DNA of 64,000 nucleotides from Roseateles saccharophilus (GTDB lineage: Bacteria > Pseudomonadota > Gammaproteobacteria > Burkholderiales > Burkholderiaceae_C). A model generated the notes under the pieces. That model was not told the DNA's origin. It did no database searches and worked only from the letters and a program-made list of their open reading frames with translations. Numbering within the stretch: position 1 is the stretch's first letter; each line of letters starts with the position of its first letter. The position numbers and the translations under genes were made by a program. Shown piece after piece: positions 1 through 64,000 of this stretch. The DNA lies in the NCBI RefSeq assembly GCF_004342485.1, contig NZ_SMBU01000022.1, positions 1-64,000 of the forward strand, written 5' to 3'.

Positions 1-111
1 CAGGGTGTCCACCGCCAGCGCCTTGCTACGCGCAATTCACGCGCCAGATCAACGACTTGCCGCTCCCAGCTCGGGCAACAGTCACGGATTCAGGAACATG
101 ACTATTGATTG
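1..111. other. Left-edge stretch, unassigned
   Basis: An open frame on the plus strand runs in from the window edge and ends in TGA at 106-108, just before the exporter gene. The roughly 35 residues visible are not diagnostic. An adaptor gene would be expected upstream of a C39 exporter, but these residues do not let me say this is its end. Confidence 0.3.
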
Positions 112-2220
112 ATGACAATGCGTCTACAGCTTCAATCTCACGCCAGTGAATGTGGTCTCGCTAGTCTCGCTATGGTATGTAGCGCCCACAACTTACAGCA
201 GGATCTATCGGAATTGCGCCGTCGCTTTTCGGTTGGCTTAAAGGGAGTAACGCTACAGCAACTGAGTAGCTTTGCAGCAGCGTTAGGCTTTGCGCCTCGA
301 GCGGTCCGCCTGGAGCTCGAAGAACTTGGAGCCTTACGTCTCCCATGTATATTGCATTGGGATCTGAATCACTTTGTGGTTCTGGAGAAGGTTTCCGGCA
401 GTCAAGCATTAATACTCGACCCTGCCGTCGGCAAGCGTAGACTTACCATTTCCGAAGTATCCAGACATTTCACTGGTGTGGCTTTAGAAGTCACACCGAT
501 CGGTGAATTAACGTCCAAAGTCTACGCCCCACGCGTCAGTTTATCGGCGCTGACTGGCAAGGTCACAGGTTTGAAGCGTGCACTCCTGCAAATCCTCTGT
601 GTCGCGGTGGTGCTGGAGTTCTTCGCCATCGCCGCCCCACTACTAAATCAAATGGTCGTGGACGAGGTGCTGACGTCAGGAGACCGCGATCTATTGACTG
701 TCCTCGTTTTGGGCTTCGGCCTACTGCTTGTTGTACAGACTCTGATCAGTCTGAGTCGCTCTTGGATGGTCATCGTGCTCGGCCAGACGCTTTCGCTGCA
801 GTTGACGGGGACTGTCTTCGCGCACTTGGTGCGTTTGCCAGTTGAGTTCTTCGAGAAGCGACATTTAGGTGACATTACCTCTCGCTTCGGCGCAGTTAGT
901 GCAATTCAGCAAACTTTAACCACTTCGGTAATTGAGGCAATCCTAGATGGATTGATGGCAGTTGCAGCCTTGGTCATGATGCTTGTCTATGCTCCCATGC
1001 TCGCGGCGATTACCGTAGGGTCAGTGGTGCTGTACGGCGTATTGCGTTGGGCCTCCTATGGCCCCTTTCGCAATGCCTCCGCAGAGCGACTGGTCGTCGC
1101 CGCTAGAGAAAACACCCATTTCTTGGAAACGCTTCGCGCAATCACGCCCTTGAAGCTATTTGGCCGAGAACAGGAGCGCCGGGCTCGCTGGCAGAATCTT
1201 GTCGTAGAAGTACAAAATCGCGACGTGCGCACAGCAAGAATGAGCATGATCTTCTCGACAGCAAACACCTTCCTTTCTGGCTTGGAGAACCTGTTGGTGC
1301 TCTGGCTGGGTGCCAAGCTTGTCATGAGTGGCATGGTAAATGGTAGCGTGAGTTCAGGCGCAGGGATGACTATCGGCATGCTGTATGCCTTTATAAGTTA
1401 CAAAAGCCAGTTTTCTGGTCGGGTTTCAGCCTTAATTAATTATGCAGTTGAGCTCAAAATGCTTGGCCTACACGCTGAACGTTTAGCTGATATCTGCTTA
1501 GAACCACCCGAGCCAGACGAGGCCCCAGCAAACGATCTCTCACACTTGAATCCATGCATTGAGCTTCGCGGCGTCAGTTTTCGCTATAGCGAGGGCGAGC
1601 CATGGATTCTTAAGGACGCGACTTTCAAAATTGACGCGGGCCAGTGTGTAGCTATTGTGGGCGTCTCAGGCGCTGGAAAGACTACGTTGCTCAAAATAGC
1701 GCTGGGGCTCCTCAAGCCCACGGAGGGAGAGGTGTTATATGGGGGCCGACCGATTCGCCATCTCGGCATTGCCAACTACCGACGCCAGATTGGTACCGTG
1801 ATGCAGGAGGACGTGCTGCTTACTGGCAGCCTTGCCGACAACATCGGCTTCTTCGACTTGCGGCCAGATCAGGCTCGCATCGAGACATGCGCTCGAATCG
1901 CCCAGCTGCATGAAGACATCGCCAGAATGTCAATGGGGTACCAGACGCTAGTGGGTGACCTCGGCTCAGGTCTCTCGGGCGGACAGAAGCAACGCCTACT
2001 ACTGGCCAGAGCTCTATACAAGCAGCCGCGAGTGCTGGCCCTCGATGAAGCAACAAGCCATTTAGACTTGGGCAATGAGCGTGCTGTGGCGTCGGCGATC
2101 ACTCGGTTGCAGCTGACTCGGCTGATTGTCGCGCATCGCCCCGAGACCATCGCTGGGGCACAGCGGGTTGTGCAGCTTAGGGACGGCCAAGTCTTTGACT
2201 TGGCTCGCGCCGCAGCCTGA
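112..2220 (+). CDS. C39-peptidase-containing ABC exporter (bacteriocin/peptide type)
   Basis: Inner-membrane exporter that cuts a double-glycine-type leader from a peptide and pumps out the core (CvaB/LagD/RaxB-type family). The 702-residue protein has all three parts in order. An N-terminal C39 peptidase carries Cys14 in SECGLASLAMV, His87 in LNHFVVL and Asp103 in LDPA. A six-helix membrane domain follows at about 155-440. The ATPase has Walker A GVSGAGKTT, signature LSGGQ, Walker B VLALDEA and an AHR switch. ATG at 112 is chosen; TTG at 109 or ATG at 118 are possible. Codon use is A/T-richer than the rest of the window (TTA, CTA and ATA codons are frequent), suggesting transfer. No substrate peptide or adaptor gene is visible in the window. 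Confidence 0.93.
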   Translation: MTMRLQLQSHASECGLASLAMVCSAHNLQQDLSELRRRFSVGLKGVTLQQLSSFAAALGFAPRAVRLELEELGALRLPCILHWDLNHFVVLEKVSGSQALILDPAVGKRRLTISEVSRHFTGVALEVTPIGELTSKVYAPRVSLSALTGKVTGLKRALLQILCVAVVLEFFAIAAPLLNQMVVDEVLTSGDRDLLTVLVLGFGLLLVVQTLISLSRSWMVIVLGQTLSLQLTGTVFAHLVRLPVEFFEKRHLGDITSRFGAVSAIQQTLTTSVIEAILDGLMAVAALVMMLVYAPMLAAITVGSVVLYGVLRWASYGPFRNASAERLVVAARENTHFLETLRAITPLKLFGREQERRARWQNLVVEVQNRDVRTARMSMIFSTANTFLSGLENLLVLWLGAKLVMSGMVNGSVSSGAGMTIGMLYAFISYKSQFSGRVSALINYAVELKMLGLHAERLADICLEPPEPDEAPANDLSHLNPCIELRGVSFRYSEGEPWILKDATFKIDAGQCVAIVGVSGAGKTTLLKIALGLLKPTEGEVLYGGRPIRHLGIANYRRQIGTVMQEDVLLTGSLADNIGFFDLRPDQARIETCARIAQLHEDIARMSMGYQTLVGDLGSGLSGGQKQRLLLARALYKQPRVLALDEATSHLDLGNERAVASAITRLQLTRLIVAHRPETIAGAQRVVQLRDGQVFDLARAAA

Positions 2221-2262
2221 GGTGACCTTGCCCGCGTTTCCCGGATCACATAGCTGAGACCA

Positions 2263-2403
2263 TTACGCGGCTTGCCTTTGTTGGGCGGCAAGCCATGCCC
2301 TTTCGAACTGCATCGGACTGACGTAGCCCAGCGACGAGTGGAGCCGTCGATGGTTGTAGAACGACAGCCAGTCGACGACCTCGTCCATCGCCTCGCGTCG
2401 CGA
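2263..2403 (-). pseudogene. IS3-family transposase C-terminal stub
   Basis: The minus strand encodes 46 residues ending at TAA (2263-2265). They contain EAMDEVVDWLSFYNHRRLH followed by SSLGYVSPMQFERAW, which is the end of an IS3-family OrfB integrase core. Upstream of residue 1 the reading no longer resembles the family, so only the last part of the gene survives. It lies between the A/T-rich exporter gene and the housekeeping block, so it may mark one border of an acquired segment. Confidence 0.85.
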
Positions 2404-2595
2404 ACCGCTGCCCGTGAAGCCTGTCGCTGGTAGCTGCCGGCCTCAGCATGTCGGCGGCTACGAGGGTAGTCTCGCGATCGCGAGATCACGCGTCCTTGAA
2501 CAGCGAATGGCTGCCGATGGGCACTGTCTCAGCCATAAACGACGGCAACGCAGTCGGCCTTCGGATGGGCCGCAGGACCCGTCCCCGGCGCCCGC

Positions 2596-4068
2596 TCAGC
2601 GAGTCGGCTTCAGCAGCACAAAGCTGACAACGTCATCCCGGCGCACGACCAGATTGATGACCTTGGCCTTGTCGGCCTTGGCGATCTGCGCCTGGAAGGC
2701 CTTGACCGAGCCCACCTCGACGTTGTCCACCGACAGGATCAGATCGCCCTCGCGCAAGCCGGCGCGGGCGGCGGCGCCGGTGGCGGCATCGACCTTGACC
2801 CCGGACTTGATCTTCAGGTCCTTGCGCTGGGCCTCGGTCAGCTCCGACACCTTCAAGCCCAGGACCGCACTCGGCGCCGCGGCCGGCGCGGCCTCGCCAT
2901 CACCAGCCGCGGCAGCCGCGCCCTGGCGCTTGCTGCGCTCGTCCTCGCCGATGGTGACGACCAGGTCCTTGTAGCCGCCGCGGCGGAACACGGTCAGCGT
3001 CGCCTTGGCGCCGGGCTTCACGGCGGCGATCAGGCGGCGCAGGTCGGCGGCCTTGTCCACCGGCTTGCCGTCGACCTTGGTGATGACGTCACCGCCCTCG
3101 ACGCCCCCCTTCTCCGCCGGGCTGCCGGCCGTCACGTTGCGCACGACGGCACCAGCTGGCTTGCCCAGCCCGATGGCCTCGGCCACTTCCTTGGTGATGT
3201 CGTCGGGCAGCACGCCGAGGAAGCCGCGCACGACATGGCCGCCGGCGCGCAGTTCGTCGGCCACACGCATCGCGTCGGCGATCGGGATCGCGAAGGAGAT
3301 GCCCATGTAGCCACCGCTCTGGCTGTAGATCTGCGAGTTGATGCCGATGACCTCGCCGCGCATGTTGACGAGCGGGCCGCCGGAGTTGCCGGGGTTGATG
3401 GCCACGTCGGTCTGGATCAGCGGCAGCAGGTCACCGGTGTCGCGCTGCTTGGCGCTGATGATGCCGGCCGTCACCGAGTTCTCGAGGCCGAACGGCGAGC
3501 CGATGGCCATGACCCATTCGCCGACCTTGGCCCTGTTGCTGTCGCCGATCTTCACGACCGGCAGCCCGCTGGCTTCGACCTTGACGACGGCCACGTCGGA
3601 GCGCTGGTCGACACCGATGATCTTGGCCTTGAGCTCGCGCTTGTCGGTCAGCGTGACGATGACCTCGTCGGCGCCCTGCACGACGTGGGCGTTGGTCATC
3701 ACATAGCCGTCGGCGCTGAGGATGAAGCCCGAGCCGACGCCGCGGCGGGTCGGTGCATCGTCTTCCCCGCCCGGCGTGCCGTCGCGCGGCGCGCCGCGGC
3801 GCTGGTTGGGCACGGGGATGCCGAAGCGGCGGAAGAACTCCTGCATCTGCTCGTTCATCTCGCCCTGGTTGTCGGCCAGCTTGACCTTCTCGGCCGTGCG
3901 GATGTTGACGACGGCCGGGCCGACGCGCTCGACCAGCTCGGTGAAGTCCGGCAGCTCGCGGGCCTGGGCCGCGGCGGTCGGCTGGCCAAAGGCGAAGGCG
4001 AGCGCCAGCGCCGTGCCCGACAGCAGCAGGCGTGCACGGGCGGGATGGGGGCGGTTCTCAGCGTGCAT
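2596..4068 (-). CDS. mucD: Periplasmic serine protease, DegQ/MucD (HtrA) family
   Basis: Periplasmic quality-control protease of the sigma-E regulon that degrades misfolded envelope proteins. The 490-residue protein has a signal peptide (hydrophobic stretch about residues 13-33, cut near AQA) and a trypsin-like domain with triad His128 (NAHVV), Asp158 (RSDVAVV) and Ser229 (GNSGGPLV). Two PDZ domains follow at about 275-370 and 400-485. The ATG at 4068 is preferred over an in-frame upstream start because the signal peptide begins just after it and a GGAA lies 5' of it. It is the third gene of rpoE-rseA-mucD; the stop of rseA lies 52 bp upstream. Confidence 0.93.
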   Translation of the reverse strand: MHAENRPHPARARLLLSGTALALAFAFGQPTAAAQARELPDFTELVERVGPAVVNIRTAEKVKLADNQGEMNEQMQEFFRRFGIPVPNQRRGAPRDGTPGGEDDAPTRRGVGSGFILSADGYVMTNAHVVQGADEVIVTLTDKRELKAKIIGVDQRSDVAVVKVEASGLPVVKIGDSNRAKVGEWVMAIGSPFGLENSVTAGIISAKQRDTGDLLPLIQTDVAINPGNSGGPLVNMRGEVIGINSQIYSQSGGYMGISFAIPIADAMRVADELRAGGHVVRGFLGVLPDDITKEVAEAIGLGKPAGAVVRNVTAGSPAEKGGVEGGDVITKVDGKPVDKAADLRRLIAAVKPGAKATLTVFRRGGYKDLVVTIGEDERSKRQGAAAAAGDGEAAPAAAPSAVLGLKVSELTEAQRKDLKIKSGVKVDAATGAAARAGLREGDLILSVDNVEVGSVKAFQAQIAKADKAKVINLVVRRDDVVSFVLLKPTR

Positions 4069-4120
4069 ATTGAGTTTCCAGGAATGCGACAACGAAGGGG
4101 TCAGGTGGAACAACGCAAGG

Positions 4121-4681
4121 CTAACGGCCAGGGACTTCAGCGACGGGCCGCGAGGCGGCCGGTTCGGGCAGGCTCAGTTCCCAATCCACGATCTCTGGCG
4201 CCGGCTCGCCCGCGAGGATGCCGATAGAAGGCAGCGTACGGCCTGCGGCGGTCTGTGCAAAGCTGGCACCGCCAAGCCCCTGCGCGCGGGCCAATGTGAC
4301 CGGCACCGCGGCCACGACCTCACCGGGAGCCTGGGCCGGCCTCAGCGCACCGATGCCAAGAGCCATCGCGACGAAGCCCGCCGCGACAGCCAGCGGCGCC
4401 AGCCAGTCGCGACGACGCGGATGCTCGACAACCGGCGCCGGCAATTGCGCATGCAGGGCCGCCAGCAAGGCCTCGGGGTCGCGATGCAGGGCGGGCAACT
4501 CGGCGGCGCGCAGGCCATCGCCGGCCGCATGCCAATGCGCCCAGCGCTCGCGCAGCGCCGGGTCGCGTGCCCAGTCCTCGCTGACGCGCGCCCAGTCGGC
4601 CGGCGTCGCGCGGCCGTCCATCACGGCGGACAGCGCCTCGTTCAGCGCCTCGTTCAGCGCTTCATCACCCGGGCTCACCAT
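4121..4681 (-). CDS. rseA: Anti-sigma-E factor RseA
   Basis: Inner-membrane anti-sigma factor that holds RpoE until regulated proteolysis releases it. The 186 residues show an acidic helical N-terminal sigma-binding region (about 1-75, with the family-like pattern LSAVMDGRA), one membrane helix near residues 98-115 (LAPLAVAAGFVAMALGIGAL) and a short periplasmic tail. Residues 8-15 contain a repeated EALN unit, from a 12-bp tandem duplication at the DNA level. The start codon overlaps the end of rpoE by 7 bp, indicating coupling. No rseB gene lies between this gene and mucD. Confidence 0.85.
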   Translation of the reverse strand: MVSPGDEALNEALNEALSAVMDGRATPADWARVSEDWARDPALRERWAHWHAAGDGLRAAELPALHRDPEALLAALHAQLPAPVVEHPRRRDWLAPLAVAAGFVAMALGIGALRPAQAPGEVVAAVPVTLARAQGLGGASFAQTAAGRTLPSIGILAGEPAPEIVDWELSLPEPAASRPVAEVPGR

Positions 4682-5259
4682 CGCCGCCCTCCCCCGCCGC
4701 CCAGCAGCGGCCTGAGCCGCGCGGCCACGGCCTCGCGTGCGCGGAAGATGCGCGAGCGCACGGTACCGGGCGGGCAGTCCAGCAGGTCGGCGATCTCTTC
4801 GTAGCTCAAGCCATCCACCTCTCGCAGCAGCAGGGCGCGGCGCTGGTCCTCGGCCAGCGCCTCGACCGCCGCATTCAGCCCCTGGGCCAGCTGCCGGCTC
4901 GCCAGCAAGGCTTCGGGGGTCGCATCTTCGGTTGGAGCCACCTCGGTGCCAAAAGTTCCGTCCTCGTCATCCAGCGACCCGGCTGGCCTGTGCCGGCTGC
5001 GGTGGCGCTGCGCCGCATTGACGGCGATGCGGTAGAGCCAGGTGTAGAAGGCGCTCTCGCCGCGGAAGGCCGGCAGCGCCCGATAGGCGGCCAGGAAGGT
5101 TTCCTGGCAGAGGTCGGCCACGTCTTCGGGCGAGCGCACGCTGCGCGCGAGCAGGCGCTCGACACGGCGCTGGTATTTCAGCACCAGCATGTCGAAGGCG
5201 GCCCGATTGCCGGCCTGGGCCTCGCGCACCAGCAGCGCGTCGGCGTCGGGATTGCTCAT
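4675..5259 (-). CDS. rpoE: RNA polymerase sigma-E factor (ECF)
   Basis: Extracytoplasmic-function sigma factor for envelope stress. The 194-residue protein carries sigma region 2 (LVLKYQRRVERLL through DVADLCQETFLAAYRALPAF) and region 4 (YEEIADLLDCPPGTVRSRI FRARE). The ATG at 5259 is chosen because it overlaps the stop of the preceding gene as ATGA; an in-frame extension upstream has no family similarity. It is followed by rseA (7-bp overlap) and mucD. It is co-directional with fabF and the YgfX-like gene, so it may be read through from the fatty-acid operon as well as from its own promoter. Confidence 0.95.
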   Translation of the reverse strand: MSNPDADALLVREAQAGNRAAFDMLVLKYQRRVERLLARSVRSPEDVADLCQETFLAAYRALPAFRGESAFYTWLYRIAVNAAQRHRSRHRPAGSLDDEDGTFGTEVAPTEDATPEALLASRQLAQGLNAAVEALAEDQRRALLLREVDGLSYEEIADLLDCPPGTVRSRIFRAREAVAARLRPLLGGGGGRRW

Positions 5260-5669
5260 TGCGGCACTGCCGGCGCGGCGAACAAGGTCGCACGCAGGGC
5301 ACCCCAATGCGCGGCCTGCTGGTGCCGCGACCGCGCCAGCCAGCGCGGCCCCGGGCCGGCGCGCAGCAGCAGCCATGCGTCGAGGTCGATCAGCACGGCG
5401 ACTTGCACGGCGGTTTCGTCATCGCGATGGGGTTCGGCCAGCCACCGGGCCTGCCCATCCCAGCGCAGGCTGCGTGGCCGCACAGCGGCGGCCCACCAGG
5501 CCCAGAGCGCCACGAATGGCACGACCAGCAGCACGGGCCAGGCCTTGTCCTGGTGGCTGATGGCCCAGACGGCCAGCCCGCCCGATGCGAGCGTGGCGAT
5601 GAGGGCCACGACGGCCTGCACCGCGGGCTGCGGCGACAGTTGCACGACGACGGGCGGCGTGCGGCGCAT
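5256..5669 (-). CDS. Small membrane protein, YgfX/CptA-like
   Basis: A 137-residue protein with two adjacent membrane helices (about residues 16-36 and 44-62), then a soluble domain rich in Trp and Arg. The two-helix plus beta-rich soluble layout resembles the YgfX (toxin CptA-like) family often found beside rpoE in betaproteobacteria; that assignment is from layout and neighbourhood, not from a diagnostic motif. It lies between fabF (18 bp upstream) and rpoE (ATGA overlap), so it is probably co-transcribed with both. Confidence 0.6.
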   Translation of the reverse strand: MRRTPPVVVQLSPQPAVQAVVALIATLASGGLAVWAISHQDKAWPVLLVVPFVALWAWWAAAVRPRSLRWDGQARWLAEPHRDDETAVQVAVLIDLDAWLLLRAGPGPRWLARSRHQQAAHWGALRATLFAAPAVPQ

Positions 5670-5687
5670 CGCGCGGCCGGCTGGGGC

Positions 5688-6932
5688 TTAGACGCGCTTG
5701 AAGATCAGCGTGCCGTTGGTGCCGCCGAAGCCGAAGTTGTTCTTCGCCGCGACATCGATCTTCATCGGCCGCGCCTCGTTGGCGCAGTAGTCCAGGTCGC
5801 ACTCGGGGTCCTGGTTGAAGATATTGATCGTCGGCGGCGCGACCTGGTCGCGGATGGCCAGTGCGGTGAAGACCGACTCGATACCGCCCGCGCCGCCCAG
5901 CAGGTGGCCGGTCATGGACTTGGTCGAGCTGACGACCATCTTCTTGGCGTGGTCGCCGAAGGCCAGCTTGATGGCGTTGGTCTCGTTCACGTCGCCCAGC
6001 GGCGTGGACGTGCCGTGGGCGTTCATGTATTGGATCTGGTCGGGGTTCATGCCCGCGTTGCGCAGCGCCGCGCGCATGGAGCGCTTGGGGCCGTCGACGT
6101 TGGGCGCGGTCATGTGATAGGCGTCCGAGCCCATGCCGAAGCCAACCAGCTCGCAGTAGATCTTGGCGCCGCGCCTCTTGGCGTGTTCGTACTCTTCGAG
6201 CACCAGCACGCCGGCGCCCTCGCCCAGCACGAAGCCGTCGCGGTCCTTGTCCCAGGGGCGGGACGCGGTCGCGGGATCGTCATTGCGGGTGGAGAGCGCC
6301 CGGGCCGAGGCGAAGCCGCCAATGCCCAGCGCCGACACCGCACCTTCGGAACCGCCCGCGATCATCACGTCGGCATCGCCGTACTCGATGAGGCGGCCGG
6401 CTTCCCCGATCGCGTGCAGACCCGTGGTGCAGGCTGTCACGATCGCCAGGTTGGGGCCCTGGAAGCCGAAGTTGATGGAGACGTGGCCCGAGATCATGTT
6501 GATGATCGAGGCCGGGATGAAGAACGGCGAGATGCGGCGCGGGCCACGGTTCATCAGCTCGGTGTGGGTGTCCTCGATCATCGGCAGGCCGCCGATGCCC
6601 GAGCCCACGAGCACGCCGATGCGCTCGGCCTGTTCTTCGGTCAGTTGATCGCCGGTGGGGATACCGGAGTCCCGCACCGCCTGAAACGCAGCCGCCAGGC
6701 CGTAATGGATGAAGGCATCCATGTGCCGGGCTTCCTTGGCGGGGATGTAATCCTCGATGTTGAAGCCCTTGACCTCACCCGCGAAGTGGCACGCCAGGAT
6801 GCTGGCGTCGAAGCGGGTGACGGTGGCAATGCCGGAACGACCGGCGAGGATATTGGCCCAACCTTCGGCAACGGTGTTGCCGACGGGACTGATCAGGCCA
6901 AGACCGGTGACGACAACGCGGCGACGGGTCAT
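5688..6932 (-). CDS. fabF: 3-oxoacyl-ACP synthase II
   Basis: Condensing enzyme of type II fatty-acid synthesis, elongating acyl-ACP with malonyl-ACP in the cytosol. Its 414 residues match family length. The catalytic triad is visible: Cys in [12 protein letters not shown], His in [11 protein letters not shown] and His in [12 protein letters not shown]. It follows acpP, a standard pairing, and ends the fatty-acid part of the operon. Confidence 0.97.
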
Positions 6933-6983
6933 GCAGTGCGGATCAGAGAGTTGCGAGAGAAGGGGCTGAGGCCGAAAAGGCGC

Positions 6984-7286
<303 letters not shown>

Positions 7287-7336
7287 CTAGTTCAAGGTGC
7301 CGGGGTGGCCTGGAAGGGTCCGCAGGCCACCAGGGG

Positions 7337-8080
7337 TCAGGACATGAACATGCCGCCGTTGACGTGCAGTTCGGTGCCGGTAATGTAGGCCGCGCCCGGT
7401 GACGCGAGGAAGACCACGGCGGCGGCGATCTCGTCGGCCGAACCCAGGCGGCCCAGCGGGATCTGGGCCAGCAGCGCGGCCTTCTGGGCCTCGGGCAGCA
7501 CCTCGGTCATGTCGGTGGCGATGAAGCCCGGCGCGATGCAGTTGACCGTGATGTTGCGGCTGCCCAGTTCGCGGGCCAGCGAGCGGGTCAGGCCCGCGAC
7601 GCCGGCCTTGGCCGCCGCGTAGTTGGCCTGGCCGGCATTGCCGGAGGCGCCGACGACGGAAGTGATGTTGACGATACGGCCGCCGCGCTGCTTCATCATC
7701 GGCTTGGTGGCCGCGCGCGCGAGGCGGAAGACCGCCTTCAGATTGGTGTCGATGACGGCGTCCCAGTCCTCGTCCTTCATGCGCATGGACAGCATGTCGC
7801 GCGTGATGCCGGCGTTGTTGACGAGGAGTTGCAGGCCGCCTTCCTTGGCGACGATGTCATCGATGGCGGCCTGGGCGGCTGCACCATCGGTCACGTTCAG
7901 CACGATGCCGCGGCCGCCGTGGGACGCGAGCGCCTCGGTGATGCCGGTGGCGCCGGATTCGGACGTGGCGGTGCCGATCACGCGCCAGCCGGCTTCGGCC
8001 AGGCGCAGCGCGATGGCGCGGCCGATGCCGCGGCTGGCGCCGGTGACGAGGGCGACGCCCTTGGATGCAGTTTCAGTCAT
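7337..8080 (-). CDS. fabG: 3-oxoacyl-ACP reductase
   Basis: NADPH-dependent reductase of the fatty-acid cycle, a 247-residue short-chain dehydrogenase. Visible are the cofactor glycine motif GASRGIGRAIA, NNAG, the catalytic Ser in ITSVVGASG and YAAAK. The C-terminus HVNGGMFMS is typical of FabG. It starts 4 bp after the stop of fabD, so it is probably translationally coupled. Confidence 0.97.
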   Translation of the reverse strand: MTETASKGVALVTGASRGIGRAIALRLAEAGWRVIGTATSESGATGITEALASHGGRGIVLNVTDGAAAQAAIDDIVAKEGGLQLLVNNAGITRDMLSMRMKDEDWDAVIDTNLKAVFRLARAATKPMMKQRGGRIVNITSVVGASGNAGQANYAAAKAGVAGLTRSLARELGSRNITVNCIAPGFIATDMTEVLPEAQKAALLAQIPLGRLGSADEIAAAVVFLASPGAAYITGTELHVNGGMFMS

Positions 8081-8084
8081 GGAT

Positions 8085-9029
8085 TCAGCCTCCGAGCAGG
8101 GCGCGGGCCTCGGTCAGCGAGGCGGGGTCGAAGACGCAGGCGGCCTGCAGCTCGGCGTCGATGCGCTTGGCCATGCCGGTCAACACCTTGCCGGGGCCGG
8201 CCTCGATGAGGTGGTTCACGCCGCGGGCCTTGAGCGCCTGCACGACCTCGACCCAGCGCACCGGCCCGAAGGCCTGGCGGTAGAGGGCGTCACGCAGTGC
8301 ATCGGCGCTCTCGGTCACGGCGACGTCGATGTTGTTGACGACCGGGAAGGCGGCAGCCTGGAACTGCACCGTGGCGAGCCTGTCCTTCAGGCGCTCGGCG
8401 GCCGGCTTCATCAAGCTGGAGTGGAAGGGCGCGGACACCGCCAGCGGCAGCGCGCGCTTGGCGCCCATGGCCTTCAGGATCTCGGCGGCCTTCTCGGCAC
8501 CGGCCTTGCTGCCGGCGATGACGGTCTGCTTGGGGTCGTTGAAGTTGACCGCCTCGATGGCCTCGCCGGTTTCGGCCGCGGCCTTGGCACAGCCCTCGCG
8601 GACGGCCTGGCCGTCCAGGCCCAGGATGGCGTACATGGCGCCGGCGCCGACCGGCACGGCCTCCTGCATGGCCTGGGCACGGAAGCGCACCAGCGGCAGC
8701 GCGTCGGCCAGGCTCAGCGCGCCGGCGGCAACCAGCGCCGTGTACTCGCCCAGGCTGTGGCCGGCCGCGGCGACGGGCACTGCGCCGGTTTCGGCGACGA
8801 AGGCGCGCCAGCAGGCGATGCCGGCCGTCAGCATGACGGGCTGGGTGTTGGTGGTCAGGTCCAGCTGCTCCTTGGGGCCGGCATGGATCAGCGCGGCCAT
8901 GTCCTCGCCCAGGGCGGCCGAGGCTTCTTCGAGGGTACGGCGGACTTCGGGGTGGTCTCCCCAGGCATCCAGCATGCCCACGGCCTGGGAGCCCTGGCCG
9001 GGGAAGACGACAGCAAATTGTGCAGACAT
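8085..9029 (-). CDS. fabD: Malonyl-CoA:ACP transacylase
   Basis: Loads malonyl groups from CoA onto ACP. The 314-residue protein begins with FAVVFPGQGSQAVGM and has the nucleophile serine in AAGHSLGEYTALVAAG; a C-terminal GPGKVLTGM motif is present. It starts 7 bp after fabH ends and precedes fabG. Confidence 0.97.
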   Translation of the reverse strand: MSAQFAVVFPGQGSQAVGMLDAWGDHPEVRRTLEEASAALGEDMAALIHAGPKEQLDLTTNTQPVMLTAGIACWRAFVAETGAVPVAAAGHSLGEYTALVAAGALSLADALPLVRFRAQAMQEAVPVGAGAMYAILGLDGQAVREGCAKAAAETGEAIEAVNFNDPKQTVIAGSKAGAEKAAEILKAMGAKRALPLAVSAPFHSSLMKPAAERLKDRLATVQFQAAAFPVVNNIDVAVTESADALRDALYRQAFGPVRWVEVVQALKARGVNHLIEAGPGKVLTGMAKRIDAELQAACVFDPASLTEARALLGG

Positions 9030-9036
9030 GGGAATT

Positions 9037-10020
9037 TCAGTAGTTCAGCAGGGCCGCGCCCCAGGTGAAGCCGCCGCCGACGCCTTCCAGCATCAAGGTG
9101 TCGCCGCGCCGCACACGGCCGCTGCGCACGGCCACGTCGAGCGCCAGCGGCACCGAGGCGGCCGAGGTGTTGCCATGCTCGTCGACGGTGACGATGAGCT
9201 TGTCCAGCGGCATGCGCAGCTTCTTGGCCGTGCCCTGCATGATGCGGATATTGGCCTGGTGGGGGATCAGCCAGTCGATGTCGGCATCGGTCAGGCCGGC
9301 CTTGTCGAGCACCGAGCGGGCGACCTTCTCCAGCACGCCGACGGCGACCTTGAAGACGGCCTGGCCGTCCATCCTCAGCAGCGGCGAGCCGATGACCTGG
9401 CCACCGGACACGGTGCCGGGCGTGCAGAGGATGTCGGAGTGGCGCGCGTCGGCACGCAGCTCGGTCGCGAGGATGCCCGGCGTGTCGCTGGCCCCCAGCA
9501 CGACGGCGCCGGCGCCATCGCCGAACAGCACGCAGGTCGTGCGGTCCTTGAAGTCGAGGATGCGCGAGAACACCTCGGCACCGACGATCAGGGCCTTGCT
9601 GGCCGCGCCGGCCTTGATCATGGAGTCGGCCACGCTGAGCGCGTAGACGAAGCCCGCGCAGACGGCCTGCACGTCGAAGGCGGCGCAACCGAAGGCGCCG
9701 AGCTTCTTTTGCAGCAGGCAGGCGGTGGACGGGAAGACCATGTCGGGCGTGGACGTCGCGACGATGATGAGGTCGAGCTCCTCGGCCTTGACGCCGGCGG
9801 CCTCGAGCGCGGCCTGTGCGGCGGGCAAGGCCAGGTCGCTGGAGGTCTGGTCGGGGGCCGCGAAATGGCGGGCCCGGATGCCGGTGCGCTCGACGATCCA
9901 GTCGTCGGAAGTCTCGATGCCGTCGGCCGCGAGGCGCTCGGCCAGGGCCTGGTTGGTCACCCGGTCAGTGGGCAGGAAACTGCCGGTGCCGAGGATGCGG
10001 GAATAGCGGGGGGAAGTCAT
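9037..10020 (-). CDS. fabH: 3-oxoacyl-ACP synthase III
   Basis: Starts fatty-acid synthesis by condensing acetyl-CoA with malonyl-ACP. The 327 residues carry the Cys-His-Asn triad: Cys in [11 protein letters not shown], His in [11 protein letters not shown] and Asn in [11 protein letters not shown]. The start overlaps the stop of plsX by 4 bp (ATGA), so initiation of lipid synthesis and phospholipid acyl supply are coupled. Confidence 0.97.
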
Positions 10021-11123
10021 GCAGCCTGCGCGGCCGTCGCCGCGCTGTCTCCGGTGTTGTGTCCGGCATCGGTCGCTGACGCTTGCAGCGTGCCGACGAT
10101 GCGCTCGTGCACCCGGTCAAGCAACCGGTTGCGGGCGGCATCATAAGCGCGGGCCAATGCCTGCTCGAAGGCGAAGGCGTCGGCCGAGCCATGGCTCTTG
10201 AAGACCAGGCCGCGCAGACCGAGCAGTGCCGCGCCGTTGAATCGGCGATGGTCGACACGTCGCTTGAAGCGGTTCAGCACCGGCAGCGCGACCAGCGCCG
10301 CGAGCTTGCTGAGCCAGTCGCGCCCGAACTCCGCCTTGATGAAGCCGCCCATCATGCCGGCCAGGCCTTCGGAGGCCTTGAGCATCACGTTGCCGACGAA
10401 ACCATCGCAGACGACGATGTCGGTCGTGCCCTTGAAGATGTCGTTGCCCTCGACGTTGCCGTGGAAGTTCAGCTGGCCGGCAGCCCCGGCCGCACGCAGC
10501 AGCTCGCCGGCCTGCTTGATGGTCTCGCTGCCCTTGATGGCCTCTTCGCCGATATTGAGCAGGCCGACGCTGGGCTCTTCGATGCCATCCACGGCTCCCA
10601 CGAGCGCGCTGCCCATGACCGCGAACTGCAGCAGGTTCTCGGCGGAGGAATCGACATTGGCGCCCAGGTCCAGCACCGTCGTAAAACGACCCTTGGCATT
10701 GGGCATGACCGCCGCGATCGCCGGGCGGTCGATGCCCGCCAGCGTCTTCAGCAGCACCTTGGCTACGGCCATCAGCGCGCCCGTGTTGCCGGCCGACACG
10801 CAGGCGTGGGCCACCGCCGGCTCGCCGTCACGGCCCTCCTTAAGCTGCTGGATGGCGACGCGCATCGACGAATCGCGCTTGCGGCGCAGCGCCACCTCGA
10901 TGGGGTCGTCCATCGTGACGACCTCGCTGGCCGCCACGATGCGGCAGCGCGGCCAGCCTGCGGCGGCGGTCAACGCCTCGGGTTGGCCGACGAGGATGAG
11001 TTCGGCGCCGGGGTGCTTGTCGAGGAAGGCGCGGCAGGCCGGCAGCGTGACCGAAGGGCCGTGGTCGCCGCCCATGCAATCGACGGCGAGGCGGACAGGA
11101 TCGGGCAGGGGCGCGTGGGTCAT
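10017..11123 (-). CDS. plsX: Phosphate acyltransferase PlsX
   Basis: Makes acyl-phosphate from acyl-ACP for PlsY-dependent phospholipid synthesis. The 368-residue protein begins with the family hallmark [14 protein letters not shown] and contains [10 protein letters not shown] and [11 protein letters not shown]. It lies 115 bp after rpmF and overlaps fabH. The C-terminal about 25 residues are Ala/Thr-rich and look variable. Confidence 0.96.
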
Positions 11124-11238
11124 CGAGACGGCGGTCCGGGCAAAAACGGTTCAGAAAAGACCAAACCCGGCACTGCGCGAAACGCAGGCCGGGTCGGCAG
11201 ATTCATCGTTGCACGCCGCCCACGGGCGGCGCGAAGCA

Positions 11239-11424
11239 TCAGGCCGCGTCGGCCTTGCTCTTCAGCACCTTGCGGCCACGGTAGAAGCCGGTGGGGCTGA
11301 TGTGGTGACGCAGATGCACTTCGCCGGTCGTCGGCTCGATGGCCGTGCCCGGGGTCACCAGGGCGTTGTGGGAACGGTGCATGCCGCGCTTGGAGGGCGA
11401 CTTCTTGTTTTGCTGAACGGCCAT
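11239..11424 (-). CDS. rpmF: 50S ribosomal protein L32
   Basis: Large-subunit ribosomal protein of 61 residues, starting [19 protein letters not shown] and ending with a basic tail. It has no zinc-binding cysteines, the form usual in beta- and gammaproteobacteria. The position between yceD and plsX is the conserved order. Confidence 0.97.
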
Positions 11425-11586
11425 GAAATTCTCCGAAATCTGCGGGGTTTGGGGTTGCGACCCCGGGGAGTGAGAACAAGGCTCGAACTCCAGGCCGCAG
11501 AAAAGCCCATGAGTGTAGCACCGGATGCCAAAAACGCCAAGGCGCGCGCTTCACAGGCGGCTGGAGCGGCAGGCTCGGCATGATCG

Positions 11587-12138
11587 TCAGCCGTCCTTGC
11601 GCTTGAGCGCGGCCAGCGCGGCGAAGGGGTTGGGCCGCTCTTCCGGCACGGGCTCGCCTTCTTCGTCAGCAACCGCCAGCGGCTCCGGGCAATGCTCGTG
11701 GCGCGGCACGAGCGGCAGGGCCAGCAGCAGCTCGTCCTCGATCAGCTCGCGCGCATCGAGGTGGCGCGGCAGGGCCAGCACATCGTCGTCGCTGTCCACA
11801 TCCAGTGCGGCGGCTTCAGCCTCGGTATCGACGAAGCGGATCCAGCGATCGATGGCAATGGCCTCCGGCACCGGCTTCAAGCAGCGCTGGCAGGTCAGCG
11901 CGACCTGGGCCGACGCGGTCAGATGCAGCCAGGTCTGCGCAGCGGCGGCCTTGGGCCGGCGGACCTCGCCGTGCAGGCTCCAGCCCAGAGGCGGCCAGCC
12001 GGTGGCCGGCGCCTCGGGCGCGGCCGCATCGGCCAGGCGCTCCAGCGCGGCCGCGGGCCATTCGCCCTCCAGGCTGGCGCCGTCATGCGCGAAGGCGGCG
12101 AGGTCAAGCTTCTCTGGAACGAAGGCGCGCGATTTCAT
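11587..12138 (-). CDS. yceD: YceD family (DUF177) protein
   Basis: A 183-residue protein of the YceD/DUF177 family, linked in other bacteria to 23S rRNA maturation or accumulation. The central LTCQRCLKP cysteine pair and the later acidic segment (DSDDDVLALPRHLDARELIEDELLLALP region) are the family landmarks. The start at 12138 (MKSRAF) is preferred over an in-frame ATG at 12195, whose extra 19 residues do not fit. It precedes rpmF as in most betaproteobacteria. Confidence 0.88.
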   Translation of the reverse strand: MKSRAFVPEKLDLAAFAHDGASLEGEWPAAALERLADAAAPEAPATGWPPLGWSLHGEVRRPKAAAAQTWLHLTASAQVALTCQRCLKPVPEAIAIDRWIRFVDTEAEAAALDVDSDDDVLALPRHLDARELIEDELLLALPLVPRHEHCPEPLAVADEEGEPVPEERPNPFAALAALKRKDG

Positions 12139-12341
12139 AGCCCTGAGTTTAGATAAGGAGTTCGGCACATCCAGGCGCCTCGACGCCGCCTGCACGGCCG
12201 TCGCCCTACCTCCCTACCCGTGAGCCCACGGCCAGCCCCTCGGTTCGAAGCGACGGGTTCGCCGCACGCGGCCCGGCGGGCGACTCGCGCGCCCGATGCC
12301 TGCGCCGCTTCGGGAGCCGTTGACTCAGCCTCACTGACGCC

Positions 12342-15004
<2,663 letters not shown>

Positions 15005-15008
<4 letters not shown>

Positions 15009-16141
15009 GCCAGCCTCACCACGGCACAAGCTGCGTCGTCGAGGGCCTGGCCACATTGGCTCACCACCTGATGGGCCAGGGCCGGTGCATCGCTCGTTCC
15101 TGGCAGGCCGCCGCGAAAGCCACCCAGCGACTCGCTGACGCCATCCGAACAGAGCAACAGCACCTGCCCCGGCGAAAGCCGGACCTGTTGCACGAAGGGT
15201 GTCGGGAAACGGTCGCCGAGAACGCCGTTACGCGACACGCCGGCCCAAGCCCGTTCGCCAGATCCTGGCCCCAACAAGTGCGCGCGCACATTGCCGACAC
15301 CGGCATAGCGCAGCAGGTGCGCCACAGGATCGATACGCGCCACGCCCGCCGCGGCGCCAGCCGTGTTGCGGCAGGCCTGGTGCAGGGCCTCGAGCAGCGG
15401 CACGATGTCCGGTCGCGGATGTCCCTCCACCAGGGCCACCAGGCGCATGACCAGATCGTTGGCGCGCGGCCCGTGGCCGGACGCGTCAATCATCGCGACA
15501 AGGAGCTGGCCGCTCGTGATCTGCCGGAACACGATGGCATCGCCAGAAATAGGTTGCCCCAGGCAGGGGCGGGTTTCCCGGCCACAACTCATCTGGAGCG
15601 CCGTCGGCTTCGCACCCGGGCGGAGGAGATAAGTCAGGTGTGCACGCTTTTGAGGTGGTCCTTCCCCAAGGCACGTGAGGGCTCGCACGCTCGTGCCACA
15701 GCCCGGGCCTGTCTCAATGTGAACTTGGTCCGCCATGCGGATCACACCAGGCAGACCCAGGCCTAGTGTGCCCGCGGTGCTGAAGTGTTCACACACGGCA
15801 GCCGGCACGTCAGCGATGCCGGGGCCGGTATCCTCGGACAGGATTTCGATCATGTCCTGGCCGGACTTCTGGCACCGGCACACGCGCAGATCGCCGCCAT
15901 GCGCGAACTTGAGCATGTTGCTGCCGAGTTCGGCAGCGATGGTGCACAGCAGCGTGCGCTGCGCCTCGGCGACGCCGGCCAGCAACACGGTCCGTGGTAA
16001 ATGGCTCAGCGCCAGCTGCAGGTCCAGCTCGCTGCGCAGCCGGAAAACCACCTGCTGCTCACCCGTCAGAGCGTCCTTCGCACCGTAAATCGGCCCGCCG
16101 GGCGGGCTTAGGGCCTCCACAAGTCGGTGTTCGGGGCTCAT
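15005..16141 (-). CDS. RsbT-like switch kinase fused to PP2C (RsbX/SpoIIE-type) phosphatase
   Basis: A 378-residue two-domain protein. The first half (about 30-155) is a GHKL ATPase with N-box ELGSNML, G1 DTGPGI and a glycine lid [15 protein letters not shown] like RsbT. The second half (about 185-375) is a PP2C/SpoIIE phosphatase with [14 protein letters not shown] and LCSDGVSE metal-binding aspartates. In Gram-positive stressosomes RsbT phosphorylates RsbS/RsbR and RsbX removes the phosphates; here both acts appear joined in one chain. The ATG at 16141 overlaps the RsbS stop (ATGA); an in-frame upstream extension is rejected because it lies inside the RsbS gene. Confidence 0.85.
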
Positions 16142-16518
16142 GAAGCCGCCTCCGCCTCGGCCATGCTGCGCGCATGATCCAGATCGCGACAAAAGCGCAG
16201 CGCCGGAGCCTCCGATTGTGTGAGCGCGAGGTGGATGGCGATGCCCGGATTCAGCGCTGCCAGATAGGCGCGGGCGCCCAACAGCTGGCACATGCCTCCC
16301 AGATCGGCCAGGCGCGCGAAGTCATGGCTGTCCATCACGAGCACGGCCGAACAGTCCAGCACGACCGTCCGCCAGGGCCTCGACGCCAGTCGCTGCAAGA
16401 CGGCCTGCGCAAGTCGCTCCAGGCGGTCTGGCGCCATATCGGGCGGGAGATTGGCCACGAGCATGCCGCCCAGCTCGCTGATCCGGCTGGCATGCTCAAT
16501 GTCGTCGGCGTCCAACAT
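16138..16518 (-). CDS. rsbS: RsbS-like STAS scaffold protein
   Basis: A single STAS domain of 126 residues. The segment VLDCSAVLVMDSHDFARLA carries the Asp-Ser pair at the place of the phosphorylated serine of RsbS. It is expected to form the stressosome core with RsbR and to hold the RsbT-like kinase until phosphorylated. It starts 14 bp after RsbR ends and overlaps the kinase-phosphatase gene by 4 bp. Confidence 0.82.
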   Translation of the reverse strand: MLDADDIEHASRISELGGMLVANLPPDMAPDRLERLAQAVLQRLASRPWRTVVLDCSAVLVMDSHDFARLADLGGMCQLLGARAYLAALNPGIAIHLALTQSEAPALRFCRDLDHARSMAEAEAAS

Positions 16519-16532
16519 GTTGGAGGCAGGTT

Positions 16533-17399
16533 TCAGATCGCCTTGCCGACTCGCTTTAGCGCCATCTCGAAGGCATCGCGCAGTGTGGCGGTCGTTTGGA
16601 TGTCGCCGACCGACACGCCCAGTTCAACCATGGTCCGCGCGATGGACGGAGACACGCCCGAAATGATGGCCTCGCAGCCCATGAATTGCGTGGCCTTCGT
16701 GATCTTGATGAGTTGGTTGGCGACACCGGTGTCCACGCTGGCGACGCCCGAGATGTCGAGTACGAAAACCCGTGCGCGCGTCTCGGCGATCTTCGTGAGC
16801 GACTTGGTCATCACGTCGGCCGTACGCGTGGAATCGATGATGCCCACCAGCGGCAGCAGCAGGATGCTGTCCCAGATGGGCGTCACCGGCGTGCTCATCT
16901 CCATGACGGCCTTGGCGTGAAGCGCGATCTTGTCGCGCGCGATCGTCGCGATGGTGTCGATGACGACGTAGGTGTCCAGCAGCATCAGCTTGCCGATGGC
17001 TGCCGTCTGCCGCACTGCGGCGGCCAAGTCGTCGGAGCGCAATTCACGCAGACGCTCAGTAATGAAGGCCAGGAACTGGCTGACGCCCGCGAAATAGATG
17101 TCGTTGGGTAGGTCGATGCTGGCGTGCACCTGCCCGATATGTTGGCGTTGAGAAAGATAGACGGCATCCACGCGGCCGCGCAGAAAGGTGCGCCAATGCT
17201 GGGTCTGCTGGCTCCTCACTCGGCCCAGCTGCTCGTCGGACGAAAAGAGCTTCATGGCGCCGGGCTGGCTGCGCAGCCACTCGTACCAGCGCTCCACGAT
17301 TTGGTCAATCTGCCCGTCGAGCACGACGCCAGCGGCCGCGACTTCAGCCAAATCGGCCTCGGAAATCGAGAACATTCCCAGCAAGTCGTCTGGCGTCAT
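16533..17399 (-). CDS. rsbR: RsbR-like stressosome sensor with N-terminal globin domain
   Basis: A 288-residue sensor protein. Residues about 10-155 form a globin-coupled sensor domain; QHIGQVHASIDLPNDIYF holds the proximal heme His in the family H-x-x-I-x-L-P context. Residues about 170-285 are a STAS domain with DISGVASVDTGVANQL, where the Thr matches the conserved RsbR phosphothreonine. The second phosphosite region reads IISGVSPSIA, with Ser where Thr is usual. Likely an oxygen, NO or redox-sensing stressosome subunit, as described for Vibrio RsbR. ATG at 17399 has a strong GGGAG site; an in-frame upstream extension is not domain-like. It begins the operon. Confidence 0.87.
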   Translation of the reverse strand: MTPDDLLGMFSISEADLAEVAAAGVVLDGQIDQIVERWYEWLRSQPGAMKLFSSDEQLGRVRSQQTQHWRTFLRGRVDAVYLSQRQHIGQVHASIDLPNDIYFAGVSQFLAFITERLRELRSDDLAAAVRQTAAIGKLMLLDTYVVIDTIATIARDKIALHAKAVMEMSTPVTPIWDSILLLPLVGIIDSTRTADVMTKSLTKIAETRARVFVLDISGVASVDTGVANQLIKITKATQFMGCEAIISGVSPSIARTMVELGVSVGDIQTTATLRDAFEMALKRVGKAI

Positions 17400-17710
17400 A
17401 CATGCTCCCTTGTCCCGTTTTTCGGGCTCCACCGCGGCCACTCTAAGGCGTCCATGGATTGGGTGACTAGGGAACACACACTGGCAGTGCGGATTTCCGA
17501 AATTCCGGTGGAATTCAGGAGCGTCGGAGCTTGGGGCGATCGGCGCCTCGAGCCCCCCAAAAGTACCGGGCACTCGTCCAGCAAGGACGTCAACGGAGGC
17601 TCAGGGGTGGCGCTGCCCATGGCGCAAGCCACGCGGAATGTCTCGTCGCTCCACCAACGAGATGACGACGTCCAAGATGGTCTATCCCGCCGCCGCCGAG
17701 GGAGCTGCCG
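17400..17710. other. Intergenic region, probable stressosome promoter
   Basis: This 311-bp gap separates the start of the rsbR-like gene from the end of a chemoreceptor remnant, both on the minus strand. The promoter of the stressosome operon should lie in the first 100 bp or so, but I cannot name a convincing -35/-10 pair. No open frame here resembles a known protein. Confidence 0.3.
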
Positions 17711-18563
17711 TCAGCGTCTCATCGTAGGCAGCTTGAAAGTGGCAACCTTCCGCACCAGTTGCAAGGCCTGCGCGCGTAGGCCATCGGCTGCGGCGGCCAT
17801 TTGCTCGACCATGGCGGCGTTCTGCTGCGTAGCTTGATCAATTTGCGAAACGGCGGCACCGACCTGGCTTACGCCTGAGCGCTGCTCCGTGCTGGATGAG
17901 CTGATCTCGCCCACGATGTCGGCCACACGCTGGATGCTGGCAACGACCTTCACCATCGTTTCGCCAGCCTGATCGACGAGTGAGTTGCCACGATCCACCC
18001 GCTCCATGCTCTGCGTGATCAGTTGCTTGATCTCGCGTGCAGCTTCGGCACTGCGCCCGGCAAGCGAGCGCACCTCTGCGGCAACCACCGCAAAACCTCT
18101 GCCCTGCTCTCCTGCCCGTGCGGCCTCGACTGCCGCGTTCAGCGCGAGGATGTTGGTCTCGACGACCTCCGAGACCACTTGACCACCCTCCGACGCGATT
18201 TGGGATGCGCCGCGCGCCAACTGGTTGGCTTGAAGGGCGTTGTCGACGTGGTTGCGCACCGTCGCCCCCAACTCTTCCATCGAAGCCGCCGTCTGCTGCA
18301 GGGCGCTGGCTTGGCTCTCCGTGCGTGCACTCAGATCCTGATTTCCGGAGGCAATCTCGGAGCTGGCGTTGGCGACCGACTCCGATCCGTCACGCACCTG
18401 CCGAACGATGCCGACCATGCTGTCGCGCATGGTTTTCACACCCTGCATCACGCTTGCACGATCACTCGCACCCAGTTCAATTTCAACGCTGAGATCGCCT
18501 TGAGCCAATCTGTTCGTGATCGCATTCACCTGTGCCGGCTCACCACCCAGCTGGCGCGTGATG
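17711..18563 (-). pseudogene. Methyl-accepting chemotaxis protein, headless and internally deleted
   Basis: The minus strand encodes the cytoplasmic half of a chemoreceptor: a HAMP end ([15 protein letters not shown]), adaptation helices and the hairpin tip [19 protein letters not shown]. The sensor and membrane helices are gone; similarity stops near 18563, where an oppositely oriented transposon fragment starts. Compared with the intact receptor at 24268-25986, 25 residues are missing in frame between VVSEVVE and TNILALN. Both lesions argue for a pseudogene, although the frame stays open. Confidence 0.82.
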
Positions 18564-18566
18564 CTG

Positions 18567-18791
18567 TCGTTCGCGGAACGCTTACAGCTCATCGCCCACG
18601 GCCTCAAGAGCGCGGGCTGTGCGCACACCCTGCTGGCCGACTCGGGGCTGGAGATCCTGCGCCAGGCCTGCAAGGGGCTGCCCCGCCAGGCCAGTCGCAT
18701 CTTGTGCACCGCCATGCGGCTGGCCGTGCCCAAGGGGCTCAACCACCTGCCCGACGAACTGCTGCAGCAGGCCATCGCGGAGTTGCAATGA
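18567..18791 (+). pseudogene. Transposon AAA ATPase (ExeA/TniB-like helper), C-terminal fragment
   Basis: The plus strand encodes about 70 residues, [20 protein letters not shown] through [20 protein letters not shown], which match the C-terminal end of AAA-family ATPases that accompany DDE transposases in Burkholderiales transposons. The Walker motifs are absent. Its left edge coincides with the break in the chemoreceptor. The stop overlaps the next small gene as ATGA. Confidence 0.65.
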
Positions 18792-19003
18792 CCACGCCCG
18801 GCACTTCAGCGCCGCACGACAGCATCCCGCTGCCCCGCCTCAGCGACGAGGCCGCCGTCGAGCTCTACCTCTTCGTCGAGCACCTGTTCATGCTCCTCGA
18901 GTCGCGCTACGGCGATCAGATCCGGCGCCACTTCGACGATCGAGACCGCCACAACCTCCTGGACGCCGACCCCGATCGGTCGGCGAACGATCCGCCGTTC
19001 TGA
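18788..19003 (+). CDS. Small transposon-associated hypothetical protein
   Basis: A 71-residue acidic protein (start [12 protein letters not shown], end RSANDPPF) whose ATG overlaps the stop of the helper-ATPase fragment. A short third gene in this place is common in three-gene transposons of the order. The core [19 protein letters not shown] looks like one amphipathic helix. Function is unknown. A strong hairpin follows 20 bp downstream. Confidence 0.6.
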
Positions 19004-19023
19004 CGCCACCTCGCACTCACCGC

Positions 19024-19054
19024 CAACGCCGCCAGCCCACCCCTGGCGGCGTTG
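19024..19054 (+). terminator. Perfect 12-bp hairpin, probable terminator
   Basis: CAACGCCGCCAG at 19024-19035 pairs exactly with CTGGCGGCGTTG at 19043-19054 across a 7-base loop. It sits 20 bp after the small transposon gene. Only a short T run follows, so it may be a weak terminator or a stabilising hairpin. Confidence 0.6.
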
Positions 19055-19188
19055 TTCATCGCGCCTTCGCCATCGCCGTCTCACGGTGCTCAGGGCGCGA
19101 GTTCCCCCTGATGCTTCATGAGACAGCGGCCTCGACTCGCCCTCGAATAGCTCGGGACCGCGAGTCCAAAACTACGCGGGACGTAACA

Positions 19189-19554
19189 CGCAGCAAGACG
19201 CCGGACCTGGTGCAGCAAGAACTGTGGGGGCTGTTGCTGGCGCGCTTCGCCGTGCGCCAACTCATGGCTCAGGCGGCCTGGCGCCAAGAACTCTATCCTG
19301 ACCGATTGAGCTTCATGCACGCGGTGCGCGCGATCAAGCGAAAACTGCCGCAAGCCGCGGCTGTTCCCCCCCCTGAGCGCCTAGGTCAACGGCGAGATGC
19401 CTCGCTCGCGGAGATCGGTCGTGGGCTGTGCTCCAGCAGCCGAGGCCGCAGCAACCCGCGCGGGGTCAAACGCAAGATGAGTAACTTCACCGTCCGCCAT
19501 CGCGGCGCCGTACTACATCGCAGGCAACAACCAATTCCTGTCCTTCGTATCTGA
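19189..19554 (+). pseudogene. IS4-family transposase, C-terminal fragment
   Basis: About 120 residues in one frame, beginning RSKTPDLVQQELWGLLLARF and continuing with AVRQLMAQAAWRQEL and DRLSFMHAVRAIKRKLPQAA. This is the C-terminal domain of IS4-type transposases. Everything upstream, including the DDE catalytic part, is missing, and the end NPRGVKRKMSNF is still recognisable. Confidence 0.8.
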
Positions 19555-19945
19555 ACAGTATTGAATCTAGGCCGCATGGCGTTGTTGCACGCAATGATCG
19601 ACTACGGCACCTCCTTGGCTTGGGCCGGGCGCAGCGACGTCTCTCCCGTGGGCCCGATGTTGACGCCCGACGCATGGTGCCGTGTCGACCTTCAGGGCGG
19701 CGTCGCCCAGCTGCATGTGCAGGCACTCGACGCGGGCCTCGGCGGTCGCCGGGGCACCTGCTCGTTCGACTACGTAGAACGGCTATATGTTGCCGTGCTA
19801 ACAATGTAATCAAGACGACCCACTCGAAAAAGCATCAAACGAGCCTTGTCAAGGAGCGAGCAGGCTCGTAGGCTTTCTGTACTCGCGTGCCGCCAGCAAT
19901 AACTACTCTAGGCGCACCGTCGTAGAGCTGGTTAGGGAGGCTTGA
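19555..19945. other. Gene-poor stretch between IS4 scar and kinase remnant
   Basis: A plus-strand frame of 82 codons (19561-19809) opens with TTG and resembles nothing I know; it has no ribosome site. The rest holds no convincing gene. The bases immediately before 19946 carry a good ribosome-binding site (AGGGAGG at 19934-19940) for the next gene. Confidence 0.3.
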
Positions 19946-20386
19946 GTGCACGCACCTATCCCATTCCTTCTACAGCGTTGCCCGTTCCTGGTCGGCATCG
20001 GTGGGATTGCGTTGCTAACGGCCCTGTGCGGATTGACCCATCGCCGGTGCCAGACCACCGCGGGGGTATCCAAGCTTCGTGTCGCCAGGAAGTTCCCGGG
20101 CAAGGTCGAAGACGCGGTCATCCATGTCGGTACCGGGGTTGGGGACGGGCAACAGGTCTGCTTCGTGTCGGACAACGGCGCTGGCTTTGACGTGACCCAT
20201 GTCTCGCGGCTGCTCGACGCGTTTCAGTACCTTCATCACGAGGTCGATTTCCGGGGCACTGGCGTCGGCCTGGCCATCGCCCAACGCGTGATGCGCCGCC
20301 ACGGCTGGTTGTTGGGGGCCAATGCGTCCGTCAGCCATGGCGCGACCTTTCATTTCCGTCTAACGGAACATGATGATGAACGATGA
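19946..20386 (+). pseudogene. Sensor histidine kinase, internally deleted (membrane start plus HATPase end)
   Basis: A 146-residue frame opened by GTG with AGGGAGG 5 bp upstream. Residues 1-40 are one membrane helix with flanks, as at the start of a membrane sensor kinase. Residues about 62-140 are the ATP-binding end: SDNGAGFDVTHVSRLLDAFQ, then GTGVGLAIAQRVMRRHG. The PAS/GAF and HisKA parts, including the phospho-accepting His and the N-box, are missing, so it cannot be a working kinase. The stop overlaps the following response-regulator gene, the usual order for phytochrome-type kinase/regulator pairs. Confidence 0.75.
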
Positions 20387-20828
20387 GAATAAGACCATCC
20401 TGCGGGGTGAAGCCAACCCGGCCGACGTCGCGCTGACACCGCGGGCCTCTAAGCGCAGCCATCTGACGGACCCGCTCGCTGTCGCCCGCGATGGCGTCGA
20501 GGCACTCAACTTTCCCTTTGCGCGCGGCGCCCATGCCGGCGGAGTCGGGACGTATTTGCCGACGCTGGTCGTAGTCGACCTGAAGCTGCCAAAGCTTGAT
20601 GACTTGGGTGTGCTCAAGTCCTTGCGCGCTGATACGCGCACGGCACCGCTGCCCACGGCCATCCTGACCTCATCCAAGGCAGAGCAAGACGTTCTGTCGG
20701 CCTATTCCTTCGGCGCAAACCGCTACGTTCGAAAGCCCGTCGATTTCGTCGAGTTTGTCAGTGCCGTCAAGGTGCTTGGCCAGTACTGGCGCGCACGCAA
20801 GCAAATCCCACGGCGACGGACACCATGA
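20370..20828 (+). CDS. Single-domain response regulator (Rcp1-like), acidic pocket altered
   Basis: A 152-residue REC-only protein of the type found beside phytochrome-like kinases. The acceptor Asp (VVVDLKLPK), the switch Thr/Ser (ILTSSK) and the Lys (RKPVDFVEF) are intact. The N-terminal acidic pair, normally VEDN, reads RGEAN, so one Mg-binding acid is lost. Three consecutive ATGs at 20370, 20373 and 20376 could start it. Its partner kinase upstream is gutted, so it may be drifting. The stop overlaps the next kinase by 4 bp. Confidence 0.75.
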   Translation: MMMNDENKTILRGEANPADVALTPRASKRSHLTDPLAVARDGVEALNFPFARGAHAGGVGTYLPTLVVVDLKLPKLDDLGVLKSLRADTRTAPLPTAILTSSKAEQDVLSAYSFGANRYVRKPVDFVEFVSAVKVLGQYWRARKQIPRRRTP

Positions 20829-22417
20829 ACGAGCGCCGAATCAAGGTCCTCGCTGTCGAGGACTCCGAAAACGACTTTCGCTTGGCCATTCGCCAACTCA
20901 GACGGGCGGGTTTCGAGCCGGACTGCCAGCGCGTCCAGGACCTGACGAGCCTGAGGAAGGCCTTGGGCGAAGGCCCCTGGGACGCCGTCATCTCCGACTT
21001 CAGCATGCCGGGCTTCAGCGGGCTGGATGCGCTCGCCGAGTTCCGCAAGGCGGCGCTGGACGTTCCCTTCATCTTCGTCTCAGGAACGATCGGCGAGGAA
21101 ACCGCTGTCTCGGCGATGCAGGCAGGTGCCAACGACTACGTGATGAAGGAGAACATGAATCGTCTCGGCCCCGCGCTCGAGCGTGAGTTGGGCCAGGCCG
21201 CAAGGCGCGCCGCCCACCGGCAGGCGGAAGCCGAATTGAGCCGATTCGAGGCGCAGCTCCACCAGGCCCAGAAGATGGAGTCCCTGGGTACCCTGGCCGG
21301 CGGCATTGCCCATGACTTCAACAACCTCCTCGGCGCCATCCTTGGCAACCTTGAGCTGGCTAGGTCCGACTTGCCGCCTGATCACCCTGTGCAAGTCGCG
21401 TTGGGCCAAGTCCAGCAGGCGAGCGTGCGGGCTCGTGACTTGGTCCGGCAAATATTGACCTTCAGCCGACGCCAGCCGCAACAGTTGCAGAACATTCCGC
21501 TGGGGCCCGTCGTCGAGGAGACCTTCCGGCTGCTGCGCGCAACGCTGCCCGCCAGCGTCGAGCTGAGGCTGCGGCAGGGAAAAACGCCGCTGTACGCGAA
21601 CGCCGACGCGACCCAGTTGCAGCAGGTCTTGATGAACCTGTGCACGAATGCCTGGCACGCGCTGCACGGCGAGCCGGGACAGATCGACATCGGCTTGGAG
21701 GCCACGCACATCGACACGGCCACCGCCCGTATGCGTGGCCTTGTCGCAGGCCCGCATGTTCATCTCTGGGTGAAGGACACGGGCTCCGGCATAGATGCTT
21801 CAACGCTCGCCAGGATCTTTGAGCCCTTCTTCACCACCAAGTCCACCGGGCAAGGTACCGGACTGGGGCTGTCGGTCGTGCATGGCATCGTCATGAGTCA
21901 TCACGGCAGCATCTCCGTAGACAGCGATCCCGGGGCGGGCAGCACCTTCCATGTGCACCTTCCTGCGACATCCGCAGTACCTGCATTGGCAATGCCGACC
22001 GAGCCCCCAGCGCCAGTCGAGCCTGCGCGAGGAGAGCACGTGGTCTATCTTGATGACGACGAGACCGTCATGCTCGTCATGGTCCGGATTCTCGAGAAGG
22101 CGGGTTACCGATGCAGCGGGTTTCAGGACGCACATAGCGCTTTAGCCGCCGTCCGAGATGCGTCCCAAAGGGTCAAAGTCTTCATCACCGACTTCAACAT
22201 GCCCGGCCTGTCGGGGCTGGAGGTGGCCCGTGAAGTGGCGGCCATCCGGCCCGGGCTTCCCATCGCGATCAGCTCCGGCCTGATCACTGACGAACTCCGC
22301 GAGCAGGCACGACGGGTTGGCGTGCTGGCTGTGATCGAGAAGGAAAACGCCTTCAGCGAGATCGTGCCGCAGGTGGCCCGCCTGTTGAACTTCGCAGCAA
22401 AGCCAGCCTCCACTTGA
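20825..22417 (+). CDS. Hybrid sensor kinase REC-HisKA-HATPase-REC
   Basis: A 530-residue soluble kinase. REC1 (1-125) has VEDSEND and acceptor Asp in [12 protein letters not shown]. HisKA follows with [20 protein letters not shown], HATPase with DTGSGI and [13 protein letters not shown], then REC2 with YLDDDETV and [11 protein letters not shown]. The N-terminal receiver suggests input from another kinase, probably once the neighbour at 19946. It looks intact, unlike its two upstream partners. The ATG at 20825 overlaps the preceding stop, and its own stop touches the APS-kinase stub. Confidence 0.9.
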
Positions 22418-22632
22418 TGGGCAACATCCAGATCGGCACTTGCTATCGGCTGACCGGGTTGCCCGGCGCAGGCAAGACAACCCTTGCGAGCGCCTGCCGA
22501 CGACGCCTGAAGTCTGAAGGGCGCGACGCCTGTGTTCTGGTCGCGGATGTGCTGCGGGAGGGCATCAATCGCCATGCCACTGATCGCGGACAGTGTCCGG
22601 GCGATCGCGGATACCCTGAGTCGAGTGCCTGA
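22417..22632 (+). pseudogene. APS kinase, N-terminal stub
   Basis: A 71-residue frame with TGLPGAGKTTLA (P-loop) followed by LVADVLREGINRH, matching the start of CysC where DGD-x-LR-x-x-LN is usual; the aspartate-rich motif is altered. After about residue 50 similarity ends. It is a truncated, diverged copy of a CysC-like gene; an intact copy lies at 27248-27895. The ATG overlaps the stop of the hybrid kinase. Confidence 0.75.
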
Positions 22633-23517
22633 GTGACGGCCCGGATGGTAGGTCGTGAATCTGCTGCCCGATGGGTGGATGCCGCTACGCTACATGGCGT
22701 ATGCAAAAAACAACGCTCTCAGCCTGTGATCGCGCCGAGCCTGACGACCGTTGGACTGCTGCTGGCTCTGCTGGCGCCGCCGGCCGTCGCCAACGGTTGT
22801 CCAAGCCAGCTTCGCATCGGCGTCGTCGACTATGAGTTGCGCCCGCTGGTGCTGGCCGGCGGGCGCGGAGTCGCGCCGCAGGGACGGCTGATCGACTGGG
22901 TGAGGCAGGCTGTGTCGCGCAGCGGATGCTCGCCGACACTGAGCTTCGAGCGCATGCCGATACGGCGCGGCCGCGTCGAACTGGAGCGTGGGAGCATAGA
23001 CATCTGGGCCGTTGCGCTGGTCGACGGCAGCCTTCACGAGCAGGGAGCGCTGCCGATGGCGCGCGGCCAGTCCGACGCCATGCTGGGCTTCTACCGCGCC
23101 AGCTACTCGCTGTATGTACTGACCGGCGAGACCCGCGTCAGTTGGGACGGCGACATTCTCAGTGGGCCGGCCGAGTTCAGCGTCGGCATAGCACCGGTGC
23201 AGGCTCTGGCCGAGGTGAGCCGCGACAAGGGCTGGACGGTGGATCGCGCCCCGGACACGCCCGGCGCACTGGCCAAGTTGCTATCGGGCCGCCATCTGGT
23301 GGCCATCCTGCCCGACCCGGCGATCGCGGCCCAGCTTCCCGAGGTGACGCAAAAGCTGCGCCGCCTATCGCCACCGGTATTGACCACCTGGTACCACTCG
23401 CCCGCCAGCAAACCCTTCGCGGCCCACTACCCCGACTTCATGCACAGCTATTGGCTGGAGTTGTGCCGCATCGGCCGTGCCGAGCAACGAGAGGGCCTGC
23501 CCTGCCGGGAACCTTGA
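22633..23517 (+). CDS. Periplasmic substrate-binding protein, SBP_bac_3-like
   Basis: Up to 294 residues. A signal peptide (TTVGLLLALLAPPAVANG) precedes a domain beginning LRIGVVDYELRPLVL, typical of amino-acid-type periplasmic binding proteins, with FERMPIRRGRVELERGSIDI and a C-terminal helix-rich lobe. No ABC permease or ATPase gene is adjacent, so it may serve a signalling role or act as a lone periplasmic protein. The start is uncertain: GTG 22633, ATG 22645 or GTG 22726; the last gives the tightest signal peptide but no clear ribosome site. Confidence 0.7.
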   Translation: MTARMVGRESAARWVDAATLHGVCKKQRSQPVIAPSLTTVGLLLALLAPPAVANGCPSQLRIGVVDYELRPLVLAGGRGVAPQGRLIDWVRQAVSRSGCSPTLSFERMPIRRGRVELERGSIDIWAVALVDGSLHEQGALPMARGQSDAMLGFYRASYSLYVLTGETRVSWDGDILSGPAEFSVGIAPVQALAEVSRDKGWTVDRAPDTPGALAKLLSGRHLVAILPDPAIAAQLPEVTQKLRRLSPPVLTTWYHSPASKPFAAHYPDFMHSYWLELCRIGRAEQREGLPCREP

Positions 23518-23862
23518 GCCTGTCAATTGCACAGCAGCCGCTCGCCGGTGGCTGGCGATGACATCTCGCAAGGTGTTGGCGGTTGTCAGGATTCGCGCCT
23601 ATTCGGCGGTGAGGACGCGGTTTTGAGCTTGAGCCAGTAGCCGGCGCGAGAAGCGGCGGAGCCCCCGCGGGGGGGGGCTCAGGTCAATGGGATGAGGGAT
23701 GCGCCAGCGACGGCGGAGACGTTAAAACGGCGCCTCCGGGTCCAGAGCAGGCGGCGTAGTCGTCGGGGACGAGTTGGTCGCGCCAGGCTTGCTGGATCCG
23801 CGAGCTGTATTGGGCCCACAACAGCTCACGCAGGGCCTGCAGGCACTCGAAGACGGCCGACA
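23518..23862. other. Gap with a G/C hairpin
   Basis: GAGCCCCC at 23659-23666 pairs with GGGGGCTC at 23673-23680, a possible terminator of the binding-protein gene though without a T run. On the minus strand a frame ending at 23684 encodes a protein-like run (FECLQALRELLWAQYSSRIQ) that I cannot assign; it is probably another remnant. Confidence 0.35.
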
Positions 23863-23934
23863 GCCAAATATGCCGACACGTACCTGGCCGCCTTCACCTA
23901 CCGCTTCGACTTGCTCGGCTTGGTCGCCTGTCTC
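23863..23934 (+). pseudogene. IS1595-like transposase scrap
   Basis: Twenty-four codons reading AKYADTYLAAFTYRFD then LLGLVACL resemble the YL-x-EF-x-YRFNRR end of IS1595/ISXO2-type transposases, with the asparagine-arginine core missing. It stops exactly where the methyltransferase remnant on the other strand begins. The match is short, so confidence is modest. Confidence 0.4.
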
Positions 23935-23937
23935 ATG

Positions 23938-24165
23938 CAGCGAATCCCGACAGTCGTCGTAGAAGCGTTGCGAACACAACGCTGGCGGAATGCCCTCGAT
24001 GCCGTAGCCGTCGACCATCAAGACGTCCATGCGATGAGGGGCCGAGCGCGCGAAATCCGCGCCGTCGCCTCTGCGCACCGAAAACCGAGCATCGTCAGGC
24101 GGCACATGAAACATGTCTCTGAGCGCGATCACATGCGGATTGATCTCGACGACGTCGATGCGCGC
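23938..24165 (-). pseudogene. Spermidine-synthase-like methyltransferase, internal fragment
   Basis: The minus strand encodes ARIDVVEINPHVIALRDMFH, VRRGDGADFAR, RMDVLMVDGYGIEGIPPALC and SQRFYDDCRDSL. These are the acidic loop, the DGA motif and the catalytic DG region of spermine/spermidine-synthase-family proteins. The glycine-rich SAM-binding loop upstream is frameshifted and the C-terminal half is missing beyond 23938. Confidence 0.75.
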
Positions 24166-24267
24166 CGCCCCTGTTGCGGCAAGACCTGGCCCATGACTGC
24201 ACGGCGGCGACGCCCCCACATGCGAGCGCCGTCGGCAGTCCGGCAAACTCGGTCGCTTGAGCCGGAG

Positions 24268-25986
24268 CTAGAACGACGTCCACTCGCCCTTGTCGGCCTC
24301 GGCGACGACGACGCCGGCAAAGGCGGGTCTAGCGGCCTTCTTCAGGGTGGGCTTGACCGCGAGTTCAGCCTTGGCAAGCTTGGGCTTGAGCGCAGCCGAC
24401 GCCGGCGGGTTGGCTCCCCCCCGGGGCCGTTCAGTAGGCACATCGAGCTTGAAGGTGGCCACCTTCTCGGCAAGCTGCCGGGCTTGGATGCGCAGGCTTT
24501 CGGCTGCCGCGGCGCTCTCCTCGACGAGAGCCGCGTTTTGTTGCGTGACCTGGTCGAGCTGAGTGACGGCCTCGCCGACCTGGGCGATCCCCTTGCTCTG
24601 CTCGCTGCTGGCCGTGCTGATCTCGCTGATCAGATCGGCGACCCGCCTGACCTGGTCGACCACCTCGCCAATGGTGCGGCCGGCTTCGCCGACCAGTGCG
24701 TTGCCGGCCTCGACACGCTCGACGCTGCTGCCGATCAACGTCTTGATTTCGCGCGAGGCCTCGGCGCTACGCTGAGCCAAGGTACGCACCTCGCCGGCCA
24801 CGACCGCGAAGCCGCGCCCCTGCTCCCCGGCACGCGCAGCTTCGACAGCCGCGTTCAACGCCAGGATATTGGTTTGGAAGGCGATGCCGTCGATGGTGCC
24901 GATGATGTCGGCGATCTTCTTCGAGCTCGTCGTGATCTGGTCCATCGTTTCGATGACCTGACTCATGACTTGGCCGCCGTTGCCGGCCATGCGAGCGGCG
25001 CTGTCGGCCAATTGGGCGGCCTGGCTAGCGGTATCGGTGTTGTGGTTGACGGTCGCGCTGAGCTCTTCCATCGATGCGGCCGTCTGCTGCAGATTGCTGG
25101 CCTGCTCCTCGGTGCGCTGGCTCAGCTCGGCGTTGCCCTGGGCGATCTGACCGCTGGCCGTCGCGACACTGTCCGCATTGCCACGCACCGTGCCAACGAT
25201 GCCAACGAGGCCGTCATTCATGCGTTGCAGCGCACCGAGCAGTTGGCCGGCCTCGTCCTTGCGCGTCGTCGCCAGCCGCAGCCGCAGGTCGCCCGAGGCC
25301 ACCGTTTCGGCCGCCGCGACGGCCTCACGGATAGGCGCGACGACGGAGCGTGTGATCAACAGGGCCATCGCCGCGCCGATCATCACGGCCGCTCCGGCGG
25401 CCACCAGGACAGCCACCGAAGCGAAGGCCACCGAAGCGTCGGCAGCCCGGGCCGACTCACGCATCAGCCCTCGCTGGAAATCGACCAGCGCATCCAATGT
25501 CGCGAAATAGTGTCGTTGGCTCGTTCGGACCTCGCCCAGCAGCGCGTCGCGAGCGGCGTCCTTCTGCTGTTGTTGCGCAAGGTCCAACGCCCGCTGCATC
25601 GACGAGGTATAGCCTGCCCTCGCCTCCTTGGCCGCGGCCATCAGTTTCGCCCCCTCGCCGTCAACGATGGTCTGCTGCAGTTTCTCGTACAGCTCGACCG
25701 TGCTCTTGCGGTTGGCCGCGATGGTGCTCATCTCCTGCTTCATCGCGTTCTCGTCGTTCAAGAGCATGATGTTGCGCACCGCCCGAGCCGTGAGATTGGC
25801 GTTGTTCTTGATCGCCATGAGCTGTTCGACCTTGACGATCCGGTCATTGACCATGACCGTCAACTGGTCGTTGATCTGCCAGAGCTGCACGCGGGCATAG
25901 CCCGCCAACAGCACGCAAAAGCCAATGGAAATCGCGAAGGCCATGCCGAGGCGCTGGCCGATGCGCAGGTCAGTCAGGAATCCCAT
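24268..25986 (-). CDS. Methyl-accepting chemotaxis protein
   Basis: A 572-residue inner-membrane chemoreceptor. A first membrane helix (about 10-30) precedes a four-helix-bundle sensor domain (about 35-190) and a second helix (about 195-215). HAMP follows at about 220-270, then the signalling domain with tip [19 protein letters not shown]. The C-terminus ends EWTSF, which fits the W-x-x-F tether for CheR/CheB. The ATG at 25986 is preferred (GGGAGAG upstream) over an in-frame ATG at 26040. No che genes are nearby, so it works with a distant chemotaxis cluster. Confidence 0.93.
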
Positions 25987-26157
25987 CGTTCTCTCTCCCT
26001 GGTGGCTAAACGGCCAAATACATTGGCCACTCGAACGCATATCATGACTGCTAGCGGTGCGACTGGTGTGAGTCGGTGCCAGTCTTTTTCGTCACTTGTC
26101 ACATACGCAGCCGACCCGCAGCCCAACTCGAAGACCAAGGCCGCCTGCGCCAATGGC

Positions 26158-26300
26158 TACGCCCGTGTCTTCGGGCCCTTCGCTACGGCCGAAGTCTCCT
26201 CGACCAACGCTACGCCTTCTTGCGTGACCTGATCCATCTGGCTCCACGGTGCCCCGGCTTGCTCGATGCCAGCGCTTTGCGCTGACGTGACGCGACTGAT
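26158..26300 (-). pseudogene. Chemoreceptor C-terminal remnant
   Basis: The minus strand reads SAGIEQAGAPWSQMDQVTQE then GVALVEETSAVA before a stop at 26158-26160. This is the stretch after the chemoreceptor hairpin (normally [23 protein letters not shown]), with several substitutions. Nothing of the hairpin or sensor remains. Confidence 0.7.
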
Positions 26301-26370
26301 CTTTCCCGCAATGAATGCCGGCGCACCTCATTGGGGCACGATCGCGAAAGGCCCTTCGATAGCCGATTTC

Positions 26371-27111
26371 TCACCTCGCGCCATGCACCAGCAATACCGC
26401 GCCGGCCAACATCAGCAAAAGCGCGACGAACCTTCGGATCTGAATTGAACCCACACGTAACGGAAAGCGCCTCTGCACCCTACTGACGCCGTAGACGATG
26501 GGCACGGCGCACAGACTCAGCAGCAGCGCCTCCCGCGAAAATCGCCCGACGGCCAGCACCAATATGAGGCGCACCAGGCTATTGACAGCGACCGCCACGA
26601 ACAAGCATTGTCGAATCGCCTCTTGCGGCAGCGGTTGTCGATACATGTGGAACACGAGCGGAGGTCCCGCCGCGGAGAAGAGACCGCCCAACAACCCGGA
26701 CAACGCGCCCGCCACGCCATAGGAGAGCGGCATTGACATCGAGGCTCGCGTGCGCTGCTGAACGAGCAGCAGCGCGGCACAGGCGATGATGGTCGCCCCC
26801 AGCATCAGCCCCAGTAGCTGCACGGCATTGCTGCTGAGCCAGCCCAGAAGCAGCACGCCGAACCCTACCCCCACGAGGCCGCCCGGCAGGGCCGGCAACA
26901 CGACACGCCATTGCGGTGTCAGCGGATGCGCGCGCAAGTACACGATCGCGTTGAGCAGTCCAAGCACCGTGGCTGCGTTGGCTGCATCGCCCACCGAGGC
27001 GAGCTGCAAAAGACTGCTCAGCGTCAGAAGCACCAGCGCGAATGCAAATCCGGTGAGTCCTTGCAGATACGTCGCAAAACCGACACAAATGGCGAAGAGG
27101 AAATAGTTCAC
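26371..27111 (-). CDS. TauE/SafE family permease
   Basis: A 246-residue membrane protein with about eight helices and the family repeat: the first half has GFATYLQGLTGFAFALVLL and the second GALSGLLGGLFSAAGPPLVF. TauE/SafE proteins export sulfite, sulfoacetate or related oxyanions. It diverges from the APS-kinase gene at 27248 across a 136-bp gap, so a shared control region is possible. The substrate is not shown by sequence. Confidence 0.85.
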   Translation of the reverse strand: MNYFLFAICVGFATYLQGLTGFAFALVLLTLSSLLQLASVGDAANAATVLGLLNAIVYLRAHPLTPQWRVVLPALPGGLVGVGFGVLLLGWLSSNAVQLLGLMLGATIIACAALLLVQQRTRASMSMPLSYGVAGALSGLLGGLFSAAGPPLVFHMYRQPLPQEAIRQCLFVAVAVNSLVRLILVLAVGRFSREALLLSLCAVPIVYGVSRVQRRFPLRVGSIQIRRFVALLLMLAGAVLLVHGAR

Positions 27112-27247
27112 GAACGCCGCAACTTGAAATCAGTGCGCGACAGTGCAGGCGCGCGAATTTCGCTGCAGTCCCCGGTCGAATTCCATTGACAGCGACTCTC
27201 CTGCGGAGGAGCATAACGCCGCAAGACAATGGCAGGGAGTGCCGACC

Positions 27248-27895
27248 ATGCAACCGACGCGCGAGCCGCTGGATGCCGTCCGTGTGCCTGCGCGCGCGAC
27301 GCAAATCAATGTATTCCGGCATCCAAGCCATGTCTTGCTGGAACATCGAGAGCGCCTGTTGAACCAGCGGCCCGCCACGGTATGGCTCACGGGGTTGAGC
27401 GGAGCTGGCAAGTCCACCTTGGCCTACGAGATGGAGCGCCGTCTGCTCGGCAAGGGCAGCCTGGCTTTCGTGCTCGACGGCGACAACCTGCGCCACCATC
27501 TCAATCGAGACCTCGGCTTCACCGCCCAGGACCGCCACGAGAACATCCGCCGCACCGCCGAAGTGGCCTCGCTGATGAACGACGCAGGGTTGATCGTCTT
27601 CAGCGCGCTGATATCGCCGCACCGGGCAGACCGCGCCATGGCGCGCGCCATCATCGGAGACGAGCGTTTCGTCGAGGTTCATGTCAGCGCAGACCTGCAG
27701 GTCTGCGAGGAGCGCGACCCCAAAGGCTTGTACGGAAGGGCGCGCGCCGGTCTCATCACTCATTTCACCGGCATCTCCGCACCTTACGAGGCGCCCGAGG
27801 ACCCCGCCCTGCGTATCGACACGAGTCAGCTTGATCTCCATCAGTCAGCCGACCAGCTGATGAGCTACCTGTGCGAACGCGGGCTCGTCCAGTGA
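27248..27895 (+). CDS. cysC: Adenylylsulfate (APS) kinase
   Basis: Makes PAPS from APS and ATP. The 215-residue protein has the P-loop GLSGAGKSTLA, DGDNLRHHLNRDLGF, the phosphoserine-loop region FSALISPHRADR and ERDPKGLYGRARAG, all typical of intact CysC. The ATG at 27248 has AGGGAG 9 bp upstream; an in-frame upstream ATG-like start at 27143 is not family-like. It overlaps the next gene by 4 bp (GTGA). Its neighbours, a sulfotransferase and a DHH phosphoesterase, suggest the PAPS made here is used for sulfonation and not for assimilation. Confidence 0.95.
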   Translation: MQPTREPLDAVRVPARATQINVFRHPSHVLLEHRERLLNQRPATVWLTGLSGAGKSTLAYEMERRLLGKGSLAFVLDGDNLRHHLNRDLGFTAQDRHENIRRTAEVASLMNDAGLIVFSALISPHRADRAMARAIIGDERFVEVHVSADLQVCEERDPKGLYGRARAGLITHFTGISAPYEAPEDPALRIDTSQLDLHQSADQLMSYLCERGLVQ

Positions 27896-28866
27896 ACGAC
27901 CACGCCTACGACCTGTTCAACGGCGATGCCGACGGCATCTGCGCACTGCATCAGCTTCGCATGGCCGAACCACGCGAGGCGACGCTCGTCACCGGCGTGA
28001 AGCGAGACATCGAGCTGTTGCGCCACTTGCCCGCTGGAGAAGCGGCGGATGCCACGGTGCTGGACCTCTGCTTCGACCGCAACGAAACCGGTGTGCGCCG
28101 CGTGCTGGACGCCGGCGGCCGCGTGCACTACATCGACCACCACGCCGCCCACAACCTCTTCGAACATCCGCGCTTGACCAGCCTCATCGACACGTCGAAG
28201 GGCGTTTGCAGCGCGCTACTCGTCGATCAACATGTGGGCGGGCGGTTCAGGGACTGGGCCATCGTCGGCGCATTCGGCGACAACCTGCTCGGCGTCGCGG
28301 GCGCATTGGCGCAGCAACGCGGGCACGACGAGCCGGCGACGGCGTGCCTGGGGCGCCTTGGCCTGCTGCTGAACTACAACGCCTACGGCGAAACGGCCGA
28401 AGACCTGCACCTGCACCCTCGAGTGCTCTACGAGGCGCTGCACGAGTTCGAGAGCCCCTTCGACTTCATCGACCATGCGCCGGAATACGGGCATCTCGCT
28501 GAAGGCTACGAGCTCGACAGGCGCGGCCTGGCCTCACTGCGGCCATACCGGCAGGACGACACGGGCGAGCTGTACCTGTTGCCTGGCGAGCCGTGGGCAC
28601 GTCGGCTCGCCGGCACGTTGGCCAACCAGCGCGCCGCGCTGTACGCGCGCAAGTCCATCGCCGTGCTCACCAGCCGCACCGACGGCGGCTACCTCGCCAG
28701 CGTGCGTGTCGCCGCGAATTGCACTGCCGGCGCCGATGTCCTGTGCCGTCGTTACCCCGGCGGCAACGGGCGCTCGGCGGCAGCCGGCGTCGACCAGTTG
28801 CCCGATTCGGCGTTGGACGGCTTCATCGCCGACTTCTTTCTGCACATCAAGGGAGATCACAAATGA
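27892..28866 (+). CDS. DHH-family phosphoesterase-like protein
   Basis: A 324-residue protein opening with GTG inside the cysC stop. It shows the DHH-superfamily order: LFNGDADGICALHQ (motif I, D-x-D-G), TVLDLCFDRN (motif II Asp), VHYIDHHAAHN (DHH motif) and VGAFGDN (motif IV Asp). A C-terminal RNA/nucleotide-binding-like half has a glycine-rich GGNGRSAAAGV near the end, as in DHHA1 domains. Some DHH/DHHA1 enzymes hydrolyse 3'-phosphoadenosine 5'-phosphate. Its place between APS kinase and a PAPS-dependent sulfotransferase makes PAP removal a reasonable inference, not a demonstrated role. Confidence 0.75.
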   Translation: MNDHAYDLFNGDADGICALHQLRMAEPREATLVTGVKRDIELLRHLPAGEAADATVLDLCFDRNETGVRRVLDAGGRVHYIDHHAAHNLFEHPRLTSLIDTSKGVCSALLVDQHVGGRFRDWAIVGAFGDNLLGVAGALAQQRGHDEPATACLGRLGLLLNYNAYGETAEDLHLHPRVLYEALHEFESPFDFIDHAPEYGHLAEGYELDRRGLASLRPYRQDDTGELYLLPGEPWARRLAGTLANQRAALYARKSIAVLTSRTDGGYLASVRVAANCTAGADVLCRRYPGGNGRSAAAGVDQLPDSALDGFIADFFLHIKGDHK

Positions 28867-29924
28867 CTTCGACCGAGAATCGCGGCGGCTCGCGCCGCCC
28901 GCGCCCGCTGCTGATGGTGCCGTTACGCCGCTGCGGTAGCCATGCCTTGCGGCTGCGCCTGAACTTCAACCGCGAGTTCTACTCACCCTACCCGCTGCAC
29001 ATCATCGACTTCATGCCGCTCGTGCCGATGTACGGCGATCTCGATGACGACCGGAACTATTTCCAGCTCGTGGTGGACGTGGTGGGCCTGCAGGCGGCCA
29101 GCATGGTCAAGTGGCCCGGGGTCGTGTTCGACCCTGCCGAGGTCTTCGATGCCATCCAGGCTCAATCACGCAGCGTGCATCGCGTCGTGTGGGAGTTGTT
29201 GCTGCGCGCCGGCGAGCACCATGGCGCGAAGATCGTCATGGACAAGTCGCTCGACAGCGTGCACTACGCGACCGAGCTGATGCAGATCTTCCCCGACATG
29301 CTGTTCCTCAACGTCGTGCGGGACCCGCGCGCGCAGGTGGCGTCGATGAACCGAGCGATCATCCACGACTTCGACACCACACTGAACGCGAAGACATGGG
29401 TCGAGGCCCACGACGCAGGTCGCGCGCTCGCCCAGCGACATCCCGAGCGCGTGCTGACCATCCGCTACGAAGACTTCCTGTCCGACCAGGAGCGAACGCT
29501 GAGAAACGTCTGCGTCTTCATGGGCATCGAGTTCCTGCCGCAAATGCTGGACGTGGCCGACTCGCAGGAGGCGCAGCAACTGTCGAAGATGTCCGATCTG
29601 TGGAGCTCGAACTGCTTCGCACCCATCCCGGCCAACAAGGACAAGTTCAAGAGTCAGCTCAGCGGCGACGAGATCGAGACCATCGAGACCGTGGCTCGCG
29701 AGCACATGCTGCATTACGGTTACGAATTCATGACCGGGGCCCAGAGCGCACTGCCCAACGAGAGCGCACTTGCCAGCTGCCAAGATCGCTCCGCGCGCGG
29801 GCGTGCACAAGCATGGCGACAGCTTGCGCAGAACAACTACCGTGACCACGCGCTTCGCCGCTTCCGCGCAGATTACCTGGCGCGCCTGCGCGACGGCCTG
29901 CAGGCCCACTCGAATCCCACCTGA
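28863..29924 (+). CDS. PAPS-dependent sulfotransferase
   Basis: A 353-residue cytosolic sulfotransferase. The 5'-phosphosulfate-binding loop is PLRRCGSHALRLRLN and the 3'-phosphate-binding motif VVRDPRAQVASMNR; IRYEDFLSDQERTL is the usual later motif. The target is unknown. The ATG overlaps the preceding stop (ATGA), completing a three-gene coupled unit with cysC and the DHH protein. Confidence 0.88.
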   Translation: MTSTENRGGSRRPRPLLMVPLRRCGSHALRLRLNFNREFYSPYPLHIIDFMPLVPMYGDLDDDRNYFQLVVDVVGLQAASMVKWPGVVFDPAEVFDAIQAQSRSVHRVVWELLLRAGEHHGAKIVMDKSLDSVHYATELMQIFPDMLFLNVVRDPRAQVASMNRAIIHDFDTTLNAKTWVEAHDAGRALAQRHPERVLTIRYEDFLSDQERTLRNVCVFMGIEFLPQMLDVADSQEAQQLSKMSDLWSSNCFAPIPANKDKFKSQLSGDEIETIETVAREHMLHYGYEFMTGAQSALPNESALASCQDRSARGRAQAWRQLAQNNYRDHALRRFRADYLARLRDGLQAHSNPT

Positions 29925-30002
29925 TCCCCGCCGACCGAGCGCTCGTCAGCGCTTTGGCCCTCGTCTCGCTCATCTCATTGCACAGCAGAGGAAGGCCCTG
30001 CC

Positions 30003-30788
30003 ATGGACTGGACGATCGCGTTCGCCGGCTTTGGTGTCGGCGCATTGGTGGGCATGACCGGTGTGGGTGGCGGCTCCCTGATGACGCCGCTGCTCGTGCT
30101 GCTATTCGGTTTCGCGCCCACGACTTCCGTTGGCACGGACTTGTGGTTCGCAGCCATCACCAAGCTCGTGGGCGCGGCTGTCCACCACAAGCGTGGCGGC
30201 ATCGACTGGCAGGTGCTGTGGCGCTTGAGCTTGGGCAGCCTTCCCGCAGCCGTGCTCACGTTGCTGTGGCTTCATCACAGTGGGGCTGAGCGCATCCATC
30301 AAGGGACGATCGTCAACGCTCTTGGTGGTGTGATCCTCGTGACTGCATTCGCAATCCTGTTCAAGAAAAGGGCTCTGGCTGCAGCGCGGTCCGTGAGCCA
30401 ATACATGCCCAAGTGGCGCGCGCTGGCCTCGCCCTCGGCGATGACGGTGGTGGCCGGAACGATCCTCGGCGTCCTGGTCACGCTGACGTCCGTAGGCGGA
30501 GGAGCGCTGGGCGTAGTAATGCTGATGCTCCTCTATCCGACGCGCATGAAACCGGCCGAGCTGGTTGGCACCGACATCGCGCATGCGATACCGCTCACGC
30601 TGATCGCCGGCACCGGGCACTTGATGCTCGGCCACGTGGATTTCGCGCTGCTGGGTCAACTGCTGCTGGGCTCAATCCCCGGCGTCGTTCTCGGCTCGCT
30701 AGGGGCGGCCCGTGCGCCGGAGACACTGATACGCAGCGCCATCGCCCTCACCCTGATGCTTGCGGGCGGCAAACTGCTTGCAGCCTAG
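30003..30788 (+). CDS. TauE/SafE family permease (second copy)
   Basis: A 261-residue membrane protein with the paired repeat: VGALVGMTGVGGGSLMTPLL in the first half and ILGVLVTLTSVGGGALGV in the second. It belongs to the DUF81/TauE group but is a different lineage from the one at 26371, with VGGG motifs not found there. It follows the sulfotransferase by 78 bp on the same strand, so it may export a sulfur oxyanion or organosulfonate tied to that pathway. Confidence 0.85.
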   Translation: MDWTIAFAGFGVGALVGMTGVGGGSLMTPLLVLLFGFAPTTSVGTDLWFAAITKLVGAAVHHKRGGIDWQVLWRLSLGSLPAAVLTLLWLHHSGAERIHQGTIVNALGGVILVTAFAILFKKRALAAARSVSQYMPKWRALASPSAMTVVAGTILGVLVTLTSVGGGALGVVMLMLLYPTRMKPAELVGTDIAHAIPLTLIAGTGHLMLGHVDFALLGQLLLGSIPGVVLGSLGAARAPETLIRSAIALTLMLAGGKLLAA

Positions 30789-31533
30789 AACCTAACTGTG
30801 AATCATGTCCGGCGCCACGCCGCAAGCGGCCCAAGGCGCACTCGATGCCGCGCTCCGCGCCGAACCGCCTCGGCGGGCCACCGTCGAGGATCTGGAGCAG
30901 CTGGACGAGGTCCATGTCGACGTCATCGCGGCCCCGCTACACGTACACGACCGAAGAGTGGATTGCCGTGTTCATCGCCCACTTCGGAATGAGCGACCAC
31001 TGCGAATCGCACGAGAAGAGGCCCCGGCCGCCACGCACCGATGGCTCGCTGTGGCAAGCGGCGCGTGTCCGATCGCCGCGGCCCACCAGCAGATCCGGGA
31101 CGGGTCAAGGCGTCGCGCGCACGAATCGAGCCGAGCGGCGAACAGTGGAACGCCGGCGCCCGCAGGTGCCCCCAGCATGCTCGCGATGCCGGTAACGCCC
31201 ATGGAGCATGGACATGCAACTGAAATCTGGCAGACCTGGACAACATCATCGCCTGGCGAAGGGGGCGGCTGGAGGCGCAGTGGTTCCGGCTCGGCCCTGC
31301 GAGCCCCTTCCACCCCGGCAAGGCTTGCAGTGACTGCAGCGCAAGGAAGGTGCGTTCCGCACGCAGTCAGTTTCTCCGCAGGCATCTTGCGAACTCATCG
31401 GAATCAGGCGAAGCTAGCGGTCAACGAATTTTGAGGTTAGCGGCCAAAGGCCGAGTCAGGCGACGTGGGGCAAGGGGCTCGAGGGCCCGCGCCAATTCCA
31501 TCGCATCGCTGACGGACCTCTTGGAGGTGGCAG
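30789..31533. other. 745-bp stretch with no supported gene
   Basis: Several overlapping open frames exist, none with a ribosome site or a recognisable domain. One plus-strand frame near 30935-31015 reads RYTYTTEEWIAVFIAHFGMS, which looks like real protein and may be a remnant, but I cannot name its family. The region separates the sulfonation genes from the methyltransferase and may hold another scar. Confidence 0.4.
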
Positions 31534-32202
31534 ATGGACTTGGCCAGCTTTACCGACCATTGGCAGGCGCAGCGGCAGCGGCTCTTCAAATCGGTACCGC
31601 CCGAAGGCCGCAAGGTCCGCTATCTGGACAAGGAGTTCCTGGTTTACCCCGACACCTTCTGGCCTTTCGCCGACAGCCTGCCTTTGGTCAGGCATTTCAA
31701 GGTCGGGTCGGGTGAAAGCGTGCTTGACGTGGGCACCGGCTCGGGTGTCATCGGCGTCTTTGCCTGCTACCGGGGGGCGGGGCGCGTCGTCGGGGTGGAC
31801 GTCAATCCGGCAGCCATCCGGAGTGCCACCCACAATGCCCAGGCGCACGGCTTCGCCGGCACGATGCAGGTGCTGCAGTCCAACCTGTTCGAAGCGCTGG
31901 GTGATGAACAGTTCGACGTCATCACCGCCAACCTGCCGTTTCGGAACAAGCCCGCGCATGACATGGTGGCCATGTCGCAGTGGGACACGGACTTCAAGAC
32001 CAACACCGGCTTTTTCGAGGGCGTGGGCCGGCACTTGAAACCCAAGGGGCGCATCTACTTCGTGCAGTCCAACTTCGGCGAAATCGAGGCCATGAAATGC
32101 CTCGCGCAAGCAGCGGACCTGCAGACCACGGAACTCGCTAGCGAATCGACCGACGAAACCCGGCGTCAGCAGTTCTTCGTCTTCGAGATGACCCGGGCCT
32201 GA
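31534..32202 (+). CDS. Class I SAM-dependent methyltransferase (MTS/PrmC-like)
   Basis: A 222-residue methyltransferase with motif I VLDVGTGSGVIGVFAC, motif II GVDVNPAAI and motif IV ITANLPFRNK, in which NLPF stands where N/D-PP-Y/F is usual. This places it near the HemK/RsmC-type enzymes that modify amide or amino nitrogen atoms. A GGAGG site lies just upstream of the ATG. It is followed 13 bp later by a sulfotransferase, suggesting a small-molecule tailoring set. Confidence 0.82.
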   Translation: MDLASFTDHWQAQRQRLFKSVPPEGRKVRYLDKEFLVYPDTFWPFADSLPLVRHFKVGSGESVLDVGTGSGVIGVFACYRGAGRVVGVDVNPAAIRSATHNAQAHGFAGTMQVLQSNLFEALGDEQFDVITANLPFRNKPAHDMVAMSQWDTDFKTNTGFFEGVGRHLKPKGRIYFVQSNFGEIEAMKCLAQAADLQTTELASESTDETRRQQFFVFEMTRA

Positions 32203-32215
32203 CACTGCGTTTACC

Positions 32216-33454
32216 GTGGACAGCTTTCTACTGGCCATCACGTCGCGCCGCGACGTTCCCAGTTCCGAACTGGACTTGATGGTCCGCAGAGTGGTGGTCA
32301 TCTTGTCGGGTTCGCGCGGCGGGTCCAGCCTGTTCAAGGAGACTCTGGCCCTTCATCCCCGCATCGCTTCGCTGGATGGGGAGTTGGATCCCTTGCTGAT
32401 CTTGTCCGGCAACGGATTCAACCAGAACTCCGACAGCGATTGCATCGAATGGATCGCCAACGCGGCGGAGCTGACCAGCAACATCCTGGACGAGCTTTCC
32501 TTTGCGTCGGCAGACCTTCTCGACACCGAACTGTTGCTGAGGAAATGGAAGAACCGGCTGCCGCTGCAGTTCCCTTTGCACTTTCTCGACCCCGACACCT
32601 ATCGCCGGCTGGAGCAGTCGCTGGAAGCGGCGTTGAGCCAGTTCGACCATGACGATCATCGCAGCGAGGCCGAGCTTCAGGAGCTTGTGCTCCGGGCCGT
32701 TTTCGGGGACGAGCCCTGGCGGATCAGCTACTACGACGGAAAGGCCGCTCCAGGATCGAACCTGCATTTCGACGAGCCACTGAAGATCGAGGAACCACCC
32801 TTCGTGGTGCCCACGCTCCGGCGGCGTGCCTTCGGCCTGGCTGACGTGCAGGACGCGGTACTCCTGTTCAAATCCCCGTCCGATGCCTACCGCATCGGCA
32901 TGTACGAACAGCTGTTCCCCAATGCCGAGGTGACCTATATCCACCTGACTCGCGGCTTTGCTCAGTCCGTCAACGGCCTGATGGATGGATGGCTCTACCC
33001 ACTCGGATTCTTTTCGCACGATCTCAGCAAGATTGGCTGCGAACTCGACATCCCGGGGTACTCGGACACCACACCCTTTGGGCGCAAATGGTGGAAGTTC
33101 GACCTGCCGCGCAACTGGCGGTACTTCACGAACTCGAAGCTGGAAGAGGTGTGCCTGAACCAGTGGTACTCCATTCACGATGCCATCCTGCAAAGCGGCG
33201 TCTGCACCTTGCGTGTCTCCTTTGAAGACTTCATCGCCAAACCCGCCGCGACGTTGAAGCTGATCACGGATCACCTGGACCTGCCCGCGATGGCCTTGCC
33301 AGCCGTGCTGCCTGTCAGGATGGCCACCGAGCCGCCTCGTTCGAGGCGCTGGCACAAAAGAGGTCGCCTGCTGATGGACCTTGGGCAGCGGGACGAGGTT
33401 CCCGAAATGATGGACAGGCTCGGTTACCCGATGGACCCCGACGCATGGCTGTGA
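32216..33454 (+). CDS. Sulfotransferase-family protein
   Basis: A protein of up to 412 residues. VVVILSGSRGGSSLFKETLA matches the 5'-phosphosulfate-binding loop and YIHLTRGFAQSVNGLMDGW the 3'-phosphate-binding segment; RVSFEDFIAKPAATLKLI is the later family motif. GTG at 32216 starts the longest form without a clear ribosome site; ATG at 32279, just before the P-loop strand, is an alternative. The last 10 bp overlap the arginase-fold gene. It is only distantly similar to the sulfotransferase at 28863. Confidence 0.78.
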   Translation: MDSFLLAITSRRDVPSSELDLMVRRVVVILSGSRGGSSLFKETLALHPRIASLDGELDPLLILSGNGFNQNSDSDCIEWIANAAELTSNILDELSFASADLLDTELLLRKWKNRLPLQFPLHFLDPDTYRRLEQSLEAALSQFDHDDHRSEAELQELVLRAVFGDEPWRISYYDGKAAPGSNLHFDEPLKIEEPPFVVPTLRRRAFGLADVQDAVLLFKSPSDAYRIGMYEQLFPNAEVTYIHLTRGFAQSVNGLMDGWLYPLGFFSHDLSKIGCELDIPGYSDTTPFGRKWWKFDLPRNWRYFTNSKLEEVCLNQWYSIHDAILQSGVCTLRVSFEDFIAKPAATLKLITDHLDLPAMALPAVLPVRMATEPPRSRRWHKRGRLLMDLGQRDEVPEMMDRLGYPMDPDAWL

Positions 33455-34275
33455 ACGCAAGGCTTCTGCTGCCCTACCTGATGGGCCAACGCCGCGACGG
33501 CCTTCGCCGCGTGCTCGACATCGACTGTCATCCCTGGGAGGTGCTGGCGCCGGAGCGACTGCACCACACGCGCATCGCCGACCCTGTTGCCAAGCTGCAA
33601 AGCCTCGGCTCGCTCTACGCGCTGCAGGCCGCACGCGTCGCCGCACTGACCCGCAGCGGAATGCGGCCGGTCTGCTTGGCGGGCGACTGCGTCGCCAGCC
33701 TAGGCATGTTGGCCGGCTTGCAACAAGCCGGACAGCCGCCCGAGCGCGTCCTTTGGTTGGACGCCCATGGTGACTTCCACACCTGGTCCAGCACGCAGAC
33801 CGAGTACATCGGCGGCATGCCGCTGGCCATGTTCGTCGGCCGCGTGGACCACGACTCCGATCCGCGCAGCCAGGCGGCACTCGCCTGTCTGGCCACCATC
33901 GGCGTGCAGGCCTATCCGCAGTCGCAGATCGTTCTTGCCGATGCGCGCGACCTCGATCCCGGCGAGCGGGAAGCCCTGCTGGAGTCTCAGATCCAACGTT
34001 GCGACGTCGGCGCTGTCCTGGAGCACCTGCAGCCGCGAGAGCGGATCTATGTGCACTGGGACACCGACGTCATCGACGATCAGGCTCAAATGCCGGCGCT
34101 CAAATACCATGTCCAACGCGGACCGAGTGCCGCCGACATGGCCGCTCTTTTCGAGGCCCTGCGGGCTTGCAACATCGTTGCAGTCTCCGTCTCCGCCTGG
34201 CATGCGGAGCGGGACGAAGACGACATGACCGCCAGGGCTTGCCTGAACCTGTTGAACACGCTGATCGCCCCATGA
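33445..34275 (+). CDS. Arginase/agmatinase-fold protein with altered metal site
   Basis: A 276-residue ureohydrolase-fold protein. The DAHGDFHT motif and HWDTDVIDD (usually S-F-D-x-D-x-x-D-P) keep five of the expected manganese ligands. The first motif, normally GGDHS, reads AGDCVASLG, so the histidine ligand is replaced by cysteine. The enzyme may bind one metal, use another metal, or have lost hydrolase activity. It overlaps the sulfotransferase by 10 bp and is probably co-translated with it; a shared pathway is inferred. Confidence 0.78.
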   Translation: MAVNARLLLPYLMGQRRDGLRRVLDIDCHPWEVLAPERLHHTRIADPVAKLQSLGSLYALQAARVAALTRSGMRPVCLAGDCVASLGMLAGLQQAGQPPERVLWLDAHGDFHTWSSTQTEYIGGMPLAMFVGRVDHDSDPRSQAALACLATIGVQAYPQSQIVLADARDLDPGEREALLESQIQRCDVGAVLEHLQPRERIYVHWDTDVIDDQAQMPALKYHVQRGPSAADMAALFEALRACNIVAVSVSAWHAERDEDDMTARACLNLLNTLIAP

Positions 34276-34539
34276 CGCCTCGCCTGCTGGGGAGGCCCGG
34301 CGCGAAACCGATGCCGAAGCAAGGGCGCAAGCCCAACAGCACCGGTGTGCCGCTCGGGATTGCACGAGGAATACCTGACACCCTCCCCTGACGCGTTTCG
34401 TGAGACGGTCACCCACCAGCATCGTCGAACCCGAACCAGCATCGTTGGACCCAAGGCAGTTAGTCTTGTGAGGCCACGCTTAAGCTCAATGGGGCTCGGC
34501 AGAGCTCCATATGCGTCGAGCTGCTCTCGGCCAACATCT
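34276..34539. other. Intergenic stretch before the IS256 scar
   Basis: An ATG at 34272 overlaps the arginase stop and opens 39 codons, but the peptide resembles nothing and ends at 34391. It may be the start of a gene cut by the transposon to its right. Nothing else is supported. Confidence 0.3.
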
Positions 34540-34787
34540 GGGCCTTGCCGGCATGCGCCAGGGCATTCCTCATGAAATGCAAGCGGCAGCACTGCCGGCT
34601 TGCTTTGAGCCCCCTGCTGGCGGCCGCTTTGACGCCCTGGTGGCTGTCGCTGACATGAGCTTCCGCCGCGCAGCCCGCGGCGGTTGAGGCCGCGCAGGAA
34701 CTCGGCCAAGAAGAGTTCGGCTTCGCTGGCGCCGACCTTCAGCCCAAGCACCTCGCGCTCGCCGTCGGCGTTGACCGCCCATGGCAA
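34540..34787 (-). pseudogene. IS256 (mutator) family transposase fragment, frameshifted
   Basis: On the minus strand one frame gives AVNADGEREVLGLKVGASEA and EFLRGLNRRGLRG; a second frame continues with SDSHQGVKAAASRGLKAS and LHFMRNALAHAGKAQM. Together they are a contiguous piece of an IS256-type transposase core with one frameshift and one small gap. The N- and C-terminal parts are missing. Confidence 0.85.
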
Positions 34788-34816
34788 CCATGACGGCCAA
34801 GTCCGATTCGCGTGAC

Positions 34817-34978
34817 GTAGTTCCTTTGTATTTCAAGCGGCGGAGCGCTCAATGGCGTCGTCGTGACTAATGTGACATTCGGAACTTACGTGACGACCCG
34901 AATCAGGCCGCCGGATCCGGCCTAAGCACAGACCGAAGCGGGAAGACGCTCCGGCGTGCACCGCCCGAAAGGCTTGCC
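34817..34978 (+). promoter_or_regulatory. Leader of the aer-like gene, repeated at 36604-36760
   Basis: This leader starts GTAGTTCCTT and contains GCGTCGTCGTGAC, CGGAACTTACGTGACGAC and an AAAGG ribosome site before the ATG at 34979. A diverged second copy with the same block order lies at 36604-36760 and also ends in an ATG followed by similar codons. Conservation of the blocks suggests promoter or operator function; I cannot assign a sigma-28 promoter with confidence. Confidence 0.5.
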
Positions 34979-36536
34979 ATGCGCACCAACCTTCCCATCA
35001 CTCAACGCGAATTCGACTTTCCAGCCGGCGTCACCCTCATGTCGACGACAGACACTCACAGCCGCATCAACTATGCCAATGCAGCGTTCATTGGGGTCAG
35101 CGGCTTCGACCGTGATGAGCTCATGGGCCAGCCGCACAACCTTGTGCGACACCCTGACATGCCGACACAGGCTTTTGCGGACATGTGGGCCACACTCAAG
35201 GCCGGAGAGTCCTGGACGGCGCTGGTCAAGAATCGTCGCAAGAACGGCGACCACTATTGGGTGCGCGCCAACGCCACGCCGGTCATCCGCAACGGTCAAA
35301 CGACCGGCTATATGTCCGTGCGCACGAAGCCCAGTCGCGAAGAGGTGGCCCAAGCCGAAACGCTCTACCGGGAACTCCGCGAAGGCCGTGCCAGCCACAG
35401 GGCATTTCGCCAGGGCCTCGTCGTCCGCACCGGCCTGTTGGGATGGATGTCAGCCTTGCAGACCATGCCAATACGCTGGCGCATTCGCGTCGCACTCGGC
35501 GCGGTCGCGGTGCTCGGAAGCGTCGGTGCGGCCATGTCAGGACTCGCCGGTATTCCCCTGTCGACCTTCGCCACGGGACTGGCTGCCGTGGTCGGAGCCG
35601 CGATGGGCTGGCTGGAAGCGCAGATCGCCCGGCCCCTGCAGGTCGTGCAGCGGCAGGCGCTGAGCGTGGCGGCCGGGCAGCCGGGCAGCCGGGGGAGAAT
35701 ATCCATCTGAACCGTGTGGACGAGGTGGGCATGATCCTGCGCGCGGTCAATCAGGCAGGGTTGAACCTGAGGTCCTTGGTCGATGATGTCGACGGGCAGG
35801 TTTCTGGGCTGCGAACGCCAGCGCGGAAATCGCGCAGGGCAATGGCGACCTCAGCGCCCGCACTGAACAGGCAGCCTCCAGCCTGCAACAGACTGCTGCC
35901 TCGATGGAAGAAATGACCGCCGCGGTCAAGGCCAGCGCCGAATCGGCGCGACAGGCCGTGCAACTGGCAGGTTCGGCCCGAGACGCCGCGGCGAAGGGTG
36001 GCGATGTCGTTGGGCAAGTGGTCGAGACGATGCGCCGCATCAGCGAAGCCAGCCATCGAATCTCCGACATCATCGGCGTCATCGACAGCATCGCCTTCCA
36101 GACCAACATCCTGGCCCTGAACGCCGCGGTCGAGGCGGCGCGCGCCGGTGACCAGGGGCGAGGCTTTGCCGTGGTGGCAGGAGAAGTGCGCGTTCTCGCG
36201 CGCCGCAGCGCGGACGCGGCCAAGGAAATCAAGCAACTGATCGGCAGCAGCGTCGAGCGCGTCGAGGCGGGATCGGACCTTGTCGGTCAGGCCGGCAACC
36301 GCATGGAAGAGATCGTGACCCAAGTCCGGCGCGTGACCGACCTCATCAGCGAGATTGGTGCTGCCACCGAGGAGCAGTCGAGCGGCATCGGCCAGGTCAA
36401 CCAGGCCGTCTCCCAATTGGATGAGGTCACTCAGCAGAACGCGGCGCTCGTCGAACAGTCGGCGGCCTCGGCGCATAGCCTCCAAGGACAGGCAGGACGG
36501 TTGGTGGAGGCTTTGGCCGTCTTCAGCCGCGCCTGA
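34979..36536 (+). pseudogene. aer: Aer-type PAS chemoreceptor, two frameshifts
   Basis: An energy-taxis receptor in three reading frames. Frame one (34979-35690) has the PAS domain with NYANAAFIGVSGFDRDELMG and LVRHPDMP, then a membrane hairpin. The break is an 8-bp tandem duplication (CCGGGCAG at 35673-35680 and 35681-35688). Frame two continues QPGENIHLNRVDEVGM to about 35810, and frame three from there gives [20 protein letters not shown], the hairpin tip [19 protein letters not shown] and a normal C-terminus at 36536. Removing one repeat unit and correcting the second site restores a full Aer of about 515 residues, so decay is recent. Confidence 0.88.
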
Positions 36537-37075
36537 TGCAGTTGCTCCCGCGCCCCCGGGCATCTCCGGGATTGCCCGCAACAAGTCTCCCGCGTTCGTG
36601 AAGTAGTTCCTTGGGATCCTGCAGTCGGCGGCGCGCCAATGGAGGCGTCGTGACCAACGTGCCAATTGGAACTTGTGTGACGACTCGGAACGGCTGCCGT
36701 ATTCAGCCGGCGTTCACAGCCTAACCGGCGCCGAGAAGCGCCGATCGAAAGGACCCACCATGCGTGCCAACCTGCTTGACGGCCAAAGGAGTTCCGGTCT
36801 CGCGGCTAATGCTGCTGCCCTTCCGATATCCCGACGTAGCCCAGTCGTGGATGACGTCGGTCGTGCCCAGCCTTTGGACTATCCATGCGACGTGCCATGG
36901 CAGCCGACCATGATGGACCAATCCAGTTGGCTCGCGGGGAGGGAGTGGGCTTGGGAGGGCCTCGGCGCACAGGCATCGCAAGCGACGCCTGTCCCGCACG
37001 CACCGCGAAGATCTGGGCGCCGCTAACCCAGGGAACAAGCCGCCTCCACTGGGTCACACCAACGCGTCACCGGTC
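36537..37075. other. Non-coding stretch with a second, bodiless aer leader
   Basis: From 36604 this region repeats the aer leader, and ATG at 36761 opens with MRANL like the aer start (MRTNL). After about five codons similarity ends, so only the promoter and first codons of a paralogue remain. A frame of 117 codons crossing the region (36673-37026) has no recognisable domain. The rest up to 37075 is leader for the HTH-REC gene. Confidence 0.5.
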
Positions 37076-37675
37076 ATGCCTCACGAACCCAATCCAGCCC
37101 CCCCTTCAGTCCTGACTTCCCGGGAGGCCGGACAGCTTTGCGGCGTCAGCTTTCGCACGGTGATCCGTTGGATCGAGCGCGGCGAGCTGTCGGCGTATCG
37201 CCTCCCCGGTCGTGGCGACTATCGGATCGCGCTCTCCGATCTTCGGGATTTCGCGCGGCGGCACGGCCTGCCTGATCCAGCGGCCGCCAGCAGTGCGCCT
37301 ACCCGTCCCGACCGCATCCTCGTCGCGGACGACGAGCCCTCGATGGCCCGGGCCATACAGCGTGTACTCCGCCCCGCGGGCTACGAGACGCTCGTGGCTA
37401 CCGACGGTTTCCAGGCCGGCTCGATGCTGCACAGTTTCGCCCCGGCGTTGATGACGTTGGACCTACAGATGCCGGGGCTGGACGGCTTTGGCGTGCTGCG
37501 CTTCCTGCGCGACAGCAAGCCACGTCCCGATCTGCGTATCCTGGTCGTTTCGGGCGAATCGGAACAGCGACTGCGTGAAGCGCGCGAACTGGGCGCACAT
37601 AGGACGCTTGCCAAGCCTTTTGACAACGGGCAGTTGTTGGCGACCGTGCAGGCGCTGCTGGCGGGATCACACTGA
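37076..37675 (+). CDS. Response regulator with N-terminal MerR/excisionase-type HTH
   Basis: A 199-residue regulator with the DNA-binding domain first: residues 12-63 (LTSREAGQLCGVSFRTVIRW, then RGELSAYRLPGRGDYRI) form a MerR/excisionase-like winged HTH. A REC domain at about 78-197 has VADDEPS, acceptor Asp in LMTLDLQMPGLDGFG, VVSGE and the Lys in LAKPFDNGQ. This order is the reverse of common response regulators. It precedes the MHYT-GGDEF-EAL gene by 12 bp, so the two are likely co-transcribed. Confidence 0.88.
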   Translation: MPHEPNPAPPSVLTSREAGQLCGVSFRTVIRWIERGELSAYRLPGRGDYRIALSDLRDFARRHGLPDPAAASSAPTRPDRILVADDEPSMARAIQRVLRPAGYETLVATDGFQAGSMLHSFAPALMTLDLQMPGLDGFGVLRFLRDSKPRPDLRILVVSGESEQRLREARELGAHRTLAKPFDNGQLLATVQALLAGSH

Positions 37676-37687
37676 CGGAGGCGCCTG

Positions 37688-39844
37688 ATGAGCTACCTCA
37701 AGGCAAGCTACGACCCCTGGTTGGTCGTCCTGTCGGTCTTCATCGCCAGCTTCGCCTCGTATGTTGCCTTGAACCTCGCTCGCCGCGTGGGCGAACCGGA
37801 CCGACGGGCCGCAAAGGCCTGGTGGGTCGGTGGCTCCGTCGTGATGGGGACGGGAATCTGGTCCATGCATTTCGTCGGCATGCTGGCGTTCAGTCTGCCG
37901 ATCGCGATTGGCTACACCGCGCTGCTGACCTTCACCTCCTGGATCGCCGCGGTCGTCGTATCCGGCATCGCGCTGGGTATCGCCGGTCGTGGTGCGCTGA
38001 CGGGCGGGCGACTTGTGCAGGGGGCGGTAGCCATGGGAGCCGGCATCTGCGCGATGCACTACAGCGGCATGGCCGCAATCGACATGGAGCCCGGCATTGC
38101 TTGGGATCCGGGATGGGTGTTGGTCTCTGTCGCTATCGCGGTGGGCGCCTCAGCCACCGCCCTCGTCATCTTCTTCAAACTGGCGCGGCTGGATGGGTTT
38201 CGCGGCGCTATGGTGCAAGGGCTCTCCGCGGTCGTCATGGGTCTGGCCATCAGTGGCATGCACTACACCGCCATGGCCGCCGCACGCGTCCCGCTCGACG
38301 CCGTTTGCTCGAGCGCCGGAGCGCTCTCCGGGAGCAGGCTGGAGACCCTGGTCGTCATGGTCGCGCTGGCGATGTTGGCATGTACGTGGATTGTCTTGTC
38401 GCTGGACGCCCGCACGCAGCGCAAGACGCTCGTGCTTGCGAAATCTCTGCGCCTCTCCAACGAACAACTTGCAAGAGCCAACGAGGAACTGCGCCGCCGC
38501 ACCTTCGTGGATCCCTTGACCGACCTGCCCAATCGCAAGCTGTTCGAGGACCGACTCGCTCATGCCGTGGCGATCCACAAGCGGCTCGATGACCGCCCGG
38601 GGGAACGCGCGCATGGGACGCTGGCCGTGCTCTTCATCGACCTGGACGGCTTCAAGCCCGTCAATGATTCATTCGGCCACGGCGCTGGCGACCTGGTGCT
38701 CACGGAAGTGGCGCGACGGCTTGGTCAGAGCGCACGGGCCGGCGATACGGTGGCTCGTGTGGGCGGCGACGAATTCCTGCTGCTGATGGAGGATGTGGGC
38801 ACGGTCGCCGACTGCACGGCCCTGGCTGCCCGCCTGTGCGAAGCCCTACGCGCGCCGATCAAGCTGGGCGGACAGGCCATCGAGATCTCAGCCTCCATCG
38901 GCATCGCCGCTGCACCGGGGCATGGTGAGCGTGATCGCCTCATCGCCCATGCCGACGCAGCGATGTACGCAGCCAAGCGTGCTGGCGGCAACGGCTACAC
39001 GCTGTTCGAGTCCCGCATGGACGCCGATGCACATGCGCAGCTGAGCCTGCAAGCCGAACTGCGGCATGCCGCCGAGCGCGGCGAGTTGATGCTGTACTAC
39101 CAGCCCAAGATTGCAGGCCGGGGCGGCCAGATCCACAGCGTCGAGGCCCTGCTGCGCTGGCGCCACCCTCGGCGCGGTTTGATCGGGCCGGCCGAGTTCA
39201 TCCCGCTGGCGGAGCGTTTTGGCTTCATCGCGCAGGTCGGCCAATGGGTTGTCGAAGAGACCTGCCGACAAATGCACGAATGGAGTGCGCAAGGTGTTCA
39301 TATCCGCGTGGCCATCAACCTGTCCGCCCAGCAGTTGCGTGATGCAGACCTCGCAGGGAAGATCGGCCGCGCAATCCGGTGTTACGACATCGCCCCTGAT
39401 CGACTGCTCTGCGAGATCACCGAATCGGCCGCGATGGAAGATGTGGAGTCCACGCAACGCGTATTCGATGGCTTGGCCCGTATCGGCATATTCCTGTCCA
39501 TCGACGACTTCGGCACCGGCTTCAGCAGCCTGGGCTATCTACGCCGACTCCCGGCCAAGCAGTTGAAGATCGACCGCAGCTTTGTCCAGGATCTGGAAAC
39601 CAGCCCGGACGCCCGGGCCATCGTCGACGCTGTCGTGCAGCTAGCTCATGCCCTGGGCCTCAAGGTCGTCGCCGAGGGTGTCGAAACCGAAGCCCAGCGA
39701 GCCATCTTGGTCGCCCTCGGCAGCGATGAGCTTCAGGGCTACCTGTTCGCACGCCCCATGCCCGCCATGGATTTGCTGGACTGGATGCTGGACCGCACGC
39801 CTGTCGGCGATATCGACTTCGCCCCCTCGGTCATTGATGCGTGA
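37688..39844 (+). CDS. MHYT-GGDEF-EAL membrane protein (c-di-GMP turnover)
   Basis: A 718-residue inner-membrane protein. Seven helices in residues 1-245 carry MHYT-type repeats (SMHFVGM, AMHYSGM, GMHYTAM), proposed to sense O2, NO or CO through metal. GGDEF (about 275-445) is intact, RVGGDEFLLLME, with an RAGD inhibitory-site motif just before it. EAL (about 455-705) keeps EALLRW, NLSAQQL, CEITES, DDFGTGFSSLGYL and AEGVE, so both synthase and phosphodiesterase activities are possible. It sits downstream of a response regulator and 128 bp before another REC gene. Confidence 0.93.
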   Translation: MSYLKASYDPWLVVLSVFIASFASYVALNLARRVGEPDRRAAKAWWVGGSVVMGTGIWSMHFVGMLAFSLPIAIGYTALLTFTSWIAAVVVSGIALGIAGRGALTGGRLVQGAVAMGAGICAMHYSGMAAIDMEPGIAWDPGWVLVSVAIAVGASATALVIFFKLARLDGFRGAMVQGLSAVVMGLAISGMHYTAMAAARVPLDAVCSSAGALSGSRLETLVVMVALAMLACTWIVLSLDARTQRKTLVLAKSLRLSNEQLARANEELRRRTFVDPLTDLPNRKLFEDRLAHAVAIHKRLDDRPGERAHGTLAVLFIDLDGFKPVNDSFGHGAGDLVLTEVARRLGQSARAGDTVARVGGDEFLLLMEDVGTVADCTALAARLCEALRAPIKLGGQAIEISASIGIAAAPGHGERDRLIAHADAAMYAAKRAGGNGYTLFESRMDADAHAQLSLQAELRHAAERGELMLYYQPKIAGRGGQIHSVEALLRWRHPRRGLIGPAEFIPLAERFGFIAQVGQWVVEETCRQMHEWSAQGVHIRVAINLSAQQLRDADLAGKIGRAIRCYDIAPDRLLCEITESAAMEDVESTQRVFDGLARIGIFLSIDDFGTGFSSLGYLRRLPAKQLKIDRSFVQDLETSPDARAIVDAVVQLAHALGLKVVAEGVETEAQRAILVALGSDELQGYLFARPMPAMDLLDWMLDRTPVGDIDFAPSVIDA

Positions 39845-39972
39845 ACTGCTGCTCAACCGTCGGATGACCATGCCTGACAGTTCGGGAATACGGCAAAAAC
39901 TAGACAGTCGCGCCACAGCCGGCATGCCTAAACTTCCTTCTCAATGGCAAGGCTAGGTCCAGGGAGAACCGT

Positions 39973-41289
39973 ATGGATTCAATTGCCTCCGATCCACCTG
40001 TCGTCCTCTTCGTCGACGACGAGCCCGCCATCCTCAGTGCGCTACGACGCCTCTTCCGGCCGCTGGGTTACCGCGTGCTGCTGGCCGAGAGCGGCCCAGC
40101 GGGACTGGATCTTCTGGAGAAGGAGCCGGTCGACCTCGTGGTCTCCGACATGCGCATGCCGGAGATGGACGGGGCGACCTTGTTGGAAAAGGTACGCGAG
40201 CGCTGGCCAACGGTCGGTCGCATCCTGCTGACCGGCTATGCCGACATCGCCTCCACCGTCGCCGCAATCAACCGTGGACAAATCCACCGCTATATCGCGA
40301 AGCCCTGGGATGACCGCGAGCTCGTGATGTGCGTTCAGGACGGGCTGGAGCGCCGTCGTCTGGAGCAGGAGAACAAGTCACTGCTGCGTCTGACGCGCGA
40401 GCAGAACGATGAACTGCAGACCCTCAACGCCAGCCTTGCCGAGCGGGTGAAGGCGCGAACGGGGGAGCTCGAGCAGGTCAATGCCATGCTCGAGACCTCG
40501 TTCGCTCAGGTGCAGGAGAACTTCCTGCTCTCGATCAATGTCTTCTCCGGCCTCGTCGAGCTGCGCTCCAGTGGCTTGGCCGGATATTCGCGTCAGGTGG
40601 CCGACTTGGCGCGGCGCATTGCACGCCGCCTCAGTGGTGGAGCGATGATGGAGGAGGATGTCTACATCGCCGGGCTTCTGCATGAGATCGGCAAGATTGG
40701 GTTTCCGGACCCGCTGTTGCGCAAGCCGCTGTCGGCCATGTCCGGCGATGAGCTGGCTCTGTATCGCCGCCATACCTTGAACGGTGAAGCCGCCTTGCTG
40801 CCCCTGGGCCGGCTCCAGCGCGTCGCCCGCTACGTGCGCTCGCATCATGAGCGCATCGATGGCAAGGGCTTCCCGGATGCGCTGAGTGGTGAAGAAGTCC
40901 CCCTCGGCGCACAGATCCTCAGCGTATCCAGCGATTTCTACGCCGCCCAGTCGGGACGGCTGTCACTCAAGCGCTACGCCCCGGCAGAAGCACAGGCCCT
41001 GATCCGCGGTGGCGCCGAAACACGCTACAAGACCAGTGTCGTCGAAGCCTTCGAACTGGCGCTGGGCGACGAACCCACCGACAAGCCTGACGACCGTCAA
41101 CTGCAGGCTTACGAGGTCGCCCCTGGCATGGTGCTGTCGCGCGACCTGCTGTCCCCACAGGGTACGCTGCTGCTGGCCGCTGGCTTCGTCTTCGACGCAC
41201 GCGTCGTCCGGCAGCTGCGCGAGTTTTCCGGTCGCGAGGGTGTGAAGCTCGAGATCTTCGTCAAGCTGCAAGAAGGAGTCCATCCTTGA
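39973..41289 (+). CDS. Response regulator with degenerate HD-GYP domain
   Basis: A 438-residue protein. REC (about 10-130) has FVDDEPA and acceptor Asp in LVVSDMRMPEMDG. A coiled coil near 135-175 leads to an HD-GYP-like domain: LLHEIGKIGFPDPLL where HD is replaced by HE, and SHHERIDGKGFPDAL where GYP reads GFP; the later DFYAA replaces the usual D-x-x-D-A. c-di-GMP phosphodiesterase activity is therefore doubtful, and it may be a binding or partner protein. It overlaps the next regulator by 4 bp. Confidence 0.87.
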   Translation: MDSIASDPPVVLFVDDEPAILSALRRLFRPLGYRVLLAESGPAGLDLLEKEPVDLVVSDMRMPEMDGATLLEKVRERWPTVGRILLTGYADIASTVAAINRGQIHRYIAKPWDDRELVMCVQDGLERRRLEQENKSLLRLTREQNDELQTLNASLAERVKARTGELEQVNAMLETSFAQVQENFLLSINVFSGLVELRSSGLAGYSRQVADLARRIARRLSGGAMMEEDVYIAGLLHEIGKIGFPDPLLRKPLSAMSGDELALYRRHTLNGEAALLPLGRLQRVARYVRSHHERIDGKGFPDALSGEEVPLGAQILSVSSDFYAAQSGRLSLKRYAPAEAQALIRGGAETRYKTSVVEAFELALGDEPTDKPDDRQLQAYEVAPGMVLSRDLLSPQGTLLLAAGFVFDARVVRQLREFSGREGVKLEIFVKLQEGVHP

Positions 41290-41849
41290 GCGCACGCATC
41301 CTGCTCGTCGACGACGAACCCAACATCCTCGCCTCCCTGCAGCGCCTGATGCGCAACGGTCTCGAGGATGCCGAAGGTGGTCGCTACCAGGTGGAATGCT
41401 TCACCGACGCGAGCGCCGCCCTGGCTCGCGCCCTGGAGTGCGCCTTCGCCCTGGTCATCTCGGACCAGCGCATGCCCGGGATGAGCGGGGTGGAATTCCT
41501 GACAGCGCTGCGCCAGATCCAGCCCGATTGCGGCCGCATCGTGCTGTCCGGTTACGCGGACCTGAACGCGCTGATGGCGGCCATCAACGAAGCCGCCATC
41601 GACCGCTTCATCTCCAAGCCCTGGACCGATTTCGAACTGCTCAGCGCAGTGCGCCAGGTACTGCGCATCCGCGAGTTGACCGTTGAGAACCAGTTGCTGG
41701 CCGATCAGGTCCGCCAGCAGCGCGGCGTGCTCAGTGCGCAAGAAGCCGAGATTCGTCGCCTGGAGAAGCTGGAACCCGGAATCACCCATGTCCGATGGGG
41801 ATGCGATGGCTCCTTCATCCTCGAGGATCCGGGCGAGGTCGCACCATGA
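41286..41849 (+). CDS. Single-REC response regulator with C-terminal extension
   Basis: A 187-residue protein with a receiver at 1-130: LVDDEPNIL, acceptor Asp in LVISDQRMPGMSGVEF, VLSGYAD and Lys in ISKPWTD. A helix (about 130-160) and a short tail follow, but no output domain. It resembles the REC half of its upstream neighbour, so the pair may come from a duplication. It overlaps both neighbours by 4 bp (ATGA at the kinase start). Confidence 0.87.
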   Translation: MSARILLVDDEPNILASLQRLMRNGLEDAEGGRYQVECFTDASAALARALECAFALVISDQRMPGMSGVEFLTALRQIQPDCGRIVLSGYADLNALMAAINEAAIDRFISKPWTDFELLSAVRQVLRIRELTVENQLLADQVRQQRGVLSAQEAEIRRLEKLEPGITHVRWGCDGSFILEDPGEVAP

Positions 41850-43936
41850 ACTCCATGCCCTTGAACGGCGATTTCCGGCTCGCCCTGCAGGCGGTGACGA
41901 CGCCGACGCTGGTGCACGACGCGGACCGGATTCTGCTCGCGAACGCTGCCATGCAGCGCCTTCTTGGCTACGCTGAAGACGAGCTGCAGAAGATGCCGCC
42001 TCACGGCTGGGCAGTTGCCGAACATGCGGATGTACTGAAGCGCTATGGCGAGCGCTGCCTGAGCGAGGATGGTGAACTGCCGGCCATCGAGATCGAGGCC
42101 AGCACCGGCAGCGGCGCGAATCGGGTGCTGGAGATCAAGGGCCAGCGGGTCGTCTCGGGTGGCCAAGCCTGTGCGGTTCTGAGCGGGGTGGATCTCAGTG
42201 ACATCCGCCACGTGCAGAACAGCTTGTACGACATGGGCCGCGTGCTCACCCAAATCCTCGAGAACAGCCCGGTTGCAACCTTCGTCATCGACAAGGCGCA
42301 CCGGGTCACGCACTGGAATTCCGCCTGCGCCCAGACGACGGGCCGCGATGCGTCCTACATGCTGGGCCGCGAAGATGCCTGGCGCGCCTTCTATCCCCGG
42401 CACAGACCTTTGTTGGCGGACCTGATCGTGGACGGTCTCGTAGAGAGGGAAAGCCAGTACTTGTACGGGGGGCGCTGCCATCGGTCACCCCACATTTCCA
42501 ACGCCTTCGAGGTCGAGAGTTTCTTCCCCGACTTCGGCGAAGGGGGGCGTTGGCTCTTCTTCACGGCCGCACCGATCAGCGACATGCAGGGGCAGATCAT
42601 CGGCGCCATCGAGACGCTGCAGGACGTCACACGCCGCCGCCAGGCCGAGGACGAACTACGCCGTCATCGGAGCGAACTCGAGAACATGATCGCCGATCGC
42701 ACGGCCGAGCTGCTCAGCACCCACCATGAACTCGAGGCCTTCCTGGAGAACGCGTCGGTCGGGATCATCGCGACGGCGAACAACCGCGTACAGCGGGGAA
42801 ACAAGAAGTTCGTCGAGATGTTCGAACTTGGCGACATTCCAGCGCACGGCTTGGAGACACGTCGCCTGTTCAAGAGCGACGACGATTTCATGGCTTTGGG
42901 GCGCATTGCCCACCCGGTGCTGTCCCAGGGCGACTCACTGCTTCACGAGATGGAGGTTTGCACGCTGGCCGGGCATCGCTTATGGGTGCAGATCATTGCC
43001 TATGTCGCCAATCCTTCGGAGCCTGATGCCGGCACATGGTGGCTGTTGCAGGACCGCACCGAAGTGCGCCGGGTGCAGCGTGAGCTGGAGCTGAACTACG
43101 AACGCATCAAGCAGACCAATTCGCGCCTCGAAGAGGCGCAGAACCAGTTGCTGCAGTCCGAAAAGATGGCATCCATCGGACAACTCGCCGCCGGCGTCGC
43201 CCATGAGATCAACAACCCCATCGGATTTGTCAGCTCCAACCTCGGTTCGCTGCGCGGCTACATCGAGCCCGTGTTCGGCCTGCTGAAGCTTCTCAAGCGC
43301 CTGCCTGCTGCCGCACTGCCATCCGAACTCAGCGCAGAGCTCAGGCGTGTCGATGCAGCCGTCGACCTGGATTTCGTGCAGGAGGATTTGCCCCAGTTGC
43401 TCGATGAGAGCGAGGAGGGTTTATCACGGGTGAAGAAGATCGTTCAGGACCTGAAAGACTTCTCTCGCGTCGACCACGCCGACTGGCAGGACGCCGATCT
43501 CAATGCCGGCTTGGACTCCACCCTCAACGTCGTCATGAACGAGGTCAAGTACAAGGCCGAGGTGCGCAAGAACTATGGTGTCCTGCCACCCGTTCGCTGC
43601 ATCGCGGCCCAACTGAACCAGGTCTTCATGAACCTGATCGTCAACGCGGCCCATGCCATCCCCGAGCGCGGCACGCTCACTTTGAGCAGCCGTGCGGAAA
43701 ACGATTGGGTCTGCATCGAGGTCGCCGACACCGGGACCGGCATGACCGAGGAGGTCAAGCGCCGCATCTTCGAGCCCTTCTTCACGACCAAGCCTGTCGG
43801 GAAGGGCACAGGCCTGGGCCTGTCCCTGTCCTTCTCCATCGTGCAAAAGCATGGTGGCCGTATCGAGGTGGACTCCGAGCCTGGTGTCGGCACGCGCTTT
43901 TACGTCTGGATTCCTGTGCGCCCTGCCCAGTCGTGA
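41846..43936 (+). CDS. PAS-containing sensor histidine kinase
   Basis: A 696-residue kinase without membrane helices. Three PAS-like domains are seen at about 12-125, 140-285 (HWNSACAQTTGRDASYMLG) and 310-430. A coiled coil follows, then HisKA with AAGVAHEINNPIGFVSSNLG and HATPase with VNAAHAIPERG, DTGTGM and GKGTGLGLSLSFSIV. It is probably the kinase for the two REC genes with which it overlaps. The ATG at 41846 inside the preceding stop is preferred over an earlier in-frame ATG at 41795. Confidence 0.92.
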   Translation: MNSMPLNGDFRLALQAVTTPTLVHDADRILLANAAMQRLLGYAEDELQKMPPHGWAVAEHADVLKRYGERCLSEDGELPAIEIEASTGSGANRVLEIKGQRVVSGGQACAVLSGVDLSDIRHVQNSLYDMGRVLTQILENSPVATFVIDKAHRVTHWNSACAQTTGRDASYMLGREDAWRAFYPRHRPLLADLIVDGLVERESQYLYGGRCHRSPHISNAFEVESFFPDFGEGGRWLFFTAAPISDMQGQIIGAIETLQDVTRRRQAEDELRRHRSELENMIADRTAELLSTHHELEAFLENASVGIIATANNRVQRGNKKFVEMFELGDIPAHGLETRRLFKSDDDFMALGRIAHPVLSQGDSLLHEMEVCTLAGHRLWVQIIAYVANPSEPDAGTWWLLQDRTEVRRVQRELELNYERIKQTNSRLEEAQNQLLQSEKMASIGQLAAGVAHEINNPIGFVSSNLGSLRGYIEPVFGLLKLLKRLPAAALPSELSAELRRVDAAVDLDFVQEDLPQLLDESEEGLSRVKKIVQDLKDFSRVDHADWQDADLNAGLDSTLNVVMNEVKYKAEVRKNYGVLPPVRCIAAQLNQVFMNLIVNAAHAIPERGTLTLSSRAENDWVCIEVADTGTGMTEEVKRRIFEPFFTTKPVGKGTGLGLSLSFSIVQKHGGRIEVDSEPGVGTRFYVWIPVRPAQS

Positions 43937-44063
43937 TGATCATCACCTTGAACTTCGCCCACTACCTGTCTTCACGTCGGCCTCGTCGGCCAGTCGCCTC
44001 AGCAAGGGATCCGGTTTTCGGGGGGCAAGGTCACAGTGATGGCGATAAGGTGCATAAACACAC

Positions 44064-44093
44064 AAGCACTCAAGCACTCAAGCACTCAAGCAC
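44064..44093 (+). repeat. 8-bp tandem repeat (AAGCACTC x 3.75) upstream of toxin-antitoxin genes
   Basis: Three exact copies and one partial copy of AAGCACTC lie 17-46 bp before the antitoxin ATG, next to a possible -10-like GCATAA at 44052-44057. An array in this place could change promoter spacing or bind the antitoxin. Confidence 0.85.
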
Positions 44094-44109
44094 CGTATTG
44101 GAGGGCAAT

Positions 44110-44349
44110 ATGAACACCGTTCGCTGGAACATCGCCGTGTCGCCGGACGTAGATCAGTCCGTGCGCATGTTCATCGCCGCGCAGGGCGGCGGCCGCAAGG
44201 GCGACTTGTCGCGCTTCATCGAGGAAGCTGTGCGCGCCTACCTGCTGGAGCGCGCCGTCGATCAGGCCAAGACGGCTGCTACCAGCATGAGCGAAACCGA
44301 ATTGATCGACCTCATCGACGAGGCTGTGCAATGGGCGCGTGAGCACTGA
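44110..44349 (+). CDS. Ribbon-helix-helix antitoxin
   Basis: A 79-residue protein beginning MNTVRWNIAVSPDVDQSVRM, with RKGDLSRFIEEAVRAYLLER, the pattern of an RHH DNA-binding domain (beta strand then two helices). The C-terminal helix (SMSETELIDLIDEAVQWA) would bind the toxin. GGAGG lies 6 bp upstream of the ATG. The toxin ATG follows at the stop codon. Autorepression at the repeated upstream sequence is likely by family habit. Confidence 0.85.
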   Translation: MNTVRWNIAVSPDVDQSVRMFIAAQGGGRKGDLSRFIEEAVRAYLLERAVDQAKTAATSMSETELIDLIDEAVQWAREH

Positions 44350-44766
44350 TGCGCGTAATCCTTGACACCAACGTTCTGCTCGGCGCGCTGATTTCGCCCC
44401 ATGGGCCACCCGATGCGATCTATCGCGCCTGGCGCGCGGCGCGCTTCGAGCTGGTGACATCGGCGGCACAGCTCGACGAGCTGCGGCGGATGAGCCGCTA
44501 CCCCAAGCTCAAGACCATCTTGCCCGCGCACCGCGTCGGCACGATGGTCAACAGCATGCAGCGCGCCATCGTTTTGGCGCAACTGCCGCCGCTGCCGGAT
44601 GGCATCGAGGCGAATGATCCGAACGATGCGTTCCTGCTGGCGATGGCCATGGGCGGCGACGCCGACTACCTGGTGACGGGCGACCGCCGCGCCGGGCTGC
44701 TGCAACGCGGCAGCATTGGGCGCGCGCATCGTCACGCCGGCCACCTTCTGCGCCGAGGCGCTTTGA
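44349..44766 (+). pseudogene. PIN-domain toxin, frameshifted near its C-terminus
   Basis: PIN-fold ribonuclease paired with the RHH antitoxin. Acidic residues of the active site are present: Asp in ILDTNVLLGAL, Glu in LDELRRM, Asp in NDPNDAFLLAMA and GDADYLVTGDRR. After RAGLLQRGSIG the frame slips in a run of alternating GC (44719-44727). The other frame gives ARIVTPATFCAEAL and a stop at 44764-44766, the expected end. As read without correction, the protein runs on to 44987 with unrelated sequence. The core may still fold, so activity cannot be excluded. Confidence 0.75.
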
Positions 44767-44769
44767 GCC

Positions 44770-44868
44770 ATGCCGGTCAGCTTCCTGTCCATCACGCAAC
44801 GGGAACGCTACGGCCGTTACCCAGACACGCTTTCCGGCGAAGAACTGGCGCGCTACTTCCACCTGCCG
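44770..44868 (+). pseudogene. Tn3-family transposase TnpA, N-terminal stub
   Basis: Thirty-three codons from [20 protein letters not shown] to LARYFHL match the DUF4158 start of Tn3-family TnpA. Similarity ends at about 44868, five bases before the end of the cobalamin operon on the other strand. A toxin-antitoxin pair beside tnpA is a known Tn3-family layout, so 44064-44868 is probably the left-over end of one such transposon. Confidence 0.8.
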
Positions 44869-44872
44869 TCCA

Positions 44873-45226
44873 TCAGCGGTCATCGGCGCCCCCCGGTCCC
44901 TGGTGGAAGACGAGGTCCTCGACGACCCGGCCACCGACCAGATGTTGTTCGACGATGCGCGCCATATTGGCCGGCGTGACGTTGTAGTACCAGGTGCCGT
45001 CGGGCTGCACGCACATCACCGGGCCACCCTTGCAGGCGGCGAAGCAGTTGACGCGGCTCCGCTTGACGCGGAGTTCGCCCTCATGGAGCCCGGCGGCCTT
45101 GAAGCGCTCGCCCAGGCTGTCGAACAAGGCCTGGGATTCGCCATCCTGGGTGCAGCGCGGGCCGGTGCAGACGAGCAGGTGGCGGCGGTAGCCGGAAATC
45201 TTGGGTTTCTGGACAGGTTCGGTCAT
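44873..45226 (-). CDS. Thioredoxin-like [2Fe-2S] ferredoxin
   Basis: A 117-residue protein with Cys in [15 protein letters not shown] and in [14 protein letters not shown], the four-cysteine pattern of thioredoxin-like [2Fe-2S] ferredoxins. It is the last gene of the cobalamin operon, 22 bp after cobJ, as in many proteobacterial cob clusters. It may supply electrons to a reductive step such as ring contraction or cobalt reduction. ATG at 45226 is used; a longer frame upstream lies inside cobJ. Confidence 0.85.
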
Positions 45227-45248
45227 GGCGGTTGCGGGCCGGTTCTGT

Positions 45249-46238
45249 TCAACGCTCGTCTGCGTCCTCGGCACCGACGGGCTCGACGGCGCCGTCCATC
45301 GGTTCGGCCAGCGTCGCGGCGATGTAGTCCTCGGGCAGGTCGTGCTCGCACGCCAGCTCGGCCACGGAGCGGCCCGCGTCGACCTGCTCGCGCAGCGCGT
45401 GCAGCCAGCCCAGCAGGCCGGTGGACAACGAGCGCCCTGGCTTCTCGCCATCGCGCGTCTCGCCGCCCTGCGCGAGCCCGTCGTACTTGTTCGCGTAGCC
45501 GCGCGGCGTCACCATCAGCCCGTTGCGCAAAAACGTGCTGCTGTTGCCGATCAGCACGGTGCTGAGCATGCCGATGTCCTGCTCGCTCATCTGGTCCAGC
45601 GTCGTGAAGACGAGGTTCTGGCGACGCCGGTAGGCGCTCTTGACGATGGCCACGGGGGTATCCGCGCGCCGATGCCGCAGGAACAGACGCTGCGCCTCGA
45701 CGATCTGGCGCGTGCGCCGACCGCTCTTGGGGTTGTAGAGCGCGACGACAAAGTCCGCCCGCGCGACCGCATCGAGCCGGCGCGCGATGACGGGCCAGGG
45801 CGTCAGCAGGTCGCTCAGCGAGATCGCGCAGAAGTCGTGCGTTAGCGGCGCGCCGACGAGAGCCGCGCAGGCGTTGAGTGCGGATGCACCCGGCACGATC
45901 TCGACCTGCACCGCATCGTCTGGCGTCCAGCCGGCCTGGAACAGCACTTCGTAGGTCGGGCCGGCCATGCCATAGACGCCGGCGTCACCGGACGAGATCA
46001 GCGCGACCTTCTTGCCTTCGCGCGCGGCCTCCAGCGCGCTGACCGCCCGGTCCAGCTCCTCGGTCATGCCCTTGCGCACGACCTCCTTGCCCTCGAGCAG
46101 GTCAGCCACGAGCTTGATGTAGGTCACATAGCCGACGACGACGTCGGCCTCGGCGATCGCGCTGCGCGCGCGCGCCGTCATGTGCTCGACGCTGCCGGGG
46201 CCGATGCCCACGAGCGTGATCTTGCCGGCCGCGGACAT
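45249..46238 (-). CDS. cobJ: Precorrin-3B / cobalt-factor III C17-methyltransferase
   Basis: A 329-residue SAM methyltransferase that contracts the corrin ring. It opens with KITLVGIGPGSVEHMTARAR, has ISSGDAGVYGMAG and PGASALNACAALVGAPLTHDF, and ends the core with IGNSSTFLRNGLMVTPRGY. About 70 residues beyond the usual end form a C-terminal extension of unknown role. The ATG shares bases with the stop of the CbiM-like gene. Confidence 0.93.
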   Translation of the reverse strand: MSAAGKITLVGIGPGSVEHMTARARSAIAEADVVVGYVTYIKLVADLLEGKEVVRKGMTEELDRAVSALEAAREGKKVALISSGDAGVYGMAGPTYEVLFQAGWTPDDAVQVEIVPGASALNACAALVGAPLTHDFCAISLSDLLTPWPVIARRLDAVARADFVVALYNPKSGRRTRQIVEAQRLFLRHRRADTPVAIVKSAYRRRQNLVFTTLDQMSEQDIGMLSTVLIGNSSTFLRNGLMVTPRGYANKYDGLAQGGETRDGEKPGRSLSTGLLGWLHALREQVDAGRSVAELACEHDLPEDYIAATLAEPMDGAVEPVGAEDADER

Positions 46239-46894
46239 CAAGCCGCCAGTCCGGCGCGCCTGCACCAGCCCTCATCGAATGCCAGCGCCACGAGGGCACG
46301 GCCGCCACTCGAGCGCAGCCTGCCGCCCAGCGCCACCAGGCCGATCGTCATGAGCGGCTCCACCGCCACAAGCAGTAGGTAGGAGGCGGCAAACGTCGCC
46401 CAGCCGGCCAGCGGTGCGGCCACCGTGCTGATGGACAGCCAGAAGCCCACCATCAGCGTGACACCGGCGTAGTAGAGAGCGTCCAGCTTGACGACGTTGG
46501 CCACCGTCAGGCGCTGCAGCCTGCGGCCGAGTGTGTGGTGCACGAGGACAAGCGGCAGCCCGAGGCTGAGGAAGTTCACCGCCAGATGGACCATGTCCTG
46601 CGGCTCGAACAGCAGCGCCTGCAGCAGCAGACCCAGGCCGAAGCCGAACAGCGTGGGCACGAAGCCGAACAGCAGGTAGGCCGGCATTGCGCCGACCAGG
46701 TGCAGCTCGGACGGGCCGACAGGTAGATGCCAGGCCTGCATCAGCAGCGAGAAGAAGAAGGCAGCCAACGCGGTGCGCAGCCACAGCACCGGCTGCTTCA
46801 GCAGGGCCGGCGCATGGGCCGCCAGCAGCGCGCTCGCGCCCGCGGCCGCCAGCGCCAGCTTGGGCGATGTCAGGATGCCGATTTCGATGTGCAT
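46238..46894 (-). CDS. cbiM: CbiM-like cobalt ECF transporter permease
   Basis: A 218-residue protein beginning MHIEIGILTSPKLALAAAG, with His2 in the position of the CbiM metal-site His, and six or so helices (FGFVPTLFGFGLGLLLQALL, PLVLVHHTLGRRL). It is the substrate-binding subunit of a cobalt importer. Genes for CbiN, CbiQ and CbiO are not next to it, so partners must be elsewhere or it acts alone. Confidence 0.82.
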   Translation of the reverse strand: MHIEIGILTSPKLALAAAGASALLAAHAPALLKQPVLWLRTALAAFFFSLLMQAWHLPVGPSELHLVGAMPAYLLFGFVPTLFGFGLGLLLQALLFEPQDMVHLAVNFLSLGLPLVLVHHTLGRRLQRLTVANVVKLDALYYAGVTLMVGFWLSISTVAAPLAGWATFAASYLLLVAVEPLMTIGLVALGGRLRSSGGRALVALAFDEGWCRRAGLAA

Positions 46895-46906
46895 GAAAAG
46901 TCTCCT

Positions 46907-47332
46907 TCAGGGGTTGATGAGGACAGGGAAAGTTGGGGCGGCGCAGCGCGCCACCGACACGGTGGCGTGGCGGCCGTCGCCGCCGCGGAGCTTGTGTTTC
47001 TCGACCAGCAGCGCCGACGTATCCGCCGCGCCGGCGGCCAGCAGCGCGGCCGCCTCGCTGACCGAGGGCGTGCCGGTGTGGCGGCGCACGGTCTCCGACG
47101 GGTTGGGCACGGCCACTGCGGCCAGTTGCTCGGGCGCGTAGAAGCGCAGCAGCCAGCCGTGCCGGGCGGCCAGCGCGAGCAGGCCCGGCTCGTCGGCCTT
47201 GAGGTTGATGCTCGCGGCCGCGGCGACGTCGCCGAGCTGCGCGCCAGCCCGCGCCAGCGCCTCGCCGACGGCGTGCTCGAGCGTCTGCGCCGGCGTGCCG
47301 CGATCGCAGCCCAGGCCGAGGGCGACCTTCAT
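46907..47332 (-). CDS. cobE: CobE / CbiG C-terminal domain protein
   Basis: A 141-residue protein beginning MKVALGLGCDRGTPAQTLEH, with AAASINLKADEPGLLALA and VARCAAPTFPVLINP-type ends, matching CobE (the C-terminal domain of CbiG). In this operon the two CbiG domains are separate genes; the N-terminal part is the upstream neighbour, overlapping by 4 bp. Confidence 0.87.
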   Translation of the reverse strand: MKVALGLGCDRGTPAQTLEHAVGEALARAGAQLGDVAAAASINLKADEPGLLALAARHGWLLRFYAPEQLAAVAVPNPSETVRRHTGTPSVSEAAALLAAGAADTSALLVEKHKLRGGDGRHATVSVARCAAPTFPVLINP

Positions 47333-48099
47333 CGCGCCGCCTCCGCGGCTGCGCGCGGCGGCCGGTAGACCACCAGCCGCTCGTGCAGGCGCTGCCACAG
47401 GGCCGGCGGCACTTCGGCATGGGTGACCCACAGCACGGCCGCATAGCGGTCCAGGTCCACCGCGTCGAAGCGCTCGAAGCGGTGGATGTTGGCCGGCAGC
47501 GGCGTCGGCCGCGTCCACCAGTGCGGGCTGCCCGCCTCCTGCACGAAGGCCACCGGCTCCTCGTTGACGACGGCGGCCGACACGCGCGTGATGTTGAGCT
47601 TGGGGGCCTCGACGGTCCAGCCGAGCTCGCGGCCGAGGATGTCCACCGGGATGGTCTTGCCGACGTCGGACGCCGTCGTCAGCACCGGCACGGCGCCGAG
47701 CAGTGCGGCCACCGTCTCGGCGCAGGCGTTGGCGCCGCCGACATGGCCCGACAGCACCGGGATCACGAACTGGCCGGCGTCGTCGACGACCAGCACGCCG
47801 GGGTCCTCGTCTTTGCTCTTCAGATGCGGCGCGATCAGCCGCACGACGGCGCCGAGCGACACGAAGAAGACGATCTGATCGTGGCTCGCAAACAGCCCGG
47901 CGATTTCATCCTTGAACGGCCCGGTGTAGGCCCAGACCTCGTTGGGCAGGCCCTGCATCGCGTCGGCGAACTTCGCGGCCACGCAAACGCGCGCTCGCGG
48001 CAGCGCGCGCGCCAGGGCCGCGGCCTGCTGCGCGCCATGCTTGGTGATGGCCACCAGCACGATGCGCACCGGTCCGGTCTCGTGGCGGGGCTCGTTCAT
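47329..48099 (-). CDS. cbiG: Cobalt-precorrin-5A hydrolase, CbiG N-terminal/central part
   Basis: A 256-residue protein opening the delta-lactone ring in the oxygen-independent route. It has VLVAITKHGAQQA, FFVSLGAVVRLIAPHLKSKD and VLSGHVGGANACAETVAALL, all CbiG landmarks. The C-terminal CobE-like domain is encoded separately next door. ATG at 48099 overlaps the cobI stop. Confidence 0.9.
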   Translation of the reverse strand: MNEPRHETGPVRIVLVAITKHGAQQAAALARALPRARVCVAAKFADAMQGLPNEVWAYTGPFKDEIAGLFASHDQIVFFVSLGAVVRLIAPHLKSKDEDPGVLVVDDAGQFVIPVLSGHVGGANACAETVAALLGAVPVLTTASDVGKTIPVDILGRELGWTVEAPKLNITRVSAAVVNEEPVAFVQEAGSPHWWTRPTPLPANIHRFERFDAVDLDRYAAVLWVTHAEVPPALWQRLHERLVVYRPPRAAAEAAR

Positions 48100-48905
48100 T
48101 GCACCGTCTCCTCGGCCGGCAGCGGCCCGGTTTTCTTCAGGCATCCGCGGATGCGATCGCCGCGCACGCGCCGTGGGTTGGCCACGAGCAGCAGGGACAG
48201 ATAGCTGAGCTTGGTCCCGCGCAGGTCCAACATGTCGCGGCCGCGCAGCACGCGCTCGTCGGGCGCACCGCAGCGCTCGACGAAGGCGGCTCCGTCCAGC
48301 AGCCCGCGCGCCAGCAGCCAGTCGAGCAGCTCGTCGACGAGGGGCTTGACCTTCAGCAGCACCAGCGTGTCGAAGTCGTCGAGCAGCCGGTCGAGCGCGG
48401 CCACGCCATAGGCAGCGGGCACGATGGCCACCGTGTCGTCCTGCTCAGCCAGCGGCCGGCCCACGCCGGCGCAGGCCGCAGTGAACGCGTTGACGCCGGG
48501 CAGCACCTGGATTTCGACGCGCCCGTCCAACGCGCGCACGGTGCGCGCGAGATGGCCGAAGGTGGCGTAGGTGCTGGCGTCGCCCTCGACGAGGAAGAGC
48601 ACGTCGCGGCCGGCCTGCAGCAACGGCAGCACGGCCTCGGCGGCGCGCAACCAGGCGCGCGACAGCTTCTCGCCGTCATGGGTCATCGGGAACAGCAGGC
48701 AATGGTGCTCGCCCGGCGGCGCCAGGCCCGCGCGCTGCACGATGTCGAAGGCATAGCTCGGAGTCTTCGTGCTTCGCGCCGGATAGGTCCAGACCGTGTC
48801 GCGGCGCTCGAGCTGGGCCCAGGCGGCGCGCGTGATCAGCCCCGGGTCGCCGGGGCCCAGGCTGACGCCGACGAGCCGGCCCATGCGCGTGACGGCACCG
48901 CTCAT
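48096..48905 (-). CDS. cobI: Precorrin-2 / cobalt-factor II C20-methyltransferase
   Basis: A 269-residue SAM methyltransferase beginning MGRLVGVSLGPGDPGLITRA after a short leader, with LVEGDASTYATFGHLAR and LPGVNAFTAACAGVGRPLAE. It methylates C20 early in the corrin pathway. The ATG at 48905 overlaps the cobL stop by 4 bp; a longer in-frame extension upstream is not CobI-like. Confidence 0.93.
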   Translation of the reverse strand: MSGAVTRMGRLVGVSLGPGDPGLITRAAWAQLERRDTVWTYPARSTKTPSYAFDIVQRAGLAPPGEHHCLLFPMTHDGEKLSRAWLRAAEAVLPLLQAGRDVLFLVEGDASTYATFGHLARTVRALDGRVEIQVLPGVNAFTAACAGVGRPLAEQDDTVAIVPAAYGVAALDRLLDDFDTLVLLKVKPLVDELLDWLLARGLLDGAAFVERCGAPDERVLRGRDMLDLRGTKLSYLSLLLVANPRRVRGDRIRGCLKKTGPLPAEETVQ

Positions 48906-50206
48906 CGCGCGCCCTCCTTGGCGGCGCAGACGATCCACACCGGGTTCTCGGCCGCCAGCCGGTGCATGTGCAGGATGGGCTTGCTGCGCGAGGCCTGCAG
49001 CATGACGACGTCCCAGGCCGCGCCGAGCTGCTGCAGCGCCGCGGTCGCCGCCGCGAGGTTCTCCAGCGTCACGAAGTTCATCACGAGCTGGCCGCCCGGC
49101 CGCAGCCGCCGCAGGCACTGCGCGACGAGTTCGGCCAGCTCGCCGCCCGAGCCGCCGATGAAAACGGCGTCCGGGTCCGCCCAGCCGTCCAGCAGCTCGG
49201 GCGCCTTGCCGTGCGCCAGCGTGTGGTTGCTCAGGCCCATCGCGGTGCGGTTGCGCGCGGCGATCGCGATGTCGTCGGCGTTCTTCTCGATCGCGTAGAC
49301 ATGGCCGGCCGGGCACAGCCGCGCGGCCTCCAGGCCGACGGCGCCGGAGCCGGCGCCGATGTCCCAGACGACGCTGTCCTCGCGCAGCTGCAGCCGCGCC
49401 AGCGACACGGCGCGCACCTCATGCTTGGTGATGAGCCCCTTGTCCGGATGGCGCTGCTCGTAGCTGGCGTCGGGCAGACCGAAGCGCACAGGCCGCGCCA
49501 CGGCGGCGCTGCGCCACAGCAGCAGCACGTTGGGGTCGGCGAAGCGCTGCGCGGCAGCCTCGGCCGCACTCAGGCCGGCGACGATGCGCTCGCCGGGCTG
49601 CAGCAGCCGCTCGGCCACGGCAAGCTGGAAGTCGTCGGCCAGGCCTTCGGCGAGCAGCAGCCGCGCGACGCGGTCCGGCGTGTTGGCCGGGCTGGTCAGC
49701 ACGGCCAGGCGCTCGTGGCAGCGCAGCGCCTGGGCCAGGGCATAAAGGCCGTGCCGTGGATCCGCGCCGACGGCCCATTCGCCCGCGTCCTTCGCATGGA
49801 TGCTGACGATCTTCAGCTCCTGCGAGACCAGGCCGACGCGCGCACAGGCGAGCTGGATCGTGGACAGATTGGGCAGCACCTCGATCGCATCGAGGCAGAG
49901 CTGCATCGCCAGATAGCCGGCGATGCCGTGGCAGAGCGGGTCGCCGGTGGCGAGCACGACGCTGCGCCGGCCGGCGGCCTGGGCCGCGCGCACGGTCTCG
50001 GCGACGGCACCCAGGCCGGCGATCTCGTGGCGCTGGGCCTCGGGCGAAAGCTCGGCCTCAAGCAGCGCGAGCGTGCGGCGCGCACCGATGACGACGTCGG
50101 CCTCGGCCAGGCTGCGCAGCGCCGCGGTACCGAGGCTGGCGGCGCCATCGTCGAGCACGCCGACGATGCGGCAGCGCGGCGGACGCGGGTTGGCGGAATC
50201 AGTCAT
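48902..50206 (-). CDS. cobL: Precorrin-6B methylase, CbiE-CbiT fusion
   Basis: A 434-residue two-domain enzyme. Residues about 10-205 are the CbiE C5-methyltransferase (VVLATGDPLCHGIAG, VLPNLSTIQLACARVGL). Residues about 230-425 are the CbiT C15-methyltransferase/decarboxylase with DIGAGSGAVGLEAARL and AIEKN. A fused CobL is common in proteobacteria. It overlaps cbiD by 8 bp and cobI by 4 bp. Confidence 0.94.
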   Translation of the reverse strand: MTDSANPRPPRCRIVGVLDDGAASLGTAALRSLAEADVVIGARRTLALLEAELSPEAQRHEIAGLGAVAETVRAAQAAGRRSVVLATGDPLCHGIAGYLAMQLCLDAIEVLPNLSTIQLACARVGLVSQELKIVSIHAKDAGEWAVGADPRHGLYALAQALRCHERLAVLTSPANTPDRVARLLLAEGLADDFQLAVAERLLQPGERIVAGLSAAEAAAQRFADPNVLLLWRSAAVARPVRFGLPDASYEQRHPDKGLITKHEVRAVSLARLQLREDSVVWDIGAGSGAVGLEAARLCPAGHVYAIEKNADDIAIAARNRTAMGLSNHTLAHGKAPELLDGWADPDAVFIGGSGGELAELVAQCLRRLRPGGQLVMNFVTLENLAAATAALQQLGAAWDVVMLQASRSKPILHMHRLAAENPVWIVCAAKEGAR

Positions 50207-51305
50207 CGGACGAGGCCTCGGCAATCTTGTGTCCATCGAAGTCGCAGACCAGCACATCGAGGCGGAAGCGCCCCGGGTAGCGGCCCATCACGGTGCTGAC
50301 GACCTTGCGCGCCAGCGCGGCGTGGAAGGCGTCGACCAGGCCGAGGGCCTGCATGCGCTCGGCCGCGAAGCGCGCCGTCTCGGCCGCCGCGATCGCGCGG
50401 CATTCTTCGGCCGGTGCGCCGATACCGGCGGCGAGCTCGGCCAGCAGCGCGGTGTCGACCTCGGCGCGGTTCGCGTGCGTGATCGTCTCGCCCTGTGCGA
50501 TCTTGGTCAGCTTGCCAACCATGCCGCCGATGACGACGCGCCGCAGCTTGGCGCGCACCGCCGCGTCGAGCGCATAGCGCAGGAAGTCGCCCATCTGCAC
50601 GAAGCAGGCCTCGGGCAGGCCGGGCAGCTCGGCGATCGCGAACTTCTCGGTGCGCCCGCCCGTCGTCAGCACAACGGTGCCCGCGCCGGTGCTGGCGGCC
50701 ACCTCGACGCCCTGCACGACGCTGGCCCGGTAGGCCGCGGTGCTGTAGGGCTTGACGATGCCGGTCGTGCCGAGGATGGAGATACCGCCGAGGATGCCGA
50801 GCCTTGCGTTCAGCGTCTTCCTCGCCATCTCGATGCCCTGCGGCACCGAGATCGTCACCTCCAGGCCGTCGCGGGCCAGCAGCGCGGCGCCGGCCTCGCG
50901 CACGTTGTCCTCGATGTTGCGGCGGGGCACCGGGTTGATCGCCGGGCCGCCGACCTCCAGGCCCAGGCCGGCCATCGTCACGGTGCCGACGCCGAAGCCG
51001 CCGAGCAGCAGCAAGGCCTCGGCCTGGCCCGGCAGGCGCCGTACGTCGGCGGTGAGGTGGGCCTTGTCGGTGCAGTCCGGGTCGTCGCCCGCGTCCTTGA
51101 TGACCATTGCGTGCGCCGTGCCGGCGTCGCAGCGGCCGTCGTGCACGTCAAAGCGCACGCGCTGGCCGTTCGGTAGCAGCGCCTCGACCGCGTCGGGCAC
51201 GCGGCCCTCGACGAGGCCGAGCACCGCCGCCCGTGCTGCGGCGGCCGAGCAGGCGCCGGTCGTGAAGCCGGTGCGCGTGCCGCGCTTGACAGTCTTCTCC
51301 ATCAT
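50199..51305 (-). CDS. cbiD: Cobalt-precorrin-5B C1-methyltransferase
   Basis: A 368-residue enzyme specific to the cobalt-early pathway. It begins with GTRTGFTTGACSAAAARAA and contains VGTVTMAGLGLEVGGPAINP, GGISILGTTGIVKPYS and a C-terminal FDVHDG/DFDG context. Two ATGs lie in tandem; 51305 overlaps the cobH stop (ATGA). Its presence with cbiG and cbiX and the absence of cobG and cobF argue for the oxygen-independent route. Confidence 0.95.
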   Translation of the reverse strand: MMEKTVKRGTRTGFTTGACSAAAARAAVLGLVEGRVPDAVEALLPNGQRVRFDVHDGRCDAGTAHAMVIKDAGDDPDCTDKAHLTADVRRLPGQAEALLLLGGFGVGTVTMAGLGLEVGGPAINPVPRRNIEDNVREAGAALLARDGLEVTISVPQGIEMARKTLNARLGILGGISILGTTGIVKPYSTAAYRASVVQGVEVAASTGAGTVVLTTGGRTEKFAIAELPGLPEACFVQMGDFLRYALDAAVRAKLRRVVIGGMVGKLTKIAQGETITHANRAEVDTALLAELAAGIGAPAEECRAIAAAETARFAAERMQALGLVDAFHAALARKVVSTVMGRYPGRFRLDVLVCDFDGHKIAEASSDD

Positions 51306-52009
51306 GAGGACGTCCTTTCCTCCTCGCGCTCGCGCGTCTCGGCCAGACCCAGCAGCGCGTGCAGCGCCGCGACGACCAGCGTCGAGCCGCCCTTGCGGCC
51401 GTCGATGACGATCCAGGGCACCTCTGTCAGCTCGGCGGCCAGCGCCTTGGACTCGGCCGCCGACACGAAGCCGACCGGCAGGCCGACGATCAGCGCGGGC
51501 CGCGCGCCCGCTTCGCGCACCAGCCGCACCAGCTCGATCAGCGCCGTTGGCGCGTTGCCGATGCCGACGATGGCACCGTCCAGCAGGCCCAGGCGCTGCG
51601 CCTTGCGCATCGCCTGCACGGCACGCGTCGTGTCCGCGGCCTGGGCCGCAGCGATGACGTCCGCGTCGGCGATGAAATGGTGCGTCGCCAGCCCGAAATG
51701 CGCGAGGCGCGGCGCCGACAGGCCGACGCAGATCATCTCCACGTCGGCGACGATGCGGCTGCGCCGCGAGCGCAGCGCCGCGATGCCAGCCGCGACGGCA
51801 CCGGGGTGAAAGCGCGTGAGGCCGTTGAAGTCGAAGTCGGCGTTCGCATGGATCATGCGCCGCACAACGGGCCACTGCTCGGCACTGTAGGCATGCGGCC
51901 CGGCCTCGCGGTCGATGGTCGCGAAGCTGTCGTGCTCGATGGCCTGGCCAGCGCGCGTGAGCTGCTCAGTGACCGGCGTGAGCATGGTCGTGGTGGTCGC
52001 TAGGGTCAT
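51302..52009 (-). CDS. cobH: Precorrin-8X / cobalt-precorrin-8 methylmutase
   Basis: Moves the methyl group from C11 to C12 to give cobyrinate. Up to 235 residues with the active-site His in VVRRMIHANADFDF, VGIGNAPTALIELVRL and GLPVGFVSAAESKALAAE. The start is uncertain: ATG 52009 overlaps the His-rich tail of cbiX by 44 bp, while ATG 51985 overlaps by 20 bp. Neither has a good ribosome site, so coupling to cbiX translation is likely. Confidence 0.92.
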   Translation of the reverse strand: MTLATTTTMLTPVTEQLTRAGQAIEHDSFATIDREAGPHAYSAEQWPVVRRMIHANADFDFNGLTRFHPGAVAAGIAALRSRRSRIVADVEMICVGLSAPRLAHFGLATHHFIADADVIAAAQAADTTRAVQAMRKAQRLGLLDGAIVGIGNAPTALIELVRLVREAGARPALIVGLPVGFVSAAESKALAAELTEVPWIVIDGRKGGSTLVVAALHALLGLAETREREEERTSS

Positions 52010-52838
52010 GATGGACGTGGTCGTGGCCGTGGTGGTGGCCCTGCCAGCGCGCGGCCGCGTCGTCGACAGGCACGGCGGCCAGCGTGCCGCGCAGCAGGCC
52101 GCCGACGCGCTCGGACAGCAATGCGGTGACCTCGGGCTCGAAGCCGAAGTAGGAGCCCAGCGCGAAGCGCACCTGCGGGTACTGCTGCCGCAGGTGCTCG
52201 ACCTGGCGGCCGATGCGCGCGATCAGCGTGCCGGTGAACAGGTAGTAAGGCAGGACGACGATCTGGCGCATGCCCAACGCCACCTGGCGCTGCACGACGC
52301 GCTCGAGTCGAGGCCAGGCGATGCCCGTGAAGGCCAGGTCCACCAGCTCGTGATCGGCCTCCTCGAACAGCCAGCGCGCCATGCGCGCCATCTCGCCATT
52401 GGCCTCGCGGCTGGAGGAGCCGCGGCCCAGCAGCACGATGCCGGTGCCGCTGGGATCGGGCATGTCCAGCGACTGCATGCAGCCCTTGAGCCGGCGCTTC
52501 AGGATCGCCAGGATGGGCTCGCAAACACCCAGGTGCGGCGCATAGTCGAAACGCACGCCCGGGTGGCGCTGGCGTGCACGGGCGATGTGCGACGGGATCT
52601 CGATGTTGACGTGGCCGGCCGCATTGAGGATCAGCGGCACGACGACGACGCGACGCGATCCGCGCGCCGCGAGGTCGAGTCCTTGCTCGACCTCGACGTC
52701 GGCGAACTCGATGAAACAAAGTTCCGTGCGCCACTGCGGATGGCGCTCGCGCCACTGCTCGGCGAAGCGCTCGATCTCGTCGTTGCCGGTCTTCTCACGC
52801 GAGCCGTGGCCCACTAGTAGGATGGTGTCCGGGTTCAT
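51966..52838 (-). CDS. cbiX: Sirohydrochlorin cobaltochelatase (long CbiX) with His-rich tail
   Basis: Inserts cobalt into sirohydrochlorin. The 290-residue protein has two CbiX domains: TILLVGHGSREKTGNDEI at the start and GIVLLGRGSSSREANGEM in the middle, with LNAAGHVNIEIPSHIA and VVLPYYLFTG as metal-side segments. The last 22 or so residues (from WQGHHHGHDHVHHDP) contain about 11 histidines, likely a cobalt store or donor site. The ATG overlaps the cobM stop. Confidence 0.93.
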   Translation of the reverse strand: MNPDTILLVGHGSREKTGNDEIERFAEQWRERHPQWRTELCFIEFADVEVEQGLDLAARGSRRVVVVPLILNAAGHVNIEIPSHIARARQRHPGVRFDYAPHLGVCEPILAILKRRLKGCMQSLDMPDPSGTGIVLLGRGSSSREANGEMARMARWLFEEADHELVDLAFTGIAWPRLERVVQRQVALGMRQIVVLPYYLFTGTLIARIGRQVEHLRQQYPQVRFALGSYFGFEPEVTALLSERVGGLLRGTLAAVPVDDAAARWQGHHHGHDHVHHDPSDHHDHAHAGH

Positions 52839-53629
52839 GCGCTGGCCTTTCTGAAGCGATGGGTGAATGAGGCGTCGTAGAGCCTGGACTTGGCGAGCTC
52901 GGGCCAGCCACGGGCGCCGAGCGTGGGGCTGGCGATGACCATGGCCTGGCTGACGATGCCGGCCTCGCGGCACCGCTGCTTGATCGTCGCGAGCGTGCCG
53001 CGCACGATGCGCTCCTCGCCGGGCCAACTGGCCTTGTGCACGACGAGGACCGGCGCGTCGTCGGGCCAGCCGGCCTCGCGCAGCCCGACCTCGACCTTTT
53101 GCAGCAGCGTGATGGACAGGAAGATGCACAGCGTGCAGCGATGTGCTGCCAGCTCGCGCAGCGATTCGCCGGCCGGCATCGGTGTGCGGCCCTCGACGCG
53201 CGTGAAGATCGTCGTCTGCGTGACCTCCGGCAGCGTGAAGCTCTCCACCGCCGCCGCGGCCGAGGCCATCGCTGACGACACGCCGGGAACCACGGCGACC
53301 GGGATGCCGGCCGCGTCCAGCGGCTGCACCAGCTCGATCAGCGTGCCGTACAGCGCCGGGTCGCCGGTCTGAAGACGCAGCACGACTTCGTGGCGCGCCG
53401 CGCGTTCGATCAGCCAAGCACTCATCTGCTCGAGCGTCATGTCCTTGCTGTCGGCGATGTCGCAGCTGGCAGGCGCCCAGCGCATCGCTGCCTCGCTGAC
53501 CAGCGAGCCCGCGTAGAGGATGGCGCCGGCGCGCTCGACCAGGCCGCGCCCCTTGACGGTGATGAGGTCGGGGTCGCCGGGGCCCGCGCCAACGAACCAG
53601 ACGGTGCCGTACTTCGTCGCCGTGCTCAT
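52835..53629 (-). CDS. cobM: Precorrin-4 / cobalt-precorrin-4 C11-methyltransferase
   Basis: A 264-residue SAM methyltransferase beginning GTVWFVGAGPGDPDLITVKG, with RLQTGDPALYGTLIE, VPGVSSAMASAAAAVESFTL and TTIFTRVEGRTPMP. It is the first gene of the operon, starting about 260 bp after the riboswitch B12 box. In-frame codons upstream of 53629 belong to the leader and are not used. Confidence 0.94.
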   Translation of the reverse strand: MSTATKYGTVWFVGAGPGDPDLITVKGRGLVERAGAILYAGSLVSEAAMRWAPASCDIADSKDMTLEQMSAWLIERAARHEVVLRLQTGDPALYGTLIELVQPLDAAGIPVAVVPGVSSAMASAAAAVESFTLPEVTQTTIFTRVEGRTPMPAGESLRELAAHRCTLCIFLSITLLQKVEVGLREAGWPDDAPVLVVHKASWPGEERIVRGTLATIKQRCREAGIVSQAMVIASPTLGARGWPELAKSRLYDASFTHRFRKASA

Positions 53630-53886
53630 GTGCGCCCGCCCGGGGGCGCGGCAAAAAGTGCCGTCTTGAACGGTCTTGCCTGGCACAGGTCGACAACGCG
53701 ACCCGACACGGAGCGCCCGCACCGATGCCCCATGGCCGGCACGGCATTCGACAGGGCCGGCCCACGGGCCGCCTTCGCCGCAAACATATTCATCAGGAAA
53801 CTCACCAGACCGAACGGCCGCCTGCTTCCCCGCAGGAGTCCGCACAAAGGCATGCCGCGTCTTCGACGCCGCACACCCACCTCGTT

Positions 53887-54095
53887 GGCCGGTCTCCGGG
53901 CTGGCGAACATCTCGCGTGCCCCCTTCCCACGAGCATCACGCTCGCAGTGGGTGTCCTGCACACGACGAAGCCAAGGCTTCGTTCGCTTACCGTTGCGGG
54001 GGCAGCTCAGGTTGGATCTGTTCCGACGGAACGCGTCTTCCTGATTCCCGTTTCACTGCATTGGCCGAATAGCCGCTGCGAGCACCAACGTGAGG
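53887..54095 (-). ncRNA. Cobalamin riboswitch
   Basis: Read on the minus strand, the leader shows in order GTGAAACGGGAATC (near 54040-54055), then GCCCCCGCAACGGTAA (near 53990-54006), then the B12 box GCCAGCCCGGAGACCGGCC (53887-53905). These are the conserved blocks of the AdoCbl riboswitch. It lies about 260 bases before cobM and should shut the whole cobalamin operon when the coenzyme is plentiful. Confidence 0.92.
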
Positions 54096-54376
54096 AGATC
54101 ATAGCTTCAGGCTCGCGGAGGTTTCGGCGCCTAGGCGGCGGGCAAGTGCGGGCTGCATGTTGGCAGCCTCGCTGCCGGTAGCCCCGAAACTGCGAAAGCC
54201 AACCAACCTAAACTCATCCCCGCCCGGCGGGTTCCTGCTCCCTGCCCCCATCCTCAGCTCGTTGTTAGGTCGGTGGCTCAGATTCGCGTCGGTGCGGACG
54301 GCGGTGCAGCAATTCCTTGACGTCGCTTTGCGCAAGCGACCCATGCTGATAGGCTAGTTTGGCAAATGGTGACTTG

Positions 54377-54928
54377 ATGAGCGAAATCACCGAATTGTTG
54401 AGGCGCGTCAACACGGGCGACACGAGCGCACGCGATTCGCTGTTCGCGTTGCTCTACCAGGATTTGCGAGAGCTCGCTCGGTCACGTTTGCGCAGGAGTG
54501 AGACCATCACACTGCTGGATACCACGTCGCTTGTACACGAGTCCTACCTGCGCTTCCTGAACGCGCGTGAACTCGACTTCGGTGGCCGTGGCAAGTTTTT
54601 CGCCTTCGCAGCCAGCGTGATGCGTTCCATCATCGTCGACGAGTTGCGCAAGCGCCATGCCCAGCGGCGCGGTGGCGTCGCCGTGCATGTCGAACTCGAC
54701 GAGGAGTTGGCGGCCTCGCTCGCGCACGACGACATGCAGGTCGTGCGCGTCCATGAGGCGTTGGACGAACTGGCCACGCTCGATCCGCGCTTGACGCAGG
54801 TAGTCGAGATGCGGTTCTTTGCCGGTCTCAGCGAGGAGGAAATTGCGGACGCTCTGGGTGTCACTGATCGTACGGTGCGTCGTGACTGGGACAAGGCGCG
54901 CACGCTGCTCTATGGCGCACTCAAGTAG
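54377..54928 (+). CDS. ECF-type sigma factor of the Ser/Thr-kinase-linked group
   Basis: A 183-residue sigma factor with region 2 LLYQDLRELARSRLRRSETI, SLVHESYLRFL and FAFAASVMRSIIVDELRKR, and region 4 VEMRFFAGLSEEEIADALGV, RTVRRDWDKARTLL. It resembles the ECF-like group (TIGR02999 type) that sits beside protein kinases; its activity is probably controlled by the kinase gene 48 bp downstream. The start MSEITELL at 54377 is chosen over a TTG 18 bp earlier. Confidence 0.9.
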   Translation: MSEITELLRRVNTGDTSARDSLFALLYQDLRELARSRLRRSETITLLDTTSLVHESYLRFLNARELDFGGRGKFFAFAASVMRSIIVDELRKRHAQRRGGVAVHVELDEELAASLAHDDMQVVRVHEALDELATLDPRLTQVVEMRFFAGLSEEEIADALGVTDRTVRRDWDKARTLLYGALK

Positions 54929-54976
54929 CACCCCTGCAGGGGCGGCGATGCCCTGCCGTCTGCGCCCTGGCCCGCC

Positions 54977-57958
54977 ATGAGGCTGGACGCCGCCAACTGG
55001 CCCGTGCTGTCGGTCCTCTTCGACCAGGGACTGGATCTGCCGGCACCCGCGCGCGCCTGCTGGCTCGATGGCCTTGAGCCCGGGCAGCTTGAGCTGCGGC
55101 CCCTGCTGGAGCGCCTGCTGGCCGATCACTCGGAGATGCAGACGCGGAATTTCTTGGAGACACTGCCGCGCGTCTCCCTCGCTGAAGACCCTATCGATCC
55201 AATCGCAGCGCCTGGCCCCAGCGTTGGCCCCTACCGCCTTTTGCGCGAGATCGGGCGCGGTGGCATGGGCAGCGTCTGGCTGGCCGAACGGCATGACGGC
55301 CTGCTGAAGCGGCCCGTGGCGCTGAAGCTCCCGCATCCGGGACTCGCGACCTGCACCTTTTCTGAGCGTTTGGAGCGCGAGCGCGATATCCTCGCGTCGC
55401 TGGCCCATCCGCACATCGCCCGGCTTTACGACGCCGGCGTGAGTGCCGATGGCCAGCCTTACATCGCGCTCGAGTACGTCGATGGTCAGGCGATCACCGA
55501 GGCCTGCGACCTGCGGCGGCTCGGGCTGCGCGAGCGGATCGGGCTGTTCATGCAGGTGCTTGACGCGGTTCAGCACGCGCATGCGCATCTGGTGCTGCAT
55601 CGCGACCTGAAGCCGTCGAATGTGCTGGTCGATACACAGGCTCAGGTGCGGCTACTTGACTTCGGACTCGCCAAGCTCATGGTCGAAGGTCAGGGTGCAG
55701 CGAGCGAGCTGACACTCGACGCAGGTCAAGCGCTGACGCCCGACTACGCGTCGCCCGAGCAGATCCTGGGTAAGCCCTTGGGCACGGCGAGCGACGTCTA
55801 CTCGCTGGGCGTGCTGCTCTATGAGTTGTTGGCAGGGGTCCGGCCCTACCGACTGCTGCGGCCAGAGGGCGTATCGCTCGCCCAGGCGCTGCAGTCCATC
55901 AACGTGTCGCGGCCGAGTGCTGTGGTCACGCAGGGCGCCGCGGCGGCTCTCGGCATGACGGCCAGACAGTTGGCACGCGCGCTGCACGGCGACCTTGACA
56001 CGATCATCCTGACGGCGCTGGCCCATGACGTCCCACGGCGCTATCCAAGCGCCGAAGCCCTGGGCGCGGACCTGGCGCGCTTCCTCGCGGGCAAGCCGGT
56101 GCTGGCTCGGCCCGAGGGCGCCTGGTACGTGGCGAAAAAGTTCATCGCCCGCCATCGCTGGGCCATGGGCTCGGGCTTGCTGGCGGCGACGGTCCTGACC
56201 GCAACCTCGGCCGTTGCGCTTTGGCAGGCCAGCGTCGCGCGTGAGCAGGCCGAAACAGCGCGTGCGGTGCAGGGCTTCCTAGAGGACATGCTCAAGCCCA
56301 ACTCGCAGCGGCAAGCCGACCCGGTCAAGGCGCGCGAAGCGACGGCGCGCCAGCTGCTCGACCTCGCGGCGCAGCGCATAGACGCCAGCCTCGATACGGC
56401 GCCCCAAGCCAAGCTGAGGGTGCTCGACATCATCTCCCGCATGTACACGGACTTCCAGCTCCAGGCGTCGTCGGCGCACGCCCTGGAGCGCAAGCTCGCC
56501 TTGGAGCGAAAGCTGTACGCGCCCGGCGACGCGCGTCTGGTGGCGACGCTGTCTGATCTCGCAGACAGGGTGCGGTCCGACGACCGCGCGCGGGCGGCCA
56601 GCCTGCTGAGCGAGGCGGTCGCGATCGTCGATCAGCGCCGCGACGTCGACCCGGTGGTCAGCGCGGTGCTGCTGCGGCGCCAGTCCAACCTGCTGGAAAC
56701 GAGCGACAAGCCCCGGGCGCTCGAACTCGCACGGCACGCCGTGACCCAGTTGCGCGGACTGCACAATCCCGAGGAGCTTATCGAGTCGCTGATGGCGCAG
56801 GGCTCCCTCGAAGGCAGGGTCGGCCACTCCGCGCAGTCGATCGCGGTACTGGAAGAGGCCTTGGCGCTGAGCCGCACGCAAGTTGAACTTAGGGCTTTGT
56901 ACGCCGCGCGGCTCGGGGCCTATCTGGCGGAGGCACAGTATCAAGCGCAGCAGCCTGCCGCGGCGGAGGCCAGCTATCGACAGGCCTTTGCCGACGCTCG
57001 CCGCTATGCGGGTGACGACTCCCGGGACAGCCTACAGACCGAAAGGCGACTGGGCGAATTCCTGCGCTTGACTGGGCGGCCTGCGCAAGCCATCGAGGTG
57101 CTCGAGGATGCTCAGTTGCGCGCGCGCCGCGTCCGGGTGGCGGAGTGGGAATATGCGGTCACGGTGGCGTTTCTAGGCAGTGCCGAGGACGGCTATGGCC
57201 GCCTGGAGGAAGCATCGCGTGCGATAGAGCCCTTGCTCCATCAGCCGGGATACGCGCCCCAACTGCGCGCTCAATGGCTGACCACGCTGGCGCGAGTGAA
57301 TCTGCAGCTCGGGCATTTCGCCAAGGCGCACGAAGCGCTTGATGAGGCCGCCGCCAGCCGAACCAATAGCGCCATGGCCCCGGGCGTGCTGAACGCCTAC
57401 GTGAGCACCCGTGCCAGGTTGCTGCTGGCCGAGGGCCGCGTGGACGAGGCGCGCACATGGCTTGATCAGTTTTCCGTCACGCCGCCGACGGCCGAGAAGC
57501 TGCCCGATTCGTGGCTGCTCGCAACAACGGCGGCGGCCGAGGTCGCGCTTGCATCGGGCGATGCGGCGGCGGCCCTCGAACAAGCCCATGCGGTGAGCGC
57601 CCGTCTTGCTGCCGACCCACAGCGTGAATACCGTCGGTTCGAAGAGTTGCGCGCAGCCCTGGTCGAAGGCAAGGCATTGGCGGCGCTGTCGCGCTGCCCG
57701 CTGGCAATGCCCGTACTTCAGCGGGCGCTGGACATTGCCAAGGCCGCCCTCGACCCACAGCTCAGCCCGCTGCTGGCCGATGTGCAGATCGCGCTTGCGT
57801 CCTGCGAGCTGGACATGGGTGCTCGCGAGCGCGCCGCCGCGTTGCTTGCCGAAGCGCGCGCGGTACATGCCCGCCAGACCGACTTGGGGCCCCAGTACCG
57901 CCAACCGTTGGAGCGACTCGCGGCGCGGCTGCACGCACCGCAAGCTGCGGCGCACTGA
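54977..57958 (+). CDS. Membrane Ser/Thr protein kinase with TPR-like sensor
   Basis: A 993-residue protein. A short N-terminal region precedes the kinase at about 84-345: IGRGGMGSVWLAERHDG, the ATP Lys in VALKLPH, HRDLKPSNVLVD, LLDFGLAKL and DYASPEQI. One membrane helix lies near 395-415 (MGSGLLAATVLTATSAVALW). The remaining 570 residues are helical, with repeats of TPR type (LARHAVTQLRG, VLEEALALSRTQ, AEASYRQAFADARRYAG). Probable control kinase for the ECF sigma factor upstream. Confidence 0.92.
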   Translation: MRLDAANWPVLSVLFDQGLDLPAPARACWLDGLEPGQLELRPLLERLLADHSEMQTRNFLETLPRVSLAEDPIDPIAAPGPSVGPYRLLREIGRGGMGSVWLAERHDGLLKRPVALKLPHPGLATCTFSERLERERDILASLAHPHIARLYDAGVSADGQPYIALEYVDGQAITEACDLRRLGLRERIGLFMQVLDAVQHAHAHLVLHRDLKPSNVLVDTQAQVRLLDFGLAKLMVEGQGAASELTLDAGQALTPDYASPEQILGKPLGTASDVYSLGVLLYELLAGVRPYRLLRPEGVSLAQALQSINVSRPSAVVTQGAAAALGMTARQLARALHGDLDTIILTALAHDVPRRYPSAEALGADLARFLAGKPVLARPEGAWYVAKKFIARHRWAMGSGLLAATVLTATSAVALWQASVAREQAETARAVQGFLEDMLKPNSQRQADPVKAREATARQLLDLAAQRIDASLDTAPQAKLRVLDIISRMYTDFQLQASSAHALERKLALERKLYAPGDARLVATLSDLADRVRSDDRARAASLLSEAVAIVDQRRDVDPVVSAVLLRRQSNLLETSDKPRALELARHAVTQLRGLHNPEELIESLMAQGSLEGRVGHSAQSIAVLEEALALSRTQVELRALYAARLGAYLAEAQYQAQQPAAAEASYRQAFADARRYAGDDSRDSLQTERRLGEFLRLTGRPAQAIEVLEDAQLRARRVRVAEWEYAVTVAFLGSAEDGYGRLEEASRAIEPLLHQPGYAPQLRAQWLTTLARVNLQLGHFAKAHEALDEAAASRTNSAMAPGVLNAYVSTRARLLLAEGRVDEARTWLDQFSVTPPTAEKLPDSWLLATTAAAEVALASGDAAAALEQAHAVSARLAADPQREYRRFEELRAALVEGKALAALSRCPLAMPVLQRALDIAKAALDPQLSPLLADVQIALASCELDMGARERAAALLAEARAVHARQTDLGPQYRQPLERLAARLHAPQAAAH

Positions 57959-57984
57959 AGGCGCTCGGCCATGCGCGGCGCACC

Positions 57985-58290
57985 TTCGCCGTGCGCGCCG
58001 ACGAGACGCGCGTGCGGGTGTTCGATGGCGCCGATATTGCCAGCCACGCGTGCAGCTACGACGCGGGCGTGCAGATCGAGGACCCCGGGGCACGTCGACG
58101 CGCTGGAGCAGTACGAACGCCGTGCGCGCTGACACCGCGGTGTCGACCGGTCTCTTGCGCGGCGCCGGCTGCTTCGAAGCTGCTGGCGAAGGCCGCCGAG
58201 CGAGGCGAGAACCTGGGCTCCATCACCGCGGCGCTGCTGCGGCTGCTCGACCGCTACGAGGCGTCGGCGCTGCGGGCGGCCTCTTCGGCG
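57985..58290 (+). pseudogene. IS21-family transposase IstA, C-terminal remnant
   Basis: One frame gives VRADETRVRVFDGADIASHA then YDAGVQIEDP, a second HVDALEQYERRAR, and the first again LLAKAAERGENLGSITAALL followed by RLLDRYEASALRAA. These are consecutive pieces of the IstA C-terminus with at least two frameshifts. No istB or terminal repeats remain. It abuts the headless PEP-CTERM gene. Confidence 0.85.
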
Positions 58291-58380
58291 CCAAAGCTGC
58301 TCAACAACGTTGGTCGCTGCTCAGTCCAGCATGACCACGAGCTGCTCGCCGTGCAGTCCCGACCGCGAACCCGCGCCGAA

Positions 58381-58920
58381 ATGGATTTCGCAGGTCTGAC
58401 GACGTACTCGGTCTCGCTTGCCGGCAAGCTGGCGGCCAATGATCAAGGCTCGGCCTACGATTCGTGGCAGTTGGTGACCGATCTGGGAAACGGCGAAATC
58501 GGAAAGTCGGGCTATTTGTTTGGCAACGGCCCCTATGCACAGACCAAGGGGTACGTGGGCGACCCCTTCGGTACTTATCGCCAGACTGTGTTTCTGCAGA
58601 CTGGGTCTGCAACCCTGCTTCAAATCTCGCTGAAAGGCTTCGCCGTAGGTCAGTACTACATCGGTTCAGGCACGCCCTACGCCTCGTTCGGCTTGGACCA
58701 TTCGCTGTATTGGTCGGGCATCGACAGCGTGTCGATCAACGGCACGCCGCAGGCCGGCTACACGGTCAGTTCCGAGTCGGGGGGCAACTATGCGCAATCC
58801 TTCGTGCCGACGGGTGCGGCGGTACCGGAACCCGCCACCTGGGCGTTGTCGCTTGTCGGTTTGTGCGCGTTGATCGTGGGGGTCGGGCGATCGCGACATG
58901 CCGATGTTCCAGAAAAGTGA
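58381..58920 (+). pseudogene. PEP-CTERM protein lacking its N-terminal signal
   Basis: The last 179 residues from MDFAGLTTYSVSLAGKLA onward end with VPEPATWALSLVGLCALIVG and a basic RSRHA tail, the PEP-CTERM sorting signal for exosortase. The body looks like a beta-rich secreted protein (repeated Gly/Ser/Tyr strands). No signal peptide is present; the sequence upstream is IS21 debris, so the start has been lost. The frame is open, but export would not occur. Confidence 0.8.
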
Positions 58921-58921
58921 A

Positions 58922-59806
58922 TCAGAGTCCCTTAAGGCTTGCGCGGCAGCGGAGGCCCCCAATCAGTGCGTCGGTCGGGTTCGGCACGTCCATATGCACC
59001 TGAAACGTTCCACTGGCTGCGTCGATGACCTTGTCGACCTGGGTTACGACTGCGTTGCGCAGATCCTGCGCCGGCTGTTCTACGAAGACGTCGCCACGCA
59101 TGCCGATCTTTACCTTGGGGTAGAGGGACGCTGACAGCAGGAGCTTCACGCGGAGCGGGTTGACTTGCGCCAGCTTGAGGATGTAGGGCTTGTTTTCGCC
59201 GACCTCCGCAAGCTCCCCTGCATGCAAGACCTGATCGACGACGACGCCGTCGATCGGGCTTTGCATGAACCGTTGACCGAGCTGCGCCGCGGCATAGGCC
59301 AGCTCGAGTTTCGCGACTATGCGGGCCTCATTGGCAATGACCGCGTCGGCCTGAGCTATCGCATATTCGCTGGCTGCGTCGTCACGATCCTGGACCGAGA
59401 TGTAGTTGCTCTGAGCCAGGTCGGTTCGCCTTCGCAGCTTGTTCGACGCAAACTCCATCCGACTCGTCGCGGACTTGAGCGGCCCCTCCATCTGTGCTTT
59501 GAACCGGGCCAGGTCCACTGCTGCGCGCTCGACGCTCGAGACCAGGGTCACCAGGGGGGTGCCGTGCCGGACGATGCCGCCACGCTCCGCGTGGACGCGC
59601 TCGATCAGGGCGGTGACTGGACTGCGAATCTCCAACGTCAGTGAAGGTTCCAGCAGACAATCAAAATCGCCCATGCGTGCGGCGGCGTTCGCTGCGCCCA
59701 TCGGTGTGGCCAGGCCAACCATCGTGGCCAGCGCGAGCACCGGCAACCGCAGCTGGCGGCCGGCATCTGGAATCTTTTGCGTTGCGGGCGATGGAGACTT
59801 GTTCAT
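58922..59806 (-). CDS. Periplasmic adaptor (HlyD/RND membrane-fusion family)
   Basis: A 294-residue adaptor with a signal peptide or anchor near residues 18-42 (LRLPVLALATMVGLATPMGA). A lipoyl-type beta domain (LEIRSPVTALIERVHAERGG) flanks a coiled-coil hairpin (about 95-170), then QSPIDGVVVDQVLHAGELAE and a beta barrel with KIGMRGDVFVEQPA. It is shorter than typical HlyD and has no adjacent RND or ABC pump gene. It overlaps the SecA-like gene by 4 bp, so its partner is probably encoded in the same operon. Confidence 0.85.
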   Translation of the reverse strand: MNKSPSPATQKIPDAGRQLRLPVLALATMVGLATPMGAANAAARMGDFDCLLEPSLTLEIRSPVTALIERVHAERGGIVRHGTPLVTLVSSVERAAVDLARFKAQMEGPLKSATSRMEFASNKLRRRTDLAQSNYISVQDRDDAASEYAIAQADAVIANEARIVAKLELAYAAAQLGQRFMQSPIDGVVVDQVLHAGELAEVGENKPYILKLAQVNPLRVKLLLSASLYPKVKIGMRGDVFVEQPAQDLRNAVVTQVDKVIDAASGTFQVHMDVPNPTDALIGGLRCRASLKGL

Positions 59807-61839
59807 TCCGCGACTCCCGTGAAAGCCAGCAGTGCCAGCAGTTGTTGATCCTGCTTCACCGTGAGGCTGCGCTGGCGCTCAGCGGCGCGCTGTGCTCGGT
59901 GCTGGGTGATTCGGCGCAACCAGCCGACGACCGGTTGGGGTGAGGGGCCGATGGGCCAAATCCTGCGGACCCAGGCGGCCTCGCGGGGGGCATGCATTCC
60001 GACCTGCTCGTCCTCCAGTGACGTGATCGATCGGCACGATCCCGGATCTCCCTGGCGCGCGCAACGCCCTAAGAGCTGGCGGTCGATGCGCTTGGACTCG
60101 TGCCATTCGGTCAGCACCACGTGCAAGCCGCCGGACTCGACAACGGCCGGCTCCAGCGCGATGTCGGTGCCACGTCCGGCCATGTCGGTGCAGACCGTGA
60201 CGGCGCCGCGGCGCCCAGCCCGAGCGACCAGTTCGGCTTCATTGGCGTCGTTCAATGCGTCCAACACGCGGTGGGCGATTTCGGCGGTCTCCAGCGCCTG
60301 ACTCAATGTGCGCGACGAGGCGATGGAGGCGGTTCCGACCAGCACCGCCTGCCCCGCGGCAAGCCGCAGCCGAATTTCGCGCACGACTGCGGCGTTTCTC
60401 GACGCGCAATCCGGCCAGAGCTGGGGCGGCAGCGTCCGGCGACGGCATGGCCGGTTCGGCGCCACCCGTTCGGTCTGCAGCCCGTAGCTTGTACGGAGTT
60501 CCGGGGCGACTTCGCGCAGAGTTCCGCTCATGCCGGCCAGTCGCAAATACCGCGTGAAGAAGCGCTGGCTGGTGATTCGGGCTAGGGTGTTGTTCGTCCC
60601 GCTCGGGGTCAGGCCTTCCTTGGTTTCGACGAGCTGATGCAACCCCTGCTCCCAGCTGCGATCTGGCAGCAAGCGGCCCGTCGACTCGTCGACGATGACG
60701 ACCCGGCCCTCGCGCACGATGTAGTGCCGGTCGCGATGCAGCAGGTGCAGAGCTCGCAAGGCCTGGCTCATGATCCGCTCGCGTGCCCAGGGTAGGGCCC
60801 AGACCGGCTTGACCTCGTCCGACGCGCTCTGGACTGCTTCATGGGCATGGTCATGCAGTCGTTCCCGACCGATGTCGGTCAGCTGGATCTCGCGCGTTGC
60901 GGTTCGATGCCTGAATTCCTCGCCGTGGCGCATGCCCGCGGCCAAGTCGAGCAAGTCGCGGTAGATCGAATCGTTGGCCGCCGGGTCCATTGCTGACGCG
61001 ATGACCATGGGTGTGCGTCCTTCGTCAATCAGGACGCTGTCAGCCTCGTCGACGATTGCGAAATGAAGTCCCCGTAGGCGCACGAGGTTTCCGCTCGCCG
61101 ACGACCGCCAGTAAGGCTGCATGGCCAGTTGCGCTGGGCTGCGCGCCTCGCGCACCGACATTCGATCCCGGAGGTAATCGAACACGAGCTCCTTGTTCGT
61201 GCAATAGGTGATCGGCTGCGAATACGCCGACGGACGCTGCGCCTGCGGGACGCCGGCATGAACGAGCCCAACCCCAAGACCGAAGTAGTCGAAGAGAGGT
61301 TGCATCGCGCGTGCATCTCGCTCGGCCAGGTAATCGTTGACTGTCACCACATGCGTTGGCACGCCGGCCATGGCCGACACGCATGCCGCCAGGGCCGCAG
61401 CCAGAGTTTTGCCCTCGCCGGTGTCCAACTCGACCAGACGGCCCCGCAACAGACAAACCGCTGCATCGCGCTGTGGTGGATGCGGCGTCCAACCGAGCAC
61501 GCGGTGCGCGGCGACACAGGTGGCGGCCAGCGCGGTCGAGGTCGCTGCGACGTTGGCGGCATCGCCGTGCCTGAAGGCAGGACCGGCGGCGGCATGTGCA
61601 ACAGCTCGCAGCGCATCGTCGCTCCACCGATTGAGGCTCGCGATTTCCGAGTTCAGCCGCGCTGCGATCTCCTTGTCCTTGCCGGGCCACCTCGGGAGAC
61701 GCGTTGCCCAGGATCGCGCCCATCGATCCAGAGTCGCCTCTTGGTTCGCACGCCGTTCGGGGAACGGTGTCCGCGCCAGCTCGATGCCAGGGGGGGGCCA
61801 CCCTCCGCGCAGTTCATCTGCAATCGTGTCGCCCGTCAT
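59803..61839 (-). CDS. SecA-like ATPase, shortened
   Basis: A 678-residue relative of SecA. Landmarks in order are LVELDTGEGKTLAAAL (Walker A), TVNDYLAERDA, TYCTNKELVFDYLRDRM, IVDEADSVLIDEGRTPMVIA (DEAD box), HYIVREGRVVIVDESTGRLL, LAGMSGTLREV, VCTDMAGRGTDIAL and RCARQGDPGSCRS (arginine finger). Protein-crosslinking-type insertion is present, but the C-terminal scaffold and zinc region of SecA (about 200 residues) are absent. Housekeeping SecA is about 900 residues, so this is a specialised paralogue. The ATG at 61839 overlaps the protease stop. Confidence 0.9.
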   Translation of the reverse strand: MTGDTIADELRGGWPPPGIELARTPFPERRANQEATLDRWARSWATRLPRWPGKDKEIAARLNSEIASLNRWSDDALRAVAHAAAGPAFRHGDAANVAATSTALAATCVAAHRVLGWTPHPPQRDAAVCLLRGRLVELDTGEGKTLAAALAACVSAMAGVPTHVVTVNDYLAERDARAMQPLFDYFGLGVGLVHAGVPQAQRPSAYSQPITYCTNKELVFDYLRDRMSVREARSPAQLAMQPYWRSSASGNLVRLRGLHFAIVDEADSVLIDEGRTPMVIASAMDPAANDSIYRDLLDLAAGMRHGEEFRHRTATREIQLTDIGRERLHDHAHEAVQSASDEVKPVWALPWARERIMSQALRALHLLHRDRHYIVREGRVVIVDESTGRLLPDRSWEQGLHQLVETKEGLTPSGTNNTLARITSQRFFTRYLRLAGMSGTLREVAPELRTSYGLQTERVAPNRPCRRRTLPPQLWPDCASRNAAVVREIRLRLAAGQAVLVGTASIASSRTLSQALETAEIAHRVLDALNDANEAELVARAGRRGAVTVCTDMAGRGTDIALEPAVVESGGLHVVLTEWHESKRIDRQLLGRCARQGDPGSCRSITSLEDEQVGMHAPREAAWVRRIWPIGPSPQPVVGWLRRITQHRAQRAAERQRSLTVKQDQQLLALLAFTGVAE

Positions 61840-63983
61840 GCCTTGAACTCCGACAGGAATAGCACGCGAAGGCCGTGCCACAGACGCCAGGCCAGCGGGC
61901 GCCACCGGTGCTCGAAGCGAACGCTCACGCGGCTGCCGACGAAGCGATAGGGGAACGCTGCTGGCAGAGCCAGCTCGTACTCGAAGTGGGACAGCAATGA
62001 GCGGCGGCCGTCGCCGGCACGCGGATCGGTCGGCGAATCGCCACCGCTTGAACGTCCCAGAGCTGCACTCGGCAGATCGTTCGATGCCGAGGGCAGGGCG
62101 CGAACAATCCTGGCCGACCAGGAGCGTCCCGGCTCGGCCGCGAGACGCAGTTCGACATGCCGTGCGTCGTCGCGCACGAATTCCGCCTCGGACTGATCAA
62201 CGACCACGCGCGCAAGCGGCGCCTGGTCCGGGATCACATACCCCAGGATTTCACCCTGCCGGACACGGCGCCCGAGCAGGTCGTCGCCAGCGCTCAGCGA
62301 GAGCCGGCCCGCCGTCTGTGTGCGCACGTTGAGCGCCGCGACGCGATCCAGGGCATCCCTGTTCTGGGCCATCTGGCTGACGAGTGCACTGCGTAAAGGT
62401 TCGGCCCGAACCGGATCGATCAGCAAGGTGGCCTGGTAGCGTGCGCGCGCGCCCTCCTCGCGGGCCTGAAGCTGTTGCGCATGCGCGGCGAGCGCGGGGT
62501 CGGCCAGAGTCACGACTCGTTGTCCAGCCTCAACCCATGAGGCATCCGCATCGTGCACGCCGACGATGAAGCCCGCTTGAGGGGCCCGCAGCAGAGCGCG
62601 GTCAGGCAGCCACAGCACGCCTTCGGCCTGCGTGTGATGGGGCAGCGGTACCGCAAGCACAGCGACCAGAGCCAGTGCTGCCGCAGACAGCCGCCAGTGC
62701 AGGCCTGGAACGCGGCTCTCGCCAAGCATATTTCGCAGGGCCACCGTGCCGCGCCACAGAGGCAGCCCGATATTCGCCCCCACGCTCCATATTGCAATGA
62801 AGGTGCCGACGGTCGGATACCGGACGGATACGTAGAGCGCGATCGACGAGGTCACGACCAGCCGGTACGCGAACGAGAGAGGCGCATAGGCCACGAACCA
62901 AGGGGCCTCGCCCGCTGCGCGGACCGGCGATGTTGAGGCACGCTGCAACACGATGCGCTCGAACAGCCAACCCCAGTAGCGGGTCGAGCGCTGTGCAAGG
63001 TTCGGGATGGCCAGCGCATCCGCCAGGATGAAATAGCCGTCGTAGCGCATCAGCGGGTTGGCATTCAAGATCACGGTTCCGACGCTCGCAAGTACTGCGA
63101 CGTCGTACGCAATCGCCTTGGCGAGGCCCGGTTCCATCCAGAGCCATAGATAAAACGCGGCCGCACCGATCACGAGCTCCACTGTGATGCCTGCGGCGCC
63201 AACCAGCACGCGATCGCGCCGGCGCGCAAACACCCAAGCGCTGGACGTGTCGACGTACGGCACCGGTACGAAGAGCAGGAACATCAGCCCCATCTCGTGC
63301 ACGGCCCCGCCGCGAAGCTTGCAGGCGACGCCATGCCCGATCTCGTGCAGCAGTTTCAACAGCGGGTAGATCAGGCCCATCAGCAGCAGACTGTCGAGGG
63401 CCAGGCTGCGCTCGACGAAATTCCGGCTTAGCTCCGTCCAGTGCAACAGCGCCAGCCCAAACGCGGGAGCCACCCACGCGATCCACAGCAGTGCAGCGTT
63501 TCGACCCAGGCCGGGCGAGAGGCCCCGGGTCAGGCGATCGAGGAAGCGATCGGGATCGACCAGCGACCAGCGCATCGACAGCGGATTCATGTACCGCTGC
63601 CAGCGTCGCTGCGCGGCTTGTACACGCCGGCGCCGGGCCTGTTCGTCCAGATCCGGTAGCCCGTCACTGCCCAGCAAATCCAATGCATGCAATTGACCCA
63701 GCAACTGCAGCAACTCGTCCTGGCTCGGAGCTTCCTCGTCCTCCGCCAACAGCCCGTGCCAGACCTCGTGGAGTGATCGGTGGCCGTCCAGGCGGCCGAT
63801 CACGCGGCCCGCGCGCTGATCGAACCGGTGGTAGCGTCCATTCAGGCGATCCTCGAGCACGCACCAAGGCTGGCCGCGGTATTCGATGACATGCGCACGA
63901 ATGTGATCGCGCAGCCGTGGCGACAGCGCCTGGGCTCGATGCCAATGGCCGGCCTCGGGCAGCGGGGGCGTGACGTTGCTCAT
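61836..63983 (-). CDS. PqqD-like / M50 metalloprotease / lipoyl-domain membrane protein
   Basis: A 715-residue fusion. Residues about 25-110 are PqqD-like (VLEDRLNGRYHRFDQRAGRV). Six or more helices follow, with the zinc site LLHEIGHGVACKL and NPLMRYDGYFILAD, the site-2-protease pattern. After about residue 450 come a membrane helix and a HlyD-type lipoyl/barrel section (LRAPQAGFIVGVHDADASWV, RVRQGEILGYVIPDQAPLA). Such proteins occur in peptide (RiPP) processing and export clusters. ATG at 63983 is used; a GTG 15 bp earlier is possible. It heads the operon as far as visible; more may lie beyond the window. Confidence 0.87.
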   Translation of the reverse strand: MSNVTPPLPEAGHWHRAQALSPRLRDHIRAHVIEYRGQPWCVLEDRLNGRYHRFDQRAGRVIGRLDGHRSLHEVWHGLLAEDEEAPSQDELLQLLGQLHALDLLGSDGLPDLDEQARRRRVQAAQRRWQRYMNPLSMRWSLVDPDRFLDRLTRGLSPGLGRNAALLWIAWVAPAFGLALLHWTELSRNFVERSLALDSLLLMGLIYPLLKLLHEIGHGVACKLRGGAVHEMGLMFLLFVPVPYVDTSSAWVFARRRDRVLVGAAGITVELVIGAAAFYLWLWMEPGLAKAIAYDVAVLASVGTVILNANPLMRYDGYFILADALAIPNLAQRSTRYWGWLFERIVLQRASTSPVRAAGEAPWFVAYAPLSFAYRLVVTSSIALYVSVRYPTVGTFIAIWSVGANIGLPLWRGTVALRNMLGESRVPGLHWRLSAAALALVAVLAVPLPHHTQAEGVLWLPDRALLRAPQAGFIVGVHDADASWVEAGQRVVTLADPALAAHAQQLQAREEGARARYQATLLIDPVRAEPLRSALVSQMAQNRDALDRVAALNVRTQTAGRLSLSAGDDLLGRRVRQGEILGYVIPDQAPLARVVVDQSEAEFVRDDARHVELRLAAEPGRSWSARIVRALPSASNDLPSAALGRSSGGDSPTDPRAGDGRRSLLSHFEYELALPAAFPYRFVGSRVSVRFEHRWRPLAWRLWHGLRVLFLSEFKA

Positions 63984-64000
63984 AAGCCCCAACTCCACGC

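Follow-up and report, generated by a model that had tools for sequence, protein, structure and literature searches.

A four-gene operon with a shortened SecA-like ATPase and its association with giant LEPR-XLL proteins

Introduction

What would a bacterium move across its envelope with periplasmic adaptors, an intramembrane protease and a second relative of SecA, all encoded in one tight cluster of genes? The question is raised by one end of the window, by which we mean the whole 64,000-nucleotide stretch of Roseateles saccharophilus DNA analysed here (contig NZ_SMBU01000022.1). It bears on a wider one, as the means by which diderm bacteria export proteins of 5,000–19,000 residues is, to our knowledge, largely open. 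The original prediction for this locus, made from the sequence alone, was of three overlapping genes forming a possible new system that exports a processed peptide, with the SecA-like ATPase as its only evident energy source.

The gene set itself is not new. The same four-gene locus, first reported in Planctomycetota, is found in the work of Kamneva, Poudel and Ward (2015; PMC4452313), whose main text describes a secondary SecA_DEAD locus and leaves its role unknown. That locus likewise combines a SecA_DEAD protein without the wing/scaffold part with M50, HlyD/biotin_lipoyl and GAF-HlyD proteins, and the order of its Methylobacterium extorquens AM1 genes (META1p2402-2399) is the same as that of the window's operon. 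The features of the published locus are present here as well: a second SecA_DEAD protein without most of SecA_SW, co-located M50, HlyD and GAF-HlyD genes, and a clade apart from housekeeping SecA. The gene set has thus been known since 2015, and what is new here is its likely cargo; a term search of the main text of PMC4452313 returned no mention of giant, adhesin, cadherin or RTX. Beyond that main text we add a leader motif, the cargo, the PqqD domain, a sister system that lacks the SecA-like gene and forms in which the ATPase has become a pseudo-ATPase.

Results

The operon comprises four genes (GAF-HlyD, the M50 fusion, SecA-like and HlyD), rather than the three first described (Table 1). 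The predicted 4-bp overlaps are literal ATGA sites on the minus strand, and because a further ATGA joins the stop of the GAF-HlyD gene to the start of the M50 gene, the former is the fourth gene, coupled upstream of the latter. Across the stretch of the window's locus that runs from the stop of a giant gene described below through the HlyD gene, neighbouring called genes are no more than about 30 bases apart, and only 2 bases separate the HlyD stop from the end of a convergent downstream gene. A search for a radical-SAM gene upstream of the M50 gene had been suggested, and none was found among three upstream proteins scanned with Pfam. The prediction that no ABC or RND pump is present agrees with a Pfam scan, confined within this genome to genes of the window's locus, that found no ABC, RND or MFS inner-membrane pump.

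Table 1. Positions of the operon's genes, domains and overlaps in the window
Feature	Position	Strand	Remarks
PqqD-M50-HlyD fusion protein	61836..63983	-	715 aa from ATG at 63983
PqqD/RRE-like domain of M50 protein	63672..63944	-	about residues 19-109 of 720-aa ORF; Pfam, PDB 3g2b, AF2 model
HEIGH zinc-site motif, intramembrane protease	63333..63347	-	residues 218-222; both H and the E invariant across the alignment of 27 sequences
SecA-like ATPase	59803..61839	-	678 aa from ATG at 61839; without C-terminal wing/scaffold part
Walker A (GEGK), SecA-like protein	61408..61419	-	invariant in 22 aligned members
HlyD/RND_mfp-type periplasmic adaptor	58922..59806	-	294 aa; TIGR01730 98.9 bits, cut-off 94.9
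GAF-HlyD adaptor gene, last 21 bases	63980..64000	-	whole gene C22 63980-65911 (L004:6981-8912), beyond window
ATGA overlap, SecA stop / HlyD start	59803..59806	-	
ATGA overlap, M50 stop / SecA start	61836..61839	-	
ATGA overlap, GAF-HlyD stop / M50 start	63980..63983	-	

The gene set recurs elsewhere. In 36 of 37 related loci, the GAF-HlyD, M50 and SecA-like genes follow one another on a single strand, and a SecA-like ORF lies alongside M50 in 75 of 80 loci of other genomes; hence the arrangement is not due to chance. In two of the five M50 loci without a SecA-like ORF, the contig or locus ends directly after M50. The 37 loci are drawn from 38 SecA-like places (G016:C209 was left out) in a sample without Planctomycetota, the places having been listed by a SecA search that very divergent copies would escape, and genes in high-GC loci were called by codon scoring.

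The SecA-like protein matches SecA_DEAD, PP_bind and the P-loop over their Pfam cut-offs, and Pfam finds no SecA_SW match in it. Among 36 SecA-like sequences with a detectable pattern, the chain ends 65–85 residues past motif VI in 27, as compared with 315 residues in the housekeeping SecA of the same genome, which leaves little of the scaffold/wing part, in keeping with the predicted absence of the scaffold C-terminus. In SecA, this part normally holds the two-helix finger and the wing. Intactness of the ATPase holds for most members: the GEGK, DEAD, GRGTD and motif VI residues are invariant in 22 aligned sequences, and a pattern of Walker A, DEAD and GRGT is matched by 35/36 and 66/72 SecA-like ORFs. 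It fails for three proteins (L131, L264 and L265), which have lost the Walker/ATPase motifs and kept a long open frame. In a phylogenetic tree, 36 SecA-like and seven housekeeping SecA sequences form separate clades (support 1.0, branch 1.06) once two divergent SecA-like sequences and a wrongly chosen housekeeping ORF (L034) are left out, the tree being unsplit before these removals.

The M50 protein is the predicted fusion of a PqqD-like domain, a HEIGH metalloprotease and a HlyD half. Pfam PqqD matches occur at E≤0.1 in 24 of 26 family members (18.1 bits in the window's protein, under the cut-off of 23.4), and a profile of the M50 family matches the solved PqqD structure 3g2b (E 9.4e-8); by sequence comparison at the family level, the N-terminal domain is homologous to PqqD, that is, to the RiPP recognition element. 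Within the motifs HEIGH and NPLMRYDG, the residues H218, E219, H222 and D320 are invariant in the 27 sequences aligned, the Pfam M50 match of the window's protein being 20.8 bits (cut-off 27.2). The HlyD half is recognized by HlyD_3 (E 5.5e-7) and, by Foldseek, as similar to MacA/MexA (E ~1e-10).

The closest curated model to the M50 protein is the daptide protease NF041824 (E 5.6e-47, residues 28-422), and this kinship, together with the PqqD domain, would suit processing and export of a RiPP-like peptide. We consider such a function very improbable, as the NF041824 score of 160.7 bits falls well short of the cut-off of 300 and places the protein outside the daptide intramembrane metalloproteases, and as the adjoining genes at the window's locus, which encode large proteins and adaptors, are packed too tightly for a small precursor gene to fit between them. 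The protein is thus a relative of the daptide and YydH/LiaK epipeptide metalloproteases that differs from them in its fused HlyD half and in having giant proteins, not ribosomal peptides, as its neighbours. In place of the processed peptide of the original prediction, a giant surface protein that carries a LEPR-XLL leader is the better fit.

One such giant is encoded upstream of the operon on the same strand: an RHS-repeat protein of 3753 residues (start codon and length derived from coordinates) with an N-terminal LEPR-XLL motif, which passes the NCBIfam model NF012209 ‘LEPR-8K’ (L054:2-3703; 23.0 bits, cut-off 17). At the N-terminus of LEPR proteins, a basic stretch precedes LE[PQ]R.LLSAD. 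At the other end of the chain, a C-terminal motif that was defined post hoc on many of the same sequences is found in 20 of 49 giants and 5 of 274 other proteins.

The distribution of these proteins follows that of the operon. The SecA-like operon is present in 23 of 149 genomes (its own included), and LEPR-XLL was detected (E≤1e-3) in 22 of these 23 and in 0 of the 126 others (Fisher 2e-25). A second sample, by phylum, comprised 299 genomes and shared at least 12 with the first. There, at E≤0.01, LEPR was found in 30/33 genomes with M50 of the window's type (tier 1), in 12/38 with only the sister clade (tier 2), leaving 26 of these 38 without it, and in 1/228 with neither, in a 64-residue frame; a weak match in a frame of that length (L228) was excluded as spurious. 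All 23 genomes searched behind M50 loci, including those of Omnitrophota, Desulfobulbaceae and Nitrospira, are over the LEPR cut-off, some with matches in short frames (86–180 residues). Linkage points the same way: an LEPR gene (E≤0.1) lies within 12 kb of 22 of 37 operons, on the same strand in all 22, and none lies within that distance of the other 15. ORFs of at least 1300 residues on either strand occur in 27/37 operon regions as compared with 2/20 other 19.5-kb stretches, all from a subset of these genomes.

There are exceptions. LEPR went undetected in four genomes with the system (G140, G150, G182 and G225), and nine further relatives without the SecA-like operon are over the LEPR cut-off with weak E-values (0.002–0.05), one of which (G104) has a tier-2 M50. 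Among 14 control genomes, only Deinobacterium chartae exceeded the cut-off in one search, and none did in two others. Taken together, the evidence for LEPR giants as the cargo of this operon is strong, and we regard the assignment as very probable. Transport, leader binding and cleavage go beyond what co-occurrence and synteny can demonstrate, and transport itself is inferred.

The third gene of the original prediction is indeed an HlyD-type adaptor, its RND_mfp match being over cut-off. A possible outer-membrane partner appears in relatives: OEP/TolC accounts for 5 of 10 neighbour genes scanned (L038, L040, L042, L053 and L055), and in four loci such a gene lies between the giant and GAF-HlyD genes; the genes scanned at the locus of the window itself include none. 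It is worth considering here a sorting or anchoring system with exosortase- or sortase-like logic, in which M50 would cleave the leader for surface attachment or release and another route would carry out transport. The conserved intramembrane protease suits this idea, as do a PEP-CTERM protein downstream of the operon and a PEP-CTERM-like small protein beside the giant, which scores under cut-off in L035 and L036 and was recognized by eye in the genome of the window. We nonetheless hold it improbable, because it leaves the set of adaptors, the TolC genes of several loci and the SecA motor unexplained.

The SecA-like gene is not a constant part of the system. No SecA-like ORF (E≤1e-5) was found in any of the 20 examined loci of the sister M50 clade, and the gene is also missing from L262 and L263, two loci whose M50 is of the same type as the window's. 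The leader variant follows the M50 clade: the sister clade has LEPRxxFDGA as compared with LExRxLLSAD in systems with the SecA-like gene, and serine follows R.LL in 23/25 tier-1 and 0/14 tier-2 leaders (39 leaders scored by script; L215, L223 and L225 read by eye). Likewise, the longest LEPR frame per genome has a median of 7186 residues with the SecA-like gene (n=28) and 3368 without it (n=14; p 0.005), in a test of stop-to-stop frames that ignores kinship and includes giants truncated by contig ends. Given the loci without the gene and the three motif-less copies, the motor step is not general. The claim that the SecA-like ATPase is the only energy source agrees with its intact motifs and with the lack of a pump among the scanned genes, but it does not extend to the SecA-less loci. 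Since these versions mostly accompany shorter LEPR proteins, the motor appears to be an add-on, perhaps for long cargo.

These observations also bear on whether the operon has anything to do with giants. Its RND_mfp-type adaptors and a weak GAF match in the GAF-HlyD protein (19.3 bits, cut-off 22.4) could be read as signs that the operon serves efflux of small molecules, or sensing at the envelope through a GAF regulator. This we find hardly credible in view of the LEPR co-occurrence, the same-strand linkage, the variation of leaders by M50 clade and the lack of a pump among genes scanned at the locus.

Discussion

We propose that the products of the operon assemble into a machine that spans the envelope and exports giant surface proteins. 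In the M50 protein, the PqqD domain would bind the LEPR leader much as RiPP recognition elements engage theirs, and the intramembrane protease would clip the leader near the LLSAD/FDGA step. Together with the HlyD half of this protein, GAF-HlyD and the separate HlyD adaptor may form a periplasmic duct to a TolC-type pore. The SecA-like ATPase, which retains its motor and preprotein-binding domains, would act as an optional pusher and feed the very long unfolded chain into the membrane part of M50 (or into SecYEG). The genes, domains, synteny and LEPR co-occurrence are direct observations; for leader binding, clipping, the duct and feeding by the motor, combined in the mechanism as stated, we put the probability at about 0.45–0.5.

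The main competitor to this mechanism has SecYEG as the route of the giants across the inner membrane. The SecA-like protein would then work beside housekeeping SecA in the manner of a Gram-positive SecA2, while M50 would only trim the leader and anchor adaptors that serve the outer-membrane step. The SecA-like protein does fold like SecA (best TM 0.75, to the SecY-engaged SecA 6itc) and keeps the preprotein-binding domain, and SecA-less versions would simply use housekeeping SecA. However, the protein ends about 80 residues past motif VI and so lacks the part with the two-helix finger and wing. In addition, LEPR leaders are less hydrophobic overall than the N-termini of the operons' HlyD proteins (12-residue maxima of 0.47–2.07 in 39 leaders and 0.76–2.63 in 31 N-termini), a weak test given the overlap of the ranges. 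On balance we think this route unlikely, although it is the most serious of the alternatives.

It is informative to set the proposed export machine beside known systems. As in Type I secretion and tripartite efflux, there are HlyD-type adaptors, OEP/TolC in several relatives and large repeat proteins as cargo; unlike those systems, it has PqqD-M50 and a SecA-like ATPase with no ABC/RND/MFS pump among the scanned genes, and the candidate signal is N-terminal. With Gram-positive SecA2 systems it shares a second SecA homologue in the genome, which the SecA2 models match at 338-410 bits. It differs from them in the shorter C-terminus, the operon with adaptors and M50, and the diderm hosts; the exact scores, 337.7–409.6 bits, lie under the curated cut-offs of all four models (725–1100), so the protein is not assigned to SecA2.

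These features raise the prospect, which we put a little short of even odds, that diderm bacteria possess here a separate class of secretion system. In it, a RiPP-type leader-binding intramembrane protease would read an N-terminal LEPR leader (in LLSAD and FDGA dialects, each with its own M50 clade), and HlyD adaptors and TolC would export chains that range from thousands to almost twenty thousand residues, with no ABC transporter involved. A trimmed SecA would have been recruited as motor in some lineages and have decayed to a non-ATPase subunit in a few. In the literature examined, LEPR-XLL receives two passing mentions with no assigned exporter, and a search of open-licence PMC (including PMC10868602, PMC9611531, PMC11573180 and PMC10066038) found no paper tying it to the SecA_DEAD locus.

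The LEPR giants are some of the largest bacterial proteins, and this operon probably exports them. Co-occurrence, same-strand linkage and matched leader variants tie a little-noticed gene set to these giants, and the work offers candidates for the signal, the receptor, the protease, the duct and the motor, each of which is testable.

Gene organization and occurrence

The three genes of the original prediction, which encode a PqqD-M50-HlyD fusion protease (here M50), a SecA-like ATPase and a HlyD adaptor, are present as described. Each start codon (ATG at 63983, 61839 and 59806, respectively) overlaps the preceding stop codon as ATGA, and for the M50 gene that stop, at 63980, belongs to a fourth gene lying 5′ of it, which encodes a GAF-HlyD adaptor. 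The set recurs elsewhere: a search for the SecA-like protein in 149 genomes, the window's own included, listed 38 operon-type places in 23 genomes, and in 36 of the 37 analysed the genes for GAF-HlyD, M50 and the SecA-like protein follow one another directly, all with the same orientation, the exception (locus L065) having the same genes arranged differently. The gene in fourth position was recognised immediately after the SecA-like gene in 28 of the 37. Scanning GTDB contigs with an M50 alignment confirmed at least 585 relatives; among the best 80 of these loci, 75 have a SecA-like ORF alongside M50, under record titles naming alpha-, beta-, gamma- and deltaproteobacteria and Nitrospira. One locus titled Omnitrophota (L135) has GAF-HlyD and M50 and lacks a SecA-like ORF.

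The suggestion that this export system might be new does not survive: Kamneva et al. 2015 (PMC4452313) described the same gene set, including its T1SS-like proteins, as a secondary SecA_DEAD locus of unknown role. The window's operon adds one more example to this known locus type. In the portion of the open-licence PMC literature covered, the LEPR-XLL motif has two passing mentions, and the cargo link, leader dialects, SecA-less sister and pseudo-ATPase forms set out below were not found.

Upstream of the operon lie a small protein, without a match in a Pfam scan, and a giant ORF (table). In the 3155 residues of the giant scanned, RHS repeats, DUF7619 and CARDB exceed their cut-offs, and cohesin (23.8 versus 24.1 bits) and PPC fall just below. 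Besides the near-cut-off cohesin match, a dockerin-like region is visible by eye near its end; given these, a surface tether of the cohesin-dockerin type is conceivable. A convergent PEP-CTERM protein gene lies directly downstream of the operon (57991-58920; PF07589 22.6 bits, cut-off 20.7). Also near the operon, at 54359-57958, an ECF sigma factor (TIGR02999 over cut-off) is followed by a Ser/Thr kinase with TPR repeats, possibly a regulatory pair. ORFs at about 48900-53960, on the minus strand, resemble a cobalamin (cbi/cob) biosynthesis cluster, judged by sequence alone. In one relative, a SapC gene (L037:11714-12535; PF07277, E 7e-74) is located between the giant's gene and that of GAF-HlyD.

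Features of the operon and its relatives (C22, coordinates on the window's contig; L numbers, fetched loci, L004 and L054 being from that contig)
Feature	Position	Strand or placement	Remarks
GAF-HlyD adaptor	C22 63980-65911	operon's strand, upstream	contig read beyond window (L004, L054)
Small protein, 209-253 aa	L004:8864-9625	operon's strand, between giant and operon	PEP-CTERM-like end by eye
Giant, 3753 aa	C22 66522-77783	operon's strand, upstream	contig read beyond window
C-terminal W..[DN][FW][VL]-like segment	L004:9523-9700; L035-L052, L102-L174	last 80 residues of giants	
Motif-less SecA-like protein	L131:11820-14072		Seongchinamella unica; without Walker A, GRGT; long open frame
Motif-less SecA-like protein	L264:10666-12690		without Walker A, GRGT; long open frame
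Motif-less SecA-like protein	L265:3949-5943		without Walker A, GRGT; long open frame
Sister loci	L182-L201		large protein, HlyD-type genes and M50, often a 500-650 aa gene; without SecA-like; leader LEPRxxFDGA

Association with LEPR-XLL proteins

Giant ORFs beside the operons start with a basic segment followed by LE[PQ]R.LLSAD, the LEPR-XLL motif (NCBIfam NF012209). Of five giants scanned with this model, the window genome's (23.0 bits, cut-off 17) and two others exceed the cut-off, the rest being below it or unlisted at the N-terminus. At E ≤ 1e-3 the motif occurs in 22 of the 149 genomes, 22 of 23 with the operon versus 0 of 126 others (Fisher 2e-25; this and the other co-occurrence p-values overstate independence because the genomes are related). 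The sole operon genome without it, G140, is 84% complete. At the looser curated cut-off the counts are 22/23 versus 9/126, and Deinobacterium chartae, one of 14 control genomes, also exceeds it. With LEPR matches listed at E ≤ 0.1, 22 of 37 operons have a LEPR gene body no more than 12 kb away on their contig, on the operon's strand in all 22; eight of the other 15 operons are on contigs shorter than 60 kb. Long ORFs (1300 aa or more between stops, either strand) occur in 27/37 operon regions versus 2/20 other stretches, which come from some of the same genomes and were chosen by hand at round positions rather than by a random generator (p 5e-6). Among the relatives the longest LEPR frame measures 14,414 aa; in a phylum sample the longest measures 19,427 aa.

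The phylum sample comprises 299 genomes spread evenly over the phylum, of which at least 12, the window's own included, were also in the first set. It was searched for the M50 alignment, LEPR and the SecA-like protein. M50 of the window's type (tier 1, best match at least 434 bits) occurs in 33 genomes, and a sister clade (tier 2, 276-375 bits) in 38 without tier 1; weaker matches count as neither. LEPR at E ≤ 0.01, tallied by hand from tables, is found in 30/33 tier-1, 12/38 tier-2 and 1/228 remaining genomes, the last a 64-aa frame (either tier, 42/71 versus 1/228; Fisher 8e-31). In a third set, taken from genomes behind the best 80 M50 loci, all 23 genomes searched have LEPR over cut-off, some in short frames (86-180 aa). 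At the giants' other end, a W..[DN][FW][VL]-like segment, a pattern chosen post hoc, occurs in 20/49 versus 5/274 comparison proteins and is possibly a second signal or assembly motif.

Leader dialects and the M50 protein

Forty of 63 listed LEPR sites were fetched, 20 from SecA-like genomes and 20 from genomes then thought SecA-less, and one leader was dropped as spurious. Most leaders from tier-1 genomes read LE.R.LLS[AGT][DE], and most from tier-2-only genomes LEPR.[LM][LF]D[AG]A; serine follows R.LL, as the fourth residue after R, in 23/25 versus 0/14 (p 8e-9). Both exceptions (L213 and L221) are from genomes with both M50 tiers, as are several non-exceptions. Because the dialect follows the M50 tier, and SecA-less G309 and G417 keep the tier-1 leader, the leader is tied to M50, not to SecA. 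Such a pattern would be expected of leaders that are recognised, and perhaps cleaved, by the M50/PqqD protein.

The N-terminal region matches PqqD (Pfam, E ≤ 0.1) in 24 of 26 family members, the window's own protein scoring 18.1 bits, below the 23.4 cut-off, and a search with the family profile matches PqqD proteins of solved structure (3g2b, E 9.4e-8, and 5sxy). The zinc-site HExxH and the aspartate of NP..RYDGY do not vary among 27 aligned sequences. In an AlphaFold2 model (mean pLDDT 87, pTM 0.66), a small region of strands and helices at the N-terminus, a membrane part made of helices and a HlyD half can be distinguished; the Foldseek matches listed for it are MacA/MexA-type adaptors, so the PqqD assignment is a sequence-based one.

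The SecA-like protein is optional

The SecA-like clade separates from seven housekeeping SecA proteins with support 1.0, and a model (pLDDT 83) matches SecA, best in the SecY-engaged state (6itc, TM 0.75), as well as the C-terminally truncated SecA-N68. The C-terminus is indeed shortened, ending 65-85 residues past motif VI (27/36 with the pattern) versus 315 in the housekeeping SecA of the window's genome. The window's protein retains the ATPase residues: GEGK, DEAD, GRGTD and motif VI residues are all kept. In other loci, three ORFs of 665-751 aa, stop to stop, lack Walker A and GRGT by pattern; profile alignments show the motor motifs replaced in L264 and L265, L131 being judged by pattern alone, and all three are apparent pseudo-ATPases. 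Divergent SecA-like ORFs occur in G150, G158 and G217, that of G217 (L266) being truncated and still having Walker A and B.

The SecA-like ATPase is not the only possible motor of such systems: no SecA-like ORF was found at E ≤ 1e-5 in 20 fetched tier-2 loci, and the gene is likewise absent from tier-1 loci L262 and L263. M50 is accompanied by one or two HlyD-type genes in all 20 tier-2 loci; a homologous large protein is common to 16 of them, and 11 share a family of about 500-650 aa at the position held elsewhere by TolC/OEP genes. The SecA-like gene is thus optional in M50 systems.

A proposed export route

From the observed domains, gene order, co-occurrence and leader variation we infer that the leader is bound and cleaved, and likewise the direction of transport and the identity of the inner-membrane pore. 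Most likely, the PqqD domain would bind the leader, the intramembrane protease would cleave it, and the HlyD-type adaptors would form a duct to TolC, as suggested by OEP genes in relatives, between giant and GAF-HlyD in L038, L040, L053 and L055 and adjoining GAF-HlyD in L042. The main rival holds that SecYEG stays the inner-membrane pore. In the proposed route, the SecA-like ATPase would most likely push the chain in lineages that have its gene. The longest LEPR frame per genome has a median of 7186 where the SecA-like gene is present (n=28) versus 3368 where it is absent (n=14; p 0.005, uncorrected for kinship or broken contigs), which suggests that the SecA-like motor serves long cargo.
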